Notes under the pieces: generated by a model
What the model was told of the DNA's origin: nothing
The model's input: the letters and a program-made list of their open reading frames with translations, nothing else
The model's database searches: none
Made by a program: the position numbers and the translations under genes
From: Pseudomonas sp. R4-35-07
Lineage (GTDB): Bacteria > Pseudomonadota > Gammaproteobacteria > Pseudomonadales > Pseudomonadaceae
Length of the DNA: 64,000 nt
Reading direction: 5' to 3'
Assembly: GCF_003852235.1 (NCBI RefSeq)
Contig: NZ_CP027732.1
Span: forward strand, 930,001 to 994,000
In this document: one piece after another, positions 1 to 64,000 of the stretch
Layout: every line of letters begins with the position of its first letter
Numbering within the stretch: the first letter of the stretch is position 1

Positions 1-1396
1 GGGACACGTCCTGGCCGAGCACGCTGCGTTCGAAGCCACGGGCGCTGTCGGGGGCTTCGCCGTCGCCGAACGTACTGACCACGAACAAGGCATTTTCCGA
101 CTGGCTCAGGTCGTGCTGGCTAAGCGTGCCCAAGGGCTGCACCTTCACCGGCAGACCTGCTGCCTGCAATTGCCCGGCCGTCTGCCAGGCCAATTGTTCG
201 GCGAAACCGCTCTGGCTGGCGAAGCCGATCAACCAGGCCGGGGCATCGCTGGAGTGGGCGTCAAGACCCTTGCGTGCGTCCCTTACCTGGCGTTTTTTGC
301 GGCGCCGGTCGAGGTACAGCAACCAGCCGGTAATGAAGAACAGCGGCATGCATAACGCGCTCAGGGTGAGCACGATCCGCCCTGCCAGCCCCCAATAGCT
401 GCCGGTGTGCAGGGCATAGACGCTGGTCAACAACTGCGACTTATAGCTTTTGCTGGCGTAGCGCTCATGGGATTTGACCTCGCCGGTGGCCGGGTCCAGG
501 TTGATCTGGTTCAGTGCTCGGTCATGGGGTGAGTCTTCCAGCAGGTAATACACGGTGGCCGGTTGCCCGGCGACGGCCGGCAGCCGGATGTTGTAGGCGC
601 TCAAGCCAGGCCCGGCGTTGCTGTAGATGCTGCTCCAGATGGCCTCATAGTTGGTCACGTAGCTGGCCACGGGCGCAGGGCCTGCGGGCGGCGGGCCGCG
701 CTTGAGCGTGCGCTCGTTCTGCGGCGCGTCGGACAGCAGTTGGGTCACGCCACGGTTGTACCAGTCGTACGACCAATACAGCCCGGTCAGTGCCGCCAGC
801 AGATAAAACAGCAGGCACCAGGTGCCGAACACCGAGTGCAGGTCCCAATTGAAGCTGCGGCCTTTTTTACGCCAGTCCAGGGTCAACCACACGCGCCAGT
901 TCTTCACCTGGCGCGGCCAGCGCAGGTACAGGCCGGAGAGGCAGAAGAACAGCAGGATCAGGGTGCAGGCGCCAGTGATCGTGCGCCCGGTGTCGCCCAT
1001 CGCCAGGAAGCGGTGCAACTGCAGGATGAAGCCGAATACATCCTGGCCGACGGCGTCGCCCAGGTAGTCGCCGGTATACGGGTCGAAGTAGCGTAGCGGG
1101 CCCCGGCGCTCGCCCGGCGGCGGGGTGAAGGACACGCGCCCGGCATTGCCGCTGTCGCGTTCCACCCAGAGCATCGCCACGGTGTTGCCTTCGGTGGCTT
1201 CCAGTTTGCGCACCAGTTCGGCGGGCGGCAGCACCCCGGCTTCGCGCTTTTCAACATGCAAGACGTGCGGGTTCAGCGCCCGCAGTATTTCATCCTGGAA
1301 GGAGTACGCAGCCCCGGTGATCCCCATCAAGGCCAGCACCAGCCCGGCAGTGATGCCGAAGAACCAGTGCAACTGGAACAGGGTTTTCTTCAACAC
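1..1396 (-). CDS. PepSY/flavodoxin-type iron-uptake reductase, 3' end outside window
   Basis: Inner-membrane protein with a PepSY-associated four-helix core followed by a flavodoxin-like domain. Read on the minus strand from a GTG start, it opens with a helix ([20 protein letters not shown]), has a second block containing [12 protein letters not shown], and later shows [12 protein letters not shown] before a cytoplasmic RRRKKRQ stretch. It then enters a flavodoxin-type segment ([17 protein letters not shown] and [17 protein letters not shown]) and runs off the left edge. Such proteins are thought to reduce ferric siderophore or ferric iron in the periplasm using cytoplasmic NAD(P)H. It lies directly downstream of the TonB receptor on the same strand, as in the P. 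aeruginosa piu region. An upstream start cannot be excluded because the RBS is weak. Confidence 0.85.
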
Positions 1397-1481
1397 GTCG
1401 GACCGCCTCGCTCAACTGGTTATGAATGTCACGGCGCGCATTATGCCGTGGCTTATCGAGAAATATTCTGTTTAGCATGCA

Positions 1482-1514
1482 AAAGCCCCACGCATCCGAT
1501 GCGTGGGGCTCAAG
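1482..1514 (-). terminator. Rho-independent terminator after the TonB receptor gene
   Basis: A perfect GC-rich stem (AGCCCCACGCATC/GATGCGTGGGGCT) followed on the minus strand by a TTTT run, just beyond the receptor stop codon. It separates the receptor from the PepSY reductase gene, so the reductase probably has some independent transcription or depends on read-through. Confidence 0.8.
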
Positions 1515-1531
1515 TCGTGGCGCGCTTGCGC

Positions 1532-3817
1532 TTAGAAGTGGAAGCTGGTGGTCAGCAACGCCGTACGACCGGCCGCCTGGTTGGCGAAGTGCGAGGCGTA
1601 AGCCTTGTCGTAGTAGGTTTTGTCGGTAAGGTTCTGCACGTTCAATTGCAGGTCGACGTTTTTAGTCAGCTTGTAGCTGGCCATGGCGTCGTAGCGGGTG
1701 TAAGACGGCACGTACACCGTGTTGCCCGCATCGCCGTAAACCTCGTCGACGTAGAAGGCGCCGCCGCCGACGGTCAGCTTTGGCGTGATGTCGTAGGTGG
1801 TCCACAGACTGAACGAGTTCTTCGGCGTGTTGGGCATCTGGTTGCCAGCGTTGGAACCGGCGCTCACCACGCCGTTACGCCCGTTGAGGCCGGACTTGAC
1901 CAGTTCGCTGTCCAGGTAGGTGTACCCGGCGAACACTTGCCAGTGCTCGGTCAGCTTGCCGCTGGCGGACAACTCGACGCCGTCGACCCGTGATTCGCCG
2001 GCGTTCTCGTAGGTGAGGGCATCGACCAGGACGCGGGTGTTTTTCTTCTCGGTACGGAACACGGCGGCTGTCAGCGACAGGCGGTCGTGGAACAAATCCC
2101 ACTTGGTGCCCAGCTCGTAGTTGACCGTCTCTTCCGGCTGCAGGTCGCTGATGGCGGCACCGGCTGACAGCGGGTTGCCATCGGCGCCTTCACCCACCAG
2201 GCCACCGGCCGGGGTGGCCGACGTCGCGTAGGAAGCGTAGATACTGCCATTGTCCAGCGGCTTCCACACCAGGCCCGCCTGCCAGTTGAAGAACTGGCTG
2301 TCATCCTTGATTTTGCTGCGCCCGGTGGTGGCGTTGGTGTTGGCTTCGGTATCGAACGTATCGTAGCGCAGGCCCACGTTGAGCAGCCATTTCGGATCCA
2401 GCTCGATGGTGTCGAACACGTAGGCCGCGCGGCTGGTGGCCTTGGTGTTGGTGCCGTTGTAGTTGCGCGCGACGCTGCCGTTCCAGGCATCGTCCGGGTT
2501 CGGGTTGCTCAGCGAGGTGCACTGGCCACCCAGGCTGCCTTTGGCCACGGTGCACACCGGGTTGGCGTTGGGGCTGACGGTATAGCCGCTGACACGGGTT
2601 TCTTCACCGGTGAATTCCAGGCCGGTGGAGTAGGTGTTCTTGAAGCCCAGCGCCTGGAAGCTGCCGAACAGGTCGGTCTGGTTGGTGGTCGTGGTGGTGG
2701 TCGAGACGCGGCTGTTGGCACGACGCCACACAGTGCCGAACTTGTTGACGTTGAGCTTGCTGTCATCCGGCTGGGTGAGCACATAGTCTTGGCCGGTGCT
2801 GCCGTGGCGCAGGGTGTTCTTCAGCGTCATGTTGTCGTTCAGGTCATGCTCGATGGAGAACGTGCTGATGTCGGCGCGGGTCTTGCGGAAGTCACGGCTC
2901 TTCAAGCCATAGAAATTGTTGCTGTCGCCACCGTCGTCGGGTTTGTCATGCCCGTGGGCTGTGGCGGTCGACGAACCGTAGCCATACGGCATTCCCGAAT
3001 CCGGCAGGTCGTCGCTTTCCATGTGGTAGTAGCTGAGGTTGACGCGGGTCGGTGTGCCCAGGCCAAAGGTCAGCGACGGCGCCACACCCCAGCGGTCGTA
3101 ATTGATCGCGTCGCGACCGGCCACGTTTTGTTCGTGGCTCATCAGGTTCAGGCGAAATGCCGCGCTGTCGTCGAGGAACTGGCGGTTCACGTCGAGCACG
3201 TAGCGGCGGGTCTGGTCGGAACCGTAGGTGAAGCCGCCGTTGGTGAAGTCCCGCGCTTGTGGGGTTTTGCTCACCAGGTTGAGGCTGCCCCCGGCTGAGC
3301 CGCGACCGCCGAAGGACGAGTTCGGGCCCTTGCTGACTTCGATCGATTCAATGTCGAAGATCTCCCGGCTCTGGCCGCCGGTATCGCGCACGCCGTCCAG
3401 GTAGGTGTCGCCTTGGGCGTCGAAACCACGGATGAACGGACGGTCGCCCTGGGGGTTGCCGCCTTCACCGGCGCCGAAGGTAATCCCCGGTACGGTGCGC
3501 AGGGCATCCTGCAGCGAGGTGGCGGCGGTGTCTTTGAGCACTTGCTGCGGGACCACGGTGACCGAGCGCGGTGTGTCTACCAGCGGTGCGGTGTATTTCT
3601 GCGAAGCGGCTTTTTCTACCTGATAGGAGGGGGTGACCTGCTCCTGACCGGTAATGTTGGTGGCGCCGAGGGAGATAGGGTTGCGCTCGCCTTGTTGTTC
3701 GGTGTTCTCAGCCGCCTGCGCCAAGTGGGCGGCTGAGCTGGCGCTGAGGGCTACGCCGATGGCCGAAGCCAGCATGCGTGGTGAACTGGCGGTGGTTGTT
3801 GGTGTGGTGCGCGACAT
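1532..3817 (-). CDS. piuA: TonB-dependent catecholate siderophore receptor (PiuA/Fiu type)
   Basis: Outer-membrane ligand-gated channel of 761 residues. From ATG 3817 there is a signal peptide ending near AAHLAQA, then a TonB-box-like stretch, a plug domain ([19 protein letters not shown], the RGFDAQGD motif and the [22 protein letters not shown] signature split over about 20-residue stretches) and a 22-strand barrel ending in [10 protein letters not shown] with the terminal Phe. In the Fiu/PiuA family these receptors take up monomeric catechols and iron-catecholate breakdown products. The start is chosen over an in-frame upstream ATG because AAAGGA sits 7 bases before it. It is divergent from piuC with possible Fur sites between them, the same arrangement as the P. 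aeruginosa piu locus. Confidence 0.93.
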
Positions 3818-3884
3818 GACGTGTCCTTTCCCCAAGGATGTGAGGTCGCGGAATATAGGGCTAACAAGACTTTCTATCAATTGC

Positions 3885-3904
3885 GATACATTGCTATTCG
3901 CATC
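3885..3904. promoter_or_regulatory. Possible Fur-binding site in the piuA-piuC intergenic region
   Basis: Partly palindromic GATACATTGCTATTCGCATC with flanking GCGA/TCGC arms, located in the divergent promoter region of two genes normally controlled by Fur. The match to the 19-bp consensus is imperfect (about 8 of 19), so this is a context-supported guess. Confidence 0.35.
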
Positions 3905-3974
3905 GAATTTACATTCTTTACACTTTTTGCTTACGGTTTTTACGGACTCGTTCGTCTCGACGTTTTACACAGAG

Positions 3975-3993
3975 GATAAGAATCAATACCATT
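3975..3993. promoter_or_regulatory. Candidate Fur box upstream of piuC
   Basis: GATAAGAATCAATACCATT matches about 11 of 19 positions of the Fur consensus and lies 30 bases before the piuC start. Iron-starvation induction of piuC is established in related species; the site itself is inferred by eye. Confidence 0.45.
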
Positions 3994-4022
3994 GGCACCC
4001 CTCTGATCGCAGGTATTGCCCC

Positions 4023-4703
4023 ATGTTGCTGCATATTCCCGGCCTGTTCTCACGCGAGGAAGTGCAGCGCATTCGCCAAGCCCTGGAAGCGGCCGAATGG
4101 GCCGACGGCAAAGTCACCGCCGGCCATCAGTCCGCCAAGGCCAAGCACAACCTGCAATTGCCCGAAGGCCACCCGTTGGCCAAGGAAATCGGCGCGGCGA
4201 TGCTGGAGCGCTTGTGGAGCAACCCGTTGTTTATGTCAGCGGCGTTACCGCACAAGGTGTTTCCGCCGTTGCTCAACTGTTACACCGCCGGTGGCAGTTT
4301 CGACTTCCATATCGACAACGCCGTGCGTCAACCCAAAGGCAGCCACGAGCGCGTGCGCACCGATCTGTCGTCCACGCTGTTCTTCAGCGACCCCGACGAA
4401 TACGACGGCGGCGAGCTGGAAATCCAGGACACCTTCGGCCTGCAGCGCGTCAAGCTCCCCGCCGGCGATATGGTGCTGTACCCCGGCTCCAGCCCGCACA
4501 AGGTCAACGCGGTGACACGCGGCGCGCGCTACGCCTCGTTTTTCTGGACCCAGAGCCTGGTGCGCGAAGACAGCCAGCGCACCCTGCTGTTCGAAATGGA
4601 CGGCGCCATCCAGCAACTGAGCCGCGACGTGCCTGATCATCCGGCGCTGATCCAGCTCACCGGCACCTATCACAACCTGCTGCGTCGCTGGGTCGAGGTC
4701 TGA
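4023..4703 (+). CDS. piuC: PKHD-type Fe(II)/2-oxoglutarate-dependent hydroxylase PiuC
   Basis: 226 residues, the normal length for the PiuC/YbiX family. The double-stranded beta-helix Fe(II) ligands are visible: HxD in FDFHIDNAV (about residue 97) and the distal His in [10 protein letters not shown] (about 158), with the 2-oxoglutarate-binding Arg in [10 protein letters not shown]. Members are found beside siderophore receptors and affect sensitivity to siderophore-conjugated beta-lactams in Pseudomonas; the natural substrate is not firmly known. The ATG at 4023 gives the family-standard N-terminus [10 protein letters not shown]; the longer upstream reading frame runs through the promoter and is not coding. 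The Sel1 gene starts 1 base after its stop. Confidence 0.94.
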
Positions 4704-4704
4704 G

Positions 4705-5454
4705 ATGGGATTCCTGTTGCGTCGCCAGGAAGTGCTCAGCGTCGAGCAGCTGCAATCGATGCTCGATGATTCACCGATACGCGCGGCCCAGGCGATCCTG
4801 ATCGCGGCCAGGGAAGGCGTGGTCGATGCCCAGGCCTTGCTCGGGCAGATCCTGCTGCAAGGACGCGGCATCGCACGGGATGAAGCACTGGCGTTGCGCT
4901 GGTTCCGGATTGCCGCCCAGGGCGGGCATTTGATGGCGCGCAATATGATTGGGCGGTGTCTGGAGCATGGTTGGGGTTGCACGGTGGATGAGGCGGCGGC
5001 TGCGCGTGAATACCGGCTGGCAGCAGAGGCCGGGCTGGATTGGGGGCAGTACAACTATGCCAACCTATTGGCGACCGGCCGTGGCGTTGTGCAAGATCAG
5101 GCCCAAGCGCTGATGCTTTATAGCCAGGCGGCAGAGCAGGGCCATGCCAAGTCGATGAACCTGGTGGGGCGCTATCTGGAAGACGGGCAGTATTGCCCGA
5201 GGGATTTTGAAGCGGCCGTTGAGTGGTACCGGCGTTCAGCCGAAGCCGGGGATTTTCGTGGGCAGTTCAGTTATGCGGCGGTGTTGGCAGATGGTGGCCA
5301 AATCGAAGCGGCGCTGGAGTGGTTGCACAAGGCGCTGGCAGGCGGGAATCTCAAGTTCTTACGGATAGCACACCAGACGCTGGCAGCGGCCAACCATCCA
5401 AAGATTCGCGCGATGGCTGAAGCCTTTCGACAACGCGCTGCCAATTTCTCTTAG
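4705..5454 (+). CDS. Sel1-repeat (SLR) protein co-operonic with piuC
   Basis: 249 residues made largely of Sel1-type helical repeats: AQALLGQILLQGRGIARDEA, then KSMNLVGRYLEDG and FRGQFSYAAVLADGG units, spaced by 36-38 residues. There is no signal peptide, so a cytoplasmic scaffold role is likely. It begins immediately after the piuC stop, so the two are translationally coupled and the protein is presumably made under the same iron-limited conditions. A Sel1 protein also follows piuC in P. aeruginosa. The molecular partner is unknown. Confidence 0.85.
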   Translation: MGFLLRRQEVLSVEQLQSMLDDSPIRAAQAILIAAREGVVDAQALLGQILLQGRGIARDEALALRWFRIAAQGGHLMARNMIGRCLEHGWGCTVDEAAAAREYRLAAEAGLDWGQYNYANLLATGRGVVQDQAQALMLYSQAAEQGHAKSMNLVGRYLEDGQYCPRDFEAAVEWYRRSAEAGDFRGQFSYAAVLADGGQIEAALEWLHKALAGGNLKFLRIAHQTLAAANHPKIRAMAEAFRQRAANFS

Positions 5455-5592
5455 CTCATCTGAGCCAGACCGGGGCATAAAAAGCGGGTGCTGAAGGATC
5501 ATCGGTATGCGTCGCGGTCAGGTTTTCTGGCGACGGCAGCGCTGCGTGAGCTATCTGCCTCACGCAATGCGCGAAATTGCACCTGACAGCCA

Positions 5593-5625
5593 TAAAAAAG
5601 CCCATGAAACGTCATGGGCTTTTTA
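5593..5625 (-). terminator. Rho-independent terminator after speC
   Basis: Stem AAGCCCATGA/TCATGGGCTT with A/T runs on both sides, so it can act in both directions. It lies 13 bases beyond the speC stop on the minus strand and also faces the Sel1 gene. Confidence 0.8.
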
Positions 5626-5637
5626 GTTGGCGCTTTC

Positions 5638-6801
5638 TTACACGTAAAACGACTTCAACGGCGGAAACCCATTGAACTCAACTGCGCTGTAGCTGGTGGT
5701 ATAGGCACCGGTCGACAGCCAGTACATGCGGTCACCAATGGCCAGGTTCAGCGGCAGGCCGTACTTGTAGTTTTCGTACATGATGTCGGCGCTGTCGCAG
5801 GTCGGGCCGGCGATGACCACTTCTTCCATCTCGCCTTTCTTCTCGGTCCAGATCGGGAACTTGATGGCTTCGTCCATGGTTTCGATCAGGCCGGAGAATT
5901 TGCCCACGTCCGTGTACACCCAACGCTCGACGGCGGTTCGCGATTTACGCGCCACCAGCACCACTTCACTGACCAGGATGCCGGCGTTGGCGATCAACGA
6001 GCGGCCGGGCTCGAGGATGATTTCCGGCAGCTCATCACCGAAGTCTTCCTTGAGGAAACGGATGATTTCCTCGGCGTAGGTTTCCAGGCTGTTGGTGCGG
6101 GTGATGTAGTTGGCCGGGAAGCCGCCGCCCATGTTGATCAGCTTCAGATGAATGCCGTCTTCTTCCTTCAAGCGTTCGAAGATCACTTTGACCTTGGCGA
6201 TCGCCGCATCCCATACGCTGATGTCGCGCTGCTGCGAGCCGACGTGGAACGAGATGCCGTAAGGCACCAGGCCCAGGTCGCGGGCGAGGATCAGCAGGTC
6301 CATGGCCATGTCGGTCTGGCAGCCGAACTTGCGCGACAACGGCCAGTCAGCCGTGGTGGAGCCTTCGGTGAGGATACGCACATAGACTTTCGAGCCCGGC
6401 GCGGCCTTGGCGATGTTGCGCAGGTCGGCTTCGGAGTCGGTGGAGAACAGGCGCACGCCTTTCTCATAGAAGTAGCGGATGTCCTTGGACTTCTTGATGG
6501 TGTTGCCGTAGCTGATACGGTCGGCGCTGACGCCGCGGTCCATGACCTTGTCCAGCTCGTAGATCGACGCGATATCGAAGCTCGAACCCTTGTCTTTCAA
6601 CAGGTCGATGATCTCGACAGCCGGGTTGGCCTTGACCGCGTAATACACCTTGGCGAATTCGAAACCGGCGCGCAGGTCATCGTAGGCCTGGCTGATCATC
6701 GCGGTGTCGATCACCACGAACGGGGTTTCTTGCTTGTCGGCGAACGCCTTCATTTTGTCAAACGTGGCGCGCGCGAAATAGTCTTCGACGTTGATCGACA
6801 T
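5638..6801 (-). CDS. speC: Ornithine decarboxylase, fold III PLP enzyme
   Basis: Decarboxylates ornithine to putrescine in polyamine synthesis. It has 387 residues, the same as P. aeruginosa SpeC (PA4519). The alanine-racemase-like barrel carries the PLP lysine in YYAVKANPAV (about residue 49), HVGSQQRD (about 188) and the C-terminal GPTCDSAD motif with the conserved Cys and Asp of the ornithine/lysine decarboxylase family. Start chosen at ATG 6801, which has AGGAG 9 bases upstream; the upstream in-frame ATG lacks a ribosome site. Some family members accept lysine, so mixed activity is possible. Confidence 0.93.
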   Translation of the reverse strand: MSINVEDYFARATFDKMKAFADKQETPFVVIDTAMISQAYDDLRAGFEFAKVYYAVKANPAVEIIDLLKDKGSSFDIASIYELDKVMDRGVSADRISYGNTIKKSKDIRYFYEKGVRLFSTDSEADLRNIAKAAPGSKVYVRILTEGSTTADWPLSRKFGCQTDMAMDLLILARDLGLVPYGISFHVGSQQRDISVWDAAIAKVKVIFERLKEEDGIHLKLINMGGGFPANYITRTNSLETYAEEIIRFLKEDFGDELPEIILEPGRSLIANAGILVSEVVLVARKSRTAVERWVYTDVGKFSGLIETMDEAIKFPIWTEKKGEMEEVVIAGPTCDSADIMYENYKYGLPLNLAIGDRMYWLSTGAYTTSYSAVEFNGFPPLKSFYV

Positions 6802-7160
6802 GCTGGGAACTCCTAAGGGCAAACTGTAGTAATCAATGGGTGCAACTGAACGTCCTCCGTATCCCCACTTTGGTTCGCCTACTTCCCAAGGCATGTCGCC
6901 GAAAGCAAAAAGGCCATGGGATACGCTTCCCTTGGCCTTGCTGTCTCGTCGTCAGTACTTGAGCCGGATGGATCGTTTCCAGCATGGACGTTCGGCGCGA
7001 ACTTTAGGGCGTGAGGGGCTTGAGATCAACTAAAAATGTCGCGTTTTTGCACGCGTTCGTCGCGCGACCCCGTGCAGCTACTATGTAACCGACCGGTGTG
7101 ACGGATTGATGTTCCCCGGATGGGTGAAATCCACGGTATTTCCCTGACACACCAGAGAGC

Positions 7161-7258
7161 AAAATGTGGGAGGGGGCTTGCTCCCGATGGCGGTGGGTCA
7201 GTCACATCATCAGTCACTGAAACACTGCTATCGGGAGTAAGCCCCCTCCCACATTTTT
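7161..7258. repeat. REPIN-type inverted repeat (GTGGGAGGGGGCTTGC family)
   Basis: Two oppositely oriented copies of a REP-like unit (TGTGGGAGGGGGCTTGCTCC and its inverse) enclose a short spacer with GATGGCGGTGG and a matching inverted GATAGCAGTG-type arm. Such doublets are abundant in P. fluorescens genomes and are mobilised by RAYT-type transposases. It lies just downstream of the opuCA-like stop. Confidence 0.85.
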
Positions 7259-7275
7259 AACTGTGTTGTGCCAAG

Positions 7276-8433
7276 TCAGGCCAGTGCGGTCTCAGCTGGG
7301 GAAACAATGCTGGTCTTGCCCCCACGCGACTTACCGGAACTCAGGTACTCGGCAATCGACTCCTGCGTCACCTCGCCCAGGAACACCCGCTCCGCATCCA
7401 TCACCGGCAACCACGAACGGTTGAACTCGTACATCCGCGACAGCAGGATGCGCAAGTGCTCGTCATACGCGGCGGTGGCGTTGAATTCGCGCAGGTACTG
7501 GCCGCAGGTACCGGTCTGACGGTGCAAGTCGCGACGGCGTACATAGCCCAGCGCCTTATTCTCGGCGCAGGTGACCACCACATAGCGGCGGTCGTGCTCG
7601 TCCATCAGCTCCAGTGCATCGGCCACCGGTGTTTCCGGGCTCACCGACGGCGCGTTGTCCGCTGCATCTTCGGCCTTCACCAGCAGCAGGCGCTTGAGGG
7701 TGCTGTCCTGGCCGACGAAATTGCTCACGAACTCGTCCGCCGGGTGCGCCAGCAGCGTATCGGGATGGTCGATCTGCAGCAGCTTGCCGGCGCGGAAGAT
7801 CGCAATCTTGTCCCCCAGCTTGATGGCTTCGTCGATGTCGTGGCTGACCATGATCACGGTCTTGTTCAGCGCGCGTTGCATCTCGAAGAATTCGTTCTGG
7901 ATCATCTCGCGGTTGATCGGGTCGACCGCGCCGAACGGTTCATCCATCAGCAGCAACGGTGCATCCGCCGCCAGGGCGCGGATAACGCCGATGCGCTGTT
8001 GCTGCCCGCCCGACAGTTCACGCGGATAGCGATGCAGATACTGCTTGGGTTCCAGCTTGATCATGCTCATCAGCTCGCGGGCGCGGTCGTGGCATTTCTG
8101 TTTGTCCCAGCCGAGCAGCTTGGGCACCACCACGATGTTTTCTTCGATGGTCATGTTCGGGAACAGGCCGATCTGCTGGATCACGTAGCCGATATTGCGA
8201 CGCAGGGTCACTTCATCAAGGTCGGTGGTGTCTTCGCCATTGATCAGGATCTTGCCCGACGTGGGCTTGATCAGGCGGTTGATCATTTTCAGCGTGGTGC
8301 TCTTGCCACAGCCCGAAGGGCCGAGGAACACACAAATTTCGCCTTCGTTGACGGTCAGGCTGACATCGTTGACGGCGGTGACAGTCTTGCCGTTGCTTTG
8401 AAAAGTCTTGGACAGGTTTTGAAGTTCGATCAT
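7276..8433 (-). CDS. Quaternary amine ABC transporter ATPase with CBS domains (OpuCA type)
   Basis: 385-residue ATPase of a betaine/choline/carnitine uptake system. Walker A GPSGCGKST (about residue 38), signature LSGGQQQRIG and Walker B LLLMDEPFGAVD are intact. The C-terminal ~120 residues form a CBS pair (VADALELMDEHDRRYVVVT, and RSWLPVMDAERVFLGEVT), the osmosensing/nucleotide-sensing module of OpuA/OpuC-type ATPases. Start at ATG 8433, overlapping the permease stop by ATGA; the upstream frame belongs to the permease. First-listed component of the four-gene opu operon but last transcribed. Confidence 0.92.
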   Translation of the reverse strand: MIELQNLSKTFQSNGKTVTAVNDVSLTVNEGEICVFLGPSGCGKSTTLKMINRLIKPTSGKILINGEDTTDLDEVTLRRNIGYVIQQIGLFPNMTIEENIVVVPKLLGWDKQKCHDRARELMSMIKLEPKQYLHRYPRELSGGQQQRIGVIRALAADAPLLLMDEPFGAVDPINREMIQNEFFEMQRALNKTVIMVSHDIDEAIKLGDKIAIFRAGKLLQIDHPDTLLAHPADEFVSNFVGQDSTLKRLLLVKAEDAADNAPSVSPETPVADALELMDEHDRRYVVVTCAENKALGYVRRRDLHRQTGTCGQYLREFNATAAYDEHLRILLSRMYEFNRSWLPVMDAERVFLGEVTQESIAEYLSSGKSRGGKTSIVSPAETALA

Positions 8434-9083
8434 TTGAGCAATCCTTTTGGAGTCAGCGAGCGTTGCAGCCATTGCAAGAGCAGGTCGGCGAAGATGGCCA
8501 GGAGACTGACCAGCACGGCGCCGACGATCAGCATCGACATGTCGCTGCGGCTGATGGAAGCCAGAATAAGTACGCCCAGGCCGCCGGCACCGATGGTGGC
8601 GGAGATGGTCATCACGCCGATGTTCATCACCACGGCGGTGCGCACACCGGCGAGGATCACCGGCACGGCAATCGGCAGCTCGACCATGCGCAGGCGCTGG
8701 GCGAAGGTCATCCCGATGCCCTTGGCGGCTTCGCGAATGCCCGGTTCGACACCGGTGAGCGCCAGGTAGGTGTTACGCATGATCGGCAACAGGGAGTAGA
8801 GGAACACGGCGGTGATCGCCGGCATCGGCCCCAGGCCCTGGCCGAACTTGGAGTAGAACGGCAGCAGCAGGCCGAACAGCGCGATGGACGGTACGGTCAG
8901 CAGCACCGTGGCGCTGGCCTGCAGCGGGCCGGCCAGGGTCGGGAACCGCGTCATCAGGATGCCCAGGGGCACGCCGATCAAGATCGCGAGGACAACCGCG
9001 ACGCCGACCAGGGTGATGTGCTGCCAGGTTAGTTGCAGGACTTGGGCCCAATCAAGGTGGGAAAAGGCGTTGAGAAATTCCAT
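8430..9083 (-). CDS. OpuC-type ABC transporter permease 1
   Basis: 217-residue inner-membrane permease with about five to six helices, for example ITLVGVAVVLAILIGVPLGI and PAITAVFLYSLLPIMRNTYL. The binding-protein-dependent transport loop (EAAKGIGMTFAQRLRMVELP) contacts the ATPase. Its stop overlaps the ATPase start, and its start is 11 bases after the binding-protein stop. OpuC systems use two short permeases that form a heterodimer; the partner is at 10012-10728. Confidence 0.9.
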   Translation of the reverse strand: MEFLNAFSHLDWAQVLQLTWQHITLVGVAVVLAILIGVPLGILMTRFPTLAGPLQASATVLLTVPSIALFGLLLPFYSKFGQGLGPMPAITAVFLYSLLPIMRNTYLALTGVEPGIREAAKGIGMTFAQRLRMVELPIAVPVILAGVRTAVVMNIGVMTISATIGAGGLGVLILASISRSDMSMLIVGAVLVSLLAIFADLLLQWLQRSLTPKGLLK

Positions 9084-9094
9084 GTCTTTTCCTC

Positions 9095-9991
9095 TTATTG
9101 ATTGATCGGATGCTGGCGCAGGAAATCTGCGGCAACAGCGGACGGGCTTTCATGGTCGACGTCGACCCGCGCATTCAGCTGGCGCATGGTTGCGTCGTCG
9201 AACAGCGCGGCCAGTGGCTTGAGCTCGGCCGCCAGTTGCGGGTGCTGGTCGAGGTATTCCTGGCGGATCACCGGGGCGGCGGTGTAGTCCGGGAAGTAGT
9301 GCTTGTCGTCTTCGAGCAGCTTGAGTTTGAAGGCATTCAGGCGACCGTCGGTGGTGTAGACCAGGCCGGCAAACACCTGGCCATTGCGCAACGCGGTGTA
9401 GACCAGGCCTGCGTCCATCTGCCGGGTGTTTTTGCGCGTGAGGTTCATGTCGTACAGCTTGACCATGCCGGCCAGGCCGTCGGAGCGGTTGGCGAACTCG
9501 GTGTCCAGGGCGACCAGGCGGTGTTCCCGGGTGTCTGCGGCCATGGCGTGGGTGAGGTCACTGATGCTGTTGATCTCGGGATGTTCCTTGGCGACTTTCT
9601 CCGGCAACGCCAGGGCGTAGGTGTTGCTGAAGCGCGACGGCGAGAGCCAGACCAGGCCTTTTTTTGCGTCGAGTTCCTTCACGCGAGCGTAGGACTGTGC
9701 GCTGTCGAGTTTCTCGTCGATGTGGTTGTACGCCACCAGCGACACGCCGGTGTATTCCCAGATCAGGTCCAGTTGCCCGCTTTCCTGGGCGCTGCGCGCC
9801 AGGTTACTGCCCAGGCCACCCGTCACGCGGGCGTCGTAGCCCTTGGTGCGCAGGTACTGGGAGGTGATTTCGGCGAGCAGGGTCTGTTCGGTGAACACCC
9901 GTGCGCCGATGCGGATTACCGGTTTTTCAGCGGCTTGCGCAAAACCTGCAAACAGCAGGGCGCAGCTCAATATCAGGGTCAGTTTTTTCAT
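9095..9991 (-). CDS. Quaternary amine-binding protein of the OpuC-type transporter
   Basis: 298 residues. An N-terminal signal peptide (MKKLTLILSCALLFAGFAQA) is followed by an OpuAC-type domain opening with VIRIGARVFTEQTLLAEITS. No lipobox Cys is seen, so it is a soluble periplasmic protein, as expected in a Gram-negative. The LDLIWEYTGVSL segment is typical of osmoprotectant/choline-binding members. Starting at 9991 places the signal peptide at the N-terminus; the upstream frame overlaps the second permease. Ligand (choline, carnitine, betaine) cannot be decided from sequence. Confidence 0.9.
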   Translation of the reverse strand: MKKLTLILSCALLFAGFAQAAEKPVIRIGARVFTEQTLLAEITSQYLRTKGYDARVTGGLGSNLARSAQESGQLDLIWEYTGVSLVAYNHIDEKLDSAQSYARVKELDAKKGLVWLSPSRFSNTYALALPEKVAKEHPEINSISDLTHAMAADTREHRLVALDTEFANRSDGLAGMVKLYDMNLTRKNTRQMDAGLVYTALRNGQVFAGLVYTTDGRLNAFKLKLLEDDKHYFPDYTAAPVIRQEYLDQHPQLAAELKPLAALFDDATMRQLNARVDVDHESPSAVAADFLRQHPINQ

Positions 9992-10011
9992 GTGATTTCC
10001 TTTGCCAAGCC

Positions 10012-10728
10012 TTAAGACGGACGCAACCCGCGTTCCAGCCAGAGGCGGCTGGCCATGGTGACCAGGCCGTCGAGCAGCAATGCCAGCAGTGCGGTGCATG
10101 CGGCACCGAGCAGCAGTTGCGGCTGGTTGTTCAGGGCGATGCCGGGGAAGATCAGGCTACCCAGGCTGTTGGCGCCGATCAGGAACGCCAGCGGTGCGGT
10201 GCCGACGTTGATCGCCAGGGCCACGCGCACGCCACCGATGATGATCGGCACGGCGTTGGGCAACTCCACGCGAAACAGCACCTGGCGTGGCGTCATGCCG
10301 ATGCCGGTGGCGGCTTCTTTCAGCGAGCCTTGAACGTTTTTGAGGCCTTCGTAAGTGTTGCGCACGATGGGCAGGAGGGAGGCGAGGAACAGCGCGAAAA
10401 TGGCCGGGCCGCTGCCGATGCCGAGGACGCCGAGGGCGATGGCCAGTACGGCCAGGGGAGGGACGGTGTTGCCGATGTTGAAGATCTGCATGAAGCGTTC
10501 TGCACGCCCGACCATGTTCGGTCGGCTGAGCAGGATGCCGGCTGGGAGGCCCACAATCAGGGCGGCCAGCATGGAAACTAAAACCAGAATCAGATGAGCT
10601 TGCAGGTAAAACAACAAATCGTCGCGGTACAGTTCGATCGTGTTGATGCCGATCCAGTGGACCAGCAGGGCCAGGAGCGCGACGACAACCGCGCCTCCTA
10701 TCAGCCCTTTGCCATAGCGAATAGCCAC
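10012..10728 (-). CDS. OpuC-type ABC transporter permease 2
   Basis: 238-residue permease with helices GLIGGAVVVALLALLVHWIG, LILVLVSMLAALIVGLPAGI and others, plus the EAATGIGMTPRQVLFRVELP coupling loop, parallel to permease 1. A GTG start at 10728 is chosen because AAAGGAG lies 7-8 bases upstream; the longer frame to an upstream ATG contains a charged, non-membrane N-terminus and no RBS. First gene of the operon (permease 2 - binding protein - permease 1 - ATPase). Confidence 0.88.
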   Translation of the reverse strand: MAIRYGKGLIGGAVVVALLALLVHWIGINTIELYRDDLLFYLQAHLILVLVSMLAALIVGLPAGILLSRPNMVGRAERFMQIFNIGNTVPPLAVLAIALGVLGIGSGPAIFALFLASLLPIVRNTYEGLKNVQGSLKEAATGIGMTPRQVLFRVELPNAVPIIIGGVRVALAINVGTAPLAFLIGANSLGSLIFPGIALNNQPQLLLGAACTALLALLLDGLVTMASRLWLERGLRPS

Positions 10729-11060
10729 AGGCGGACTCCTTTTTTTCTTTTGTCGGCGAACACATTCTCCGGTGGCAATGCCATGGCTGGCTGCCTCTGA
10801 ATGAGTTCGCGAAAAGCAGCTCGCCGATACTGGCAACGCAGTATGCGATCGAGCCATGAGCGCAGCCTCGTCAGGCTAACTTGCTGATTTTTCAGCCCCT
10901 GTTCCGAGTGCGATAGCAGGGGAGTGGACGTCTCTACCTTTTAAAAGGTTCCACACTTGGGAGCATTTAGCCACCCCCAATGGGCTCAACGGTGGTCTGT
11001 AACCCTGGGTTTGCGCTATACTCGCCGCCCTTTTTTGACTCACCTGCCAGGCGATTTCCC
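10729..11060. promoter_or_regulatory. Divergent opu/prfC promoter region
   Basis: 332 bases without a convincing gene between the divergent opu operon and prfC. On the plus strand TATACT at 11017-11022 is a good -10 element for prfC about 40 bases before its ATG, although I see no good -35. Nothing else stands out. Confidence 0.45.
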
Positions 11061-12644
<1,584 letters not shown>

Positions 12645-12663
12645 GGGCTGAGTGGTAAAGAGA

Positions 12664-12697
12664 TGGGCGAAGCTGTTATGGCTTCGCCCTTTTTTAT
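12664..12697 (+). terminator. Terminator of prfC, hairpin GGGCGAAGC/GCTTCGCCC
   Basis: Stem GGGCGAAGC-TGTTAT-GGCTTCGCCC followed by TTTTTT, 20 bases after the prfC stop. The same hairpin occurs downstream of the genes at 25180 and 25853 (positions 25689 and 26142), so it is a repeated element of this locus. Confidence 0.88.
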
Positions 12698-13336
12698 TGA
12701 GCAAAAATTGAGACTTGGCATCTACAGTAGCCATCATAACCCGCTGTACTTGAGCCATTACCGAGTAATTGTGAGGTGGGTGTTAATTGCAAAAGTTATA
12801 CTTCATAAATGTTGGAGTACAAGATTTTGTAGTCATATTTAATCATTGGGCTCTCAATCGTGGGACATTTCTTACGGGGTTTTGATGGATTAAATTAAAG
12901 TGTGAAGGATTAGGACTACTTAATTTTAGGAGCTCTCTGATTTTTCTTCGGTCGTATTGACTAATTTCCAGTGTTCTTCTAGCTTAATGATCCAATCAAG
13001 TCGAACGAAACAGCTAATGCAATCAGCAATAGTCAGGGTCGTAAATGCACAAGTTATCAAGCTGCCGCTGGCTATGGATTTTGAATCTGACTGAAGTGTT
13101 GTGGCAATGGAAATGATTGTGAAAATATCAATTTCAAAAGTGTCTAGCAGTTAAAAGACGTATCCCCCCCCTATAGAACGGGAGTGGCGAGATTCATAGT
13201 GGATTTGTGAGGTGCGTAAAATCTCTCTATATAACATAGGGATGTTTCTCTGTGCTAGATGGCGATTGCACCTGTTGTTGTTATTTTATGTGTGAGATGA
13301 ATTCACCAGCCTTTTGGAATAGCGCGAGATTCGATC
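12698..13336. other. AT-rich non-coding leader of the island
   Basis: 639 bases that are visibly AT-richer than the flanking chromosome and hold no reading frame I can support on either strand. It begins right after the prfC terminator and ends at the LeuRS start. It presumably holds the promoter of the accessory cluster; TATATAACATAG near 13230 is a possible -10 region. No integrase, tRNA or clear riboswitch fold was seen. Confidence 0.5.
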
Positions 13337-15790
13337 ATGGATAACGATCAGTTTAGAACTAAGTGGCAACAGCGCTGGATGGACGGCAATGTGTTTGTTA
13401 CTGATAGCGTCAGTAACAAACCTCCATATTATGTGTTGGATATGTTTCCGTACCCCTCGGGCAATGGCTTGCATGTGGGGCACGCTGTTGGTTATGTCGG
13501 AACCGATATTGTCGCACGTAAGAAAAGAATGGAAGGTTTCAATGTGTTACACCCCATGGGCTGGGATGCATTCGGTTTACCGGCGGAACAATACGCCATA
13601 AAAACCGGTGTTCATCCTGCTGAAATAACCAAGATGAATTGCGAGGGTTTCAAACGACAACTGAAGCTGATGGGCTTGAGTTACGATTGGAATCGGGAAA
13701 TCGACACATCTAATGCCAAATACTATAAATGGACGCAATTTCTCTTTCTCAAACTGTATGAGCGTGGTTTGGTGTATGAGAAGGAGGAAAACGTCTGGTG
13801 GTGCGAGGTGCTTCAAACCGTTCTCGCCAATGAAGAAGTTATCAATGGGCGTTCTGAACGTGGTGATCACCACTGTATTAAGAGACCACTAAAGCAGTGG
13901 GTCGTCAAGATCACCGAATATGCTGAGCGGTTGTTAGCTGGCCTGGATCAACTCGATTGGCCCGAGTCGGTCAAAAAAATGCAGCGTGAATGGATCGGGC
14001 GCACAGAGGGTATCGATGTCGATCTCCTAATTCAGGAGGACGTGACCAGCCCCTTAACGGTGTTTACCTCAGAAGCCGAAATGCTATACGGCAGCAATGC
14101 CGTCTTCCTATGCACCGAACACCCCTATGTAAAAAAACTCTGTCAGGGTCATGACAGCGACCTCTCCTTCAGGATTGCCGCTTTGCAGGATCCGAAAGTG
14201 ACGGCGGACGGCCTGCCTTTAGATATCCATGCGCGTCATCCACTGACGGGAACATCTCTGCCTATTTATGTCGTCAACTACCTGGCATTCGATGGAAGAG
14301 AACAGGCCATATTCTCTATACCCGACACGGACCTCAAAGCGGCTTCATTGTGCCAGCGCTTCGGCTTGACGCATCTGTCCGTGCTCGATGAGACGGATGC
14401 ACAAGTCGGCCTCAGAAATTCCGCACGCTTTAGCGGTCTCTCTAGAAACGAGGCGCGTGAGCGAATAGAGGCTAACCTCATTGGCGATCATTGCGCTGTT
14501 CGTAAAATTCGTTACCGGATGCGCGATTGGCTGTTCTCCCGGCAAAGGTACTGGGGCGAACCCTTTCCGCTGTATCGAGATGATAACGGCAACGTTATTG
14601 CTGCCAGCCCTAGCGAACTGCCCATCGAGTTGCCGGTAGTTGAGAACTTCCGTCCCGGTGCCGATGGAGCGAGCCCGCTGCAACGTGCTCAGGAGTGGGT
14701 GAACTGCAATGATGCGTCTGGTGATCCACTCTACAGGGTTACGGACACCATGCCCGGGTGGGCAGGGTCGTGCTGGTATTTCTTGCGCTTCATGGACCCA
14801 CATAACGAAGCCGAGCCTTTCTCTGCGCAGAGTATGGAGTATTGGAAACAGGTCGATCTTTATGTGGGCGGGGCAGCCCATGCGACTATGCACCTGCTCT
14901 ATGCCAGATTCTGGCACAAGGTATTGTTCGATGTGGGGCTGGTGAGTTTCGATGAGCCCTTCAAGACACTCTATAACCAAGGTTTGGTGACGGCAGATGC
15001 GTTCAAGGATGGAACCGGCCGCATTGTTGCCGTGGATGAAGCCGAGTACCGGGCAGGCAAATATTGGTTAAAAAACAGCAACCACGAGTTGCAAGTCTTC
15101 AACACCAAAATGTCGAAATCCCTTTTAAATGTGGTAGTACCAGACGACATCATTCGTGAGTACGGTGTCGACACCTTCCGGATTTACATGATGTTCATGG
15201 GGCCGCTCGGACAGAACAAGAAGTGGGACATTAAGGGTATCAAAGGCTGTGAGCGCTTCCTCAACAGGGTGCTGAATCTTTTCGCTGAAGGCCTTGAGTC
15301 TGGCACTCCGCGTAGCGAATCTACGGCTTCGGAGCAGCATCCGCTGGAGGCGCTGTGGGGGAAAACCCTGGCCAAGGTCGATGCATCCTTTGTGACCTTG
15401 AATTTTAATACGGCGATTGCCGCGTTTATGGAATTCATGAATCAGGCCGAGAAACATAAGGGCTATTTTTTCGAACGGATTGGCGCTGATTTCGTGAAGG
15501 CCCTGTTCCCCTTTGCTCCGCACATCGGCTCTGAAATCTGGGAACGGTTGGGCTATCACACTATTGACTCTGCACCATGGCCCCAGGCTCGAGTGCGTCC
15601 GGTCAAGGCGACGCGGATCTACATCGATGGCAAGTATGTGGATGACCTGATAGAGGGGACCGGCGAGGAATTGGTCGACGTCGATTTGGCTCGGAGCAGA
15701 GTCATCAAGGCCCTTGAAGGGCATGCAGTGATCAAGGTGATCTATGTGCCGAACCAGATCGTGAACTTTCTCTGCGCTCATGAGGACTGA
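13337..15790 (+). CDS. Second leucyl-tRNA synthetase, editing site degenerate
   Basis: Class I synthetase of the LeuRS family, 817 residues against about 860-870 for housekeeping copies. The HIGH motif is HVGH (46-49) and KMSKS is at 591-595, so the aminoacylation core looks functional. By-eye alignment to E. coli LeuRS shows the CP1 editing pocket has lost key residues: the TTRPDT motif reads FTSEAEM (243-249, Met for the Thr252 equivalent) and VPGHDQRD reads IPDTDLKA (Ala335 for Asp345). Zinc-site cysteines (CCWRC) read RSERG. A second LeuRS heading an accessory gene set is typical of self-resistance (as in agrocin 84 producers); supplying leucyl-AMP or Leu-tRNA to biosynthesis is the alternative. 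Weak RBS; AT-rich codon use. Confidence 0.93.
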   Translation: MDNDQFRTKWQQRWMDGNVFVTDSVSNKPPYYVLDMFPYPSGNGLHVGHAVGYVGTDIVARKKRMEGFNVLHPMGWDAFGLPAEQYAIKTGVHPAEITKMNCEGFKRQLKLMGLSYDWNREIDTSNAKYYKWTQFLFLKLYERGLVYEKEENVWWCEVLQTVLANEEVINGRSERGDHHCIKRPLKQWVVKITEYAERLLAGLDQLDWPESVKKMQREWIGRTEGIDVDLLIQEDVTSPLTVFTSEAEMLYGSNAVFLCTEHPYVKKLCQGHDSDLSFRIAALQDPKVTADGLPLDIHARHPLTGTSLPIYVVNYLAFDGREQAIFSIPDTDLKAASLCQRFGLTHLSVLDETDAQVGLRNSARFSGLSRNEARERIEANLIGDHCAVRKIRYRMRDWLFSRQRYWGEPFPLYRDDNGNVIAASPSELPIELPVVENFRPGADGASPLQRAQEWVNCNDASGDPLYRVTDTMPGWAGSCWYFLRFMDPHNEAEPFSAQSMEYWKQVDLYVGGAAHATMHLLYARFWHKVLFDVGLVSFDEPFKTLYNQGLVTADAFKDGTGRIVAVDEAEYRAGKYWLKNSNHELQVFNTKMSKSLLNVVVPDDIIREYGVDTFRIYMMFMGPLGQNKKWDIKGIKGCERFLNRVLNLFAEGLESGTPRSESTASEQHPLEALWGKTLAKVDASFVTLNFNTAIAAFMEFMNQAEKHKGYFFERIGADFVKALFPFAPHIGSEIWERLGYHTIDSAPWPQARVRPVKATRIYIDGKYVDDLIEGTGEELVDVDLARSRVIKALEGHAVIKVIYVPNQIVNFLCAHED

Positions 15791-15889
15791 GTCTAGCAGG
15801 GGTGGTATTCGATCCGAATGACGTACGCGGTATTGGGATTAATCCCGTTACCGAAGACGGTATGCCCATTACATAAAAATAAGAGTCAT

Positions 15890-17014
15890 ATGAACGATAA
15901 AATTAACCACCAATTCGGCACCATCGTTGCGTTGTTTATGTGTGGCATGATTTCCCTTCATGGTGGAATCACCTTGCTTTACTTAAGCATGACCAGCGTA
16001 GCCTCGACCTCCCAAGAAATTCTGATACTTTATTTGTCGGGTTGCCTGGGTATAGTGTTGATTCCTTTGGTGGGAGCAAGTTGTGAGCGGGTGGTATTAG
16101 TGGCCTTGGCAGCCAAGGTACTATTAGTGTCCTGTGCATTGTTGACAGGCAGCGTGTGGACCATTCCAGAAGCGCTGTGCTCAGGGCTAATTGCGTCATC
16201 GAGCTTCTATTTTGCAATGCGCGAGGTCTCAAAAAGTCAGAACGGCAAATTACTTGTGTCAATGCTGATCCTGATCATTAACATTGAGTCTTTGGTCTGG
16301 TATGCCGCGCTCGGCTGGCTCTCTGAGTTGCAATCTCCGATGTGGCTGTCGTTCGCCTATGGAATAGCAACAATTCTGCCATTGCTCTATATCGGTACGT
16401 TTGTCAGTACTGCAGTTACCCAGCGCGTCGACATTAAGCATCTGCTAGATCTGAGCAAGTCGCTTAAGCACTATAATTTGAACTGTTACATGCTTGCAGT
16501 GTTTGTGGTCAATTGCTTCAACTTGTCGCTCCATCACTGGGCAAAACTTGATGAGCAGCATTGGTGGGGCAGTATTCCTGGCATTACCGGATTCTATATT
16601 CTCGGCATTCTGTCCAGCGTCGCATTATTGTCCAGGCTGAAAGTTCGCAATGAGAAGCTATTGATTGTGGCACTGGTTGGTCTTTGCGCTATAGCGTACT
16701 GGCTTGGTGGAGGCGCTACCCAAGACTCCCTCCTGCTGATAGCAGCCGTTTTCGGGTTGGGTGTCACAAGTACACTGGTCATGTCATCAATAGTTGCGGA
16801 TCTCGTGAAAACGCATGACAGCCTCAGCCGCCTATTGGTGGTGGCTGTTCTGGCAGCGATGCAAGTTTGTTTGATCTCGTTGATCCGCATCGCCGAAGTA
16901 TTCGCCGAAAGCGTTGTCAATGAATGGCAAGTGATTGCAGTAGCAGGTGTTGCATTGATCGTGCTAAAAATTCGTCAGCTTTGCATTGAAGGTTTTTTAT
17001 TCAAGCCGCAATAG
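15890..17014 (+). CDS. MFS-like efflux transporter of the accessory cluster
   Basis: 374-residue polytopic membrane protein with ten to twelve predicted helices (for instance IVALFMCGMISLHGGITLLY, VVLVALAAKVLLVSCALL, LLIVALVGLCAIAYWLGGG). The overall helix pattern resembles a major facilitator permease, but I see no clear signature motif A. It lies 99 bases after the LeuRS and before the methyltransferase in the same direction, so export of the cluster product is the natural reading. ATG 15890 is chosen because it starts just before the first helix and has AAGAG upstream; an upstream ATG at 15818 would add an unlikely Pro-rich extension. Confidence 0.7.
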   Translation: MNDKINHQFGTIVALFMCGMISLHGGITLLYLSMTSVASTSQEILILYLSGCLGIVLIPLVGASCERVVLVALAAKVLLVSCALLTGSVWTIPEALCSGLIASSSFYFAMREVSKSQNGKLLVSMLILIINIESLVWYAALGWLSELQSPMWLSFAYGIATILPLLYIGTFVSTAVTQRVDIKHLLDLSKSLKHYNLNCYMLAVFVVNCFNLSLHHWAKLDEQHWWGSIPGITGFYILGILSSVALLSRLKVRNEKLLIVALVGLCAIAYWLGGGATQDSLLLIAAVFGLGVTSTLVMSSIVADLVKTHDSLSRLLVVAVLAAMQVCLISLIRIAEVFAESVVNEWQVIAVAGVALIVLKIRQLCIEGFLFKPQ

Positions 17015-17141
17015 CGCCGTTCGGCGATTAAAGTAAGTACTTTATACCACTACCCTAGAAGGAGTTGTCGGAGGATATCGGGCTGTAAACGTTGTATTAA
17101 ATCTGCGCGAAAAGCGCTTTTATGGAAAGGAAACTATATAT

Positions 17142-17954
17142 ATGACCATCGACTCTCGTCGCGTCAATGAAATGAGCTACACGGAATTTGTAGCCTTCAT
17201 TAACCAAACCAATGTGCCGCCAGGCTCTTACAGCACTCTGACAAAATGGCGCAATAACTCCAACCTTAACGCCGAGTCGCGGGTATTGGAAGTGGCCTGT
17301 ACAACAGGATTTTCCATTAACTCGCTCGTGAAAGAGTCCGGCTGCGAGGGTGTGGGGATCGACTTGTGCAATGACTCCATCAAGCAAGCGCGGCTGAATG
17401 CCGAACAGATGGGGCTTGGCGACAATGTCCAATTTACGGCCATTGACGGAACGAAGTACGAATCCCCCGAGAAATTTTCTCATGTTGTGGTCGGCGCCGG
17501 ACTGGGATTTTTCCCCCAGCCTGAGAAGATGGTCGAGAATATCTGTCGTTTATTCAAAGAGTCGGGCTATCTACTGGCCTCGCCATTTTATACCGTTAAC
17601 GATATTCCCGAGAAAATGCTGACTCAGGCGGCCAAAGTGTTCGGCATCACACCTACAGTTCAGCCTTATAAAGAAGTCATGCAACTGTACAAAGGTTTTG
17701 AAGTGTATTTTGAGGAACGTTTGCTACCCTTACAGGAAACAGAAAGAGAGCTACACCATTATTGTGAATCTACTGTAGAGCGCGCCAGCCACTCATACCA
17801 CTTGGAGGATGAGTCTATAAAGTCGGCAATGTACGATAGACTGTATAGCATCAAGAAAATGTCAAACGCTCTTCGCCAATATCAAGGTTACAATGTTCTC
17901 ATTTTACATTATGATTCCCGGCACTATCCAAATCGTTATGTAGAGTTATTTTAA
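17142..17954 (+). CDS. Class I SAM-dependent methyltransferase
   Basis: 270 residues. SAM motif I is VLEVACTTGF (48-57), where Ala-Cys-Thr replaces the usual GCG of this family, followed by the acidic ribose-binding residue in GIDLCNDS and a motif II/III region (VVVGAGLGFFPQPEKMVENI, then LLASPF). These are features of UbiE/type-11 small-molecule methyltransferases. RBS AAGGAAA is 8 bases before the ATG. Substrate unknown; in context it should modify an intermediate of the cluster product. Confidence 0.85.
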   Translation: MTIDSRRVNEMSYTEFVAFINQTNVPPGSYSTLTKWRNNSNLNAESRVLEVACTTGFSINSLVKESGCEGVGIDLCNDSIKQARLNAEQMGLGDNVQFTAIDGTKYESPEKFSHVVVGAGLGFFPQPEKMVENICRLFKESGYLLASPFYTVNDIPEKMLTQAAKVFGITPTVQPYKEVMQLYKGFEVYFEERLLPLQETERELHHYCESTVERASHSYHLEDESIKSAMYDRLYSIKKMSNALRQYQGYNVLILHYDSRHYPNRYVELF

Positions 17955-18113
17955 GAAAATCGCGGCCAACTCAAATTGTAAATTTTATTCTTCGGGAAAT
18001 GCTCTAGTTTTGGTTAGTCAAACCAGCGTAGCTCTTTGTCTGGATTCTACTGATCTTAATGAAGGGGCCGCGACCTCCCCTAAAAGTAGCAAGCAACGGC
18101 GGTGGGTACAAAA

Positions 18114-18614
18114 ATGATCTTGACTGGACAAAAAATTATAGATTCTGTCGATAATGGTGATATCACGATTTCCAATTTTGATTGCTTACGTGTAAATCCT
18201 AACAGCTATAACTATTTGCTGGGGGACGAAATTAAGGTCTTCAGTGGAAAAGCCTCTGATGGTTCTCCGACATTCGATACCGTCAAACTGAAAGAAGAGG
18301 GGTATGTGTTGCGCCCCGGCGCCATGTATTTGGGCGTTACCGATGAAATTCTTGGCAGTACGCTATACGCAATGTCACTAATTGGTAGAAGTTCTATGGG
18401 GCGCTTGGGTTTGTTCTTGCAAATATCGGCCAACCTCGGACACACCACATCCAGCCATCAATGGACTCTAGAGTTACACGCTGCGAGAGCAATACGGGTC
18501 TACCCAAAGATGCCAATTGGACAAGTTTCATTTTGGAAGAATGATGGAAGCATCCAGTGCTTGGGTAAAACCTATGCCCTTTATAATAGTCCCACGGAGA
18601 GGCTGCCAGCATGA
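18114..18614 (+). CDS. dCTP-deaminase/dUTPase-superfamily protein 1, catalytic Asp missing
   Basis: 166 residues with the trimeric dCTP deaminase fold: N-terminal MILTGQKIIDSVDNGDITI, NPNSYNYLLG, the core GRSSMGRLGLFLQISAN (91-107) and the catalytic-type Glu in WTLEL (E120). E. coli Dcd has HRIDPGW between these; here it reads NLGHTTS, so the conserved Asp is His110. The neighbouring paralog has the complementary defect. Dcd deaminates dCTP to dUTP; the substrate here may be another cytosine nucleotide. ATG 18114 is preferred over GTG 18102 because both paralogs then start MILTG. Overlaps the next gene by ATGA. Confidence 0.85.
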   Translation: MILTGQKIIDSVDNGDITISNFDCLRVNPNSYNYLLGDEIKVFSGKASDGSPTFDTVKLKEEGYVLRPGAMYLGVTDEILGSTLYAMSLIGRSSMGRLGLFLQISANLGHTTSSHQWTLELHAARAIRVYPKMPIGQVSFWKNDGSIQCLGKTYALYNSPTERLPA

Positions 18615-19129
18615 TTCTTACAGGAAGTAAAATACGCGATGAGGTAGTTGCTGGAAATATTGTCGTTGAACCTTTCAATGATGCTCAACTGTCTACTAAC
18701 TCATATGACCTTCGCTTGGGCTATAAATATCTTAAATATGAGAGTGGGGTAATTGATCCTAAAAGACAGCACGCCTACGACATTCATGATATTCCTGAGT
18801 GCGGATTACAGTTGGAGGCAGGCGAGTTTTTGCTCTCAGAGTCTCTAGAGGTGATCGGTAGTAATCACTTTGTTCCCATCATCCACGCAAAATCCGGCAC
18901 CGCCAGAGCAGGCTTGTTCGTACATATCACCGCCGACCTGATAGATATCGGTTCAATCGGAAAAACTACGTTCCAGTTATATGCCACTTTGCCGATCAAG
19001 GTATACCCGGAGATGCTCCTGGCCCAAGTTTCATTTTGGCGTCCGGAAGGCGTTATTACGTTGTATCAGGGGAAATATCAAAATGCGACTGGACCGCAAC
19101 CTTCCAAAACCTATCAGGACTACATGTGA
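18611..19129 (+). CDS. dCTP-deaminase/dUTPase-superfamily protein 2, catalytic Glu replaced by Gln
   Basis: 172 residues, a tandem paralog of the preceding protein. It shares MILTGSKIRDEVVAGNIVV, STNSYDLRLGY, and KSGTARAGLFVHITADLIDIG (94-114). It keeps the Asp of the DxG motif (D112) that its neighbour lacks, but the essential Glu (E138 in E. coli Dcd) is Gln122 in TTFQLYA. It is therefore unlikely to be a conventional deaminase alone. Start overlaps the previous stop (ATGA) and its stop overlaps the next start (TGATG), indicating translational coupling and probably stoichiometric co-expression. Confidence 0.85.
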   Translation: MILTGSKIRDEVVAGNIVVEPFNDAQLSTNSYDLRLGYKYLKYESGVIDPKRQHAYDIHDIPECGLQLEAGEFLLSESLEVIGSNHFVPIIHAKSGTARAGLFVHITADLIDIGSIGKTTFQLYATLPIKVYPEMLLAQVSFWRPEGVITLYQGKYQNATGPQPSKTYQDYM

Positions 19130-19554
19130 TGGTAAAAGTAATGGCTTCAAACCTACACTTCAGCGCCACCGATTTGGATATGTTACCTATTACCGATCTG
19201 GCGAGCTTCAGCCGCGTTGATGATTCTGCGGTCCTTATTGATCTGCTTCAGGACACCGTCGGTGAGTCGCAAGCCCATGATATTGCCATGTTGCTACCTG
19301 ACCACTACAAAGCGATCTACTTGCGCAAGGACATTGTTTTCATCAAAGCTAATTTACAGGAGTCGTTGCGGCCGCACTTGGCGCCAGAGCTCTTGCACTC
19401 GCTGATGAACGAGCTGTGCAGTGCTATGGATCTTTTCTCCCTGCTCACGCGGGATGAGAAACCCTTGGTGTCTTTGCGCATGGTAACAGAGGAATACGTT
19501 GCAAGGAGTATCCGTCCGTCAGCCAGTATTACCACCGGGATGCCGCTGCCATGA
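19129..19554 (+). CDS. Hypothetical protein, resembles N-terminal part of DUF1826
   Basis: 141 residues with no confident family. The C-terminal part (LLHSLMNELCSAMDLFSLL, then VSLRMVTEEYVARSI) follows the pattern of the middle of DUF1826 proteins, where a helix is followed by a RL-V-D strand and an FHVD motif; here that motif is not conserved. The following gene matches the C-terminal part of DUF1826, and the two overlap by ATGA, so together they look like one DUF1826-like protein encoded by two genes. No signal peptide or membrane helix. Function unknown. Confidence 0.6.
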   Translation: MVKVMASNLHFSATDLDMLPITDLASFSRVDDSAVLIDLLQDTVGESQAHDIAMLLPDHYKAIYLRKDIVFIKANLQESLRPHLAPELLHSLMNELCSAMDLFSLLTRDEKPLVSLRMVTEEYVARSIRPSASITTGMPLP

Positions 19555-19898
19555 CCCTGACCAAGTGTTTCTATGGTGAGGGCGCGATTTATATTCGGGA
19601 GAAAAACACTAAGCGTGATTACTTCCAGGCGAACTCCATTGCATTAAATGACGCCGACGCGGCTTACGATGACGCCGATTTTCATGTGGTGCCTCCCTCG
19701 AAGTGGGTATTGCTCAAGGGAGAGATGTACGAGGGAATTGATTCCCGAAATCAGTCGGTTATCGATATCGTCCTTGGCGAAAAATCGCAGTTCAGGGACT
19801 TTGCCAAGGGCAAGGGGTTGATCCATAAAGGTGGGCGATTTATCGATACTGATCGACGCCTGGTATTCACCCTCAGCACCTACAAGACGGAGTTCTGA
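19551..19898 (+). CDS. Hypothetical protein, resembles C-terminal part of DUF1826
   Basis: 115 residues. Segments CFYGEGAIYI, VPPSKWVLLKGEMYEG and KGLIHKGGRF with RRLVFTLST follow the order and spacing of DUF1826 C-termini (TTY-GPGTEWL; LLKGE; LVHRSP; RRLLLTLD). This is a by-eye resemblance to a family of unknown function, so the call is tentative. Its start overlaps the previous stop (ATGA) and its stop overlaps the next start (TGATG). It may work as a complex with the preceding product. Confidence 0.6.
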   Translation: MTLTKCFYGEGAIYIREKNTKRDYFQANSIALNDADAAYDDADFHVVPPSKWVLLKGEMYEGIDSRNQSVIDIVLGEKSQFRDFAKGKGLIHKGGRFIDTDRRLVFTLSTYKTEF

Positions 19899-20812
19899 TG
19901 AAAAATATAATCCTTGGAACCTGGCAGGTAGGGGGCGACAGCTGGTCGACGGTCAATAGCTGGAAAGCCTATGAAACGCTGTTTTTTGCCATCGATCAAG
20001 GCATTGAGCGGATAGATACAGCGCCTACCTATGGGAACGGTCGTTCGGAGAAATTAGTCGGTGAAGTGATTCGGCATTTTAGTAATCGGAAGCTCAAAGT
20101 CATCAGCAAAGTGCCCCCCGATATGATGACTCGTGCCAAGGTGGTCGAAAGTATCGAAGGCAGTTTGACACGGCTTGGAGTGAACCAACTGGACACATTG
20201 CTGATTCATTGGCCGGCCGGGACCATGGGAACCGATTCAGTGCCACTGGAGGAAACCCTATGGGCCTTGGAGTTGGCGAAAAGCTCCGGACTCACGAAAA
20301 AGATCGGGGTTTGCAATTATAACCTAGCCGATCTTGAGTACATCGACAGTCAGTTGAAAATGGACTGCCTCCAATATGCCTACTCGTTGTTCTTCCGAGG
20401 CGTGGAGTTCGGAATCAGCCAGTTTGCGGAAGCTCGTGGCATTGAGCTGATGGGGTACTCCACGCTAGCCCAAGGCATCTTGACTGATCGTCCAGACTTC
20501 GCGGGATTCTCCAGCGATGACCATAGAAATTATGTCGTCTTGTTCGCGGAAAAACATCGACGACGTATCCAGCATATGTTGCAGGCGCTCAGAGCTGCTC
20601 TGCCTCAGGGCGTAGGCCTGAGCAACCTCGCGGTAAGCTGGGTGCAATCAAAAGGAGTAACCCCCATTCTTGGGTTGCACACCCCTGAGCATTTGGACGC
20701 CTTCCGCAATGGCCGCGTGTCAGATGAAATTTTGCTGGAGGCGGCGGACGTAATTTCTAGGGAGTTCAAGGCTGAACTGGGGCCGCGTCTTTCACTGTGG
20801 GGTGATGCATGA
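19898..20812 (+). CDS. Aldo/keto reductase of the accessory cluster
   Basis: 304-residue NADPH-dependent (beta/alpha)8 oxidoreductase. The catalytic tetrad is complete: Asp40 and Tyr45 in DTAPTYGNG, Lys71 in VISKV and His104 in LLIHWP. The C-terminal SNLAVSWVQSKGVTPILG segment is the usual cofactor-binding region. It overlaps both neighbours by one to four bases (TGATG, ATGA) and is thus embedded in the cluster operon. Probably reduces a carbonyl of a pathway intermediate. Confidence 0.92.
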   Translation: MKNIILGTWQVGGDSWSTVNSWKAYETLFFAIDQGIERIDTAPTYGNGRSEKLVGEVIRHFSNRKLKVISKVPPDMMTRAKVVESIEGSLTRLGVNQLDTLLIHWPAGTMGTDSVPLEETLWALELAKSSGLTKKIGVCNYNLADLEYIDSQLKMDCLQYAYSLFFRGVEFGISQFAEARGIELMGYSTLAQGILTDRPDFAGFSSDDHRNYVVLFAEKHRRRIQHMLQALRAALPQGVGLSNLAVSWVQSKGVTPILGLHTPEHLDAFRNGRVSDEILLEAADVISREFKAELGPRLSLWGDA

Positions 20813-21171
20813 CTGAATTGCATTTGGCCATCAGGACCGTAAATCCCGAGGGCATGATCAGGTTCTACCAAGAGGTGTTCGATTTCCATGTAGTGGAAGA
20901 CTTTACTGCCAGTGATGGCTCGTTTCGCATTTACTTTCTATCAGATTCTCAGCAACGCAAACTTGAGCTGATCGTCAATCGAGAGCCATCCTCTCCAGAA
21001 AAGGGCAGCACATTGTCTCACTACGGTTTTTTCGTTGATGACTATCACCGTGTGCTGTCGGCTTGTCAGGCTGCTCAGCTACCGGTTCTGGAAGAAAAGC
21101 TCGTCAATGGGCTCTGGCAGTTCTACGTCCAGGATCCGGATGGACACTACGTGGAAGTGAATCAAGTCTAA
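20809..21171 (+). CDS. VOC/glyoxalase-fold metalloprotein
   Basis: 120 residues containing two beta-alpha-beta-beta-beta modules of the vicinal oxygen chelate fold. The four expected metal ligands are present: His5 (LHLAI), Glu53 (LELI), His71 (SHYGFFV) and Glu116 (HYVEVNQ), with the DPDGHYVE signature. This argues for a functional enzyme (isomerase, epimerase, dioxygenase or lyase) and not a binding-only VOC protein. Start overlaps the reductase stop (ATGA). Confidence 0.88.
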   Translation: MTELHLAIRTVNPEGMIRFYQEVFDFHVVEDFTASDGSFRIYFLSDSQQRKLELIVNREPSSPEKGSTLSHYGFFVDDYHRVLSACQAAQLPVLEEKLVNGLWQFYVQDPDGHYVEVNQV

Positions 21172-21218
21172 TTCTGCTGACAGTACAGGCTGTAAAACGA
21201 CTGACGAGGTGTATGAGG

Positions 21219-22007
21219 ATGAGGGATGCAGGCTTAGTAATTGTCGGGTGTGTTGTACAGCCCGGAGAGCATTACCAATTCAGCGACCGGGGTAGTTCAA
21301 CCTGCGCGTTTTGTATTCACGGCCGCCCCGGTAACAGTCTGTTGATGGAACCCTTCGATACCTGGTGTGCGGAACAGTCTTACGACTGTTACCGCTATGA
21401 CCAGTTCTCGTGCCGAGACAGAGAAGGTTTTCACGGCGATTCGAAACAGCTGCTCGCCATACTGGTTGAGGAACTGTTCCTGCATCTCAGTAAGTTCAAG
21501 GACCGAGATTTGCTCATCGTGGCTCACTCCTTCGGTGCTGTGCTGCTCTGTGAAACCTTGCTGAGATACGAGCTTTCACAGCAAAGATTTAAAATCGTGC
21601 TGTCAGGCTTCTGTCCCGAGCGTGAAGAGTTCCTGCTGGCCAACCAGAAGCGCCTGGATGGCTATGCTCGCGAGGGCGACGAGCATGACGTTGAGCACAG
21701 GTTCTTCGATGCGCATATCTGCGGCACACGATTTCTGAGCGCTGAACAGCTCCAAGCATTTCAAGTGCCGCCGATGGGAAACATCAGCTTGCGCGACTCC
21801 TATCTCGGCCTACTCAGCGCCATAAGGTGTCCGGTGTTAATCACCTACGGAAGCGAAGATATTTGCAGTGACTATCAGGTCGCCAAAACCTGCGAGTGCT
21901 TGGTGGATTGCCGGGTTGTCCAACTTTCCGGGGCCGCACATTACCCGTTCATTGAGCGGACACAGGCCTACTTCCAAGAGCTCGACCGTTTCATGAGCAC
22001 CGGATGA
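21219..22007 (+). CDS. Alpha/beta hydrolase (thioesterase/peptidase-like)
   Basis: 262 residues of alpha/beta-hydrolase fold. Nucleophile elbow VAHSFG (Ser104), acid in TYGSEDI (Asp214) and base in SGAAHYPF (His241), and an HGRPGNS oxyanion-loop segment near residue 34. ATG 21219 is chosen over 21213 because GAGG (21206-21209) is 9 bases away; the longer frame reads back into the VOC gene. It could release, cyclise or hydrolyse a pathway intermediate. 47 bases separate it from the VOC gene. Confidence 0.85.
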   Translation: MRDAGLVIVGCVVQPGEHYQFSDRGSSTCAFCIHGRPGNSLLMEPFDTWCAEQSYDCYRYDQFSCRDREGFHGDSKQLLAILVEELFLHLSKFKDRDLLIVAHSFGAVLLCETLLRYELSQQRFKIVLSGFCPEREEFLLANQKRLDGYAREGDEHDVEHRFFDAHICGTRFLSAEQLQAFQVPPMGNISLRDSYLGLLSAIRCPVLITYGSEDICSDYQVAKTCECLVDCRVVQLSGAAHYPFIERTQAYFQELDRFMSTG

Positions 22008-22113
22008 GATAACGAGTTCACAACGTTTACCTTTTTTCTTATTAAGTACGACCTTGAGCCGCCCTCGCGCGTGGGGCACCTAGCCACGGAGTTTTGCCAA
22101 GGAGATTGGCGTT

Positions 22114-23367
22114 ATGCGTAATATATTAGTTATCGGTGATTCTTACGTAGATACCGAGTTTTTCAACGCAAACACTCGATGGTTTCACATCGGCCAGGAA
22201 CCACCAGCGCTTAAGTTGACCGCCTCCAGAAGACTGTACTTGGCGGCTCAATTCGATGTCGAGCAGTACGACAAAAAGCTGCTAGAAATATTTCTTTTTT
22301 GCAACGAGATCATTTTTGGGTTTGGCAAGATCGACTACGTGATCGCCAACACCGAGTACAGTATTTTGTGTGGTGCGGCGGTTCGTGAACATTACGAAAT
22401 ACTTGGTCGCCGGCTAGGCGATGTGGCCATGTTTAGAAATAAGTATCTAATGAAATCGGCGCTTGCGCTTCAGAACGAGGTCGAGACTAGTCGTTTTGTT
22501 GGTGGCGTACGGTTAGCTACAGAGGGAATGACTGCGGTTTTGAGAGTCTTTGCCCCAAGTGAATATCCACTGGTGATTAAGGCAACGTCCCAGGCTGGGA
22601 GTCGGCATGTTTACGTGGTTCAAGATGCGCTGGAGCTAGCGGAGAAAATGCAGGAGCTCAAGGTCCTCGGGATCGAGTATTTGGTGGAGCAGTTTGTCGA
22701 TGCGCCGGTCATTCATATTGACGGGGTCTGTCGCGGGGGAGAGTTGCTGTTTGTCTGTGCATCCCGCTACCTGGATGATTGCTATGCCTGGCAGCATGAA
22801 AAAATCGCCATGTCTTCAGTGCTGATCGATGAGCCTGCGCTTCAGAAAGCCATCGTGCAGTTCACGCAATCCACGCTTTCCTCATTAAACGCCCGAGATT
22901 TAGTCTTTCATCTTGAAGCCTTTTTACTTCCCGATAAGAGCTTGGTGTTTTTGGAAATCGCTTCGCGTCCCGGTGGCGCCGCAATAGTACCTTGCATCAA
23001 AAGTATCTATGGCGTGGACCTGCAGGAGGAGAACTTCAAAGTGGAGGTAGAGGCTCCCTCTGTCTTGAGCTCTTCCGGATTTCTTGGAGCGCATGTGAGC
23101 AAGTCCGGAGGCTGGATCGTGCTGGCTTTACCCGAAATGTCATGGTGCGAAGTATTGTCGGTTCAGGGCGATCCTCCGCTGGGCGAGCATGTGGCGTGGA
23201 GAAAAGTTGTCGCTGTCGGCACCCGCTACAACTCGGATTATTTTGAAGATCCGGCTGTGGGGATGTTCGTCGTACGCCACGTCAGCGCAACACAGGTGGC
23301 GGCGAGTATTCAGCGGATCAAGGAAGAGTTTTCCATTGAGGTGCTACGACTGGAGCACTCCCTATGA
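22114..23367 (+). CDS. ATP-grasp ligase of the accessory cluster
   Basis: 417 residues with a preATP-grasp Rossmann-like N-terminus (MRNILVIGDSYVD) and an ATP-grasp domain: ATP-binding Lys in PLVIKATSQAGS (K156), hinge VEQFVDAPVI, and metal-binding Glu268 (FHLEAF) and Glu281 (EIASRPGG). Family members couple a carboxylate to an amine or thiol through an acyl phosphate; L-amino-acid ligase/dipeptide synthetase is the closest type. A good AAGGAG lies 9 bases before the ATG. Its stop overlaps the AlaRS-like start, linking an amide-forming enzyme with a synthetase-like protein. Confidence 0.88.
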   Translation: MRNILVIGDSYVDTEFFNANTRWFHIGQEPPALKLTASRRLYLAAQFDVEQYDKKLLEIFLFCNEIIFGFGKIDYVIANTEYSILCGAAVREHYEILGRRLGDVAMFRNKYLMKSALALQNEVETSRFVGGVRLATEGMTAVLRVFAPSEYPLVIKATSQAGSRHVYVVQDALELAEKMQELKVLGIEYLVEQFVDAPVIHIDGVCRGGELLFVCASRYLDDCYAWQHEKIAMSSVLIDEPALQKAIVQFTQSTLSSLNARDLVFHLEAFLLPDKSLVFLEIASRPGGAAIVPCIKSIYGVDLQEENFKVEVEAPSVLSSSGFLGAHVSKSGGWIVLALPEMSWCEVLSVQGDPPLGEHVAWRKVVAVGTRYNSDYFEDPAVGMFVVRHVSATQVAASIQRIKEEFSIEVLRLEHSL

Positions 23368-24512
23368 CGCAGCTACTTCAGCCAACCAGTAACAAACGCG
23401 AACTCGATACTCTGACTGCTCATTTTACCGCCACGGCCTCAGAGTTCGGTTTTATCCATGCGCCACCGACGCCATTGCTCAGCGATGATGAAACCCTGCT
23501 CTTCGCCAACTCCACGATTGCGGGCTACAAGCAGCACCTGGTCGAAGGGCAACTTCCGTTTCCAGGCTTTTGGATTGTTCAAGAGTGCATCAGGAATAAG
23601 AATCTCAAAAGCATCAGGAACTGGGACGAAGAGCTTGAGTACATGAGCTGCTTCACACAGTTAGGGGTTTTGGGCTGCCCGAAGTCATTGCCACGGATTC
23701 TCGAGTTCATTACCTATTACCTTGCGAGTATCAGTAATCGCCAGCACCTGCTTTGTCGGGTGAGTCGCTCGCTTGCGCTGTATGAGCCAGTCACCCGAAA
23801 CTTTGATGCCTGGCAGATTGAGACCGATGGGCGTTCGCCCGGTTACTACCATTGGCAATATGGCCTGGAGGGCGTGAAAGGAGAAGGCGTTACCTTCGCC
23901 GTTCTTGATCAGGGGCTGGGCGGCTATCGGGACATTGGTAACCTTATTGAGATCAGCGACAGTACGGGTGTGCTGGGTTACGAATTCGGGTTCGGAGCGG
24001 AGACTCTGAACTCTCGGCTTCGAGGTCTGGACTCACCCTTCGAATCCTGCCTGTTACTTGATTATCTGGATATGAGAAATGAGCCGCTTCTGAAAAGGAA
24101 AGTGCTCGACTCACTAATGCTCGCCGCAACGCTATGTGCCATCGGTGTGGATGAGACGACACTCAAACGCGCTTCGATCCTAAGACGCGTCATGAATGAT
24201 CTGTTTTACCTGACTTATTTGTGTCAATTGGAGCCGCAGTCAATCCTGGCGATTGGGAGGGAATACCTTCACCTCAAGGGTATGGTCGAAAGGCATTTTA
24301 TACGAACCTTTGCCATCTTTGAGAGACGAGTCGGAATAAAAATCAACCGGGCTCGACAGTACATCGACTATACGACGATGCACGATAAATCTTGGGACCG
24401 TGCACGCCGACATTGTGTGGAACGAATAGGCATTCCCACCGTTTATTTCGAGAAAATATTCGAACCGCAACTAAGTTTGATCAGGCCAATTGATGAAATG
24501 CAAAAACAATAA
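23364..24512 (+). CDS. Alanyl-tRNA-synthetase-like catalytic domain protein
   Basis: 382 residues that follow the AlaRS catalytic core in order: DDETLLFANSTIAGYK matches the DPTLLFTNAGMNQFK region, FWIVQECIRNKNL (69-81, Arg77) matches motif 2, GYEFGFGAETLNSRL (205-219) sits at motif 3, and TLKRASILRRVMNDL matches the RGYVLRRIIRRA helix. Motif 3 GLGLER is GFGAET, so the ATP-binding Arg is Thr214. The editing and C-terminal domains are absent. It is therefore not a housekeeping enzyme; it may activate an amino acid or transfer aminoacyl groups for the pathway, or be a decoy subunit. Overlaps the ATP-grasp gene (ATGA). Confidence 0.72.
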   Translation: MTQLLQPTSNKRELDTLTAHFTATASEFGFIHAPPTPLLSDDETLLFANSTIAGYKQHLVEGQLPFPGFWIVQECIRNKNLKSIRNWDEELEYMSCFTQLGVLGCPKSLPRILEFITYYLASISNRQHLLCRVSRSLALYEPVTRNFDAWQIETDGRSPGYYHWQYGLEGVKGEGVTFAVLDQGLGGYRDIGNLIEISDSTGVLGYEFGFGAETLNSRLRGLDSPFESCLLLDYLDMRNEPLLKRKVLDSLMLAATLCAIGVDETTLKRASILRRVMNDLFYLTYLCQLEPQSILAIGREYLHLKGMVERHFIRTFAIFERRVGIKINRARQYIDYTTMHDKSWDRARRHCVERIGIPTVYFEKIFEPQLSLIRPIDEMQKQ

Positions 24513-24528
24513 TCATAGGAAGTGAGTC

Positions 24529-24660
24529 ATGAAAATTATCATCTTTTTACTGACACTGGTTCTCGCCGTCATTTCTATATTTGTAATTGCTCACGGTGGC
24601 CGTACCGATAAGCAGGGCTACCACAATGACAAGAAGACTGGGGCACTACACTGCCACTGA
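24529..24660 (+). CDS. 43-residue membrane-anchored YHYH-type small protein
   Basis: Short gene with AGGAAGTGA just before the ATG, 16 bases after the AlaRS-like stop. The product has one N-terminal hydrophobic helix (IIIFLLTLVLAVISIFVIA) followed by HGGRTDKQGYHNDKKTGALHCH. This His-rich tail matches the YHYH-type module found in many small exported Pseudomonas proteins (HxGRTDxxGCH...KTGxxHCH), which could bind a metal. One Cys of the usual pair is Tyr here. It may be part of the cluster or a passenger. Confidence 0.75.
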   Translation: MKIIIFLLTLVLAVISIFVIAHGGRTDKQGYHNDKKTGALHCH

Positions 24661-24751
24661 GCTCCATGGCCCTTCGCTCAGAGGGGCCTGGTAGGAGGAG
24701 GTCCGTATGGGGCTTAAGAAACCGAATCACCAGCTACGGCGTGACTTGAAA

Positions 24752-24924
24752 GATTGCAGCGGTAAGAAGAAGTTGGAAGAGTTCTCCAACAAAGCGGTGG
24801 AAAACCTGGCGATCGACGGCTGTGGTCACCTGACTTACCTGGCGCCGCCCCGGATCAACCTGGCGCTAATGGAAGAGCGCTCTGGCCAGATGTGAAATTC
24901 CGTGCGACGCGTGAGCACCATTGA
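24752..24924 (+). pseudogene. Diverged remnant of the prfC 3' end
   Basis: Corresponds to the last ~170 bases of prfC (12474-12644). By my count about 17 substitutions and one 2-base insertion (CTC in GAGCGCTCTGG) separate them, roughly 90% identity. Most differences are silent third-position changes, so this copy diverged while it was still coding, presumably in another strain. The insertion shifts the frame and the final stop is lost (CATTGA for CATTAA). It marks the right end of the accessory cluster, opposite the intact gene. Confidence 0.9.
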
Positions 24925-24954
24925 TTTAGGCCTCTGATTTTTAGCAACTAACTG

Positions 24955-24988
24955 AAAGCCCTAAAGATTTTATCTTTAGGGCTTTTTT
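24955..24988 (+). terminator. Terminator after the prfC remnant
   Basis: Stem AAGCCCTAAAGAT/ATCTTTAGGGCTT followed by TTTTTT, 31 bases after the remnant. Its sequence differs from the GGGCGAAGC hairpin behind intact prfC, consistent with a tail brought in from (or left by) a different lineage. Confidence 0.82.
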
Positions 24989-25179
24989 GTGGCTTCGTAA
25001 ACGGCTAAGAGTCAACTGTGAAGTTTGACAGTAGATTTTTATGGTGTTCAGCCGTTATATAGGCAGGGAGGTCGTGAGGCCTACCGTCAGTGCTTATAAG
25101 CAGAAGTTAAATAGCATGTTCTTGGTTCGGGATTTGGTACAGAACTTTATATCAGGCTACCCAGCATGGAGATTGGATC

Positions 25180-25599
25180 ATGGTCAGTCATGAGGAAAAA
25201 CAGGTACAGAATGCTACCGGGCATTTTGAATATCGTTTTGAAGGCGGGGGGCTTGTAACCCCGCAGTATAAGTACGTATATCTTCAAGAGGGGCCGCAAC
25301 CGATTCCACCGATTTTTAAAGGTCGGGATACTCAAAATAGTATTCGTGAAACGGGCCTTACCTTCATATTCAACTCGTATGATTTTTGGGGTGTCAATGT
25401 TCCTGTCGGTCAGGGATTCACTGTGCAGCATTGGGCAGCAGGGAGCAGTACTGAAGTTAAGTCTGGTTTTGTTACTGGAATGATAAATCCTTCAGGTAAA
25501 GCCGGATTTTTTAAGTTTGAGCTCAATGTGGATGTTCAGGGTTCGACGAAACGCGTCGAAGGGTTCTTTATACTGAAGCAAAACGTTGCTGCATTATAG
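25180..25599 (+). CDS. Hypothetical protein, island orphan
   Basis: 139 residues, AT-rich, unlike its dpp neighbours in codon use. It has no signal peptide, no membrane segment and no recognisable motif. Alternating hydrophobic stretches (TGLTFIFNSYDFWGVNV, AGFFKFELNVDVQG, VEGFFILKQNV) suggest an all-beta sandwich. It lies between the prfC remnant and the third prfC-tail copy, so it looks like a separately acquired cargo gene. Function unknown. Confidence 0.6.
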   Translation: MVSHEEKQVQNATGHFEYRFEGGGLVTPQYKYVYLQEGPQPIPPIFKGRDTQNSIRETGLTFIFNSYDFWGVNVPVGQGFTVQHWAAGSSTEVKSGFVTGMINPSGKAGFFKFELNVDVQGSTKRVEGFFILKQNVAAL

Positions 25600-25651
25600 T
25601 CTTGAAAGGCTCTCTCGCCTGGCTCCAGCATTGGGCATCAGGTGATAATGG

Positions 25652-25718
25652 AAGGTGAGCATCATTAAGATCTTAGCAGTTGAGAGAAGGGCGAAGCTGT
25701 AATGGCTTCGCCTTTTTT
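25652..25718 (+). repeat. Third copy of the prfC tail and terminator
   Basis: GTGAGCATCATTAAG matches the last codons of prfC (GTGAGCACCATTAAG) at 14 of 15 positions, followed at the same distance by the GGGCGAAGC-TGTAAT-GGCTTCGCC hairpin and T-run (25689-25718). The coding part is otherwise gone. This looks like a further junction of stacked insertions at the prfC end; the hairpin probably also terminates the gene at 25180. Confidence 0.65.
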
Positions 25719-25742
25719 GTTGGCGTCTTAAATGCAATTAAC

Positions 25743-25770
25743 TGTGGGAAGGGGCTTGCCCCTTCCCACA
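25743..25770. repeat. Short REP-like palindrome
   Basis: TGTGGGAAGGGGC-TTGC-CCCTTCCCACA-type hairpin, related to the GTGGGAGGGGGCTTGC repeats elsewhere in the window but present as one compact palindrome with no second unit. Confidence 0.6.
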
Positions 25771-25852
25771 TTTTGATCTCTATAAGGCTGGGAATTGGCG
25801 AAACCCCTGCATCGGGTCTAGCTTTCACACACTGAATGTGAAGGAGACCACC

Positions 25853-26098
25853 GTGCGCAATGTTCGATACGCTATTTGTCTGATGCTACTGGCAGGCCCA
25901 GCGCTGACAGCCCTACCGGCACTGGCCGGCGATGGCACCCCCCAGTGGAAAGACACAGGACCCGTCACCAAGAAAAAGGCCAACGAGGTCAACTCGGGCA
26001 GCTGGAAACCGCAGCCCCAGCCCACAGATGTCAAAGATCCGGAAAACCCCATCAATGAGGGGGAAGACAGTGTGACCTTCGACGACGGCGAAACTTGA
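25853..26098 (+). CDS. Small exported hypothetical protein
   Basis: 81 residues. A GTG start at 25853 is chosen because AAGGAG lies 6 bases upstream; it gives a clear signal peptide (MRNVRYAICLMLLAGPALTA then LPALAGDG). The mature part is short, polar and Pro-rich (KPQPQPTDVKDPENP) with an acidic C-terminus, likely disordered. It is followed by the GGGCGAAGC hairpin at 26142. I do not recognise the family. Confidence 0.6.
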   Translation: MRNVRYAICLMLLAGPALTALPALAGDGTPQWKDTGPVTKKKANEVNSGSWKPQPQPTDVKDPENPINEGEDSVTFDDGET

Positions 26099-26141
26099 TT
26101 CCCTCTCAGGGTCACAGCGATTCCTGGCATGGCATGCAAAA

Positions 26142-26170
26142 GGGCGAAGCTGTCATGGCTTCGCCCTTTA
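26142..26170. terminator. Bidirectional copy of the GGGCGAAGC hairpin
   Basis: GGGCGAAGC-TGTCAT-GGCTTCGCCC with T-rich and A-rich flanks, third occurrence of the prfC-type terminator. It lies between two convergent small genes (25853 plus and 26195 minus). Confidence 0.75.
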
Positions 26171-26194
26171 TTGCGTTTAGGAAATGACGGTGAG

Positions 26195-26554
26195 TTACGG
26201 TAGGTTTTGCCCCACTCGCAACAGTTTCAATGCCAATTGGGTGCCCGCCTGGATGTATTCAACTTGTGCATACATCGCATCTTTTACATAGGCTTCCCCC
26301 AAGTCTGTAACTTCCTGCAATGCAGCATACTCGGCACTCAGGTACAGCAAATGCATGGAGATATCCATCGAGTTCTGAAACGATTTAAGCGTGTTATTTG
26401 GCCCTAATTCGTCAATGACCTTCTGCCAGCGAAGGTCGGCTTCGGCTTGGAGTGTCTTGTATTCGGCCAATGAAACCTCATCATCGGCATAGATGTCGTT
26501 AAGAAGGGTTTCCAGGGATTTGGAGATAGAAAGCTTTTCGCGGATTACAGTCAT
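26195..26554 (-). CDS. Hypothetical helical protein
   Basis: 119 residues, almost entirely alpha-helical by composition (SISKSLETLLNDIYADDEVS, LAEYKTLQAEADLRWQKVI, then AYVKDAMYAQVEYIQAGTQL). No signal peptide, membrane segment or known motif. Convergent with the small exported gene. Its gene content position next to the prfC hotspot suggests accessory status; function unknown. Confidence 0.6.
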   Translation of the reverse strand: MTVIREKLSISKSLETLLNDIYADDEVSLAEYKTLQAEADLRWQKVIDELGPNNTLKSFQNSMDISMHLLYLSAEYAALQEVTDLGEAYVKDAMYAQVEYIQAGTQLALKLLRVGQNLP

Positions 26555-26844
26555 GAGATAGCCCGTTTGTTAATGAGGAGAGGCGGGCATTCTCAGTCAG
26601 GCTTTATGGAATTAGAAGCGCGTTATCGTCGTTTTTTAGTTGCTGTTACATATTTAAGAAGTTTTCTTTTTGGCTTGAAGTTAGAGCGTGGAAGTCGTGT
26701 GGGAAGTTTGTAATTGTTTGGGTGGAAAACTGCCGCGACGATTCGGACGAAGGCGACAGCCAGACAGAGGCCGTGCGCAAAAAGAAGCCCCTCCCGCCCG
26801 GCTGATGCGCAACCTGACGGGAAGGGCCGTAGAACTCAGACTTT

Positions 26845-26955
26845 GATCGTTCCCACGCTCCGCGTGGGAATGCATCCCTGACGCTCTGCGTCACCTCAAC
26901 GGCGGGACGCGGAGCGTCCTAGGCGGCATTCCCACGCGCAGCGTGGGAACGATCG
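26845..26955. repeat. GTTCCCACGC-type inverted repeat element
   Basis: Outer arms CGTTCCCACGCTCCGCGTGG and its inverse CACGCGCAGCGTGGGAACG, each itself a small hairpin, surround a middle with GACGCTCTGCGTC and GGACGCGGAGCGTCC. The same element occurs at 50617-50729. It touches the dppF stop codon, and could act as its terminator or mRNA 3'-end stabiliser. Confidence 0.8.
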
Positions 26956-27927
26956 TCAGGCCACGAACTGCTCCGCATAGTGGCAAGCCACCTGGCGATT
27001 ATCCAACGGCCGCAACAGCGGCTCCTCGGTGCTGCAGCGTGCCGTCGCGTACGGGCAGCGCTTGTGAAAGGCGCAACCCGACGGCGGGTTCAGCGGGTTG
27101 GGCAGCTCGCCGACGATCTTGATCTTTGGCTTGTTCGGGTCCGGGTGGATGGTCGGCGTGGCCGACAGCAGCGCCTGGGTGTACGGGTGCAGGGGGCGGG
27201 CGTAGATGTCTTCCTTGGGGCCCACTTCCACCGGGCGGCCGAGGTACATCACCATCACGTCATCGGCAACGTGCTGCACCACGGCCAGGTTGTGGGAGAT
27301 GAACACGTAGGCCGTGTTGAATTCCTGCTGCAGGTCCATGAACAGGTTGAGTACCTGGGCCTGGATCGACACGTCCAGTGCCGAGGTCGGTTCATCCGCC
27401 ACCAGCACTTTGGGTTGCAGCATCATCGCCCGGGCCAGGGCGATACGCTGGCGCTGGCCACCGGAGAACATGTGCGGGTAGCGCTGATAATGCTCAGGGC
27501 GCAGGCCCACTTGCTTCATCATCGCCTGCACTTTCTCGCGGCGTTCGGCGGCGGACAGGTTGGTGTTGATCAGCAGCGGCTCGCCGAGCTGATCACCGAC
27601 TTTCTGCCGTGGGTTCAACGACGCGTACGGGCTCTGGAACACCATCTGCACGTCTTTGCGCAATTGCTTGCGCTGGGCCTTGTCGGCGCCGGCCACTTCC
27701 TGGCCGGCGATTTTAAGGGAGCCGGATGACGGCTCTTCGATCAGCGTGAGGGCGCGGGCCAGGGTGGATTTGCCGCAACCTGATTCGCCTACGACGGCGA
27801 GGGTCTTGCCGGCTTCCAGTTCGAAAGACACGCCATTGAGGGCACGCACCGTAGCGTGGCCCTTGAACAGGCCACGGGACACTTCGTAGTGACGGGTCAG
27901 GTCGCGGGCGGTAAGAACGACGGCCAT
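26956..27927 (-). CDS. dppF: Dipeptide ABC transporter ATPase DppF
   Basis: 323 residues. Walker A GESGCGKSTL (about residue 49), signature SGGQRQRIALARA, Walker B VLVADEPTSALDVS, and the oligopeptide-transporter C-terminal domain with GCAFHKRCPYATARC, whose cysteines bind an Fe-S cluster or metal in this family. Last gene of dppBCDF, its start adjoining the dppD stop (the A of TAA/ATG region at 27927 is shared). Confidence 0.93.
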   Translation of the reverse strand: MAVVLTARDLTRHYEVSRGLFKGHATVRALNGVSFELEAGKTLAVVGESGCGKSTLARALTLIEEPSSGSLKIAGQEVAGADKAQRKQLRKDVQMVFQSPYASLNPRQKVGDQLGEPLLINTNLSAAERREKVQAMMKQVGLRPEHYQRYPHMFSGGQRQRIALARAMMLQPKVLVADEPTSALDVSIQAQVLNLFMDLQQEFNTAYVFISHNLAVVQHVADDVMVMYLGRPVEVGPKEDIYARPLHPYTQALLSATPTIHPDPNKPKIKIVGELPNPLNPPSGCAFHKRCPYATARCSTEEPLLRPLDNRQVACHYAEQFVA

Positions 27928-28895
27928 TACGCCACCTCCTGGTTCAAGGGGTAGAAGCAGCGCGCAAGGCTGTTGGTTTTCGGGTCGAGCGCAGGGCGCT
28001 CGGTACGGCAGTTCTCACGCACATACGGGCAGCGCGGCGATAGCAGGCAACCTTGCGGGCGGTCGTAACGGCCGGGCACGATACCCGGCAGCGTGGCCAG
28101 GCGTGTGGCGCCCAGGCTGTGCTCGGGGATCGCCTTGAGCAGCGCTTCGCTGTAAGGGTGCGCTGGAATGTCGAACAGTTGCGGGACCTGGCCGACTTCA
28201 ACGGCCTGGCCGGCATACATCACGCACACGCGCTGGGCGGTTTCAGCCACCACCGCGAGGTCGTGAGTGATCAGCACCAGGCCCATGTTCTGCTCTTTTT
28301 GCAGGGCCAGCAGCAGGTCCATGATCTGCGCTTGAATCGTGACGTCCAACGCGGTGGTCGGTTCGTCGGCGATCAGCAGTTTCGGCTCGCCGGCAATCGC
28401 CATGGCGATTGCCACGCGCTGGCTCATACCGCCGGAGAGTTGGTGCGGGTAGGCATCCATACGGCTGGAAGCGCCAGGGATTTCCACTTTTTCCAAGAGT
28501 TCGATGGCGCGCTTGCGCGCTTGCTTGCCGGACATTTTCAGGTGCAGGCGCAGCACTTCTTCAATCTGGAACCCCACGGTGTAGCTGGGGTTCAGCGCGG
28601 TCATCGGGTCCTGGAACACCATCGCCAGGTCTTTGCCGACGATCTGGCGGCGCTGACGGTTGCTCAGCTTGAGCATGTCCTTGCCGTCGAAGTTCAGGGC
28701 ATCGGCGGTGACGATGCCGGGGTGCTCAATCAGGCCCATCAGCGCCATCATGGTCACGGATTTACCCGAGCCCGACTCGCCAACGATTGCCAGGACTTCG
28801 CCTTTGTCGACGGTAATGTCGAGGCCATCGACCACTGGCACGGCGGTCTCGTCGCCGAAGCGAACGTTGAGATTCTTGATTTCTAACAGTGACAT
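27927..28895 (-). CDS. dppD: Dipeptide ABC transporter ATPase DppD
   Basis: 322 residues with Walker [11 protein letters not shown], signature [14 protein letters not shown], Walker [15 protein letters not shown] and the Cys-rich oligopeptide-transporter tail [18 protein letters not shown] 28895 gives the family start [14 protein letters not shown] and has AGGAGA upstream; the longer frame extends into dppC. Energises dipeptide import together with DppF. Confidence 0.93.
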
Positions 28896-28905
28896 GGGAA
28901 TCTCC

Positions 28906-29823
28906 TCAGGCGGCGTTCTTGAGTTTCGGGTCCAGCGCGTCGCGCAGGCCGTCACCCATCAAGTTGATTGCCAGCACGCTGAGCAAAATGGTCAAGCCCG
29001 GCAAGCTCACGACCCACCAAGCGCGTTCGATATAGTCGCGGGCCGATGCCAGCATGGTGCCCCACTCCGGCGTTGGCGGTTGTACGCCAAGGCCGAGGAA
29101 GCCCAGGGCGGCGGCATCGAGGATCGCCGACGAGAAACTCAAGGTGGCCTGCACGATCAGCGGCGCCATGCAGTTGGGCAGCACGGTGATGAACATCAGG
29201 CGTGGCAGGCCGGCACCGGCCAGGCGCGCGGCGGTCACGTAGTCGCGGTTCAGTTCGCCCATCACCGCAGCGCGGGTCAGGCGCACGTAGGACGGCAGCG
29301 ACACAATGGCGATGGCGATCACGGTGTTGATCAGGCCAGGGCCGAGGATGGCGACAATCGCCACGGCCAGCAGCAGCGACGGCAGGGCCAGCATGATGTC
29401 CATCAAGCGCATGATGGTCGGGCCCAGCAGGCGCGGGAAGAACCCGGCGAACAGGCCAAGCAGGATGCCCGGGATCAGCGACATCACCACGGAGGACAAA
29501 CCGATCAACAGCGACAGGCGCGAACCCTGGATCAGGCGCGAGAGCAAATCCCGGCCCAGTTCGTCGGTGCCCAACAGGAACTGGATCTGCCCGCCTTCCA
29601 GCCATGACGGCGGAGTGAGCAGGAAGTCGCGGTATTGCTCGCTCGGGTTATGCGGTGCAACCCACGGCGCGAAGATCGCGCAGAACACGATCAGCAACAT
29701 GAACAGCAGGCCGGCAACCGCGCCTTTGTTCTTGGAAAAGGCTTGCCAGAATTCTTTGTACGGAGACGGGTACAGCAGGCTCTGATCGACTGCTGACACT
29801 GGAGTAGAGGTAGTCATGGTCAT
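28906..29823 (-). CDS. dppC: Dipeptide ABC transporter permease DppC
   Basis: 305-residue inner-membrane permease. One N-terminal helix ([20 protein letters not shown]), a periplasmic loop with [14 protein letters not shown] (the OppC-type signature), then five more helices and the [19 protein letters not shown] coupling loop. The start at 29823 lies 4 bases after the dppB stop; a second ATG at 29817 is equally possible. Confidence 0.92.
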
Positions 29824-29827
29824 GATC

Positions 29828-30838
29828 TCAGCGCTGGTGACGGATGCGTGGGTTGGCGAAGCCGTAGAGGATGTCCACCACGAAGTTCACCAGGATCACC
29901 AGGCAGGCGATCAACAGAATGCCGTTTTGCACCACCGGGTAGTCCCGCGCGCCAATGGCTTCGATCAGCCATTTGCCGATGCCGGGCCACGAGAAGATGG
30001 TTTCGGTCAGTACCGCACCGGCCAGCAACGTGCCGACTTGCAGGCCGACCACGGTCAATACCGGGATCAGCGCGTTGCGCAGGCCGTGTACGAACACCAC
30101 GCGCGCCGGCGACAGGCCCTTGGCCTTGGCGGTACGGATGTAGTCTTCGCGCAGCACTTCGAGCATCGACGAACGGGTCATCCGCGCAATCACCGCCAGC
30201 GGGATGGTGCCCAGCACGATGGCTGGCAGGATCAGGTGGTGCAGGGCGTCCCAGAACGCGTCCGGCTCGTCGGCCAGCAGGGTGTCGATGAGCATGAAGC
30301 CGGTGCGCGGCTCGATGTCGTAGAGCAGGTCGATACGCCCGGAAACCGGGGTCCAGCCCAGGCTTACCGAGAAGAACATGATCAGGATCAGGCCCCACCA
30401 GAAGATCGGCATCGAATATCCCGCCAGGGAGATGCCCATCACCCCATGGTCGAACAGGGACCCTCGTTTCAAGGCCGCGATCACCCCGGCCAACAGGCCC
30501 AGGATACCGGCGAACAGCAGGGCGGCGATGGACAGTTCCAGGGTCGCCGGAAAGAGTGCGGTGAACTCGGTCCACACGCTGGTGCGGGTACGCAGCGATT
30601 CGCCAAGGTCGCCTTGGGCGAGCTTGCCGACGTAATCCAGGTATTGCGCATACAACGGCTTGTTAAGGCCAAGGCGCTCCATTGCCTGGGCATGCATTTC
30701 GGGGTCAACCCGCCGCTCGCCCATCATGACTTCTACGGGGTCGCCTGGAATCATGCGAATCAACGCAAAGGTCAGCAACGTGATGCCGAAGAACGTGGGG
30801 ATCAATAACCCCAGTCGGCGGGCAATAAAACTAAACAT
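29828..30838 (-). CDS. dppB: Dipeptide ABC transporter permease DppB
   Basis: 336-residue permease with N-terminal FIARRLGLLIPTFFGITLLT, the OppB-family GERRVDPEMHAQAMERLGLN region, and the EDYIRTAKAKGLSPARVVFV ATPase-coupling loop. Forms the channel with DppC. It is separated from the upstream dppA-like gene by 76 bases containing a strong hairpin, which may attenuate expression of the membrane components relative to the binding protein. Confidence 0.92.
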   Translation of the reverse strand: MFSFIARRLGLLIPTFFGITLLTFALIRMIPGDPVEVMMGERRVDPEMHAQAMERLGLNKPLYAQYLDYVGKLAQGDLGESLRTRTSVWTEFTALFPATLELSIAALLFAGILGLLAGVIAALKRGSLFDHGVMGISLAGYSMPIFWWGLILIMFFSVSLGWTPVSGRIDLLYDIEPRTGFMLIDTLLADEPDAFWDALHHLILPAIVLGTIPLAVIARMTRSSMLEVLREDYIRTAKAKGLSPARVVFVHGLRNALIPVLTVVGLQVGTLLAGAVLTETIFSWPGIGKWLIEAIGARDYPVVQNGILLIACLVILVNFVVDILYGFANPRIRHQR

Positions 30839-30874
30839 CTTGGTGTGTACCTCAATCAGCCGGTTAGGCAGGTT

Positions 30875-30909
30875 CGGCGCCGTCAGGGTCGACGGCGCCG
30901 AGCGTTTTT
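30875..30909. promoter_or_regulatory. Hairpin between dppA4-like gene and dppB
   Basis: GGCGCCGTC-AGGGTC-GACGGCGCC stem in the gap between the binding-protein stop and the dppB start. On the transcribed (minus) strand it is not followed by a T-run, so mRNA stabilisation or partial attenuation is more likely than full termination. Confidence 0.5.
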
Positions 30910-30914
30910 CTTAT

Positions 30915-32513
30915 TTACTTCACCTGGGTGGTGGCGAAGTTATTGGTCCCCAGAGGGCTTTGGGTGAAGCCTTCTACGTTCTTGCGCATGGCGGTGAACA
31001 GTTTCGGATAAGCCATGGGAAGCCATGGTTGGTCCTTGTCGAAAACGTCCTGGGCTTGTTCATAGAGTGCGGCGCGCTGGGCGGGTTCAGCGGTGGCGCG
31101 CGCTTTGTCGATCAAGTCCTGAAACTCTTTGTTACACCAGCGCGCGTAGTTTTCGCCGTTTTTCGCTGCATCGCAACTCAGGTTTGGCGTAAGGAAGTTG
31201 TCAGGGTCGCCGTTATCACCGACCCAGCCAGCCGATACCATGTCGTGCTCGCCGTTTTTAGCGCGCTTGAGCATCTCGCCCCATTCCATGACTTTGATAT
31301 TCACCTTCAGGCCGATCTGCGCCAGATCCGCCTGCATGCGCTGGGCGCCGAGCATCGGGTTGGGGTTGGTCGGGCCGCCGCCGTTACGGGTGAACAGGCT
31401 GAACTCGGTGCCTTCCGGCACGCCGGCTTCCTTGAGCAGGGCGCGGGCCTTGTCCAGATCGCGAGGCGGGTTCTTCAGTTTGTCGCTGAAACCCAGCAAG
31501 GTCGGCGGATAAGGACCAGTCCCCACCACCGCATTGCCTTTGCCGAACAGCGCTTCGGTGTAGCCGGCCTTGTCGAACGCGATATTGATCGCGTGACGCA
31601 CCCGCGCATCGCTCATGTATTTGTGGGTCGTGTTCAAGGCGGTGTAACTGGTGGTCATCGCCGCCAGCTCATCGACTTTCAGGTTTGGGTCTTTCTTGAT
31701 GCTTGGAATGTCATCCGGCTTGGGGAACAGTGCGATCTGACATTCGTTGGCCTTGAGCTTCTGCAGGCGCACGTTGTTATCGGTGCTGATCGCCAAGATC
31801 AGCGGGTCGACTGCCGGTTTGCCACGGAAGTAGTCGGGGTTGGCCTTGAAGCGCGCCTGGGCGTCCTTCTGATACCGGGTGAAGATGAACGGGCCAGTGC
31901 CGATAGGCTTGGCGTTGAGGTCTTCGGTCTTGCCGGATTTGAGCAACTGGTCGGCGTATTCCTTCGAATGGATTGAAGAGAATGCCATGCCCAGGTCGGC
32001 CAGGAAGGGTGCTTCAGGACGCGTCAGGGTAAAGACAACGGTGTAGTCGTCGGTCTTCTCTACGCTCTTGAGCAGTTCCTTGAAGCCCATGCTTTCGAAA
32101 TACGGATAGCCCACGAGGGACTTTTTATGCCAAGGGTGATTCGGGTCCAGCTGACGCTGGAAACTCCAAAGCACGTCGTCGGCGTTCAGGTTGCGCGTGG
32201 GTTTGAAATAGTCGGTGGTGTGGAACTTGATGTCGTCACGCAGGTGAAAGGTGTAGGTCAGGCCATCGGCGCTGATCTCGGGTAGGTCTTTGGCCAGCGC
32301 GGGAACGACTTCGGTGGTGCCGGGCTTGAAATCCACCAGGCGGTTGAACATGGTTTCCGCAGCGGCGTCAGCGGTCACGGCGGTGGTATACAGGACCGGG
32401 TCAAAACCTTCCGGGCTGGCTTCGGTGCAGACCACCAGCGGTTTGGCCGATACGCCGATCGCCACGCTCAGCAGCGCAGCGGCCATGGCAGCTTGTAACG
32501 GGAGCATTTTCAT
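30915..32513 (-). CDS. Dipeptide-binding protein (DppA4-like)
   Basis: 532-residue periplasmic solute-binding protein of family 5. Signal peptide MKMLPLQAAMAAALLSVAIG ending at VSAKP; LVVCTEASPEGFDPVLYTT opens the mature domain and GWVGDNGDPDNFLTP is the characteristic C-terminal motif. Closest to dppB in the operon, matching the position of dppA4 in P. aeruginosa. More divergent from the three other binding proteins here than they are from one another. Confidence 0.9.
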   Translation of the reverse strand: MKMLPLQAAMAAALLSVAIGVSAKPLVVCTEASPEGFDPVLYTTAVTADAAAETMFNRLVDFKPGTTEVVPALAKDLPEISADGLTYTFHLRDDIKFHTTDYFKPTRNLNADDVLWSFQRQLDPNHPWHKKSLVGYPYFESMGFKELLKSVEKTDDYTVVFTLTRPEAPFLADLGMAFSSIHSKEYADQLLKSGKTEDLNAKPIGTGPFIFTRYQKDAQARFKANPDYFRGKPAVDPLILAISTDNNVRLQKLKANECQIALFPKPDDIPSIKKDPNLKVDELAAMTTSYTALNTTHKYMSDARVRHAINIAFDKAGYTEALFGKGNAVVGTGPYPPTLLGFSDKLKNPPRDLDKARALLKEAGVPEGTEFSLFTRNGGGPTNPNPMLGAQRMQADLAQIGLKVNIKVMEWGEMLKRAKNGEHDMVSAGWVGDNGDPDNFLTPNLSCDAAKNGENYARWCNKEFQDLIDKARATAEPAQRAALYEQAQDVFDKDQPWLPMAYPKLFTAMRKNVEGFTQSPLGTNNFATTQVK

Positions 32514-32550
32514 TCAGAGCCCTCTGCAATCGATGGAGCCAGAAAAGCGT

Positions 32551-32581
32551 AGGCGGCGGGCTCGTCCTGAGCCCACCGCCT
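32551..32581. promoter_or_regulatory. Hairpin between opdP-like and dppA4-like genes
   Basis: AGGCGGCGGGCTCGTC/GAGCCCACCGCCT stem-loop in the short gap after the porin stop. No T-run on the minus strand; probably a stabiliser or processing site that lets the units of the long operon accumulate differently. Confidence 0.45.
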
Positions 32582-32593
32582 GCCTGGCGCTAA

Positions 32594-33988
32594 TTAAAGA
32601 ATGTTGAACGGAATGGTGGTGACCAGACGGAACTCTTTGATGCTGCCGTCGGACTGGAACTCGCTGCCACGGTGCTCAACATAGGTTGCGCGCACGGTAG
32701 TGGCTTTGAGTGGGCCGCTCTGCAGGGCATAAGAGGCGCCTACACCGTATTCCTGGTGCTTCTCGCCGTCCTGGGACTGAATGCCGTCGTAGGCGAACTT
32801 GGCCCGGCCGTTGTTGCCGGTGTAGTGGGTGCCGTCGATGTCCCAGCCGCGCGCCGAGTAGGCGTTGAACTTCAGGCCTGGCACGCCGTATTCGGCCATG
32901 TTGATGGCGTAGGCGATCTGGAAGGACTTCTCGTTCGGGCCGTTGAAGTCCGAGGTCAGGGAGTTGGCCAGGTAGATGCCGTTGGTTTCGTGCAGGTAGT
33001 CGAAGTACTCGTTACCGTTCACTTGCTGGTAAGCGAAGGTCAGGCTGTGTGCCTGGTGAGTCAGTCCCAGGGACAGGGAGAAAGTATCGTTGTCGATTTC
33101 CCCCATCTCTTTTTTGCCTTCATCGACCGTCTTGTAGTAGTTGAAACCGGTGGTCAGGCCCAGTTCCTTGGCGTCGCCCAATTCGTGGGTAGCGCCGAAG
33201 TAGTACTGGTTCCAGAAGTCCTTCACGTTGGCGGCGAAGAAGCTGGTCTTCAGGCTTTTCAGCGGCTGGTAGTTCACACCCAGGGTGGAGACTTTGTCGG
33301 TTTCTACGCCATTGCCGTATTCGCTGCGGAATTTCGACAGGCTCTGTTCGGTACGCGGTGACACGCGATCGAAAACACCGCCCTGGAACGACAGGTTGCT
33401 GAACTCTTCGCTGTTGAAGCTCACACCCTGGAAGCTGGAAGGCAGCGCACGGTTGCCGATGGTATCGACGATGCCGCTGCTGAAGTTCTGGCGACCGGCG
33501 GTCAAGGTGGTGTTGGACACACGGAACTGCACGTTGGCCAGGCCCAGTTTGCTCCACTGATCTACAGCGTCGCCGTTGGAATCGGCCAGGGTGCGGTTGG
33601 AGCCGCCTTTGATGTCACGCTTGCTGCGGTCCAACACCAGCGCGTTGTACACCGCCACTTCGGTCTTGACGCCAACAGTGCCCTGGGTGAAACCCGAGCT
33701 GGCGTTGAGGATGGTGCCCTGTACCCAGTTGGTACGGTTGCGGTCGGTACGGGTTTCGCCGTGCTTCTGGTAAGCGAAGGTGCCCCCACGGTATTTGCTT
33801 TCATGGGAGTACCAGTTACGCGTGGTACCGCCCAGGCTGAAATCTTCGATAAAGCCTTTGGCCTCGCTTTGCGCGCTGGTGCCGGCCAGGGTGGTAGGAA
33901 CGAAGTCCTGGCTCTGCGTTTCAGCGTAGGCGGTGGCCGTGATGCTGCTGATGGCCAGGGCCAGAAGCGCTTTGCTGCTCAGTTTCAT
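32594..33988 (-). CDS. opdP: OprD-family porin, OpdP-like (dipeptide channel)
   Basis: 464-residue outer-membrane porin. Signal peptide MKLSSKALLALAISSITATAYA; OprD-type N-terminus QSEAKGFIEDFSLGGTTRNW; GVKTEVAVYNALVLDRSK; terminal strand LVTTIPFNIL. In P. aeruginosa OpdP is encoded among the dppA paralogs and passes glycine-glutamate dipeptides and carbapenems. The same position, between two binding-protein genes, supports the symbol. Confidence 0.88.
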   Translation of the reverse strand: MKLSSKALLALAISSITATAYAETQSQDFVPTTLAGTSAQSEAKGFIEDFSLGGTTRNWYSHESKYRGGTFAYQKHGETRTDRNRTNWVQGTILNASSGFTQGTVGVKTEVAVYNALVLDRSKRDIKGGSNRTLADSNGDAVDQWSKLGLANVQFRVSNTTLTAGRQNFSSGIVDTIGNRALPSSFQGVSFNSEEFSNLSFQGGVFDRVSPRTEQSLSKFRSEYGNGVETDKVSTLGVNYQPLKSLKTSFFAANVKDFWNQYYFGATHELGDAKELGLTTGFNYYKTVDEGKKEMGEIDNDTFSLSLGLTHQAHSLTFAYQQVNGNEYFDYLHETNGIYLANSLTSDFNGPNEKSFQIAYAINMAEYGVPGLKFNAYSARGWDIDGTHYTGNNGRAKFAYDGIQSQDGEKHQEYGVGASYALQSGPLKATTVRATYVEHRGSEFQSDGSIKEFRLVTTIPFNIL

Positions 33989-34157
33989 GGGTGAAGCTCC
34001 TTTGGTTCTCTTTTTTATGCCGGTCTTTTTAGGTGAACCGGCTATTGGGTGTGTAACTCGTTCAAGCTATTGCAAACGTTTGGCGTAGGAAAAATCCCAA
34101 CAAAAGGCTGCACGTTTGCCGAAAGGCCGCCAGGCCCTTCGCCATCCGGTTATTTTC

Positions 34158-35762
34158 TTATGGGGTGATACTGACGCCCGAGAACACGTTGCGGCCGAAG
34201 GGGCTCACCTTGAAGCCTTCGACTTTGGCGCTCAACGGCTGGTTGACCGTCGAGTGGGCGACTGGCGTGATCGGCACCTGCTGCTTGAGCAGTTGCTGCG
34301 CCTGTTTGTACAGAACAGTCCTTTGTTCGCGGTCGGTCACGACCTTGGCTTGCTTGATCAGCTTGTCGTACGCCGGGTCACACCACATGGAGTAGTTGTT
34401 CCCGCCGATGGCGTCGCAGCTGTAGAGGGTGCCCAGCCAGTTGTCCGGGTCACCGTTGTCACCGGTCCAGCCGATCAGGCTGACATCGTGCTCGCCGTTC
34501 TTGGTGCGCTTGATGTATTCGCCCCATTCGTAGCTGACGATCTTCACTTTCAGGCCGATCTTGGCCCAATCGTTCTGCAGCATTTCCGCCATCAGCTTGG
34601 CGTTGGGGTTGTACGGCCGTTGCACCGGCATCGCCCATAGGGTGATCTCGGTGCCTTCCTTCACGCCGGCGGCCTTGAGCAGTTCCTTGGCTTTTTCCGG
34701 GTTGTAGGCGGCGTCCTTGATGCTGTCGTCGTAGGACCACTGGGTCGGCGGCATGGCGTTGACCGCCAGTTGCCCGGCGCCCTGGTACACCGCATTGAGG
34801 ATGCTCTGCTTGTTCACCGCCATGTCCAGCGCCTGGCGCACTTCGAGCTGGTCGAAGGGTTTGTGGCGCACGTTGTAGGCGATATAGCCAAGGTTGAAGC
34901 CAGGCTTGGTCAGCAGTTGCAGGTTCGGGTCGGCCTTGAGTGCGTCGACGTCGGCGGGACGCGGGTGCAGGGTGACCTGGCATTCGCCGGCCTTGAGCTT
35001 CTGCACGCGCACCGAGGCGTCGGTATTGATGGCGAAGATCAATTGGTCGAGCTTGACCTTGCTGGGGTCCCAATACTGTTTGTTTGCCACATAGCGAATC
35101 TGCGAGTCTTTCTGGTAACGCTGGAACACGAACGGGCCAGTGCCGATGGGCTTCTGGTTGATATCGCTGGGTTTGCCTTCCTTGAGCAATTGCTCGGCAT
35201 ACTCGGCCGAGAGGATTGCGGCGAAGCTCATGGCGATGTTTTGCACGAACGCGGCATCCACCGTATTCAGGGTGATCACCACGGTGTGCGGGTCGGTTTT
35301 TTCGACCTTGGCAATGTTCTTGTTCAGGCTCATGCCGTTGAAGTACGGAAACTCGGTGGGGTAGGCCTTGCGGAACGGGTGGTCGGGGTCAAGCATGCGG
35401 TTGAACGTGAACAGCACGTCGTCGGCGTTGAAGTCGCGCGTTGGCTTGAACTCCTTGTTGCTGTGGAACTTCACCCCTTCGCGCAGATGAAAGGTGTAGG
35501 TCAGCCCGTCTTCGGAAATATCCCACTTGGTTGCCAGCCCAGGCACTACGTCAGTCGCCCCTTTTTCGAACTCGACAAGTCGGTTGTATAACGGCTCAGC
35601 GGCATCGTTGTCGGTGGCGGTGGTGTATTGCGCCGTGTCAAAGCCCGCCGGGCTGCCCTCGGAGCAGAACACCAGGCTCTTCTTTTCGGCGGCCTGAGCC
35701 GTGGTGGCCACAGCCAGCAGGCTGGCGGCAAACATTGCGGATAGAACGGTGGTATGGCGCAT
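34158..35762 (-). CDS. Dipeptide-binding protein (DppA3-like)
   Basis: 534 residues. Signal peptide MRHTTVLSAMFAASLLAVAT then TAQAAEKK; LVFCSEGSPAGFDTAQYTT at the mature N-terminus and GWTGDNGDPDNWLGTLYSCD late in the protein. Directly upstream of the porin gene, as dppA3 is in P. aeruginosa. Binds di- or tripeptides in the periplasm and delivers them to the shared DppBCDF. Confidence 0.9.
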   Translation of the reverse strand: MRHTTVLSAMFAASLLAVATTAQAAEKKSLVFCSEGSPAGFDTAQYTTATDNDAAEPLYNRLVEFEKGATDVVPGLATKWDISEDGLTYTFHLREGVKFHSNKEFKPTRDFNADDVLFTFNRMLDPDHPFRKAYPTEFPYFNGMSLNKNIAKVEKTDPHTVVITLNTVDAAFVQNIAMSFAAILSAEYAEQLLKEGKPSDINQKPIGTGPFVFQRYQKDSQIRYVANKQYWDPSKVKLDQLIFAINTDASVRVQKLKAGECQVTLHPRPADVDALKADPNLQLLTKPGFNLGYIAYNVRHKPFDQLEVRQALDMAVNKQSILNAVYQGAGQLAVNAMPPTQWSYDDSIKDAAYNPEKAKELLKAAGVKEGTEITLWAMPVQRPYNPNAKLMAEMLQNDWAKIGLKVKIVSYEWGEYIKRTKNGEHDVSLIGWTGDNGDPDNWLGTLYSCDAIGGNNYSMWCDPAYDKLIKQAKVVTDREQRTVLYKQAQQLLKQQVPITPVAHSTVNQPLSAKVEGFKVSPFGRNVFSGVSITP

Positions 35763-36066
35763 GACGATTCCGATCCTTGTGTGTAGTTATCAACAGCGAG
35801 CAATCCCTCAGGCCTGTAGCCAAGGGGACATCACTGGTCCCACATGCGGTAAGTGCCTTTCCCGAATTGGTACCTCTGTAGTCCTACGACGTTATGGGTC
35901 GCGGACTTCACAGTAAATGCGCCAAATCGGATTGACCCTGTAGGCAACGGAGGCACGAAGCGCAGTTCATTGCTGTAGGGCGGCAACGCTTGCGGGTGTG
36001 GTCTGTTTCCTACGGGCCTGGCAGATGTAATAACGGCGACGTTATGAGCGTCGCCGCTATCGATCC
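35763..36066. other. Non-coding spacer between two dppA paralogs
   Basis: 304 bases without a gene. It contains an AACGGCGACG/CGTCGCCG stem-loop at 36032-36058 just after the upstream paralog's stop, a probable mRNA 3'-end hairpin on the minus strand. The rest shows no recognisable site. Confidence 0.5.
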
Positions 36067-37695
36067 TTACTTGCCGCTTACGCTGACACCATAGAAGGAG
36101 TTCAAGCCAAACGGGCTGATCTTGAAGTCCTGCACGGTGTTGCGCATGGGTTGATACACCGTCGAGTGCGCGATAGGTGTGTAAGGCAGTTCACGTTTAA
36201 GCAGTTGTTGCGCCTGTTTGTACAGTTCGGTGCGCTTGGCAACGTCTGTGGTCGCCTTGGCCTGGCTGATCAGGGCGTCGTAGTCTTTGTTGACGAACTT
36301 GGAGAAGTTGTTGCCGTTCAATGCCGGGGATGAAAACAGCGTGCCCAGCCAGTTGTCCGGATCACCATTGTCACCGCTCCAGCCGATGATCATGGCCTGG
36401 TTTTCACCACCTTTGGAACGCTTGATGTACTCGCCCCACTCGTAGCTGACGATGTTGACCTTCAGGCCGATCTGTTTCCAGTCGCTCTGCAGCATCTCGG
36501 CCATCAGCTTGGCGTTCGGGTTGTACGGACGCTGTACTGGCATGGCCCACAGGGTGATCTCGGTGCCTTCCTTGATGCCGGCTTCCTTGAGCAGTTCCTT
36601 GGCTTTTGCCGGGTCGTACTTGGCATCCTTGATAGTGGTGTCATACGACCACTGGGTTGGCGGCATGGCGTTGACGGCCAATTGGCCAGCGCCCTGGTAC
36701 ACGGAGTCGATGATCTGCTGCTTGTTCACCGCCATATCCAGCGCCTGGCGAACCCGCAGATCAGCCAACGGGTTCGGCGTGGTCTGGCCTTTAAGCACAG
36801 GCATCACGTTGTAGGCGATGTAACCCAGGTTGAAACCGGCCTGGTGCGGCATCTTCATGTCCTTGTCCGCTTCCAGTGGCTTGATGTCCGCCGGGCGAGG
36901 ATAGGCCGTGATCTGGCACTCGTTTTTCTTCAGTTTCTGGATGCGGACCGATGGGTCCGTGGAGATTGCGAAGATCAGGTTGTCGATCTTGACGTCTTCA
37001 GGCTTCCAGTATTCCTTGTTGCCGGTGAAGCGAATATTGGAGTCTTTCTGGTAGCTCTTGAACACGAACGGGCCAGTGCCGATTGGCTTCTGGTTGATGT
37101 CGCTGGCCTTGCCTTCCTTCAACAGCTGGGCGGCGTATTCGGCCGACTGGATCGAGGCGAAGCTCATCGCCAGGTTCTGGATGAAGGCGGCGTCCACGGT
37201 GCCAAGGGTGAACTTGACGGTGTGGTCATCGACTTTTTCGATGTTCTTGATGTTCTTGTCCATCTCCATGTCGGAGAAGTACGGGAACTCAGTGGGGTAG
37301 GCTTTGCGGAACGGGTCGTCCTTGTTGATCATGCGGTTGAACGTGAAGAGCACGTCATCGGCATTGAATTCACGCGTCGGCTTGAAATACGGAGTGGTGT
37401 GGAACTTGACGCCTTCCCGAAGGTGGAAGGTATACGTCAGGCCGTCCGGGGACACGTCCCAGCTGGTAGCGAGGCCAGGAATCACGGCGGTGCCGCCACG
37501 TTCGAACTGGCTCAGGCGGTTGAACATGGTTTCGGCCGAGGCATCGAAGTCTGTTCCGGTGGTGTACTGGCCTGGGTCAAAGCCGGCCGGGCTCCCTTCG
37601 GAGCAGAACACCAGGTTAGTTGCCGCTTGGGCAAACGGGGCTGCGGCCATAAGGCCAGCGCTCACTAATAACGGAAGGACTGCGTGTTTAAGCAT
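36067..37695 (-). CDS. Dipeptide-binding protein (DppA2-like)
   Basis: 542 residues. ATG 37695 is chosen because it opens the signal peptide (MLKHAVLPLLVSAGLMAAAP then FAQA) and has GAGG 8 bases upstream; the 8-codon longer frame would put polar residues before it. Mature start NLVFCSEGSPAGFDPGQYTT, late motif GWSGDNGDPDNWLGTLFSS. Closely similar to its neighbours, implying tandem duplication with later specialisation. Confidence 0.9.
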   Translation of the reverse strand: MLKHAVLPLLVSAGLMAAAPFAQAATNLVFCSEGSPAGFDPGQYTTGTDFDASAETMFNRLSQFERGGTAVIPGLATSWDVSPDGLTYTFHLREGVKFHTTPYFKPTREFNADDVLFTFNRMINKDDPFRKAYPTEFPYFSDMEMDKNIKNIEKVDDHTVKFTLGTVDAAFIQNLAMSFASIQSAEYAAQLLKEGKASDINQKPIGTGPFVFKSYQKDSNIRFTGNKEYWKPEDVKIDNLIFAISTDPSVRIQKLKKNECQITAYPRPADIKPLEADKDMKMPHQAGFNLGYIAYNVMPVLKGQTTPNPLADLRVRQALDMAVNKQQIIDSVYQGAGQLAVNAMPPTQWSYDTTIKDAKYDPAKAKELLKEAGIKEGTEITLWAMPVQRPYNPNAKLMAEMLQSDWKQIGLKVNIVSYEWGEYIKRSKGGENQAMIIGWSGDNGDPDNWLGTLFSSPALNGNNFSKFVNKDYDALISQAKATTDVAKRTELYKQAQQLLKRELPYTPIAHSTVYQPMRNTVQDFKISPFGLNSFYGVSVSGK

Positions 37696-37877
37696 GTTGG
37701 CCTCATGATTTGTTGTCATTTTTGGTGGTGAGGGCGACCTCGTGAGTCGGCCTGCGGATACTTATGCAGGCGCCATACCCATTGCAAGATGTTGAACGGT
37801 TGCAAGCGCCAAACAGTGGGACGGGCGTACAAGAATGTCGCATTTATGAAAGTTTCGACATAAATGCATCTATTTGG

Positions 37878-37908
37878 CGGGTTTTTTCGGTGCGCCGTGC
37901 GCACCGAA
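37878..37908. promoter_or_regulatory. Perfect palindrome between two dppA paralogs
   Basis: TTTTCGGTGCGC-CGT-GCGCACCGAAAA lies in the 258-base gap between the genes. The T and A tracts pair with each other, extending the stem, so it could be a terminator in either direction or an mRNA stabiliser. Confidence 0.5.
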
Positions 37909-37953
37909 AAGGCCCAGCCGACGTGTCTAGTGCACTCGGTTGGGGCGTTGTTG

Positions 37954-39555
37954 TTACTTATCTAGACTCACGCCATAGAACGGTGTCAGCCCAAAGGGGC
38001 TGATCTTGAAATCGCGAACTTCCTTGCGCAGCGGCTGGAAAACCGTCGAGTTCGCAATAGGCGTTATAGGTACTTGTTCCTTAAGAATTTGTTGAGCCTG
38101 CTGATACCACTTGATGCGCTGGTCGCGGTCGTTGCTGACCTTGGCCTGCTGCACCAGCTTGTCATAGGCCGGGTTACACCATTTGGCGTAATTGCTGCCC
38201 TTGACCGCGGCACAACTGTAGAGCACGCCGAGCCAGTTATCCGGGTCGCCGTTATCGCCGGTCCAGCCGTAGATCATGGCGTCATGCTCACCATTTTTGG
38301 CGCGCTTGATGTATTCGCCCCACTCATAGCTGACGATGTTGGCCTTGATGCCGACCTTGGCCCAATCCTGCTGGATCATTTGTGCCGACATGCGCGCGTT
38401 CGGGTTGGAGGCGCGTTGCACGGTCATTGCCCACAGGTTGATGGTGGTACCTGGTGCAACCCCTGCTTCTTTTAGTAGCGCCCGGGCCTTGGCCGGGTCG
38501 TAGGGGGCGTCCTTGATCGTCGGGTCATAAGACCATTGCGCGGGAGGGAGAGCGTTCTGCGCCAATTGTCCGGCGCTTTGGTAAACGGCCTTGATGATGG
38601 CCGGTTTGTCGATGGCCATATCCAGCGCCTGGCGCACCTTGAGTTGGTCCAGCGGCGGGTGGGTGACGTTGTACGCCAGGAAACCCAAATTGAAGCCGGC
38701 CTGCTGCTGCACGCGCAGGTTTGGGTCCTGCTTGATCACCTCGATGTCGGACGGGCGCGGGTAGCCGCTGACCTGGCATTCACCCGCCTTGAGTTTCTGC
38801 ACGCGCGCAGCGGCGTCAGGGGTGATGGCGAATACCAGGTTGTCGAGCTTCACGTCCTCGGGTTTCCAGTACTGCTTATTGGCAACGTAGCGGATCTGCG
38901 AGTCTTTCTGATAGCGCTTGAACACGAACGGGCCGGTGCCGACCGGTTTCTGATTGATGTCCTCGGCCTTGCCCTGCTTCAAGAGCTGGGCGGCATATTC
39001 CGCCGATTGCACCGAAGCGAAACTCATCGCCAGGTTCTGTACGAACGATGCATCAACGTTGTTCAGGTTGAAGCGCACGGTGTGTTCGTCGAGTTTGTCG
39101 AGGCTCTTGATCGTGGTGTTCAGGCCCATGTCGGTGAAGTAGGGCGACTCGGAGGGGTAGGCCTTGCGAAACGGGCTCTCGGCATCCAGCAGGCGGTTGA
39201 AGGTAAACACCACGTCATCGGCGTTGAAGTCGCGGGTGGGGGTGAAGAAATCGGTGGTGTGGAACTTGACGCCGTCGCGCAGGTGGAAGGTATAGGTGAG
39301 ACCGTCTTCGGAGACCTCCCAACGGGTGGCGAGGCCGGGCTCGACTTCGGTACCGCCGCGCTTGAACTGGGTAAGGCGGTTGAATACGGTTTCGGCGGAG
39401 GCGTCGAACTCGGTGCCGCTGGTGTATTGGCTCGGGTCGAAGCCGGCGGGGCTGGCTTCCGAGCAGTAGACCAGGGTGGTAGAGGCGTGTGCCAGCGGCA
39501 TAACGGCCAGGAGGCCTGCGGCAAGGAGGAGCGGTTTGAAGGCGATTCTTTCCAT
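37954..39555 (-). CDS. Dipeptide-binding protein (DppA1-like)
   Basis: 533 residues. ATG 39555 is preferred over the upstream ATG because AGGGGT lies at good distance and the signal peptide (MERIAFKPLLLAAGLLAVMP then LAHA) then starts the protein. Mature start TLVYCSEASPAGFDPSQYTS, late motif GWTGDNGDPDNWLGVLYSCA. First of the binding-protein series, at the 5' end of the dpp region. Confidence 0.9.
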   Translation of the reverse strand: MERIAFKPLLLAAGLLAVMPLAHASTTLVYCSEASPAGFDPSQYTSGTEFDASAETVFNRLTQFKRGGTEVEPGLATRWEVSEDGLTYTFHLRDGVKFHTTDFFTPTRDFNADDVVFTFNRLLDAESPFRKAYPSESPYFTDMGLNTTIKSLDKLDEHTVRFNLNNVDASFVQNLAMSFASVQSAEYAAQLLKQGKAEDINQKPVGTGPFVFKRYQKDSQIRYVANKQYWKPEDVKLDNLVFAITPDAAARVQKLKAGECQVSGYPRPSDIEVIKQDPNLRVQQQAGFNLGFLAYNVTHPPLDQLKVRQALDMAIDKPAIIKAVYQSAGQLAQNALPPAQWSYDPTIKDAPYDPAKARALLKEAGVAPGTTINLWAMTVQRASNPNARMSAQMIQQDWAKVGIKANIVSYEWGEYIKRAKNGEHDAMIYGWTGDNGDPDNWLGVLYSCAAVKGSNYAKWCNPAYDKLVQQAKVSNDRDQRIKWYQQAQQILKEQVPITPIANSTVFQPLRKEVRDFKISPFGLTPFYGVSLDK

Positions 39556-39596
39556 GGAGACCCCTGAAATGGCAGCCCTATAAAAGCTGCGCAAAC

Positions 39597-39628
39597 GAAA
39601 ACGGCGGTCACCGAGGTTACCGCCGTTC
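39597..39628 (-). terminator. Terminator after the SIMPL-domain gene
   Basis: Stem AACGGCGGT-AACCTCGGTG-ACCGCCGTT followed on the minus strand by TTTCGTTT, 20 bases beyond the stop. It separates this gene from the dpp region. Confidence 0.7.
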
Positions 39629-39647
39629 AGGTGTGTCAGGTAGGGGG

Positions 39648-40361
39648 TTACTGCATTTGCACTTCAATCACGCCGTCGGCACTCATGTTGACCTGACTGG
39701 TGCCGGCCTCCACTTCAGGCGTTGGCGCCGAATCCACCATGGCCGCTTTCATCATCATCCCGCCGCGCGCATACGGCTGTGGATAACCATTGGTGTTGAA
39801 GTTCAGGTTGACGATCTTGTAACCCTTGCCGCCCAGCGCATCGGTGGCCAGTTGCGCGCGGGCCTTGAACGCGGCAACCGCGTCTTTGAGCAGCGCGTCT
39901 TCGCTGGCCTTGCGCGTGCTGTCAGCGATGGCGAAGTCCATGTTGTCCATTTTCAGGGTGTTCAACAGCTCGCCGGTGAGTTTGGACAGCGCCGGGAAGT
40001 CCGCGCTTTCCAGGCGCAGTTCGGCGCGTTCGCGCCAGCCGGTGATTTTCTGATTCTTGCTGTCGTAGATCGGATAGCTGTTGCGGCTGCCTTGGCGCAG
40101 GGTCACGGCCTTGACTTCACGAGCCTGGCCCAACGCCTGGTTCATGGTGGTGGTGATTTCAGCGGCAAGCTTGGCCGGGTCGGCGTTTTGCGCTTCGGTG
40201 TAAAGAGTGACGATCATCTTGTCGCGCGCCACTTCCTGGCTGACTTCGGCGCGCAGGGAGATCTGGTTGTAATGCAGTTCATCGGCGGCCATGGCCGGCA
40301 GGCTGGCCAGGGCGCTGGCGCCGAGGGTGAGAACCGCTGCACTGCGAGTGAAACGAGACAT
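39648..40361 (-). CDS. SIMPL/DUF541 periplasmic protein
   Basis: 237 residues. Signal peptide (MSRFTRSAAVLTLGASALAS then LPAMA) followed by a DUF541 domain: LRAEVSQEVARDKMIVTLYT, a conserved ALGQAREVKAVTLRQGSRN region and a C-terminal IEVQMQ strand. Members are linked to oxidative stress defence in E. coli (YggE) but have no known enzyme activity. It stands between dpp and roxSR, the same place as PA4495. Confidence 0.88.
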   Translation of the reverse strand: MSRFTRSAAVLTLGASALASLPAMAADELHYNQISLRAEVSQEVARDKMIVTLYTEAQNADPAKLAAEITTTMNQALGQAREVKAVTLRQGSRNSYPIYDSKNQKITGWRERAELRLESADFPALSKLTGELLNTLKMDNMDFAIADSTRKASEDALLKDAVAAFKARAQLATDALGGKGYKIVNLNFNTNGYPQPYARGGMMMKAAMVDSAPTPEVEAGTSQVNMSADGVIEVQMQ

Positions 40362-40442
40362 GAAAGCTCCTTGGGATTGTCGTGTTCGGTATGACTGTAG
40401 ACGGTGGCATCGGGTTCTTCGGGTTTATGAATTAGAAAAAAG

Positions 40443-40512
40443 TTTCAAGCTACAAGCTACAAGTGAAAGCGAGGCTGACTTGCAGCTTTCAACTTGTGGC
40501 TTATAGCTACAG
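40443..40512. repeat. Imperfect inverted repeat (AAGCTACAAG type)
   Basis: AAGCTACAAGCTACAAGTGAAAGC on the left and GCTTTCAACTTGTGGCTTATAGC on the right can form a long stem over a short loop (cgaggctgacttgca). This resembles a common dispersed Pseudomonas intergenic repeat. It lies between the divergent SIMPL and roxS genes. Confidence 0.6.
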
Positions 40513-40606
40513 CGCCCACTGCGTCAAAGAGCCACACACCGAATGCCGAGGCGCTGCTTCGTTTATACTCGTGCCGATCCGCCTGCAGCGCTCATCGGGA
40601 GAGCTC

Positions 40607-41869
40607 ATGCTCGCCGCCGTAAAACTGACTTCCGCCACCCGCCAGAACCTCTGGCGCCTGACGTTCATTCGCACCCTGGTCTTGGCCGCACAGGCAGGTT
40701 CCGTCGGGCTCGCCTATTGGTTCGACCTGTTGCCGCTGCCCTGGCTGCAACTGGCGGTGACTCTCGGCTTCTCCAGCGTGTTGTGTGCGTTTACCGCGAT
40801 TCGGTTGCGCACCACGTGGCCGGTCACCGAATTGGAATATGCCCTGCAATTGGCGTGCGACCTGTTTATCCACAGTGTGTTGCTGTATTTCTCCGGCGGT
40901 TCCACCAACCCATTCGTTTCTTATTACCTGGTGCCACTGACCATTGCCGCCGTGACGTTGCCGTGGCGCTATTCGGTGGTGCTGTCGGGCATTGCGCTAA
41001 CGTTGTATACCTTGCTGCTGGCGCAGTTCTATCCTCTGCAGACGTTTCCCATCGCCCGGGAAAACCTGCAGATCTACGGGATGTGGCTGAGCTTTGCGCT
41101 GTCCGCCGCAGTGATCACGTTTTTTGCCGCGCGCATGGCCGAAGAGTTGCGCCGCCAGGAAGAACTGCGCGCAATTCGCCGTGAAGAAGGCCTGCGCGAC
41201 CAGCAATTGCTGGCCGTCGCCACGCAGGCCGCAGGCGCCGCCCACGAGTTGGGCACGCCGCTGGCGACCATGAGCGTGCTGCTCAAGGAGATGACCCAGG
41301 ACCATCACGACCCGGCGTTGCAGGATGACCTCAGCGTGCTGCAGGAACAGGTCAAGCAGTGCAAATTGACCCTGCAGCAACTGGTACGCGCCGCCGAAGC
41401 CAATCGACGCCTGGCGGTTGAAATGCAGGATGTCACCCAGTGGCTCGACGAAGCGCTGAACCGTTGGCACCTGATGCGTCCCGAAGCCAGTTACCGGTTC
41501 AGCCTGTTGGGCCAGGGCAGCGTACCGCGCATGGCGCCGCCGCCTGATCTCACCCAGGCGTTGCTCAACCTGCTGAACAATGCGGCCGACGCCTGCCCCG
41601 AGGGCTTGGGCGTGCAGTTGGACTGGGACGCGGAAAACGTCACCATCAGCATTCGTGACCACGGCGCGGGCGTGCCGCTGGCCATTGCCGAGCAGATCGG
41701 CAAACCGTTCTTTACCACCAAGGGCAAAGGCTTCGGCCTCGGCCTGTTTTTGAGCAAGGCCAGCGTGACCCGCGCGGGCGGCTCAGTGAAGCTCTATAGT
41801 CATGAGGAAGGTGGCACGCTCACCGAGCTGCGCCTGCCCCGTGTCGCACGAGGAGATATCGATGAGTGA
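40607..41869 (+). CDS. roxS: Redox sensor histidine kinase RoxS (RegB/PrrB family)
   Basis: 420 residues. Six N-terminal helices (for instance LVLAAQAGSVGLAYWFDLLP, and YSVVLSGIALTLYTLLLAQF), then the RegB-family H box AAGAAHELGTPLATMSVL with the phosphorylated His (about residue 211), N box LLNLLNNAADACPEG, and G boxes RDHGAGVP and KGKGFGLGLF. Controls terminal oxidases and cyanide-insensitive respiration in Pseudomonas. ATG 40607 with GGGAG nearby gives the family N-terminus; the longer frame upstream runs through the repeat. Overlaps roxR. Confidence 0.92.
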   Translation: MLAAVKLTSATRQNLWRLTFIRTLVLAAQAGSVGLAYWFDLLPLPWLQLAVTLGFSSVLCAFTAIRLRTTWPVTELEYALQLACDLFIHSVLLYFSGGSTNPFVSYYLVPLTIAAVTLPWRYSVVLSGIALTLYTLLLAQFYPLQTFPIARENLQIYGMWLSFALSAAVITFFAARMAEELRRQEELRAIRREEGLRDQQLLAVATQAAGAAHELGTPLATMSVLLKEMTQDHHDPALQDDLSVLQEQVKQCKLTLQQLVRAAEANRRLAVEMQDVTQWLDEALNRWHLMRPEASYRFSLLGQGSVPRMAPPPDLTQALLNLLNNAADACPEGLGVQLDWDAENVTISIRDHGAGVPLAIAEQIGKPFFTTKGKGFGLGLFLSKASVTRAGGSVKLYSHEEGGTLTELRLPRVARGDIDE

Positions 41870-42422
41870 CGAGATCCAAGTCGAAGGCGAAGAACTGCCG
41901 CATCTGTTGCTGGTAGATGATGACGCCACCTTTACCCGCGTGATGGCCCGCGCCATGAGCCGTCGCGGTTTTCGCGTCAGCACTGCGGGCTCAGCCGAAG
42001 AGGGCCTGGCCATCGCCCAGTCCGACCTGCCGGACTACGCCGCGCTCGACCTGAAAATGGACGGCGACTCGGGCCTGGTGCTGTTGCCCAAGCTGCTCGA
42101 GCTCGACCCGGAAATGCGCGTGGTGATCCTCACCGGTTATTCCAGCATCGCCACCGCCGTCGAAGCGATCAAGCGTGGCGCGTGCAATTACCTGTGCAAG
42201 CCGGCGGATGCCGATGACGTGCTCGCCGCGCTGCTTTCCGAGCACGCCGACCTCGACACCCTAGTGCCGGAAAACCCCATGTCGGTCGACCGCCTGCAGT
42301 GGGAGCACATCCAGCGCGTACTGACCGAGCACGAAGGCAACATCTCCGCCACTGCTCGCGCCTTGGGCATGCACCGGCGCACGTTGCAGCGCAAATTGCA
42401 GAAGCGCCCGGTACGGCGCTGA
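41862..42422 (+). CDS. roxR: Redox response regulator RoxR (RegA/PrrA family)
   Basis: 186 residues: receiver domain (LLVDDDATFTRVMARAMSRR, phospho-acceptor Asp in YAALDLKMDGDSG about residue 64, Lys in YLCKPADADD) and a Fis-type C-terminal helix-turn-helix (HEGNISATARALGMHRRTLQ). The start at 41862 overlaps the roxS stop by 8 bases, so the pair is translationally coupled, as PA4494-PA4493 in P. aeruginosa. Confidence 0.93.
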   Translation: MSDEIQVEGEELPHLLLVDDDATFTRVMARAMSRRGFRVSTAGSAEEGLAIAQSDLPDYAALDLKMDGDSGLVLLPKLLELDPEMRVVILTGYSSIATAVEAIKRGACNYLCKPADADDVLAALLSEHADLDTLVPENPMSVDRLQWEHIQRVLTEHEGNISATARALGMHRRTLQRKLQKRPVRR

Positions 42423-42521
42423 ACGAAGACTGAACAATCTGCCTCAGGCTGCACGGAGCCGTGAACCGATCGCCTATGATCGGTTCAAACGCCTGTCATG
42501 ATTTCCTACCGAGCCTGAACG

Positions 42522-44246
42522 ATGAATCAGAACGCTGAATACTCCGCGGTCAATGATGCGGTGCGTGGGCAATTCTTCCGCCGAACCTGGGCGATGATCA
42601 CGCCGTATTGGCGCAGTGAAGAGAAGGGCCGGGCCTGGTTGCTGCTGGCTGCCGTGATTGGTTTGTCGCTGTTCAGCGTGGCGATCTCGGTGTGGATCAA
42701 CCACTGGTACAAGGATTTCTACAACGCCCTGGAAAAGAAGGACACGGCCGCCTTCTGGCAATTGATCGGTTACTTCGGCGGCATCGCGGCCGTGGCGATC
42801 CTCGGCGCGGTGTATCGCTTGTACCTGACCCAGATGCTCACCATTCGCTGGCGTGCCTGGCTGACCGAAAAGCACTTCGCGCGCTGGCTTGCCCACAAGA
42901 ACTACTACCAGCTGGAGCAGGGCGGCTACACCGACAACCCGGACCAGCGGATTTCCGAAGACCTCAATACCTTTACCACCAGCACCTTGAGCCTGGGCCT
43001 GGGACTGCTGCGCAACGTGGTCAGCCTAGTGTCGTTCTCGATCATCCTGTGGGGCGTGTCGGGCAGCATCGAAGTGTTCGGCATCACCATTCCCGGCTAC
43101 ATGTTCTGGTGTGCGCTGCTGTATGCCGCCGTGGGCAGTTGGCTGACGCACCTGATCGGGCGACGCTTGATCGGCTTGAACAACCAGCAACAGCGCTTCG
43201 AAGCGGACCTGCGTTTCTCCATGGTGCGGGTGCGTGAAAATGCTGAAAGCATCGCCCTCTACAACGGCGAGCCGAATGAAAAGCAGCGCCTGAGCTCGCG
43301 CTTCGGCAAGGTCTGGCACAACTTCTGGGACATCATGAAAGTGTCCAAGCGCCTGACCTTTTTCACCGCCGGCTACAGCCAGATAGCGATTATCTTCCCG
43401 TTTATCGTCGCCGCGCCGCGCTACTTCACCGGCAAGATCGAACTGGGCGAGCTGATGCAAATCAACTCGGCGTTTGGCAATGTGCAGGAAAACTTCAGTT
43501 GGTTCATCAACGCCTACTCGGAACTGGCGGCGTGGCGTGCCACCAGCGACCGTCTGCTGAGTTTCCAGCAGGCCATGAGCGACAACGAGGAGCGTGCCCC
43601 GGCCATCGATGTGCGCCCTGAAGGCGAACACCTGGTGATCAAGGATCTGGGCATGGACCTGGCCGATGGTCGTCACTTGCTCACCGACGCCGACATGACC
43701 GTGGAGCCGGGTCAGCGCGTGATGCTCAGCGGGCGTTCCGGCAGTGGTAAAAGTACGCTGCTGCGCGCAATGGGCCATTTGTGGCCGGCAGGGCATGGCA
43801 GCATTCGCCTGCCGGCGACGCGTTATCTGTTTCTGCCGCAGAAGCCTTATTTACCGATTGGCACGTTGAAGGCCGTGTTGAGTTATCCACAAGAGGACAG
43901 CGCTTACCCTGCGCAACGTTATGCACAGGTACTGGAAACCTGCCGCCTGCCGCATCTGGTCAGCCGTCTGGATGAAGCCAACCACTGGCAGCGCATGCTC
44001 TCGCCCGGCGAGCAGCAGCGCCTGGCCTTCGCCCGCGCCTTGTTGTTCGCGCCGCAATGGCTGTACATGGACGAAGCCACCTCGGCCATGGATGAAGAGG
44101 ATGAAGCGACGCTGTATCAGGCGTTGATCAATGAACTGCCGGGGCTGAGCATCGTCAGCGTCGGTCATCGCAGCAGCCTCAAGCGCTTCCATGGACGGCA
44201 TGTGCGCATCGAGGGTGGGCGGTTGCAGGAACAGACAGTGTCCTGA
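42522..44246 (+). CDS. SbmA/BacA-like ABC transporter, fused permease-ATPase
   Basis: 574 residues. The N-terminal ABC_membrane_2 domain (WLLLAAVIGLSLFSVAISVW, FYNALEKKDTAAFW, then DNPDQRISEDLNTFT) is typical of the YddA/SbmA group; the C-terminal ATPase has Walker A LSGRSGSGKST (about residue 408), signature LSPGEQQRLAFARA and Walker B WLYMDEATSAMD. Family members move peptides, cobalamin or long-chain acyl compounds; the substrate here is not predictable. It follows roxR by 99 bases. Confidence 0.88.
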   Translation: MNQNAEYSAVNDAVRGQFFRRTWAMITPYWRSEEKGRAWLLLAAVIGLSLFSVAISVWINHWYKDFYNALEKKDTAAFWQLIGYFGGIAAVAILGAVYRLYLTQMLTIRWRAWLTEKHFARWLAHKNYYQLEQGGYTDNPDQRISEDLNTFTTSTLSLGLGLLRNVVSLVSFSIILWGVSGSIEVFGITIPGYMFWCALLYAAVGSWLTHLIGRRLIGLNNQQQRFEADLRFSMVRVRENAESIALYNGEPNEKQRLSSRFGKVWHNFWDIMKVSKRLTFFTAGYSQIAIIFPFIVAAPRYFTGKIELGELMQINSAFGNVQENFSWFINAYSELAAWRATSDRLLSFQQAMSDNEERAPAIDVRPEGEHLVIKDLGMDLADGRHLLTDADMTVEPGQRVMLSGRSGSGKSTLLRAMGHLWPAGHGSIRLPATRYLFLPQKPYLPIGTLKAVLSYPQEDSAYPAQRYAQVLETCRLPHLVSRLDEANHWQRMLSPGEQQRLAFARALLFAPQWLYMDEATSAMDEEDEATLYQALINELPGLSIVSVGHRSSLKRFHGRHVRIEGGRLQEQTVS

Positions 44247-44260
44247 GGCGGGGCTCGGTC

Positions 44261-44354
44261 AATGTGGGAGGGGGCTTGCCCCCGATGGCGGTGGACCAGT
44301 TGATACCTGTGCTGGCTGACACACTGCTATCGGGGGCAAGCCCCCTCCCACATT
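44261..44354. repeat. REPIN-type inverted repeat (GTGGGAGGGGGCTTGC family)
   Basis: Same element as at 7161 and 48226: TGTGGGAGGGGGCTTGCCCC, GATGGCGGTGG, spacer, then inverted ACACTGCTATCGGGGGCAAG and CCCCCTCCCACA. Lies 15 bases after the ABC transporter stop. Confidence 0.88.
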
Positions 44355-44383
44355 GGATCTTCACTGAGCAACAGAAACGGCCC

Positions 44384-44423
44384 AATAAAAAAGCCCGGCT
44401 GATCATCGATCAGCCGGGCTTTG
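44384..44423 (-). terminator. Terminator of the yhcB/zapG-like gene
   Basis: Stem AAGCCCGGCTGATC/GATCAGCCGGGCTT followed on the minus strand by TTTTTTATT. Confidence 0.85.
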
Positions 44424-44440
44424 TGTTGCTGGAAGCTAAC

Positions 44441-44878
44441 TTACTTCTTCAAGCCGTAATGCTCATCCAGCATGCCTGGGGCGTCCGGCGTTTTTGGCGC
44501 GTAGTCCCGTGGCGGTTCCTGGTTTTCCCGAGGCGGGGTCAGGCGTTCCCGTGGGGTCTGCGGTGCATCGGAATGCAACGCGGCCAGCAGGCGCTGGCGG
44601 GTGATGTCGTCGAGGGCCAGGCGGTTAGCGCCATCGGCGAGATGATCCTGTACTTCCTGGTAGCTCTGGGTGAGCTTCTTGACCAGGGTCGCGGTGCTGT
44701 TGAAGTGGGTAACAACCTCGTTCTGATAACTGTCAAAACGTTCCTGAATGTCATCCAGCTGACGCTGCGTGCGGTTAGGCGCGGCATTCGGCAGCAGGCG
44801 AGCAACCAGGAATCCAATGGCGACACCGGCAACCAGGGCAAGAGTCGGCAACAACCAAACTAAGAGCGAGTGTTCCAC
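44441..44878 (-). CDS. zapG: YhcB/ZapG (DUF1043) inner-membrane protein
   Basis: 145 residues. One N-terminal helix (SLLVWLLPTLALVAGVAIGF) then a coiled-coil (RTQRQLDDIQERFDSYQNEV, TLVKKLTQSYQEVQDHLADG) and a Pro-rich tail. This is the normal architecture of YhcB, which links cell-wall synthesis and division in E. coli. Standalone gene, convergent with the ABC exporter. Confidence 0.85.
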   Translation of the reverse strand: MEHSLLVWLLPTLALVAGVAIGFLVARLLPNAAPNRTQRQLDDIQERFDSYQNEVVTHFNSTATLVKKLTQSYQEVQDHLADGANRLALDDITRQRLLAALHSDAPQTPRERLTPPRENQEPPRDYAPKTPDAPGMLDEHYGLKK

Positions 44879-45024
44879 GAGTCCTTCCTCTATAAACGGC
44901 TTTGCTTTACGTTAACGGCTCAAACCTGCGCTGTATACCGCGATTAAGCTCGCAATGATGCCATGCACAGACTTTTAGCTAGACGAGTCGACCCCTTGAG
45001 AGGTCACGGAGTTCATCCTTGCTC

Positions 45025-45654
45025 ATGCGTGAAACCCCCGTTTTGATCGATGGCCCGGTGGGTCAATTGGAAGCCCTGTACCTGGATCACCCCGCCCCAC
45101 GCGGTCTGGCGCTGATCTGCCACCCTAACCCGGTGCAGGGCGGGACCATGCTCAATAAAGTTGTCTCGACCCTGCAACGCACCGCCCGCGACGCCGGCTT
45201 GATTACGTTGCGTTTCAATTATCGTGGCGTCGGCGCGAGTGCCGGTAGCCACGACATGGCCAGCGGCGAAGTTGACGATGCCGAAGCGGCCGCCACGTGG
45301 CTGCGGGAAAAACACCCCGATCTGCCGCTCACCCTGCTGGGCTTTTCCTTCGGTGGCTATGTGGCCGCCAGCCTCGGCGGGCGCCTGGAAGCCAAGGGCG
45401 AGAAGCTGGCGCACCTGTTCATGGTGGCTGCCGCAGTGATGCGCCTGCGTGACACGGATGTGCTGCCACATGATTGCCCGTTGACGCTAATCCAGCCGGA
45501 AACCGACGAAGTGGTCGACCCGCAAGTCGTCTACGACTGGTCTGGCGCCCTGAAACGCCCCCATGAGCTGCTGAAAGTGGCAGAATGCGGACACTTTTTT
45601 CACGGCAAGCTCACCGATCTGAAGGATCTGGTGCTGCCGCGCCTCTCGAATTGA
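45025..45654 (+). CDS. Alpha/beta hydrolase (DUF/KTN-type small esterase)
   Basis: 209 residues. LALICHPNPVQGGTM near the N-terminus, nucleophile elbow LGFSFGGYVAA (Ser about 113), acid and base in QPETDEVVD and AECGHFFHGKL. Close to conserved dienelactone-hydrolase-like proteins encoded beside trpS in Pseudomonas. A TTG at 45019 has a better-spaced GGAG (7 bases) than the ATG at 45025, so the true start may be two codons earlier. Confidence 0.85.
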   Translation: MRETPVLIDGPVGQLEALYLDHPAPRGLALICHPNPVQGGTMLNKVVSTLQRTARDAGLITLRFNYRGVGASAGSHDMASGEVDDAEAAATWLREKHPDLPLTLLGFSFGGYVAASLGGRLEAKGEKLAHLFMVAAAVMRLRDTDVLPHDCPLTLIQPETDEVVDPQVVYDWSGALKRPHELLKVAECGHFFHGKLTDLKDLVLPRLSN

Positions 45655-45678
45655 TAGCAGTCTGATAAGCGATTACCC

Positions 45679-47034
45679 ATGACGACGCGTACCCGTATCC
45701 TCACCGGCATCACCACCACCGGCACGCCGCACCTGGGCAACTACGCCGGTGCGATCCGCCCGGCGATCCTTGCCAGCCAGGACGCCAATGCCGATTCCTT
45801 CTACTTCCTGGCCGACTACCACGCCCTGATCAAATGCGATGACCCGCAGCGCATCCAGCGCTCGCGTATGGAAATCGCCGCGACCTGGCTGGCCGGTGGC
45901 CTGGATGTGAACCGGGTGACGTTCTATCGCCAGTCCGACATCCCCGAGATTCCCGAGCTGACCTGGTTGCTGACCTGCGTGGCCGCCAAGGGCCTGCTCA
46001 ACCGCGCCCATGCCTACAAGGCCTCGGTGGACAAGAACGTCGAGAGCGGCGAAGACCCGGATGCGGGCATCACCATGGGTCTGTACAGCTACCCGGTGCT
46101 GATGGCCGCGGACATCCTGATGTTCAACGCGCACAAGGTGCCGGTGGGCCGTGACCAGATCCAGCACGTGGAAATGGCCCGTGATATCGGCCAGCGTTTC
46201 AACCACCTGTTCGGCAACGGTAAAGAATTCTTCACCATGCCCGAGGCGTTGATCGAAGAAAGCGTTGCCACCTTGCCGGGCCTGGATGGCCGCAAGATGT
46301 CCAAGAGCTATGACAACACCATCCCGTTGTTCACCAGCGCCAAGGACATGAAGGAGGCAATCTCGCGGATCGTCACCGACTCGCGCGCGCCCGGCGAGGC
46401 GAAGGACCCGGACACGTCCCACCTGTTCACGCTGTACCAGGCATTTGCGAGCAAGGCTCAGGAGCAAGAGCTGCGCAGTGATCTGTTGCAAGGCCTGGGC
46501 TGGGGTGAGGCGAAGAATCGTCTGTTCCAGTTGCTGGACGGTCAATTGGGTGAAGCGCGCGAGCGTTACCACCAACTGATGTCGCGCCCGTCAGACATGG
46601 AAGATCTGCTGCTGGTCGGCGCCAAGAAGGCCCGTGCCGTGGCGGCACCATTCCTCGCCGAACTGCGCGAAGCGGTGGGCTTGCGTTCGTTCGTCAACCA
46701 GGCTGCGGCGCCGGTTGCCACCAAGAAAAAGCCGGCGAAGGCCGCGCGCTTCGTAAGCTTTCGTGAAGACGACGGCAGCTTCCGCTTCCGCCTGTTGGCC
46801 GCCGACGGCGAGCAACTGCTGCTGTCGCGCACCTTCGCCGACGGCAAGGCGGCGGGCGCGGTGACCAAGCAATTGCAAAGCGGCGGTACCTTGGACATAC
46901 GCACCCAAGCCCTGGGCTTCAGCGTATGGCTGGGCGACGCGGCCGTGGCCGACAGCGCCGAGTTCGCCGACAGCGCGTCCCGTGACGCCGCCATCGCCGC
47001 CTTGCGCGTCGCGCTGACCCCCTCCGAGGATTAA
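45679..47034 (+). CDS. trpS: Tryptophanyl-tRNA synthetase, long Pseudomonas form
   Basis: 451 residues against about 334 in E. coli. Class I motifs: TGTPHLGNYAG (HIGH-like) and GRKMSKSYDNT (KMSKS). The core ends near residue 335; the extra C-terminal ~110 residues (from KKKPAKAARFVSFREDDGSF) form a lysine-rich linker and a small domain, a known feature of pseudomonad TrpRS whose role is unclear. Followed by zapE as in P. aeruginosa PA4439-PA4438. Confidence 0.95.
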   Translation: MTTRTRILTGITTTGTPHLGNYAGAIRPAILASQDANADSFYFLADYHALIKCDDPQRIQRSRMEIAATWLAGGLDVNRVTFYRQSDIPEIPELTWLLTCVAAKGLLNRAHAYKASVDKNVESGEDPDAGITMGLYSYPVLMAADILMFNAHKVPVGRDQIQHVEMARDIGQRFNHLFGNGKEFFTMPEALIEESVATLPGLDGRKMSKSYDNTIPLFTSAKDMKEAISRIVTDSRAPGEAKDPDTSHLFTLYQAFASKAQEQELRSDLLQGLGWGEAKNRLFQLLDGQLGEARERYHQLMSRPSDMEDLLLVGAKKARAVAAPFLAELREAVGLRSFVNQAAAPVATKKKPAKAARFVSFREDDGSFRFRLLAADGEQLLLSRTFADGKAAGAVTKQLQSGGTLDIRTQALGFSVWLGDAAVADSAEFADSASRDAAIAALRVALTPSED

Positions 47035-47113
47035 CCCGACCAAGGGTTGATTGCCATTATCCAGGGCCGTCGTTACAGTGACGGCCCGTTTTTGTTGCCT
47101 TGCTAACGAAATT

Positions 47114-48208
47114 ATGACGCCCCTAGAACGATATCAAGCTGATCTGAAACGCCCTGACTTCTTCCATGACGCGGCCCAGGAAAATGCGGTGCGTCATTTG
47201 CAGCGCCTGTACGAAGACCTGGTCGCGGCTTCGCAAAGCAAGCAGGGCATGCTCAGCAAGCTGTTTGGCAAGAAAGACCGCACGCCGGTCAAGGGCCTGT
47301 ACTTCTGGGGTGGCGTCGGCCGGGGCAAGACTTACCTGGTGGACACCTTCTTCGAAGCGCTGCCGTTCAAGGAAAAGGTCCGCACCCACTTCCACCGCTT
47401 CATGAAGCGCGTGCACGAAGAGATGAAGACCCTGCCGGGGGAGAAGAACCCGCTGACGATCATCGCCAAGCGTTTCTCCGACGAAGCGCGGGTGATCTGC
47501 TTCGATGAGTTCTTCGTTTCCGACATCACCGATGCCATGATCCTCGGCACCTTGATGGAAGAGCTGTTCAAGAACGGCGTGACCCTGGTCGCCACCTCGA
47601 ACATCGTGCCCGATGGTCTCTACAAGGATGGCCTGCAGCGCGCACGCTTCCTGCCGGCCATTGCGTTGATCAAGGAGCACACCGATATCGTCAACGTCGA
47701 CAGCGGCGTCGACTATCGTTTGCGTCACCTCGAGCAAGCGGAGCTGTTCCACTTCCCGCTCAATGAGGCGGCCCACGACAGCCTGAAGAAAAGCTTCCGC
47801 GCGTTGACGCCGGAATGCACCCAGGCCGTGGAAAACGACAAGTTGATGATCGAAAACCGCGAAATCATCGCTTTACGTACTTGCGATGACGTGGCCTGGT
47901 TCGAATTCCGCCAACTGTGCGACGGCCCGCGTAGCCAGAACGACTACATCGAATTGGGCAAGATCTTCCATGCGGTGATCTTGAGCGGTGTGGAACAGAT
48001 GGGCGTGACCACCGACGACATCGCGCGGCGTTTTATCAACATGGTCGACGAGTTCTATGACCGTAACGTCAAGCTGATCATCTCGGCGGAAGTCGAACTC
48101 AAGGACCTCTACACGGGTGGTCGCTTGAACTTCGAATTCCAACGCACCTTGAGTCGTTTGCTGGAAATGCAGTCCCACGAATTCCTTTCGCGCGGCCACA
48201 AACCGTAA
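47114..48208 (+). CDS. zapE: Cell division ATPase ZapE (AFG1 family)
   Basis: 364 residues. Walker A FWGGVGRGKT (about residue 63-72), Walker B VICFDEFFVSD, and sensor/Arg-finger segment TLVATSNIVPDGLYKDGLQR. ZapE associates with FtsZ at the division site in E. coli and with AFG1/LACE1 functions in mitochondria. Start at ATG 47114 gives the family N-terminus MTPLERYQADL; the longer frame reads into the trpS tail. Confidence 0.93.
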   Translation: MTPLERYQADLKRPDFFHDAAQENAVRHLQRLYEDLVAASQSKQGMLSKLFGKKDRTPVKGLYFWGGVGRGKTYLVDTFFEALPFKEKVRTHFHRFMKRVHEEMKTLPGEKNPLTIIAKRFSDEARVICFDEFFVSDITDAMILGTLMEELFKNGVTLVATSNIVPDGLYKDGLQRARFLPAIALIKEHTDIVNVDSGVDYRLRHLEQAELFHFPLNEAAHDSLKKSFRALTPECTQAVENDKLMIENREIIALRTCDDVAWFEFRQLCDGPRSQNDYIELGKIFHAVILSGVEQMGVTTDDIARRFINMVDEFYDRNVKLIISAEVELKDLYTGGRLNFEFQRTLSRLLEMQSHEFLSRGHKP

Positions 48209-48225
48209 GGCCAATGTAGATCAAA

Positions 48226-48318
48226 GTGTGGGAGGGGGCTTGCTCCCGATGGCGGTGGATCAGTGCCAGATGTACTTACTGACACACTGCTATCGGGGGC
48301 AAGCCCCCTCCCACATTT
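48226..48318. repeat. REPIN-type inverted repeat (GTGGGAGGGGGCTTGC family)
   Basis: Third copy in the window, between the zapE stop and the convergent GlxA-like regulator gene. Arms TGTGGGAGGGGGCTTGCTCC and GGGGGCAAGCCCCCTCCCAC with the same internal GATGGCGGTGG/CACTGCTATC pair. Confidence 0.88.
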
Positions 48319-48337
48319 GTCCTGTATGAACCCCTGC

Positions 48338-49333
48338 CTACGCGGCCTGCTGGAACTGCTGGCGATACTGATTCGGCGACAACTCCGTGTGCTGCCTGAA
48401 CAACCGCGCAAAGAAACTCGCATCGTCGTAACCCACCTCATAGCTGATGGTCTTGATGCTCTTGCGGCTGCCCGACAGCAGGCCCTTGGCCGTCTCGATG
48501 CGCAGGCGTTGCAGATAATGCAGCGGCTTGTCGCCGGTGGCGGTCTGGAAGCGTCGCATGAAGTTGCGGATGCTCATGCCGTGCTCGCGGGCGACGTCTT
48601 CAAAGCGGAACTTGTCGGCAAAGTGTTCTTCGAGCCAATGCTGGATCTGCAGGATGATCACATCCTGGTGCAGCTTCTGCCCGCCAAAACCGATGCGCCC
48701 TGGCGAGTAGCTGCGTTGCACCTCATACAGGATGTCGCGGGCCACGGCCTGGGCGATGTTGGCGCCGCAGAAGCGTTCGATCAGATAAATGTAGAGGTCG
48801 CACGCTGAGGTGGTGCCGCCGGCGCAATACAGGTTATCGGCGTCGGTCAGGTGCTTGTCCTGGTTGAGTTGCACCTTGGGGAAGCGTTCGCTGAAGGCGG
48901 TGAAGAAGCGCCAGTAGGTGGTCGCCTCCTTGCCATCGAGCAGGCCTGCTTCGGCCAGCCAGAACACACCGGTGGCTTCTCCGCACAGCACGGCGCCGCG
49001 GGCGTGCTGTTCGCGCAGCCAGGGCAGTACCTGTGGGTAGCGGGTGCACAAGGCCTCGAAGTCGTCCCAGAAGGCGGGCAGCACGATGATGTCGGCATCT
49101 TCCAGGCCGCCGTCCACCGGCATGATCACATTGCTGAAGCTGCGTACCGATTGCCCGTCGGGGCTGACCAGGCGCGTCTCGAATGCGGGTGTCAGGCCCA
49201 GGCCCTGTTGCTTGCCATACCGCAGGCTGGCGAGATGGAAGAAATCCTTGGCTTGCATGAGGGTTGAAGCGAAGACCCGATCGACGGCCAGGATGCTGAC
49301 GCGCCGCAAGGGCGTAGAGATTTGGTTAGACAT
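48338..49333 (-). CDS. GlxA-family AraC-type transcriptional regulator
   Basis: 331 residues: an N-terminal DJ-1/PfpI-like amidotransferase fold (residues ~10-190, with the elbow Cys in AVLCGEATGVFWLA) and a C-terminal AraC double helix-turn-helix (FRFEDVAREHGMSIRNFMRR and IKTISYEVGYDDASFFARLF). GlxA regulators often sense quaternary ammonium or amino-acid derivatives; the target here is not evident. Divergent from the acyl-CoA dehydrogenase gene 145 bases away, a plausible target. Confidence 0.9.
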   Translation of the reverse strand: MSNQISTPLRRVSILAVDRVFASTLMQAKDFFHLASLRYGKQQGLGLTPAFETRLVSPDGQSVRSFSNVIMPVDGGLEDADIIVLPAFWDDFEALCTRYPQVLPWLREQHARGAVLCGEATGVFWLAEAGLLDGKEATTYWRFFTAFSERFPKVQLNQDKHLTDADNLYCAGGTTSACDLYIYLIERFCGANIAQAVARDILYEVQRSYSPGRIGFGGQKLHQDVIILQIQHWLEEHFADKFRFEDVAREHGMSIRNFMRRFQTATGDKPLHYLQRLRIETAKGLLSGSRKSIKTISYEVGYDDASFFARLFRQHTELSPNQYRQQFQQAA

Positions 49334-49478
49334 AATTTCATTTATTCTTATAGGGGAAAGTGGTCACCAGACGGCTGGATCGTCTTATTTTTTGTCGCAT
49401 GTGTCCAGTGTCCCGTGACGCATTCGCGGCATAGGCTCAGTGGGCTCATTCTTGTCCGACAATCCTCACAGGTGACCC

Positions 49479-50615
49479 ATGATTCCCAGAACCTTGTTCA
49501 GCCCGGAGCACGAACTCTTCCGCGAAAGCGTGCGTACCTTCCTCGACAAAGACGCCGCGCCATTCCATGGGCAATGGGAGAAACAGGGTTACATCGACCG
49601 CAACCTCTGGAACAAGGCGGGGGAGGCGGGGATGCTGTGTTCGCATGTACCGGAAGAATACGGTGGGCTGGGCGCGGATTTTCTTTACAGCGCGGTCGTG
49701 ATCGAAGAGATCAGCCGCCTGGGCTTGACCGGCATTGGCTTTTCCCTGCATTCGGACATTGTTGCGCCGTACATCCTGCATTACGGCAGTGAGGCGTTGA
49801 AGCACAAGTACCTGCCCAAGCTGATCTCCGGCGAGATGGTCACGGCCATCGCCATGACCGAGCCGGGGGCCGGTTCCGACCTGCAAGGGGTGAAGACAAC
49901 GGCGGTGTTGGACGGTGATGACTATGTGATCAACGGCTCCAAGACGTTCATCACCAACGGCTACCTGGCCGACCTGGTTATTGTGGTGGCCAAGACCGAC
50001 CCCAAGGCCGGCGCCAAGGGCACCAGCCTGTTCCTGGTCGAGGCCGACACGCCGGGCTTCGATAAGGGCAAACGCCTGGAGAAGGTCGGCATGAAGGCCC
50101 AGGACACCTCTGAGCTTTTCTTCCAGGACGTGCGTGTGCCCAAGGAAAACCTGCTGGGCCAGGCCGGCATGGGCTTCGCATATTTGATGCAGGAATTGCC
50201 CCAGGAGCGGCTGACGGTGGCGATTGGTGCGCTGTCGTCAGCTGAGGCGGCGTTGCAGTGGACGCTGGATTACACCCGCGAGCGCAAGGCGTTCGGCAAG
50301 GCGATAGCTGACTTTCAAAATACCCGCTTCAAGCTGGCAGAAATGGCCACTGAGATTCAGATCGGCCGTGTGTTCGTGGACAAATGCCTGGCGCTGCACC
50401 TGGAAGGCAAGCTGGATGTGCCCACGGCGGCGATGGCCAAGTATTGGGCCACGGACCTGCAATGCAAGGTGCTCGATGAGTGCGTGCAACTGCACGGCGG
50501 GTACGGTTTCATGTGGGAATACCCGATTGCCCGTGCGTGGGCGGACGCGCGGGTGCAGCGGATTTATGCGGGGACCAATGAAATCATGAAGGAGATCATT
50601 GCGCGGGCGCTTTGA
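49479..50615 (+). CDS. Acyl-CoA dehydrogenase, long-chain type
   Basis: 378-residue FAD enzyme. Motif AIAMTEPGAGSDLQG (FAD/acyl contacts) and C-terminal RIYAGTNEIMKEIIARAL. The position of the catalytic Glu in medium/short-chain enzymes (YEGT) is Ala here (YAGT), as in LCAD and isovaleryl-CoA dehydrogenases, which use a Glu elsewhere. This points to long-chain or branched substrates. AGGTGACCC precedes the ATG. Confidence 0.92.
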   Translation: MIPRTLFSPEHELFRESVRTFLDKDAAPFHGQWEKQGYIDRNLWNKAGEAGMLCSHVPEEYGGLGADFLYSAVVIEEISRLGLTGIGFSLHSDIVAPYILHYGSEALKHKYLPKLISGEMVTAIAMTEPGAGSDLQGVKTTAVLDGDDYVINGSKTFITNGYLADLVIVVAKTDPKAGAKGTSLFLVEADTPGFDKGKRLEKVGMKAQDTSELFFQDVRVPKENLLGQAGMGFAYLMQELPQERLTVAIGALSSAEAALQWTLDYTRERKAFGKAIADFQNTRFKLAEMATEIQIGRVFVDKCLALHLEGKLDVPTAAMAKYWATDLQCKVLDECVQLHGGYGFMWEYPIARAWADARVQRIYAGTNEIMKEIIARAL

Positions 50616-50616
50616 T

Positions 50617-50729
50617 GCTCGTTCCCACGCTCCGCGTGGGAATGCCTCAGATGACGCTCCGCGTCATGGCTCTTGCAGCGGACGCGGAGCGTCCAAGCCG
50701 GCGTTCCCACGCAGAGCGTGGGAACGATC
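50617..50729. repeat. GTTCCCACGC-type inverted repeat element
   Basis: Second copy of the element at 26845: CGTTCCCACGCTCCGCGTGG at the left, GACGCTCCGCGTC and GGACGCGGAGCGTCC in the middle, and CCCACGCAGAGCGTGGGAACG at the right. It fills the space between two convergent genes and could terminate both. Confidence 0.82.
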
Positions 50730-50731
50730 AA

Positions 50732-51772
50732 TCAAGGCGCCGGATTCGGATGATCCTTTTGAATCGCCTCAATCCCTTCCAGCACTTCTTTGGACAATTT
50801 CAAATCGGCACTGGCAATGTTGCTGTCCAACTGCTCCAGGCTCGTGGCCCCGATAATATTGCTGGTCACAAACGGCTGTTGCGTCACAAACGCCAACGCC
50901 ATCTGCGCCGGGTCCAGCCCATGCTCCCGCGCCAGTGCCACATAACGGCTGCACGCCGCTTCCGACTGTGGGTTGAAATAGCGGCTGAAGCGGCTGTACT
51001 CCGTCAGACGCGCCTTGGCCGGGCGCGCACCGCCTTCGTATTTGCCGCTGAGCATGCCGAACGCCAGTGGTGAGTAGGCCAGCAAACCGCAGTGTTCGCG
51101 GATGGCAATTTCTGCCAGGCCCACTTCAAAGCTGCGGTTGAGCAGGTTGTAGGGGTTCTGGATCGACACCGCGCGGGTCCAGCCACGGGCTTCGGCCAGG
51201 GCCAGGAATTTCATGGTGCCCCACGGGGTTTCGTTGGACAGGCCAATGTGGCGGATCTTGCCGGCCTTGACCTGCTCATCCAGCGCTTCGAGGGTTTCCT
51301 CCAGTGGGGTGAGGTCGTCTTCGTCCTTGTGCTTGTAGCTCAGTTGGCCAAAGAAATTGGTGCTGCGCTCCGGCCAGTGCAACTGGTAGAGATCGATCCA
51401 GTCGGTTTGCAAGCGCTTGAGGCTGGCGTCGAGGGCGTCGACGATATGCTTGCGGTTGTGGCGCAGGTAGCCATCGCGGATATAGTCGATGGTGTTGCCG
51501 GGGCCGGCGATCTTGCTGGCGAGGATCCAGTCGGCGCGATCGCCACGGCTCTTGAAGTAATTACCGATATAACGCTCGGTGGTGGCGTAGGTTTCGGCCT
51601 TGGGCGGTACCGGATACATTTCTGCCGTGTCGAGGAAGTTGATGCCCGCGGCCTTGGCCCGTTCGATCTGTGCGAAGGCCTCTGGCTCGCTGTTCTGCTC
51701 GCCCCAGGTCATGGTGCCCAAGGCAATCGCGCTTACGTTCAGATCGGTCCGGCCCAGCTGTCGATAATCCAT
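50732..51772 (-). CDS. Tas-like aldo/keto reductase
   Basis: 346 residues of the AKR fold. Starts MDYRQLGRTDLNVSAIALGT; catalytic Asp/Tyr in NFLDTAEMYPVPPK, Lys in LASKIAGPG, His in LYQLHWPERS; C-terminal PFVTSNIIGATSLEQLDSNI. Size and NTWE-like start are those of E. coli Tas/YajO-type proteins. ATG 51772 has GGAGT upstream; the upstream frame is not coding. Confidence 0.9.
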   Translation of the reverse strand: MDYRQLGRTDLNVSAIALGTMTWGEQNSEPEAFAQIERAKAAGINFLDTAEMYPVPPKAETYATTERYIGNYFKSRGDRADWILASKIAGPGNTIDYIRDGYLRHNRKHIVDALDASLKRLQTDWIDLYQLHWPERSTNFFGQLSYKHKDEDDLTPLEETLEALDEQVKAGKIRHIGLSNETPWGTMKFLALAEARGWTRAVSIQNPYNLLNRSFEVGLAEIAIREHCGLLAYSPLAFGMLSGKYEGGARPAKARLTEYSRFSRYFNPQSEAACSRYVALAREHGLDPAQMALAFVTQQPFVTSNIIGATSLEQLDSNIASADLKLSKEVLEGIEAIQKDHPNPAP

Positions 51773-51945
51773 CGGGTACTCCTTCAGGGGAAAACATTCA
51801 TAAAAGCAGGTTGAATTTTTTTTCGCAATCTGCATAATTGCCCACCTCTTTCTGCAGTGGAAGTGATGCGCCGTCTGCCGAAGAATCTTGCCGTTGAACG
51901 GACGCGCTGACCCGAGCCCCCGATAGCGTCTGTATCCGGCTGCCT

Positions 51946-51973
51946 TTGACCTTGTCAAAGTACGCACTATTCA
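51946..51973 (+). promoter_or_regulatory. Candidate promoter of rplM-rpsI
   Basis: TTGACC and TATTCA separated by 16 bases, about 50 bases before the rplM ATG. The leader that follows is short; in E. coli this operon is autoregulated by L13, but no equivalent site could be identified here. Confidence 0.4.
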
Positions 51974-52022
51974 GTAAGATCCGCCGTCTAATTTACAGGG
52001 CGGCCCCTGAGGCTATTAAAGA

Positions 52023-52451
52023 ATGACAACTTTTACTGCAAAACCGGAAACAGTTCAGCGCGACTGGTTTGTCGTCGACGCCGCTGGTCAGACCCTGGGT
52101 CGTCTGGCCACTGAAGTCGCCAGCCGTCTGCGTGGCAAGCACAAGCCTGAATACACCCCGCACGTTGATACCGGTGACTACATTGTCATCATCAACGCTG
52201 AGCAGGTACGTGTTACCGGCAACAAAGCGCAAGACAAAATGTACTACCGTCACTCCGGTTTCCCAGGCGGTATCAAGTCTTCCAACTTTGAAGGCCTGAT
52301 CTCCAAGAAGCCTGAAGCCCCGATCGAAATCGCGGTCAAAGGCATGCTGCCTAAGGGCCCACTGGGTCGCGATATGTTTCGCAAGCTGAAAGTCTATGCG
52401 GGCGCTGTACACCCTCATGCTGCTCAGCAGCCCCAAGAACTGAAGTTTTAA
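52023..52451 (+). CDS. rplM: 50S ribosomal protein L13
   Basis: 142 residues, the standard length. Typical sequence ([34 protein letters not shown] at the C-terminus). Early 50S assembly protein. Followed by rpsI after 14 bases in the conserved L13-S9 operon. Confidence 0.98.
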
Positions 52452-52465
52452 CGGAATAGTTCATT

Positions 52466-52858
52466 ATGTCGGCGACTCAAAATTACGGCACTGGCCGTCG
52501 CAAAACCGCAACCGCACGCGTTTTCCTGCGTCCGGGCACTGGTAACATCTCGATCAACAACCGCACTCTGGAAAATTTCTTCGGCCGCGAAACTGCCCGC
52601 ATGGTAGTTCGTCAGCCGCTGGAACTGACCGAGACTGTTGAAAAGTTCGACATCTACGTCACCGTTATCGGTGGCGGTGTAAGTGGTCAAGCTGGCGCAA
52701 TCCGCCACGGTATCACTCGCGCTCTGATGCAGTACGACGAAACCCTGCGTGGCGCTCTGCGCAAAGCTGGCTTCGTTACTCGCGATGCTCGTGAAGTTGA
52801 ACGTAAGAAAGTCGGTCTGCGTAAAGCGCGTAAGCGTCCGCAGTACTCGAAGCGTTAA
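52466..52858 (+). CDS. rpsI: 30S ribosomal protein S9
   Basis: 130 residues ending in the characteristic basic tail [12 protein letters not shown], which reaches the ribosomal P site. [19 protein letters not shown] at the N-terminus is the family signature. Second gene of the L13-S9 operon. Confidence 0.98.
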
Positions 52859-52878
52859 TTCGCTTTACGTTCCACAAA

Positions 52879-52913
52879 AACGCCCAGCCTCCTCACGGAG
52901 CTGGGCGTTTTTT
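52879..52913 (+). terminator. Terminator of rplM-rpsI
   Basis: Stem ACGCCCAGC-CTCCTCACGGA-GCTGGGCGT followed by TTTTTT, about 20 bases after the rpsI stop. Confidence 0.88.
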
Positions 52914-53124
52914 ATTGCCTGCGATTTATGCACATTTTTCGCCGTGACAACTTGCCACATCCACAGACCCCCTATACTACAAGGCCTGGGGGTGGTGGCC
53001 CGGGCAATTCCCTTGTCATCCGTGGGGCTTTTCATTACCATCCGTCAAAATTTTTATAAGTAAAGATTCAACACTTAGTAGACGCCTGATTTAACAGGCC
53101 AAAAAGCTGATGGGAGAGGACTGA

Positions 53125-53718
53125 ATGAGCAATGACGGCGTGAATGCAGGCCGGCGTCGCTTCTTGGTAGCAGCCACATCCGTGGTGGGTGCTGCAGGAG
53201 CGGTGGGGGCTGCGGTCCCGTTCGTGGGGTCATGGTTTCCCAGTGCCAAGGCGAAAGCCGCAGGTGCACCGGTGAAGGTGAATGTCAGCAAGATCGAGCC
53301 AGGGCAGCAGATGATTGCTGAATGGCGCGGCCAGCCGGTATTCATTGTTCGTCGTACCGAGGAAATCCTGGGGAATCTGAAAAAGATCGAAGGCCAGTTG
53401 TCTGACCCTAAATCCGAGAATTCCGACCAGCCCGCCTACGCCAAGAACGAAGTGCGTTCGATCAAGCCAGAGATTCTGTTGCTGGTAGGTCTGTGTACCC
53501 ACCTGGGTTGCTCACCCACCTTTCGCCCGGAAGTCGCCCCTGTCGACTTGGGCAAGGACTGGGTCGGCGGTTATTTCTGCCCGTGTCACGGTTCCCATTA
53601 CGACCTTGCCGGCCGTGTCTACAAGTCTCAGCCCGCGCCCCTGAACCTGCCGGTTCCTCCGCATACCTACGAAACTGACGACCTCATTGTCATTGGCCTC
53701 GATAAGGAGAACGCGTGA
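53125..53718 (+). CDS. petA: Ubiquinol-cytochrome c reductase Rieske iron-sulfur subunit
   Basis: 197 residues. Twin-arginine-type N-terminus (GRRRFLVAATSVVGAAGAVG) that stays as the membrane anchor, then the Rieske domain with both cluster ligand motifs, CTHLGC and CPCHGS, joined by the structural disulfide pair. Subunit of the bc1 complex. Stop overlaps the petB start (GTGATG). Confidence 0.97.
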   Translation: MSNDGVNAGRRRFLVAATSVVGAAGAVGAAVPFVGSWFPSAKAKAAGAPVKVNVSKIEPGQQMIAEWRGQPVFIVRRTEEILGNLKKIEGQLSDPKSENSDQPAYAKNEVRSIKPEILLLVGLCTHLGCSPTFRPEVAPVDLGKDWVGGYFCPCHGSHYDLAGRVYKSQPAPLNLPVPPHTYETDDLIVIGLDKENA

Positions 53719-54929
53719 TGAGCAAGTTCATGGATTGGGTGGATGCGCGTTTCCCCGCCACCAAAATGTGGGAAGACCATCTCAGCAAATATTACGCGCC
53801 AAAAAACTTCAACTTCTTCTACTTCTTCGGCTCCCTGGCACTGCTGGTGCTGGTCAACCAGATCGTCACCGGTGTGTGGTTGACGATGAGCTACACGCCG
53901 TCTGCGGAAGAGGCGTTCGCCTCCGTCGAATACATCATGCGTGACGTCGAGTACGGCTCGATCCTGCGCCTGCTGCACTCCACCGGCGCGTCGGCGTTCT
54001 TCATCGTCGTCTACCTGCACATGTTCCGTGGCTTGCTCTATGGCTCGTACCAGAAGCCGCGCGAACTGGTGTGGGTGTTCGGCATGCTGATCTACCTGGC
54101 GCTGATGGCCGAAGCGTTCATGGGCTATCTGCTGCCGTGGGGCCAGATGTCGTACTGGGGTGCCCAGGTGATCATCTCGCTGTTCGGGGCGATCCCGGTG
54201 ATCGGCAACGACCTGACCCAGTGGATCCGTGGCGACTACCTGATCTCCGGCATTACCCTGAACCGCTTCTTTGCCCTGCACGTTGTCGCCTTGCCGATCG
54301 TGATCCTGGGCCTGGTGGTGCTGCACATCCTGGCGCTGCATGAAGTGGGCTCCAACAACCCGGATGGCGTGGATATCAAGAAGCATAAGGATGAGAACGG
54401 CATCCCACTCGATGGCATTCCATTCCACCCTTATTACACCGTGAAAGACATTGTCGGCGTGGTCGTGTTCCTGTTCGTGTTCTGCTCGATCGTGTTCTTT
54501 TTCCCGGAGATGGGTGGTTATTTCCTCGAGAAGCCTAACTTCGAACAAGCCAACGCGTTCAAGACGCCCGAGCACATTGCCCCGGTCTGGTACTTCACGC
54601 CGTTCTACGCAATCCTGCGGGCGATCCCCGACAAACTCATGGGCGTGATCGCCATGGGCGCGGCGATCGCGGTGCTGTTCGTGCTGCCGTGGCTGGACCG
54701 CAGCCCGGTCAAGTCCATGCGCTATAAGGGTTGGCTGAGCAAGATCTGGCTGTGGGTGTTCTGCATTGCATTCGTGATCCTGGGTGTGCTGGGCGTATTG
54801 GCGCCGACCCCTGAGCGCACGTTGCTGTCGCAGGTCTGCACCTTCCTGTACTTCGCCTACTTCATTCTGATGCCGTTCTACACCCGGCTCGAGAAGACCA
54901 AACCGGTTCCGGAAAGGGTGACTGGCTGA
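53718..54929 (+). CDS. petB: Cytochrome b of the bc1 complex
   Basis: 403 residues with eight to nine membrane helices. Heme-ligating His pairs are in RLLHSTGASAFFIVVYLHMF and RFFALHVVALP with VVLHILALHEVG; the Qo-site PEWY-type loop appears as APVWYF. ATG 53718 is adjacent to the petA stop; a GTG one codon earlier is less likely. Overlaps petC start at 54929. Confidence 0.97.
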   Translation: MSKFMDWVDARFPATKMWEDHLSKYYAPKNFNFFYFFGSLALLVLVNQIVTGVWLTMSYTPSAEEAFASVEYIMRDVEYGSILRLLHSTGASAFFIVVYLHMFRGLLYGSYQKPRELVWVFGMLIYLALMAEAFMGYLLPWGQMSYWGAQVIISLFGAIPVIGNDLTQWIRGDYLISGITLNRFFALHVVALPIVILGLVVLHILALHEVGSNNPDGVDIKKHKDENGIPLDGIPFHPYYTVKDIVGVVVFLFVFCSIVFFFPEMGGYFLEKPNFEQANAFKTPEHIAPVWYFTPFYAILRAIPDKLMGVIAMGAAIAVLFVLPWLDRSPVKSMRYKGWLSKIWLWVFCIAFVILGVLGVLAPTPERTLLSQVCTFLYFAYFILMPFYTRLEKTKPVPERVTG

Positions 54930-55708
54930 TGAAAAAATTATTTGTTGCATTAGTGCTTGCGGCCCTGCCGCTTCTGTCTTTGGCTGCCGAGCATGGCGCG
55001 GAACTGGAAAAGGTCGACATCGACGTCGCCGATAAAGCCGCTTTGCAAGATGGTGCACGTACCTTTGCCAACTACTGCATGGGCTGCCACAGCGCCAAGT
55101 TCCAGCGCTACGAGCGGGTTGCCGATGACTTGGGCATCCCCCATGAGTTGATGCTGGAGAAACTGGTATTCACCGGAGCCAAGATCGGCGACCACATGAA
55201 CATCGGCATGAAACCGGCAGACGCCAAGGCCTGGTTCGGTGCAGCACCGCCCGACCTGACCCTGGTGGCGCGCGTGCGTGGCACCGACTGGCTCTATGGC
55301 TACCTCAAATCCTTCTACGAAGACCCCGCCCGCCCTTGGGGCGTGAACAACAAAGTGTTCCCGAACGTCGGCATGCCTAACGTTCTGGTCGGCCTGCAGG
55401 GGCGCCAAGTGGTAGGATGCAAGCAAGTCCAGGTCGTTGAAGACGGCAAGAAGCAATATGATCCGTTGACCGGCACGCCGCTGACCCATGAAGCGTGCGA
55501 TCAACTGACCATCGTGCCCAAGACCGGTACGCTGAATGAAGAGCAGTTCGACGAGAAGGTCAAGAACCTGGTGACCTTCCTGGCCTACTCGGCCAACCCG
55601 GTCAAACTGCAGCATCAGCGCATCGGTACCTACGTCTTGCTGTACCTGGCTTTCTTCTTCGTATTCGCCTATCTGCTCAAACGCGAGTACTGGAAGGATG
55701 TGCATTGA
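54929..55708 (+). CDS. petC: Cytochrome c1 of the bc1 complex
   Basis: 259 residues. Signal peptide (MKKLFVALVLAALPLLSLA), heme-binding CMGCHSAK (about residue 51), the axial Met region in MNIGMKPADAKAWFG, and a C-terminal anchor helix (LLYLAFFFVFAYLLKREYWK). Completes the petABC operon; one-base overlap with petB. Confidence 0.97.
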   Translation: MKKLFVALVLAALPLLSLAAEHGAELEKVDIDVADKAALQDGARTFANYCMGCHSAKFQRYERVADDLGIPHELMLEKLVFTGAKIGDHMNIGMKPADAKAWFGAAPPDLTLVARVRGTDWLYGYLKSFYEDPARPWGVNNKVFPNVGMPNVLVGLQGRQVVGCKQVQVVEDGKKQYDPLTGTPLTHEACDQLTIVPKTGTLNEEQFDEKVKNLVTFLAYSANPVKLQHQRIGTYVLLYLAFFFVFAYLLKREYWKDVH

Positions 55709-55737
55709 TCCAACCGTAAGCAATTGCTGTTAATCTT

Positions 55738-55818
55738 GCGCGCCCAGCGGCATCTCTGAACACGTAGCGTCGGTTGTTCCAGACGTTACAGAGATGCTCC
55801 CTGGGCGCGCTCGTTTTT
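55738..55818 (+). terminator. Long imperfect terminator after petABC
   Basis: GCGCGCCCAG plus GCATCTCTG on the left pair with CAGAGATGC plus CTGGGCGCGC on the right, followed by TCGTTTTTG. The loop is unusually large (about 30 bases). It sits between petC and sspA, limiting read-through. Confidence 0.7.
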
Positions 55819-55855
55819 GAGCTTCCGATAATTTCAACAAGCGAGGAGGACCGCC

Positions 55856-56473
55856 ATGGGCGTGACCAACCGGTTGGCCTGTTACTCCGACCCCGCCGAC
55901 CACTATTCCCACCGAGTACGCATCGTGCTCGCAGAGAAGGGTGTCAGCGCCGAGATCATCAGTGTGGAAGCGGGCCGTCAGCCGCCGAAACTGATCGAAG
56001 TGAACCCTTACGGCAGCTTGCCCACCCTGGTCGATCGTGACCTGGCGTTGTGGGAGTCAACCGTGGTGATGGAATACTTGGATGAGCGTTACCCGCATCC
56101 GCCTTTACTGCCGGTGTACCCGGTGGCGCGCGCCAACAGCCGCCTGCTGATCCATCGGATTCAGCGTGACTGGTGCCGGCTGGTGGATGTGATTCTGGAT
56201 TCACGCAGCAAAGAGCCGGCCCGTGTCGTGGCGCGCAAGGAATTGCGCGAAAGCCTGACCGGCGTTTCGCCGCTGTTCGCCGACAAGCCTTTTTTCCTCA
56301 GTGAGGAACAAAGCTTGGTGGATTGCTGCCTATTACCCATACTCTGGCGCTTGCCGATTATGGGCATTGAACTGCCGCGGCCTGCCAAGCCGCTGCTTGA
56401 TTACATGGAGCGCCAGTTTGCGCGTGAGGCTTTCCAGGCGAGTCTGTCTGGTGTCGAACGCGATATGCGCTAA
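55856..56473 (+). CDS. sspA: Stringent starvation protein A (glutathione S-transferase fold)
   Basis: 205 residues. GST N-domain ([20 protein letters not shown], then [19 protein letters not shown]) and helical C-domain ([14 protein letters not shown]). SspA binds RNA polymerase and alters promoter choice in starvation. GAGGAGG 8-9 bases before the ATG. sspB follows 17 bases later. Confidence 0.95.
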
Positions 56474-56490
56474 GGCTTAAGGAGCCGCTG

Positions 56491-56910
56491 ATGAACTCCA
56501 GTCGACCCTACCTGGTCCGCGCGCTCTATGAGTGGATTGTGGACAACGATTGCACCCCGCACATGCTGGTCAATTCCGAATTTCCTGCGGTGCAGGTTCC
56601 GCAGGGTTTTGCCAGTGACGGACAGATTGTATTGAACGTATCGCCCAGTGCCGTGCGCCACCTGCACATGGACAACGAAGCGGTCAGCTTCGAAGGGCGT
56701 TTCGGCGGCGTGCCGCATACGCTGTTTGTGCCGATTGGCGCCATCCTCGGGATTTATGCCCGTGAGAATGGCCAAGGCATGGTGTTCGATCTGGAGTCGC
56801 CTTTCGAGGATGACGAAACGATCGAAGGCGAAGGCGGCGATGATGTGCCGCCACCTGATAACGAGCCACCGCGCCCTACGGGCCGGCCGAGCTTGAAAGT
56901 GGTGAAGTAA
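56491..56910 (+). CDS. sspB: ClpXP adaptor SspB
   Basis: 139 residues. SspB fold (SRPYLVRALYEWIVDNDCTP, LNVSPSAVRHLHMDNEAVSF, LFVPIGAILGIYARENGQG), then an acidic linker and the conserved C-terminal ClpX-binding tail RPSLKVVK. Delivers ssrA-tagged proteins to ClpXP. Confidence 0.95.
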   Translation: MNSSRPYLVRALYEWIVDNDCTPHMLVNSEFPAVQVPQGFASDGQIVLNVSPSAVRHLHMDNEAVSFEGRFGGVPHTLFVPIGAILGIYARENGQGMVFDLESPFEDDETIEGEGGDDVPPPDNEPPRPTGRPSLKVVK

Positions 56911-56941
56911 GCGGCTGTTGCCTTCGGGCGAGCCTGAAAAA

Positions 56942-56971
56942 TGCCTCGGCGGTTGCCGGGGCTTTTTTTTG
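56942..56971 (+). terminator. Terminator of sspAB
   Basis: GCCTCGGC-GGTT-GCCGGGGC followed by TTTTTTTT, about 30 bases after the sspB stop. Confidence 0.85.
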
Positions 56972-57068
56972 CCTGCCGCGCAGAAGTGAAAGTCTCGACA
57001 GGAACGGTGATCGTACAACCGCCATGGGCTATGATGCGTCTTCAGTTCGCCGAGAAAGATGATCCATC

Positions 57069-57818
57069 ATGGAAAACGCCAACGCCGCCCCACGTCTGCC
57101 CCGCAAGCGCCGCAGCCTTGCCCAGGAATTGGTCACGGTGTTGTCCGAACAAATCCGCGACGGCCAGCTCAAGCGTGGCGACAAGCTGCCCACTGAGTCG
57201 GCGATCATGGATGCCCATGGTGTGAGTCGTACCGTGGTGCGCGAGGCCATCTCGCGCTTGCAGGCGGCGGGGCAGGTGGAGACGCGTCACGGTATCGGTA
57301 CGTTTGTATTGGACACGCCAAGCCCGAGCGGTTTCCGGATCGATCCGGCCACCGTGGTGACGTTGCGCGATGTGTTGGCGATTCTGGAGTTGCGTATCAG
57401 CCTGGAAGTGGAATCAGCAGGCCTGGCTGCCTTGCGCCGCAGTGACGAACAGCTGGCGGCGATGCGTGCGGCCCTCGATGCCTTGAATGAAAGCGCGGCC
57501 CACGCGGGTGATGCGGTGGCGTCAGACTTTGCGTTCCACCTGGAAATAGCGCTGTCCACCGGCAACCGTTATTTCACCGACATCATGACCCACCTGGGCA
57601 CCAGCATCATTCCGCGTACCCGCCTGAATTCGGCGCGTCTGGCCCATGATGACCAGCAGCATTACATGGGACGTTTGAGCCGCGAACACGAAGAGATTTA
57701 TGAGGCGATCGCGCGCCAGGATTCGGACGCGGCGCGTGCGGCCATGCGGTTGCATTTGACCAACAGTCGGGAAAGGCTGCGCCATGCCCATGAAGAGGCG
57801 GAGGCGCAGCGTGGGTAA
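57069..57818 (+). CDS. GntR/FadR-family regulator, probably of hexarate catabolism
   Basis: 249 residues: winged helix (QELVTVLSEQIRDGQLKRGD, GVSRTVVREAISRLQAAGQV) and an FCD ligand domain (LEIALSTGNRYF; SREHEEIYEAIARQDSDAAR, with metal-binding His residues). Regulators of this type precede kdgD-garD operons in Pseudomonas. Here 1.5 kb of opposite-strand sequence separates it from kdgD, so the link is inferred from the pathway genes beyond. Confidence 0.88.
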   Translation: MENANAAPRLPRKRRSLAQELVTVLSEQIRDGQLKRGDKLPTESAIMDAHGVSRTVVREAISRLQAAGQVETRHGIGTFVLDTPSPSGFRIDPATVVTLRDVLAILELRISLEVESAGLAALRRSDEQLAAMRAALDALNESAAHAGDAVASDFAFHLEIALSTGNRYFTDIMTHLGTSIIPRTRLNSARLAHDDQQHYMGRLSREHEEIYEAIARQDSDAARAAMRLHLTNSRERLRHAHEEAEAQRG

Positions 57819-57843
57819 TTCAGGCTGAATTGACGTGATCGTT

Positions 57844-58038
57844 TCAGGCGAGGTCAAAGTCGATTTGGATCACAACGCCTCCATTGATACGGAAGTTCTT
57901 GGCTACGACCTCCAGAGCTGGATCATCATCAAGTTGAATAGTGTCTCCGATGTTTGGCAGGTCGACAGCGTCAATGTTAAGAGTTTCCGATTTAGATTTG
58001 TTCGAGCGGGATTTAAAGGTGCACTTTTTAGTAGTCAT
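57844..58038 (-). CDS. Small hypothetical protein in the inserted segment
   Basis: 64 residues from ATG 58038, which has GAGG 6 bases upstream (a longer start at 58050 is less likely). Basic N-terminus (MTTKKCTFKSRSNKSKS), then DLPNIGDTIQLDDDPALEVV, a small beta-rich body. No known family. Upstream region is AT-rich, matching a recent insert. Confidence 0.5.
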   Translation of the reverse strand: MTTKKCTFKSRSNKSKSETLNIDAVDLPNIGDTIQLDDDPALEVVAKNFRINGGVVIQIDFDLA

Positions 58039-58257
58039 GATATGCCTCACTTATTTTAGGATGAGTGATGGCCTCCAAGGTGTCTACGCCTCTTTTGCTA
58101 AAGACGTAACCCGGCGGTCGAATGCAAACTACTGGCAGTTGATTCACCTGCGATACTGTCAGAAATGACAGTGGCGACAAACGGTCCCATGCGCGCGTCT
58201 GCACACATATGGGATTTCGGTTAGCTCAAGGCTGCGGATTGTTCGGCTTGTAGTCCC

Positions 58258-59145
58258 TCAACAACAAATACGTGCTCCACCCCCACCCGCGTCAATGGCG
58301 TCGAAGTAGCGTTTATCCCCATAAGCGTGCCACTGATCTCCCAGGGCATTGCGCACCTTGAGCCCGAACTTGCTGTCTTCATCGTGCATGAAACGGCTGA
58401 TCAGCGAGCCCAACTCACCGGGCGTTACCTCCGCCGCCAATTGCTTGCGCGGGATCCGCAGGTGACCAGCGGAGAATAGGTCGGTTAAAAAGTGATCAGC
58501 AAAGCTGTTCATGGCATACGCCAGTTCCAGGGCTTGGTCGGTGCCGGTCTGGTGAGCCACCACGGCTTGTTGCAACGCCGCCGTATGCCCAGCCAGATAA
58601 GCCGACAGCGCCCATTCGCCAAAGTGGTCGGCATTGTCCGCCGCCAGTTTCAGGTAGCGGCCCAACGGGACTAGCGCCGAAATCGCACTGCCCCCACCGG
58701 TGATGCGGTTCCATTCTTCAGACAACGTATCGCCCAAGGCGTCGTAAGCTTCATGGGGCTGCTTGCCATCCTTTATTGCATGCTTGACCGCGGAGATCTC
58801 CTTTTGCATCACCGCGAGGATCTTGTGTGCTTCTTCTCGCGAAGCGGGCAGCACGGCCAGCGAGTTGAAAGCGGCAGTAAAGCGCTGCACGCGCTCGGCC
58901 GGGGAGGTGCCATCGCTGATGGGCTGGCCGGGGATGCCATAGAAATCGCCGCCCAGGGCGATCACTTGGCCATAGGTAAGCGCCAAGCCGTTGGGTAGGT
59001 GCAGTTCGACTTGGCGCGCGGGGATCGCCGGTGCGTCATTGACGAAGCGCAACAGGGTGTCATCGCCGGTGGCAGTGTGTTCACCGCCTTCGAAACGTAG
59101 GGTAGGCGGTTTTTTTTCGGGTGCTGCGAGTTCAAGACCTGACAT
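58258..59145 (-). CDS. Zinc-dependent phospholipase C-like protein, suspected C-terminal frameshift
   Basis: 295 residues as read. The segment MNSFADHFLTDLFSAGHLR (about residues 212-230) is characteristic of zinc phospholipase C/S1-P1 nuclease folds, with conserved His and Asp metal ligands. No signal peptide is present. The reading frame ends abruptly in GGGGARICC. One base more in the G-rich run at 58280-58288 would give GWGWSTYLLLRDYKP and stop at 58226, a more protein-like ending, suggesting a natural or sequencing frameshift. Nearby sequence is AT-rich. Confidence 0.65.
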   Translation of the reverse strand: MSGLELAAPEKKPPTLRFEGGEHTATGDDTLLRFVNDAPAIPARQVELHLPNGLALTYGQVIALGGDFYGIPGQPISDGTSPAERVQRFTAAFNSLAVLPASREEAHKILAVMQKEISAVKHAIKDGKQPHEAYDALGDTLSEEWNRITGGGSAISALVPLGRYLKLAADNADHFGEWALSAYLAGHTAALQQAVVAHQTGTDQALELAYAMNSFADHFLTDLFSAGHLRIPRKQLAAEVTPGELGSLISRFMHDEDSKFGLKVRNALGDQWHAYGDKRYFDAIDAGGGGARICC

Positions 59146-59379
59146 GTTAGCTCCTTGCTATGTCGTAGGAGTCTTTCGTGATAACTGTATATAAATACAG
59201 TAATAGCGAGATTAGAAGAAAAATTTCCTACGTCAAGAAGGCAGGTCTTAACACCGTGCGGATGAAGTTTGATGATTTGCAGTTGACGAATCTTTTTATA
59301 GTTGTACGATGACGTACGACATAATTTAAACCAACAACAACGCTTTCCTCAGAAAGTCTTCGCCCAGGGTGTTCGAATA

Positions 59380-60291
59380 ATGAATCCACAAGAACTGAAG
59401 TCCATCCTCTCCCACGGTCTGCTGTCTTTTCCGGTGACCGATTTCAACGCCCAGGGTGACTTTCACCAGGCGGGCTATATCAAGCGTCTGGAATGGCTTG
59501 CCCCATACGGCGCCACCGCGCTGTTCGCTGCGGGCGGCACCGGTGAGTTTTTCTCCCTGGCCGCCAGCGAATATTCCCAGGTTGTGAAGACCGCTGTTGA
59601 TACCTGCGCCACCAGCGTGCCGATTCTTGCCGGTGTCGGCGGCGCGACCCGTCAGGCCATCGAGTACGCTCAAGAGGCCGAGCGCCTGGGTGCCAAGGGC
59701 CTGCTGCTGCTGCCGCACTACCTGACTGAAGCCAGCCAGGACGGGGTTGCCGCCCACGTTGAAGCGGTGTGCAAATCGGTCAAGATCGGCGTGGTGGTGT
59801 ACAACCGCAATGTCTGCCGCCTGACCGCGCCGCTGCTCGAGCGCCTCGCCGAGCGTTGCCCGAACCTGATCGGCTACAAGGATGGCCTGGGTGACATCGA
59901 GTTGATGGTGTCGATCCGCCGTCGTCTCGGCGACCGTTTCAGCTACCTCGGCGGCCTGCCGACCGCAGAGGTTTATGCCGCTGCCTACAAGGCTCTGGGC
60001 GTGCCGGTGTACTCCTCGGCGGTGTTCAACTTCATCCCGAAAACCGCGATGGATTTCTACCACGCGATTGCCAAGGATGATCACGCCACTGTCTCCAGGA
60101 TCATCGACGATTTCTTCCTGCCCTACCTGGACATCCGTAACCGCAAGGCCGGTTACGCCGTGAGCATCGTCAAGGCGGGTGCGAAGATCGCCGGCTACGA
60201 CGCCGGCCCGGTGCGCACCCCGCTGACCGACCTACTGCCGGAAGAATACGAAGCCCTGGCCGCGCTGATCGACAAGCAAGGCGCGCAATAA
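59380..60291 (+). CDS. kdgD: 5-dehydro-4-deoxyglucarate dehydratase
   Basis: 303 residues of the DapA/NAL class I aldolase fold. Converts 5-keto-4-deoxyglucarate to 2,5-dioxopentanoate with loss of water and CO2. [13 protein letters not shown] holds the substrate-carboxylate motif and the Schiff-base Lys is in [10 protein letters not shown] (about residue 170). ATG 59380 gives the family start [20 protein letters not shown]. First gene of the hexarate operon kdgD-aldehyde dehydrogenase-transporter-garD. Confidence 0.94.
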
Positions 60292-60345
60292 CTTATCAAC
60301 AAGGCCGCTGAGCAATCAGCGGCCTTTTGCGTCAGGAGAAGATTC

Positions 60346-61791
60346 GTGTCCCAAGCAAAACGTTTCGAGAACTACATCAACGGTGAATGGGTTACCGGCA
60401 CCGACTACTGCACCAATATCAACCCGTCGGACCTTTCCGATGTGATTGGCGAATACGCCAAGGCCGATGTCGCCCAAGTCAACGCCGCTATCGAGGCCGC
60501 CCGCGCCGCATTTCCGGCCTGGTCCACCTCCGGCATCCAGGCGCGCCATGATGCGCTGGACAAAGTCGGCAGCGAAATCCTCGCCCGCCGCGAAGAACTC
60601 GGCACCCTGCTGGCTCGGGAAGAGGGCAAGACCCTGCCCGAAGCCATCGGTGAGGTGACCCGCGCCGGTAACATCTTCAAATTCTTCGCCGGTGAATGCC
60701 TGCGCCTGTCTGGCGACTACGTGCCGTCGGTGCGCCCGGGCGTCAATGTAGAAGTTACCCGTGAAGCCCTTGGCGTGGTCGGCTTGATCACCCCATGGAA
60801 CTTCCCGATCGCCATCCCGGCCTGGAAAATCGCCCCGGCCCTGGCCTATGGCAACTGTGTGGTGATCAAGCCGGCCGAACTGGTGCCCGGCTGTGCCTGG
60901 GCCCTGGCCGACATCATTTCCCGCGCCGGTTTCCCTGCCGGGGTGTTCAACCTGGTGATGGGCAGCGGCCGCGTCGTGGGCGATGTGTTGGTCAACAGCC
61001 CGAAAGTCGACGGCATCAGCTTCACCGGTTCGGTGGGCGTGGGCCGTCAGATCGCTGTCAGTTGCGTGTCGCGCCAAGCCAAGGTGCAGCTGGAAATGGG
61101 CGGCAAGAACCCGCAGATCATTCTCGACGACGCCGACCTCAAGCAGGCAGTCGAGCTGTCGGTGCAGAGCGCGTTCTACTCCACCGGCCAGCGTTGCACT
61201 GCATCCAGCCGCCTGATCGTCACCGCCGGCATCCACGACCAGTTCGTCGCGGCCATGGCCGAGCGCATGAAGTCGATCAAGGTCGGCCACGCACTCAGCA
61301 GCGGTACCGACATTGGCCCGGTGGTCTCCCAGGCCCAGTTGGACCAGGACATGAAGTACATCGACATCGGCCAGAGCGAAGGTGCGCGGCTGGTCAGCGG
61401 TGGCGGTCTGGTGACCTGCGATACCGAAGGCTACTACCTGGCGCCGACGCTGTTTGCCGACAGCGAAGCCGCCATGCGCATCAGCCGTGAAGAAATCTTC
61501 GGCCCGGTCGCCAACGTGGTGCGCGTGGCCGACTACGAGGCGGCGCTGGCCATGGCCAACGACACCGAATTCGGTTTGTCGGCGGGCATTGCCACTACGT
61601 CGTTGAAGTACGCCAACCACTTCAAGCGTCATTCCCAGGCCGGCATGGTCATGGTCAATTTGCCCACCGCTGGCGTGGATTACCACGTTCCGTTCGGTGG
61701 CCGTAAGGGGTCGTCCTACGGTTCGCGTGAGCAAGGTCGCTATGCGCAAGAGTTCTACACCGTGGTGAAAACCAGCTACATCGGCTCGTAA
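60346..61791 (+). CDS. 2,5-dioxovalerate (alpha-ketoglutarate semialdehyde) dehydrogenase
   Basis: 481 residues, GTG start with CAGGAGA upstream. NAD(P)-dependent aldehyde dehydrogenase: TPWNFPIAIPAWKIAP, catalytic Glu in LEMGGKNPQ (about residue 255) and catalytic Cys in STGQRCTASSR (about 289). It oxidises the kdgD product to 2-oxoglutarate. 54 bases after kdgD. Confidence 0.93.
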   Translation: MSQAKRFENYINGEWVTGTDYCTNINPSDLSDVIGEYAKADVAQVNAAIEAARAAFPAWSTSGIQARHDALDKVGSEILARREELGTLLAREEGKTLPEAIGEVTRAGNIFKFFAGECLRLSGDYVPSVRPGVNVEVTREALGVVGLITPWNFPIAIPAWKIAPALAYGNCVVIKPAELVPGCAWALADIISRAGFPAGVFNLVMGSGRVVGDVLVNSPKVDGISFTGSVGVGRQIAVSCVSRQAKVQLEMGGKNPQIILDDADLKQAVELSVQSAFYSTGQRCTASSRLIVTAGIHDQFVAAMAERMKSIKVGHALSSGTDIGPVVSQAQLDQDMKYIDIGQSEGARLVSGGGLVTCDTEGYYLAPTLFADSEAAMRISREEIFGPVANVVRVADYEAALAMANDTEFGLSAGIATTSLKYANHFKRHSQAGMVMVNLPTAGVDYHVPFGGRKGSSYGSREQGRYAQEFYTVVKTSYIGS

Positions 61792-61813
61792 CACGCGACA
61801 CAGACTCGCATCC

Positions 61814-61916
61814 CTGTAGGAGCGAACTTGCTCGCGAAAAACTCAAGGGCACCGCGTGCATCCTGAATGCCCGCGTATTCGTTGACGCTTTTCGCGAGCA
61901 AGCTCGCTCCTACAGG
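61814..61916. repeat. REPIN-type inverted repeat (TGTAGGAGCGAACTTGCTCG family)
   Basis: CTGTAGGAGCGAACTTGCTC on the left and GAGCAAGCTCGCTCCTACAG on the right, enclosing a 50-base spacer. A different REP family from the GTGGGAGGGGGC copies. It lies inside the hexarate operon between the dehydrogenase and the transporter and may stabilise or process the mRNA. Confidence 0.85.
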
Positions 61917-61975
61917 GGGCGGCACACAACAAGACAATTACCCGCAAAAAAAATAATTAGTGGGAGTACTTCTAC

Positions 61976-63340
61976 ATGCAAGCGACCAAGCCGACCCACG
62001 TCCGCTATTTGATCCTGCTCATGCTGTTCCTGGTGACCACGATCAACTACGCCGACCGTGCAACTATTGCCATCGCCGGTTCCAGCCTGCAAAAAGACCT
62101 CGGCATCGACGCGGTCACCCTCGGTTACATCTTCTCTGCATTCGGTTGGGCCTACGTCGCCGGGCAAATTCCCGGCGGTTGGCTGCTCGACCGGTTCGGC
62201 TCGAAAAAAGTCTATGCCCTGAGCATCTTCACCTGGTCACTGTTCACCGTGCTGCAAGGCTACGTCGGTGAGTTCGGTATCTCCACGGCCGTGGTTGCGC
62301 TGTTCATGCTGCGTTTCATGGTGGGCCTGGCCGAAGCGCCTTCGTTCCCCGGTAACGCACGTATCGTCGCGGCCTGGTTCCCGACCGCCGAGCGCGGTAC
62401 GGCTTCGGCGATCTTCAACTCGGCGCAGTACTTCGCCACCGTGTTGTTCGCGCCGCTGATGGGCTGGATCGTCTACAGCTTCGGCTGGCAGCACGTGTTT
62501 ATCGTGATGGGCGTGATTGGCATCGTGTTCTCGCTGATCTGGCTGAAAGTTATCCACAGCCCGCGTCAGCATCCGATGATCAATGAAGCGGAGTTCAATC
62601 ACATTGCGGCCAATGGCGCGATGGTGGACATGGACCAAGACAAGGGCAAGGGTAAGAAAACCGACGGACCGAAGTGGGATTACATCCGCCAGTTGCTGAC
62701 CAACCGCATGATGCTGGGCGTGTACCTGGGCCAGTATTGCATCAACGGCATCACCTACTTCTTCCTGACCTGGTTCCCCGTTTACCTGGTGCAAGACCGT
62801 GGCATGACCATCCTCAAGGCGGGTTTCATCGCCTCGCTGCCGGCCATCTGCGGGTTTATCGGTGGCGTGCTGGGCGGGGTGATTTCCGATTACCTGCTGC
62901 GCAAGGGCCATTCCCTGACCTTCGCTCGCAAGGCGCCGATCATTGCCGGCCTGCTGGTGTCCAGCAGCATCATTGCGTGTAATTACGTCGACGTTGAATG
63001 GATGGTGGTGGGCTTCATGGCCCTGGCCTTCTTCGGCAAGGGCGTTGGCGCACTGGGCTGGGCGGTGGTGTCCGACACCTCGCCGAAACAAATCGCCGGC
63101 CTCAGTGGTGGCTTGTTCAATACCTTCGGTAATCTTGCCTCCATCACCACGCCGATTGTGATTGGCTACATCATCAGCACCACCGGCTCGTTCAAATGGG
63201 CCCTGGTATTCGTGGGCGCCAATGCGTTGGTGGCGGTGTTCAGCTACCTGGTCATCGTCGGCCCGATCAAGCGTGTAGTACTCAAAGAGCCGCCAGCCAA
63301 GGGCCCTGAGTTGACCAACCTAACCGAAGCGCATTCCTGA
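61976..63340 (+). CDS. MFS glucarate/galactarate transporter (GudP-like)
   Basis: 454 residues, twelve helices. ACS-family MFS signatures [19 protein letters not shown] and [40 protein letters not shown] in helices 4-5. The E. coli homolog imports D-glucarate/D-galactarate. Location between the semialdehyde dehydrogenase and garD supports that substrate. Confidence 0.92.
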
Positions 63341-63350
63341 GGTTCGTGTG

Positions 63351-64000
63351 ATGCAGTTGATTGAACATGCCGACTCGCCGCGCTCGATTCGTTTGCACGA
63401 GCGCGACAATGTAGTGATCGTGGTGAACGACCAGGGCGTCCCGGCCGGCACCGAATTCCCGGACGGCCTGGTCACTGTGGAGTTCATCCCGCAGAGCCAC
63501 AAGGTGACCCTGGAAGACATTCCCGAAGGCGGCCAGATCATTCGCTACGGCCAGACCATTGGCTACGCGCTGGCGCCGATCCCGCGTGGCAGCTGGGTGC
63601 AGGAAGACCAGTTGCGCATGCCCACCGCGCCGCCGCTGGACAGCCTGCCGTTGTCCACCGAGGTGCCGCAAACCCAGGCGCCGCTGGAGGGTTTTACCTT
63701 CGAGGGCTACCGCAACGCCGACGGCACCGTGGGCACGCGCAATATCCTCGGTATCACCACCACGGTGCAGTGCGTGACCGGCGTGCTGGACCATGCCGTC
63801 AAGCGCATCAAGGATGAATTGCTGCCCAAGTACCCGCACGTCGATGACGTGGTGGCGCTGACCCATAGCTACGGCTGCGGCGTGGCGATCACGGCCACGG
63901 ACGCCTACATCCCGATCCGTACCGTGCGCAACCTGGCGCGTAACCCGAACCTGGGCGGCGAAGCCCTGGTGATTAGCCTGGGCTGCGAGAAATTGCAGGC
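63351..64000 (+). CDS. garD: Galactarate dehydratase, 3' end outside window
   Basis: First 216 residues of GarD/UxaA-type dehydratase. N-terminal SAF-like domain ([35 protein letters not shown]), then [20 protein letters not shown] and [10 protein letters not shown], the start of the catalytic altronate-dehydratase domain with an iron-site Cys. Removes water from galactarate to give 5-keto-4-deoxyglucarate, the kdgD substrate. Eleven bases after the transporter stop. Confidence 0.93.

What the first reader, a model, noticed from the sequence alone, without database searches (positions are those of the whole stretch)
13337..24660. Undescribed biosynthetic-type cluster with a LeuRS paralog, an AlaRS-like protein, an ATP-grasp ligase and paired dCTP-deaminase-like proteins
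Seen: twelve same-strand genes, AT-richer than the flanks, most with overlapping stop/start codons. Known: extra aminoacyl-tRNA synthetases in such clusters often give self-resistance (agrocin 84 LeuRS, mupirocin IleRS, albomycin SerRS); ATP-grasp enzymes form amide bonds; Dcd-family enzymes act on cytosine nucleotides. Inference: the product could be a nucleoside- or amino-acid-derived antimetabolite aimed at LeuRS, exported by the MFS protein. No described cluster with this gene set comes to mind.
Basis: partly seen in the sequence, partly recalled or inferred. Interest (0 to 1): 0.93.

Follow-up and report, generated by a model that had tools for sequence, protein, structure and literature searches.

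The report
Probable LeuRS-targeting nucleotide antibiotic gene cluster
A block of Pseudomonas genes looks like the recipe for an unknown nucleotide-linked antibiotic that blocks the enzyme loading leucine onto tRNA, with a spare copy of that enzyme as likely self-protection; it is a distant, differently built cousin of agrocin 84 and microcin C.

Summary
The gene block is real: twelve ORFs on one strand, AT-rich against the flanks, recurring in the same order in Pseudomonas batumici (71-91% protein identity) at another site. Two of the twelve are halves of one DUF1826-type Fe(II)/2OG oxygenase gene broken by a frameshift in this assembly. The key clue is the methyltransferase-like gene: its closest solved relative is MccD of microcin C (E 5e-20). 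All 37 plasmid records matching it over 80% or more are, by listing, microcin C-type, agrocin 84-type, or from Peribacillus, Exiguobacterium and Xenorhabdus; of six opened, five carry an AgnA-type gene and a LeuRS or AlaRS gene. Best reading: the cluster makes an aminoacyl-nucleotide-like LeuRS inhibitor, with the extra LeuRS as immunity. It is no agn or mcc member: no AgnA, ThiF or MccF-like gene. Instead it has an AlaRS-catalytic-fragment protein, an amino-acid-ligase-type ATP-grasp enzyme, and two Dcd-like proteins with complementary active-site losses, a pattern shared by several Rhizobium and actinomycete pairs. LeuRS2 lacks AgnB2's resistance residues but has lost its editing motifs. Product, target and activity are inferred, not shown.

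The parts
13337..15790 (+). leuS2: second leucyl-tRNA synthetase, 817 aa; synthetic-site motifs intact, editing motifs lost; likely self-immunity
   Evidence: TIGR00396 840 bits; another LeuRS elsewhere in G000; residues and tree
15818..17014 (+). polytopic membrane protein, about 10 TM, transporter-like (likely start 15890)
   Evidence: no Pfam hit; hydropathy; 76% id in L039
17142..17954 (+). MccD-family SAM-dependent transferase
   Evidence: MccD 5fcd E 5.3e-20; plasmid hits; profile and tree
18114..18614 (+). dcdA: Dcd-like, keeps the catalytic-type Glu, lacks the Asp motif and the C-terminal KYQ..GPQPS tail
   Evidence: PF22769 86 bits; TIGR02274 48 bits, below cut-off; alignments
18611..19129 (+). 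dcdB: Dcd-like, Glu replaced by Gln, keeps ADLID motif and KYQ..GPQPS tail
   Evidence: TIGR02274 98 bits; alignments
19129..19898 (+). DUF1826-type Fe(II)/2OG oxygenase gene, split by a frameshift into ORFs 19129-19554 and 19551-19898; intact in P. batumici
19898..20812 (+). aldo/keto reductase
   Evidence: PF00248 164 bits
20809..21171 (+). VOC/glyoxalase-like protein
   Evidence: PF00903 58 bits
21213..22007 (+). alpha/beta hydrolase (start uncertain)
   Evidence: PF12697 31 bits for the longer ORF 21063-22007; 77% id in L039; no solved relative at E 0.001
22114..23367 (+). ATP-grasp ligase of the L-amino-acid-ligase kind
   Evidence: PF13535 28 bits, cut-off 27; L-amino acid ligase 4wd3 E 9e-13, BacD 3wo1 E 0.003
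23364..24512 (+). AlaRS-catalytic-fragment-like protein, 382 aa, motif-3 Arg replaced
12467..12642 (+). 3' end of prfC, left edge of the insertion
   Evidence: direct repeats D1/D3
24745..24922 (+). partial second copy of the prfC 3' end inside the insertion
   Evidence: D1/D3, 88-89% identity
25655..25718 (+). third copy: last bases of prfC plus terminator, right edge; in relative G017 matching sequence directly follows prfC
   Evidence: D2 83%; L095

Best explanation
The cluster makes a small aminoacyl-nucleotide-like inhibitor of leucyl-tRNA synthetase, a functional cousin of agrocin 84 and microcin C that is built by a different enzyme set. Shown: a conserved operon-like block, an MccD-family transferase, a second LeuRS with intact synthetic motifs but lost editing motifs, an AlaRS-fold protein, an amino-acid-ligase-type ATP-grasp enzyme, and a complementary Dcd-like pair. 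Inferred: (1) the Dcd pair works as a heteromer on a pyrimidine nucleotide to supply or alter the nucleotide half; (2) the reductase, the VOC protein and, where intact, the Fe/2OG oxygenase shape a leucine-like acid; (3) the AlaRS-like protein, in place of AgnA or MccB, activates it and joins it to the nucleotide; (4) the MccD-like enzyme alkylates the phosphate or an equivalent site; (5) the ATP-grasp ligase adds an amino acid or peptide that may serve uptake or masking; (6) the membrane protein exports it and LeuRS2 keeps the producer alive. In this strain step 2 may be blocked because the oxygenase gene is broken.
For: MT: best solved relative MccD, next best about 14 orders weaker; 37 of 37 plasmid records covered at 80% or more are, by listing, mcc-type (28), pAgK84-type (6), Peribacillus, Exiguobacterium or Xenorhabdus. 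Of these I opened 6: AgnA-type gene in 5 and ThiF in the sixth; LeuRS or AlaRS in 5; S66 in 5. The opened E. coli record has mccA before ThiF. Profile from window-type MTs, scored on 26 rows: MccD 2e-44, the other six cluster MTs 1e-27 to 9e-32, six unrelated MTs 4e-6 or weaker. LeuRS in L066, L074, L075; AlaRS in L045, L068, L069; the Bacteroidales genome holding L045 has a second AlaRS start on another contig, so the cluster's copy is probably extra. AlaRS-like proteins in L045, L068, L069 and ATP-grasp genes in L068, L069. The Dcd pair shares a region with a TauD oxygenase, a ProRS-architecture protein, an S66 peptidase and a PF00152 protein in Streptomyces L114. Block conserved in P. batumici. 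MccD and agn functions: passages of PMC10491745 and PMC4392301.
Against: No AgnA homolog in the whole genome, while the same query rings in 3 of 3 control records; no ThiF or S66 gene among the twelve: the bond-forming and MccF-type immunity parts of the known pathways are absent. LeuRS2 has none of AgnB2's four resistance-linked residues. The AlaRS-like motif-3 Arg is replaced, so adenylation is uncertain. Agrocin 84 has no aminopropyl group (recalled) although its cluster has an MccD-like gene, so the MT's reaction here cannot be read off MccD. MT relatives at about 50% identity are listed in Patescibacteria and Parachlamydia MAGs with unknown context. In L114 minus-strand genes lie between the Dcd pair and the S66 and PF00152 genes, so these may not be one cluster. 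Seven other plasmid LeuRS regions with annotation show no such cluster. No product or activity is known.
Confidence: 0.6

Rival explanations
1. LeuRS2 is a biosynthetic enzyme, not an immunity factor: it makes leucyl-tRNA, or activates a leucine analogue, for a tRNA- or adenylate-dependent step of the pathway.
For: Among 13 LeuRS rows its editing motifs are gone only in this type (TTRPDT to TSEAEM, HDERD to TDLKA in the window), as would suit charging of a non-standard amino acid; the AgnB2 resistance residues are absent.
Against: No tRNA-dependent transferase family was found among the twelve proteins; the kin clusters carry a synthetase whose identity varies (LeuRS, AlaRS), as expected of targets.
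Confidence: 0.17
2. The product acts at the LeuRS editing site or traps tRNA there, and LeuRS2 is immune because that site is destroyed.
For: Loss of both editing motifs in window and P. batumici LeuRS2 while the synthetic-site motifs stay.
Against: Editing loss can follow relaxed selection in any paralog; the MccD-type gene points to adenylate-type mimics of the synthetic site.
Confidence: 0.12
3. A decayed or silent island in this strain: once a pathway, now not making product.
For: The Fe/2OG oxygenase is split so that the HxD iron motif is in neither piece; Pseudomonas sp. FEN has its ATP-grasp read in two frames and no MT hit in its genome.
Against: Third codon positions hold 49-72% of the differences between window and P. 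batumici in all ten pieces measured, 72% in the 3' half of the broken gene; the frameshift may be an assembly error.
Confidence: 0.25
4. An ordinary resistance or metabolic island unrelated to antibiotic synthesis.
For: Generic families (reductase, VOC, hydrolase) are present.
Against: Such a block does not need an MccD-type transferase, an AlaRS fragment, an amino-acid ligase and a complementary Dcd pair; the kin clusters are antibiotic loci where known.
Confidence: 0.08

Closest known systems
Agrocin 84 (agn) cluster of pAgK84
   Same: LeuRS paralog beside an MccD-family gene (L066; MT E 1e-21); oxidoreductases; AgnB2 is the known LeuRS immunity protein (PMC5059758, passages)
   Different: No AgnA in the genome, no S66/AgnC5 among the twelve; LeuRS2 is of separate origin and lacks the AgnB2 resistance residues; AlaRS-like, ATP-grasp and Dcd genes are extra
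Microcin C (mcc) operon
   Same: MccD is the nearest known relative of the window MT; membrane transporter gene beside it
   Different: No ThiF (MccB) or S66 (MccF) family among the twelve; no MccE-like protein was recognised; mccA-like peptide gene not searched for; the McC target is AspRS (PMC10491745, passages)
Xenorhabdus bovienii CS03 megaplasmid cluster (L074)
   Same: LeuRS, MccD-like MT, VOC, aldo/keto reductase, MFS and a class II synthetase-like protein in one block
   Different: Has AgnA-like and S66 genes; its synthetase-like protein is PF00587, not AlaRS-like; no Dcd or ATP-grasp gene listed; product unknown; LeuRS of another origin
Peribacillus (L068), Exiguobacterium (L069), Bacteroidales (L045) clusters
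   Same: AlaRS-like protein, MccD-like MT; ATP-grasp gene in the first two
   Different: AlaRS in place of LeuRS; AgnA homologs present
Paired Dcd-like genes of Rhizobium and actinomycete plasmids (L081-L084, L086, L114)
   Same: A/B pair with the same complementary residue losses (Rhizobium sullae A chain not aligned)
   Different: Different neighbours; of the six regions opened only NBC_00239 shows synthetase-like genes; the NBC_00161 pair (L085) does not fit the residue split; function unknown

Membership tests
MccD family of SAM-dependent transferases | Specific sequence similarity to MccD well above other class I methyltransferases | tested here: met
   5fcd 5.3e-20 against next 3.9e-6; profile 1.6e-44 against 4e-6 or weaker for six unrelated MTs
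MccD family of SAM-dependent transferases | Transfer of an aminocarboxypropyl/aminopropyl group to a nucleotide phosphate | not testable with these tools
   Reaction of MccD from PMC10491745 passages; none measured here
Agrocin 84 (agn) type | AgnA-type synthetase (PF00152) | tested here: not met
   No match in G000, with 3 of 3 control records matched by the same query; no PF00152 hit among the twelve
Agrocin 84 (agn) type | LeuRS immunity paralog in the cluster | tested here: met
   leuS2 present; immunity itself not testable; AgnB2 resistance residues absent
Agrocin 84 (agn) type | MccF-like S66 peptidase (agnC5) | tested here: not met
   No S66 hit among the twelve proteins; rest of the genome not searched
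Microcin C (mcc) type | ThiF-type MccB nucleotidyltransferase | tested here: not met
   No such family among the twelve; rest of the genome not searched
Microcin C (mcc) type | Short precursor peptide gene mccA | not tested
   A seven-codon gene of unknown sequence cannot be recognised safely
dCTP deaminase (Dcd) | Curated cut-off of TIGR02274 (92.8 bits) | tested here: inconclusive
   dcdB 98.0 bits met, dcdA 48.3 bits not met
dCTP deaminase (Dcd) | Catalytic Glu and nucleotide-binding tail in one chain | tested here: not met
   dcdB has Gln at the Glu, dcdA lacks the tail; roles of Glu and tail recalled
Alanyl-tRNA synthetase | Pfam PF01411 cut-off (30.3 bits) | tested here: not met
   14.2 bits
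Alanyl-tRNA synthetase | AlaRS catalytic-fragment fold | tested here: met
Fe(II)/2OG oxygenase, DUF1826 type | HxD...H iron triad and fold | tested here: met
   Met for the P. batumici protein and its relatives: invariant in 16 aligned rows; the 50 Foldseek rows shown are of this fold, TMq 0.32-0.45. Not met by the window's two ORFs as they stand: the HxD motif lies in neither
L-amino acid ligase (ATP-grasp) | Sequence similarity to solved L-amino acid ligases | tested here: met
   4wd3 E 9e-13 over residues 67-314; substrate unknown

The most novel reading that the evidence does not exclude
A new class of LeuRS-directed aminoacyl-nucleotide antibiotic in which a former alanyl-tRNA synthetase joins a leucine-like acid to a nucleotide made by a split, heteromeric Dcd enzyme (one chain carrying the catalytic Glu, the other the nucleotide-binding tail), with a LeuRS immune because its editing site is gone; clusters with AlaRS or ProRS genes would be siblings aimed at other synthetases.
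Probability: 0.22. Interest if true: 0.9.

Novelty: new variant of a known kind. Interest (0 to 1): 0.72.

Why it matters
If right, it shows that the agrocin 84 / microcin C way of making synthetase poisons is a wider, modular family across Pseudomonadota, Bacillota, Bacteroidota and perhaps Actinomycetota, in which target and matching immunity synthetase are exchanged and even the bond-forming enzyme can be replaced. It gives testable candidates for two open points: how the acyl-nucleotide link is made without AgnA or MccB, and what the recurring paired Dcd-like proteins do. It also offers a lead for a LeuRS inhibitor whose target is hinted at by its own cluster.

Tried and rejected
First genome-contig scan with the AlaRS-like protein alone found nothing; the profile scan, allowed after that, found three loci. 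Plasmid tblastn with the AlaRS-like protein and the oxygenase: no match. Class-wide search with the AlaRS-like profile rang in 328 of 369 genomes; the matches listed (a capped list), other than the window's own, cover only the N-terminal third or so of the profile, nearly all in frames of AlaRS length, so housekeeping AlaRS. MT profile: 2 of 398 Pseudomonas at 1e-20, 1 of 369 Gammaproteobacteria at 1e-14, none in viral contigs, none in Pseudomonas sp. FEN at 1e-10. Plasmid LeuRS neighbours in Paenibacillus, Anoxybacillus, Sinorhizobium and A. tumefaciens G3/79 were opened as possible kin and rejected; Parabacteroides, Pasteurella and Monoglobus likewise; the Subdoligranulum region carries no annotation and was left. 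Dcd-neighbour methyltransferases are not MccD-like. The idea that LeuRS2 descends from AgnB2 was rejected (one origin in 0% of 200 bootstrap trees; long branches make exact places unsure). The window and Xenorhabdus reductases show no specific likeness (no tblastn hit below 0.01). Shared contig lengths (5 of the 13 AlaRS-like hits with an MT hit among the 120 listed of 344; 7 of 13 counting the oxygenase) are taken as co-occurrence only by inference. PMC8942027, on Pseudomonas type-strain gene clusters, appeared in a listing and was not opened.


Full report
What is there. The window lies in one contig of a 5.84-Mb genome (G000:C1:930001-994000), a Pseudomonas by its named same-genus relative P. 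batumici. Between 13337 and 24512 all twelve listed ORFs read on the + strand. Their GC is 0.45-0.53, while 39 of the 50 1-kb bins outside 13-27 kb are at 0.58-0.64. Pfam and NCBIfam give LeuRS, a class I methyltransferase, two DCD proteins, aldo/keto reductase, glyoxalase, alpha/beta hydrolase and ATP-grasp; the last protein matches AlaRS only at 14 bits, and the supposed MFS protein matches nothing.

One gene is broken. ORFs 19129-19554 and 19551-19898 correspond to one protein in P. batumici. The 23 database homologs listed are single chains of 238-259 aa, 13 of them 255 or 256 (the search admits only 0.55-1.75 times the query length, so split copies could have escaped). Sixteen aligned members keep H150-x-D152 and H247 in every row and R258 in nearly all, the pattern of Fe(II)/2OG oxygenases (pattern recalled). 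A model of the P. batumici protein (mean pLDDT 79.6, the five models 63-80) retrieves this fold in the 50 rows shown, at modest TMq of 0.32-0.45. In the window the two halves match in different frames, and the HxD motif is in neither ORF. Intact copies exist elsewhere. Whether this is biology or an assembly error cannot be told here.

Conservation. A third copy, in Pseudomonas sp. FEN, is cut by the contig end; its ATP-grasp is read in two frames and no MT is found in that genome. Third codon positions hold 49-72% of the differences between window and P. batumici in all ten pieces measured (membrane protein and hydrolase not measured). The cluster is rare: ATP-grasp matches of 70% or more in 3 of 398 Pseudomonas genomes, against 56 of 398 with any match at E 0.001; MT in 2 of 398. 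Among 84,980 species genomes the AlaRS-like profile scan found P. batumici, FEN and a Bacteroidales MAG; that scan may leave out the window's own genome.

How it sits in the genome. The prfC 3' end recurs at 24745-24922 (88-89%) and its last bases plus terminator at 25655-25718. Eighteen same-genus loci around the prfC end, reaching 1.5 kb past it, were compared. In G017 (L095) prfC runs directly into sequence matching window 25657 onwards; in G004 (L096) sequence matching 25751 onwards follows after about 0.6 kb of other DNA; L102 shows only a short match further on, and the other loci show none beyond the prfC copy. So about 13.0 kb (12643-25654) is best read as an insertion at the prfC 3' end. 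No integrase family was seen among the proteins scanned there.

The decisive clue. The MT's best solved relative is MccD (5fcd, 5.3e-20; next 3.9e-6). In 72,556 plasmid records, 37 are matched over at least 80% of the MT: 27 E. coli and 1 Salmonella of microcin C type, 6 of pAgK84 type, and one each of Peribacillus, Exiguobacterium and Xenorhabdus. I opened six records; for the other 27 microcin-type and 4 agrocin-type records I rely on the listing. In the opened E. coli record mccA stands directly before ThiF. A profile of window-type MTs, scored on 26 rows, gives MccD 2e-44 and the other six cluster MTs 1e-27 to 9e-32, against 4e-6 or weaker for six unrelated ones. MccD transfers an aminocarboxypropyl/aminopropyl group to the phosphate of microcin C (PMC10491745, passages). 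Agrocin 84's agnA is a truncated AsnRS homolog and agnB2 the LeuRS immunity gene (PMC4392301, passages). Against exclusivity: of 344 MT homologs (120 listed) some at about 50% identity are from Patescibacteria and Parachlamydia MAGs of unknown context.

The kin clusters. pAgK84: AgnA, MT, LeuRS, S66; CFBP5877 alike. Xenorhabdus bovienii: AgnA-like, MT, S66, nucleoside phosphorylase, two VOC-type proteins, LeuRS, a PF00587 synthetase-like protein, MFS, AKR, SDR. Peribacillus: ATP-grasp, MFS, 595-aa AlaRS, AlaRS-like, MT, AgnA-like, S66. Exiguobacterium: AlaRS-like, MT, AgnA-like, two ATP-grasp matches, 595-aa AlaRS; no S66 in the stretch shown. Bacteroidales: AlaRS-like, AgnA-like, AlaRS, S66, MT; a second AlaRS start lies on another contig of that MAG, so the cluster's copy is probably extra. 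Streptomyces NBC_01707: AgnA-like, MT, S66 and a PF00587 protein, with 67% cover of the MT. The window genome has no AgnA (the same query rings in 3 of 3 controls), and the twelve proteins include no S66 or ThiF family.

LeuRS2. In a 13-row tree the cluster LeuRSs of window, pAgK84 and Xenorhabdus need three changes, with one origin in 0% of 200 bootstrap trees (long branches noted). At AgnB2's positions 42, 102, 413 and 573 (resistance-linked, PMC5059758 passages) the window has the sensitive-type P, N, R, M. Only window and P. batumici of the 13 rows have lost both editing motifs. So immunity, if that is its job, works differently from AgnB2.

The Dcd pair. DcdA keeps the Glu (WTLE) in 6 of 6 A-type chains, B-type chains have Gln in 7 of 7; B keeps ADLID and the KYQ..GPQ tail, A has neither. 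The Streptomyces NBC_00161 pair (two further aligned chains) does not fit this split and is not in those counts, and the R. sullae A chain was not aligned. The position of the Glu comes from alignment with solved Dcd; its catalytic role is recalled. Pairs occur in Pseudomonas, Rhizobium and actinomycetes; of 22 plasmid records matched by DcdA, 10 hold two places and one three, and six were opened. In Streptomyces NBC_00239 the pair shares a region of about 13 kb with a TauD-type oxygenase, a ProRS-architecture protein, an S66 peptidase and a PF00152 protein, which hints, independently of the window, at aminoacyl-nucleotide-type loci; but two minus-strand genes lie between, and the PF00152 protein has no BLAST match to AgnA at 1e-3. 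The other five opened pairs show no synthetase-like gene.

Reading. The evidence fits a LeuRS-directed aminoacyl-nucleotide-like antibiotic of a new build, best filed as a new variant of a known kind. Membership in the agn or mcc families fails on defining genes, but the way of working is probably alike. Product, target and immunity are inferences. Ten searches of the held open-access library listed no description of this gene set; I saw listings and, for four papers, passages. Subscription papers are mostly not held, so this is not proof of absence. The 2006 agn paper could not be read.

Noticed in passing
12467-12642, 24745-24922, 25655-25718: Three copies of parts of the prfC 3' end mark an insertion hot spot; relative G005 (L099) also carries a short second copy just past prfC.
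   Followed up: partly
25180-25599: A 139-aa ORF within the same insertion with no Pfam match.
   Followed up: no
24529-24660: A 43-codon ORF with a membrane-like start after the AlaRS-like gene; no convincing family.
   Followed up: no
proteins P0046, P0069, P0071, P0112, P0041: Window-type MccD-like proteins at about 50% identity are named as from Patescibacteria (Moranbacteria, WWE3, Uhrbacteria and an unplaced one) and a Parachlamydia MAG; their gene neighbours are unknown.
   Followed up: no
L082, L084, L081, L086: Paired Dcd-like genes with a class I methyltransferase just downstream recur in Streptomyces, Nonomuraea and Rhizobium plasmids, with glycosyltransferases in the actinomycetes.
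   Followed up: partly
L040 (Pseudomonas sp. FEN), 7614-8863: The ATP-grasp gene is read in two frames and the rest of the cluster is beyond the contig end; no MT elsewhere in that genome.
   Followed up: partly
26845-26873 and 26926-26954: A 29-nt inverted repeat (97% complementary, 52 nt apart), REP/BOX-like by appearance.
   Followed up: no
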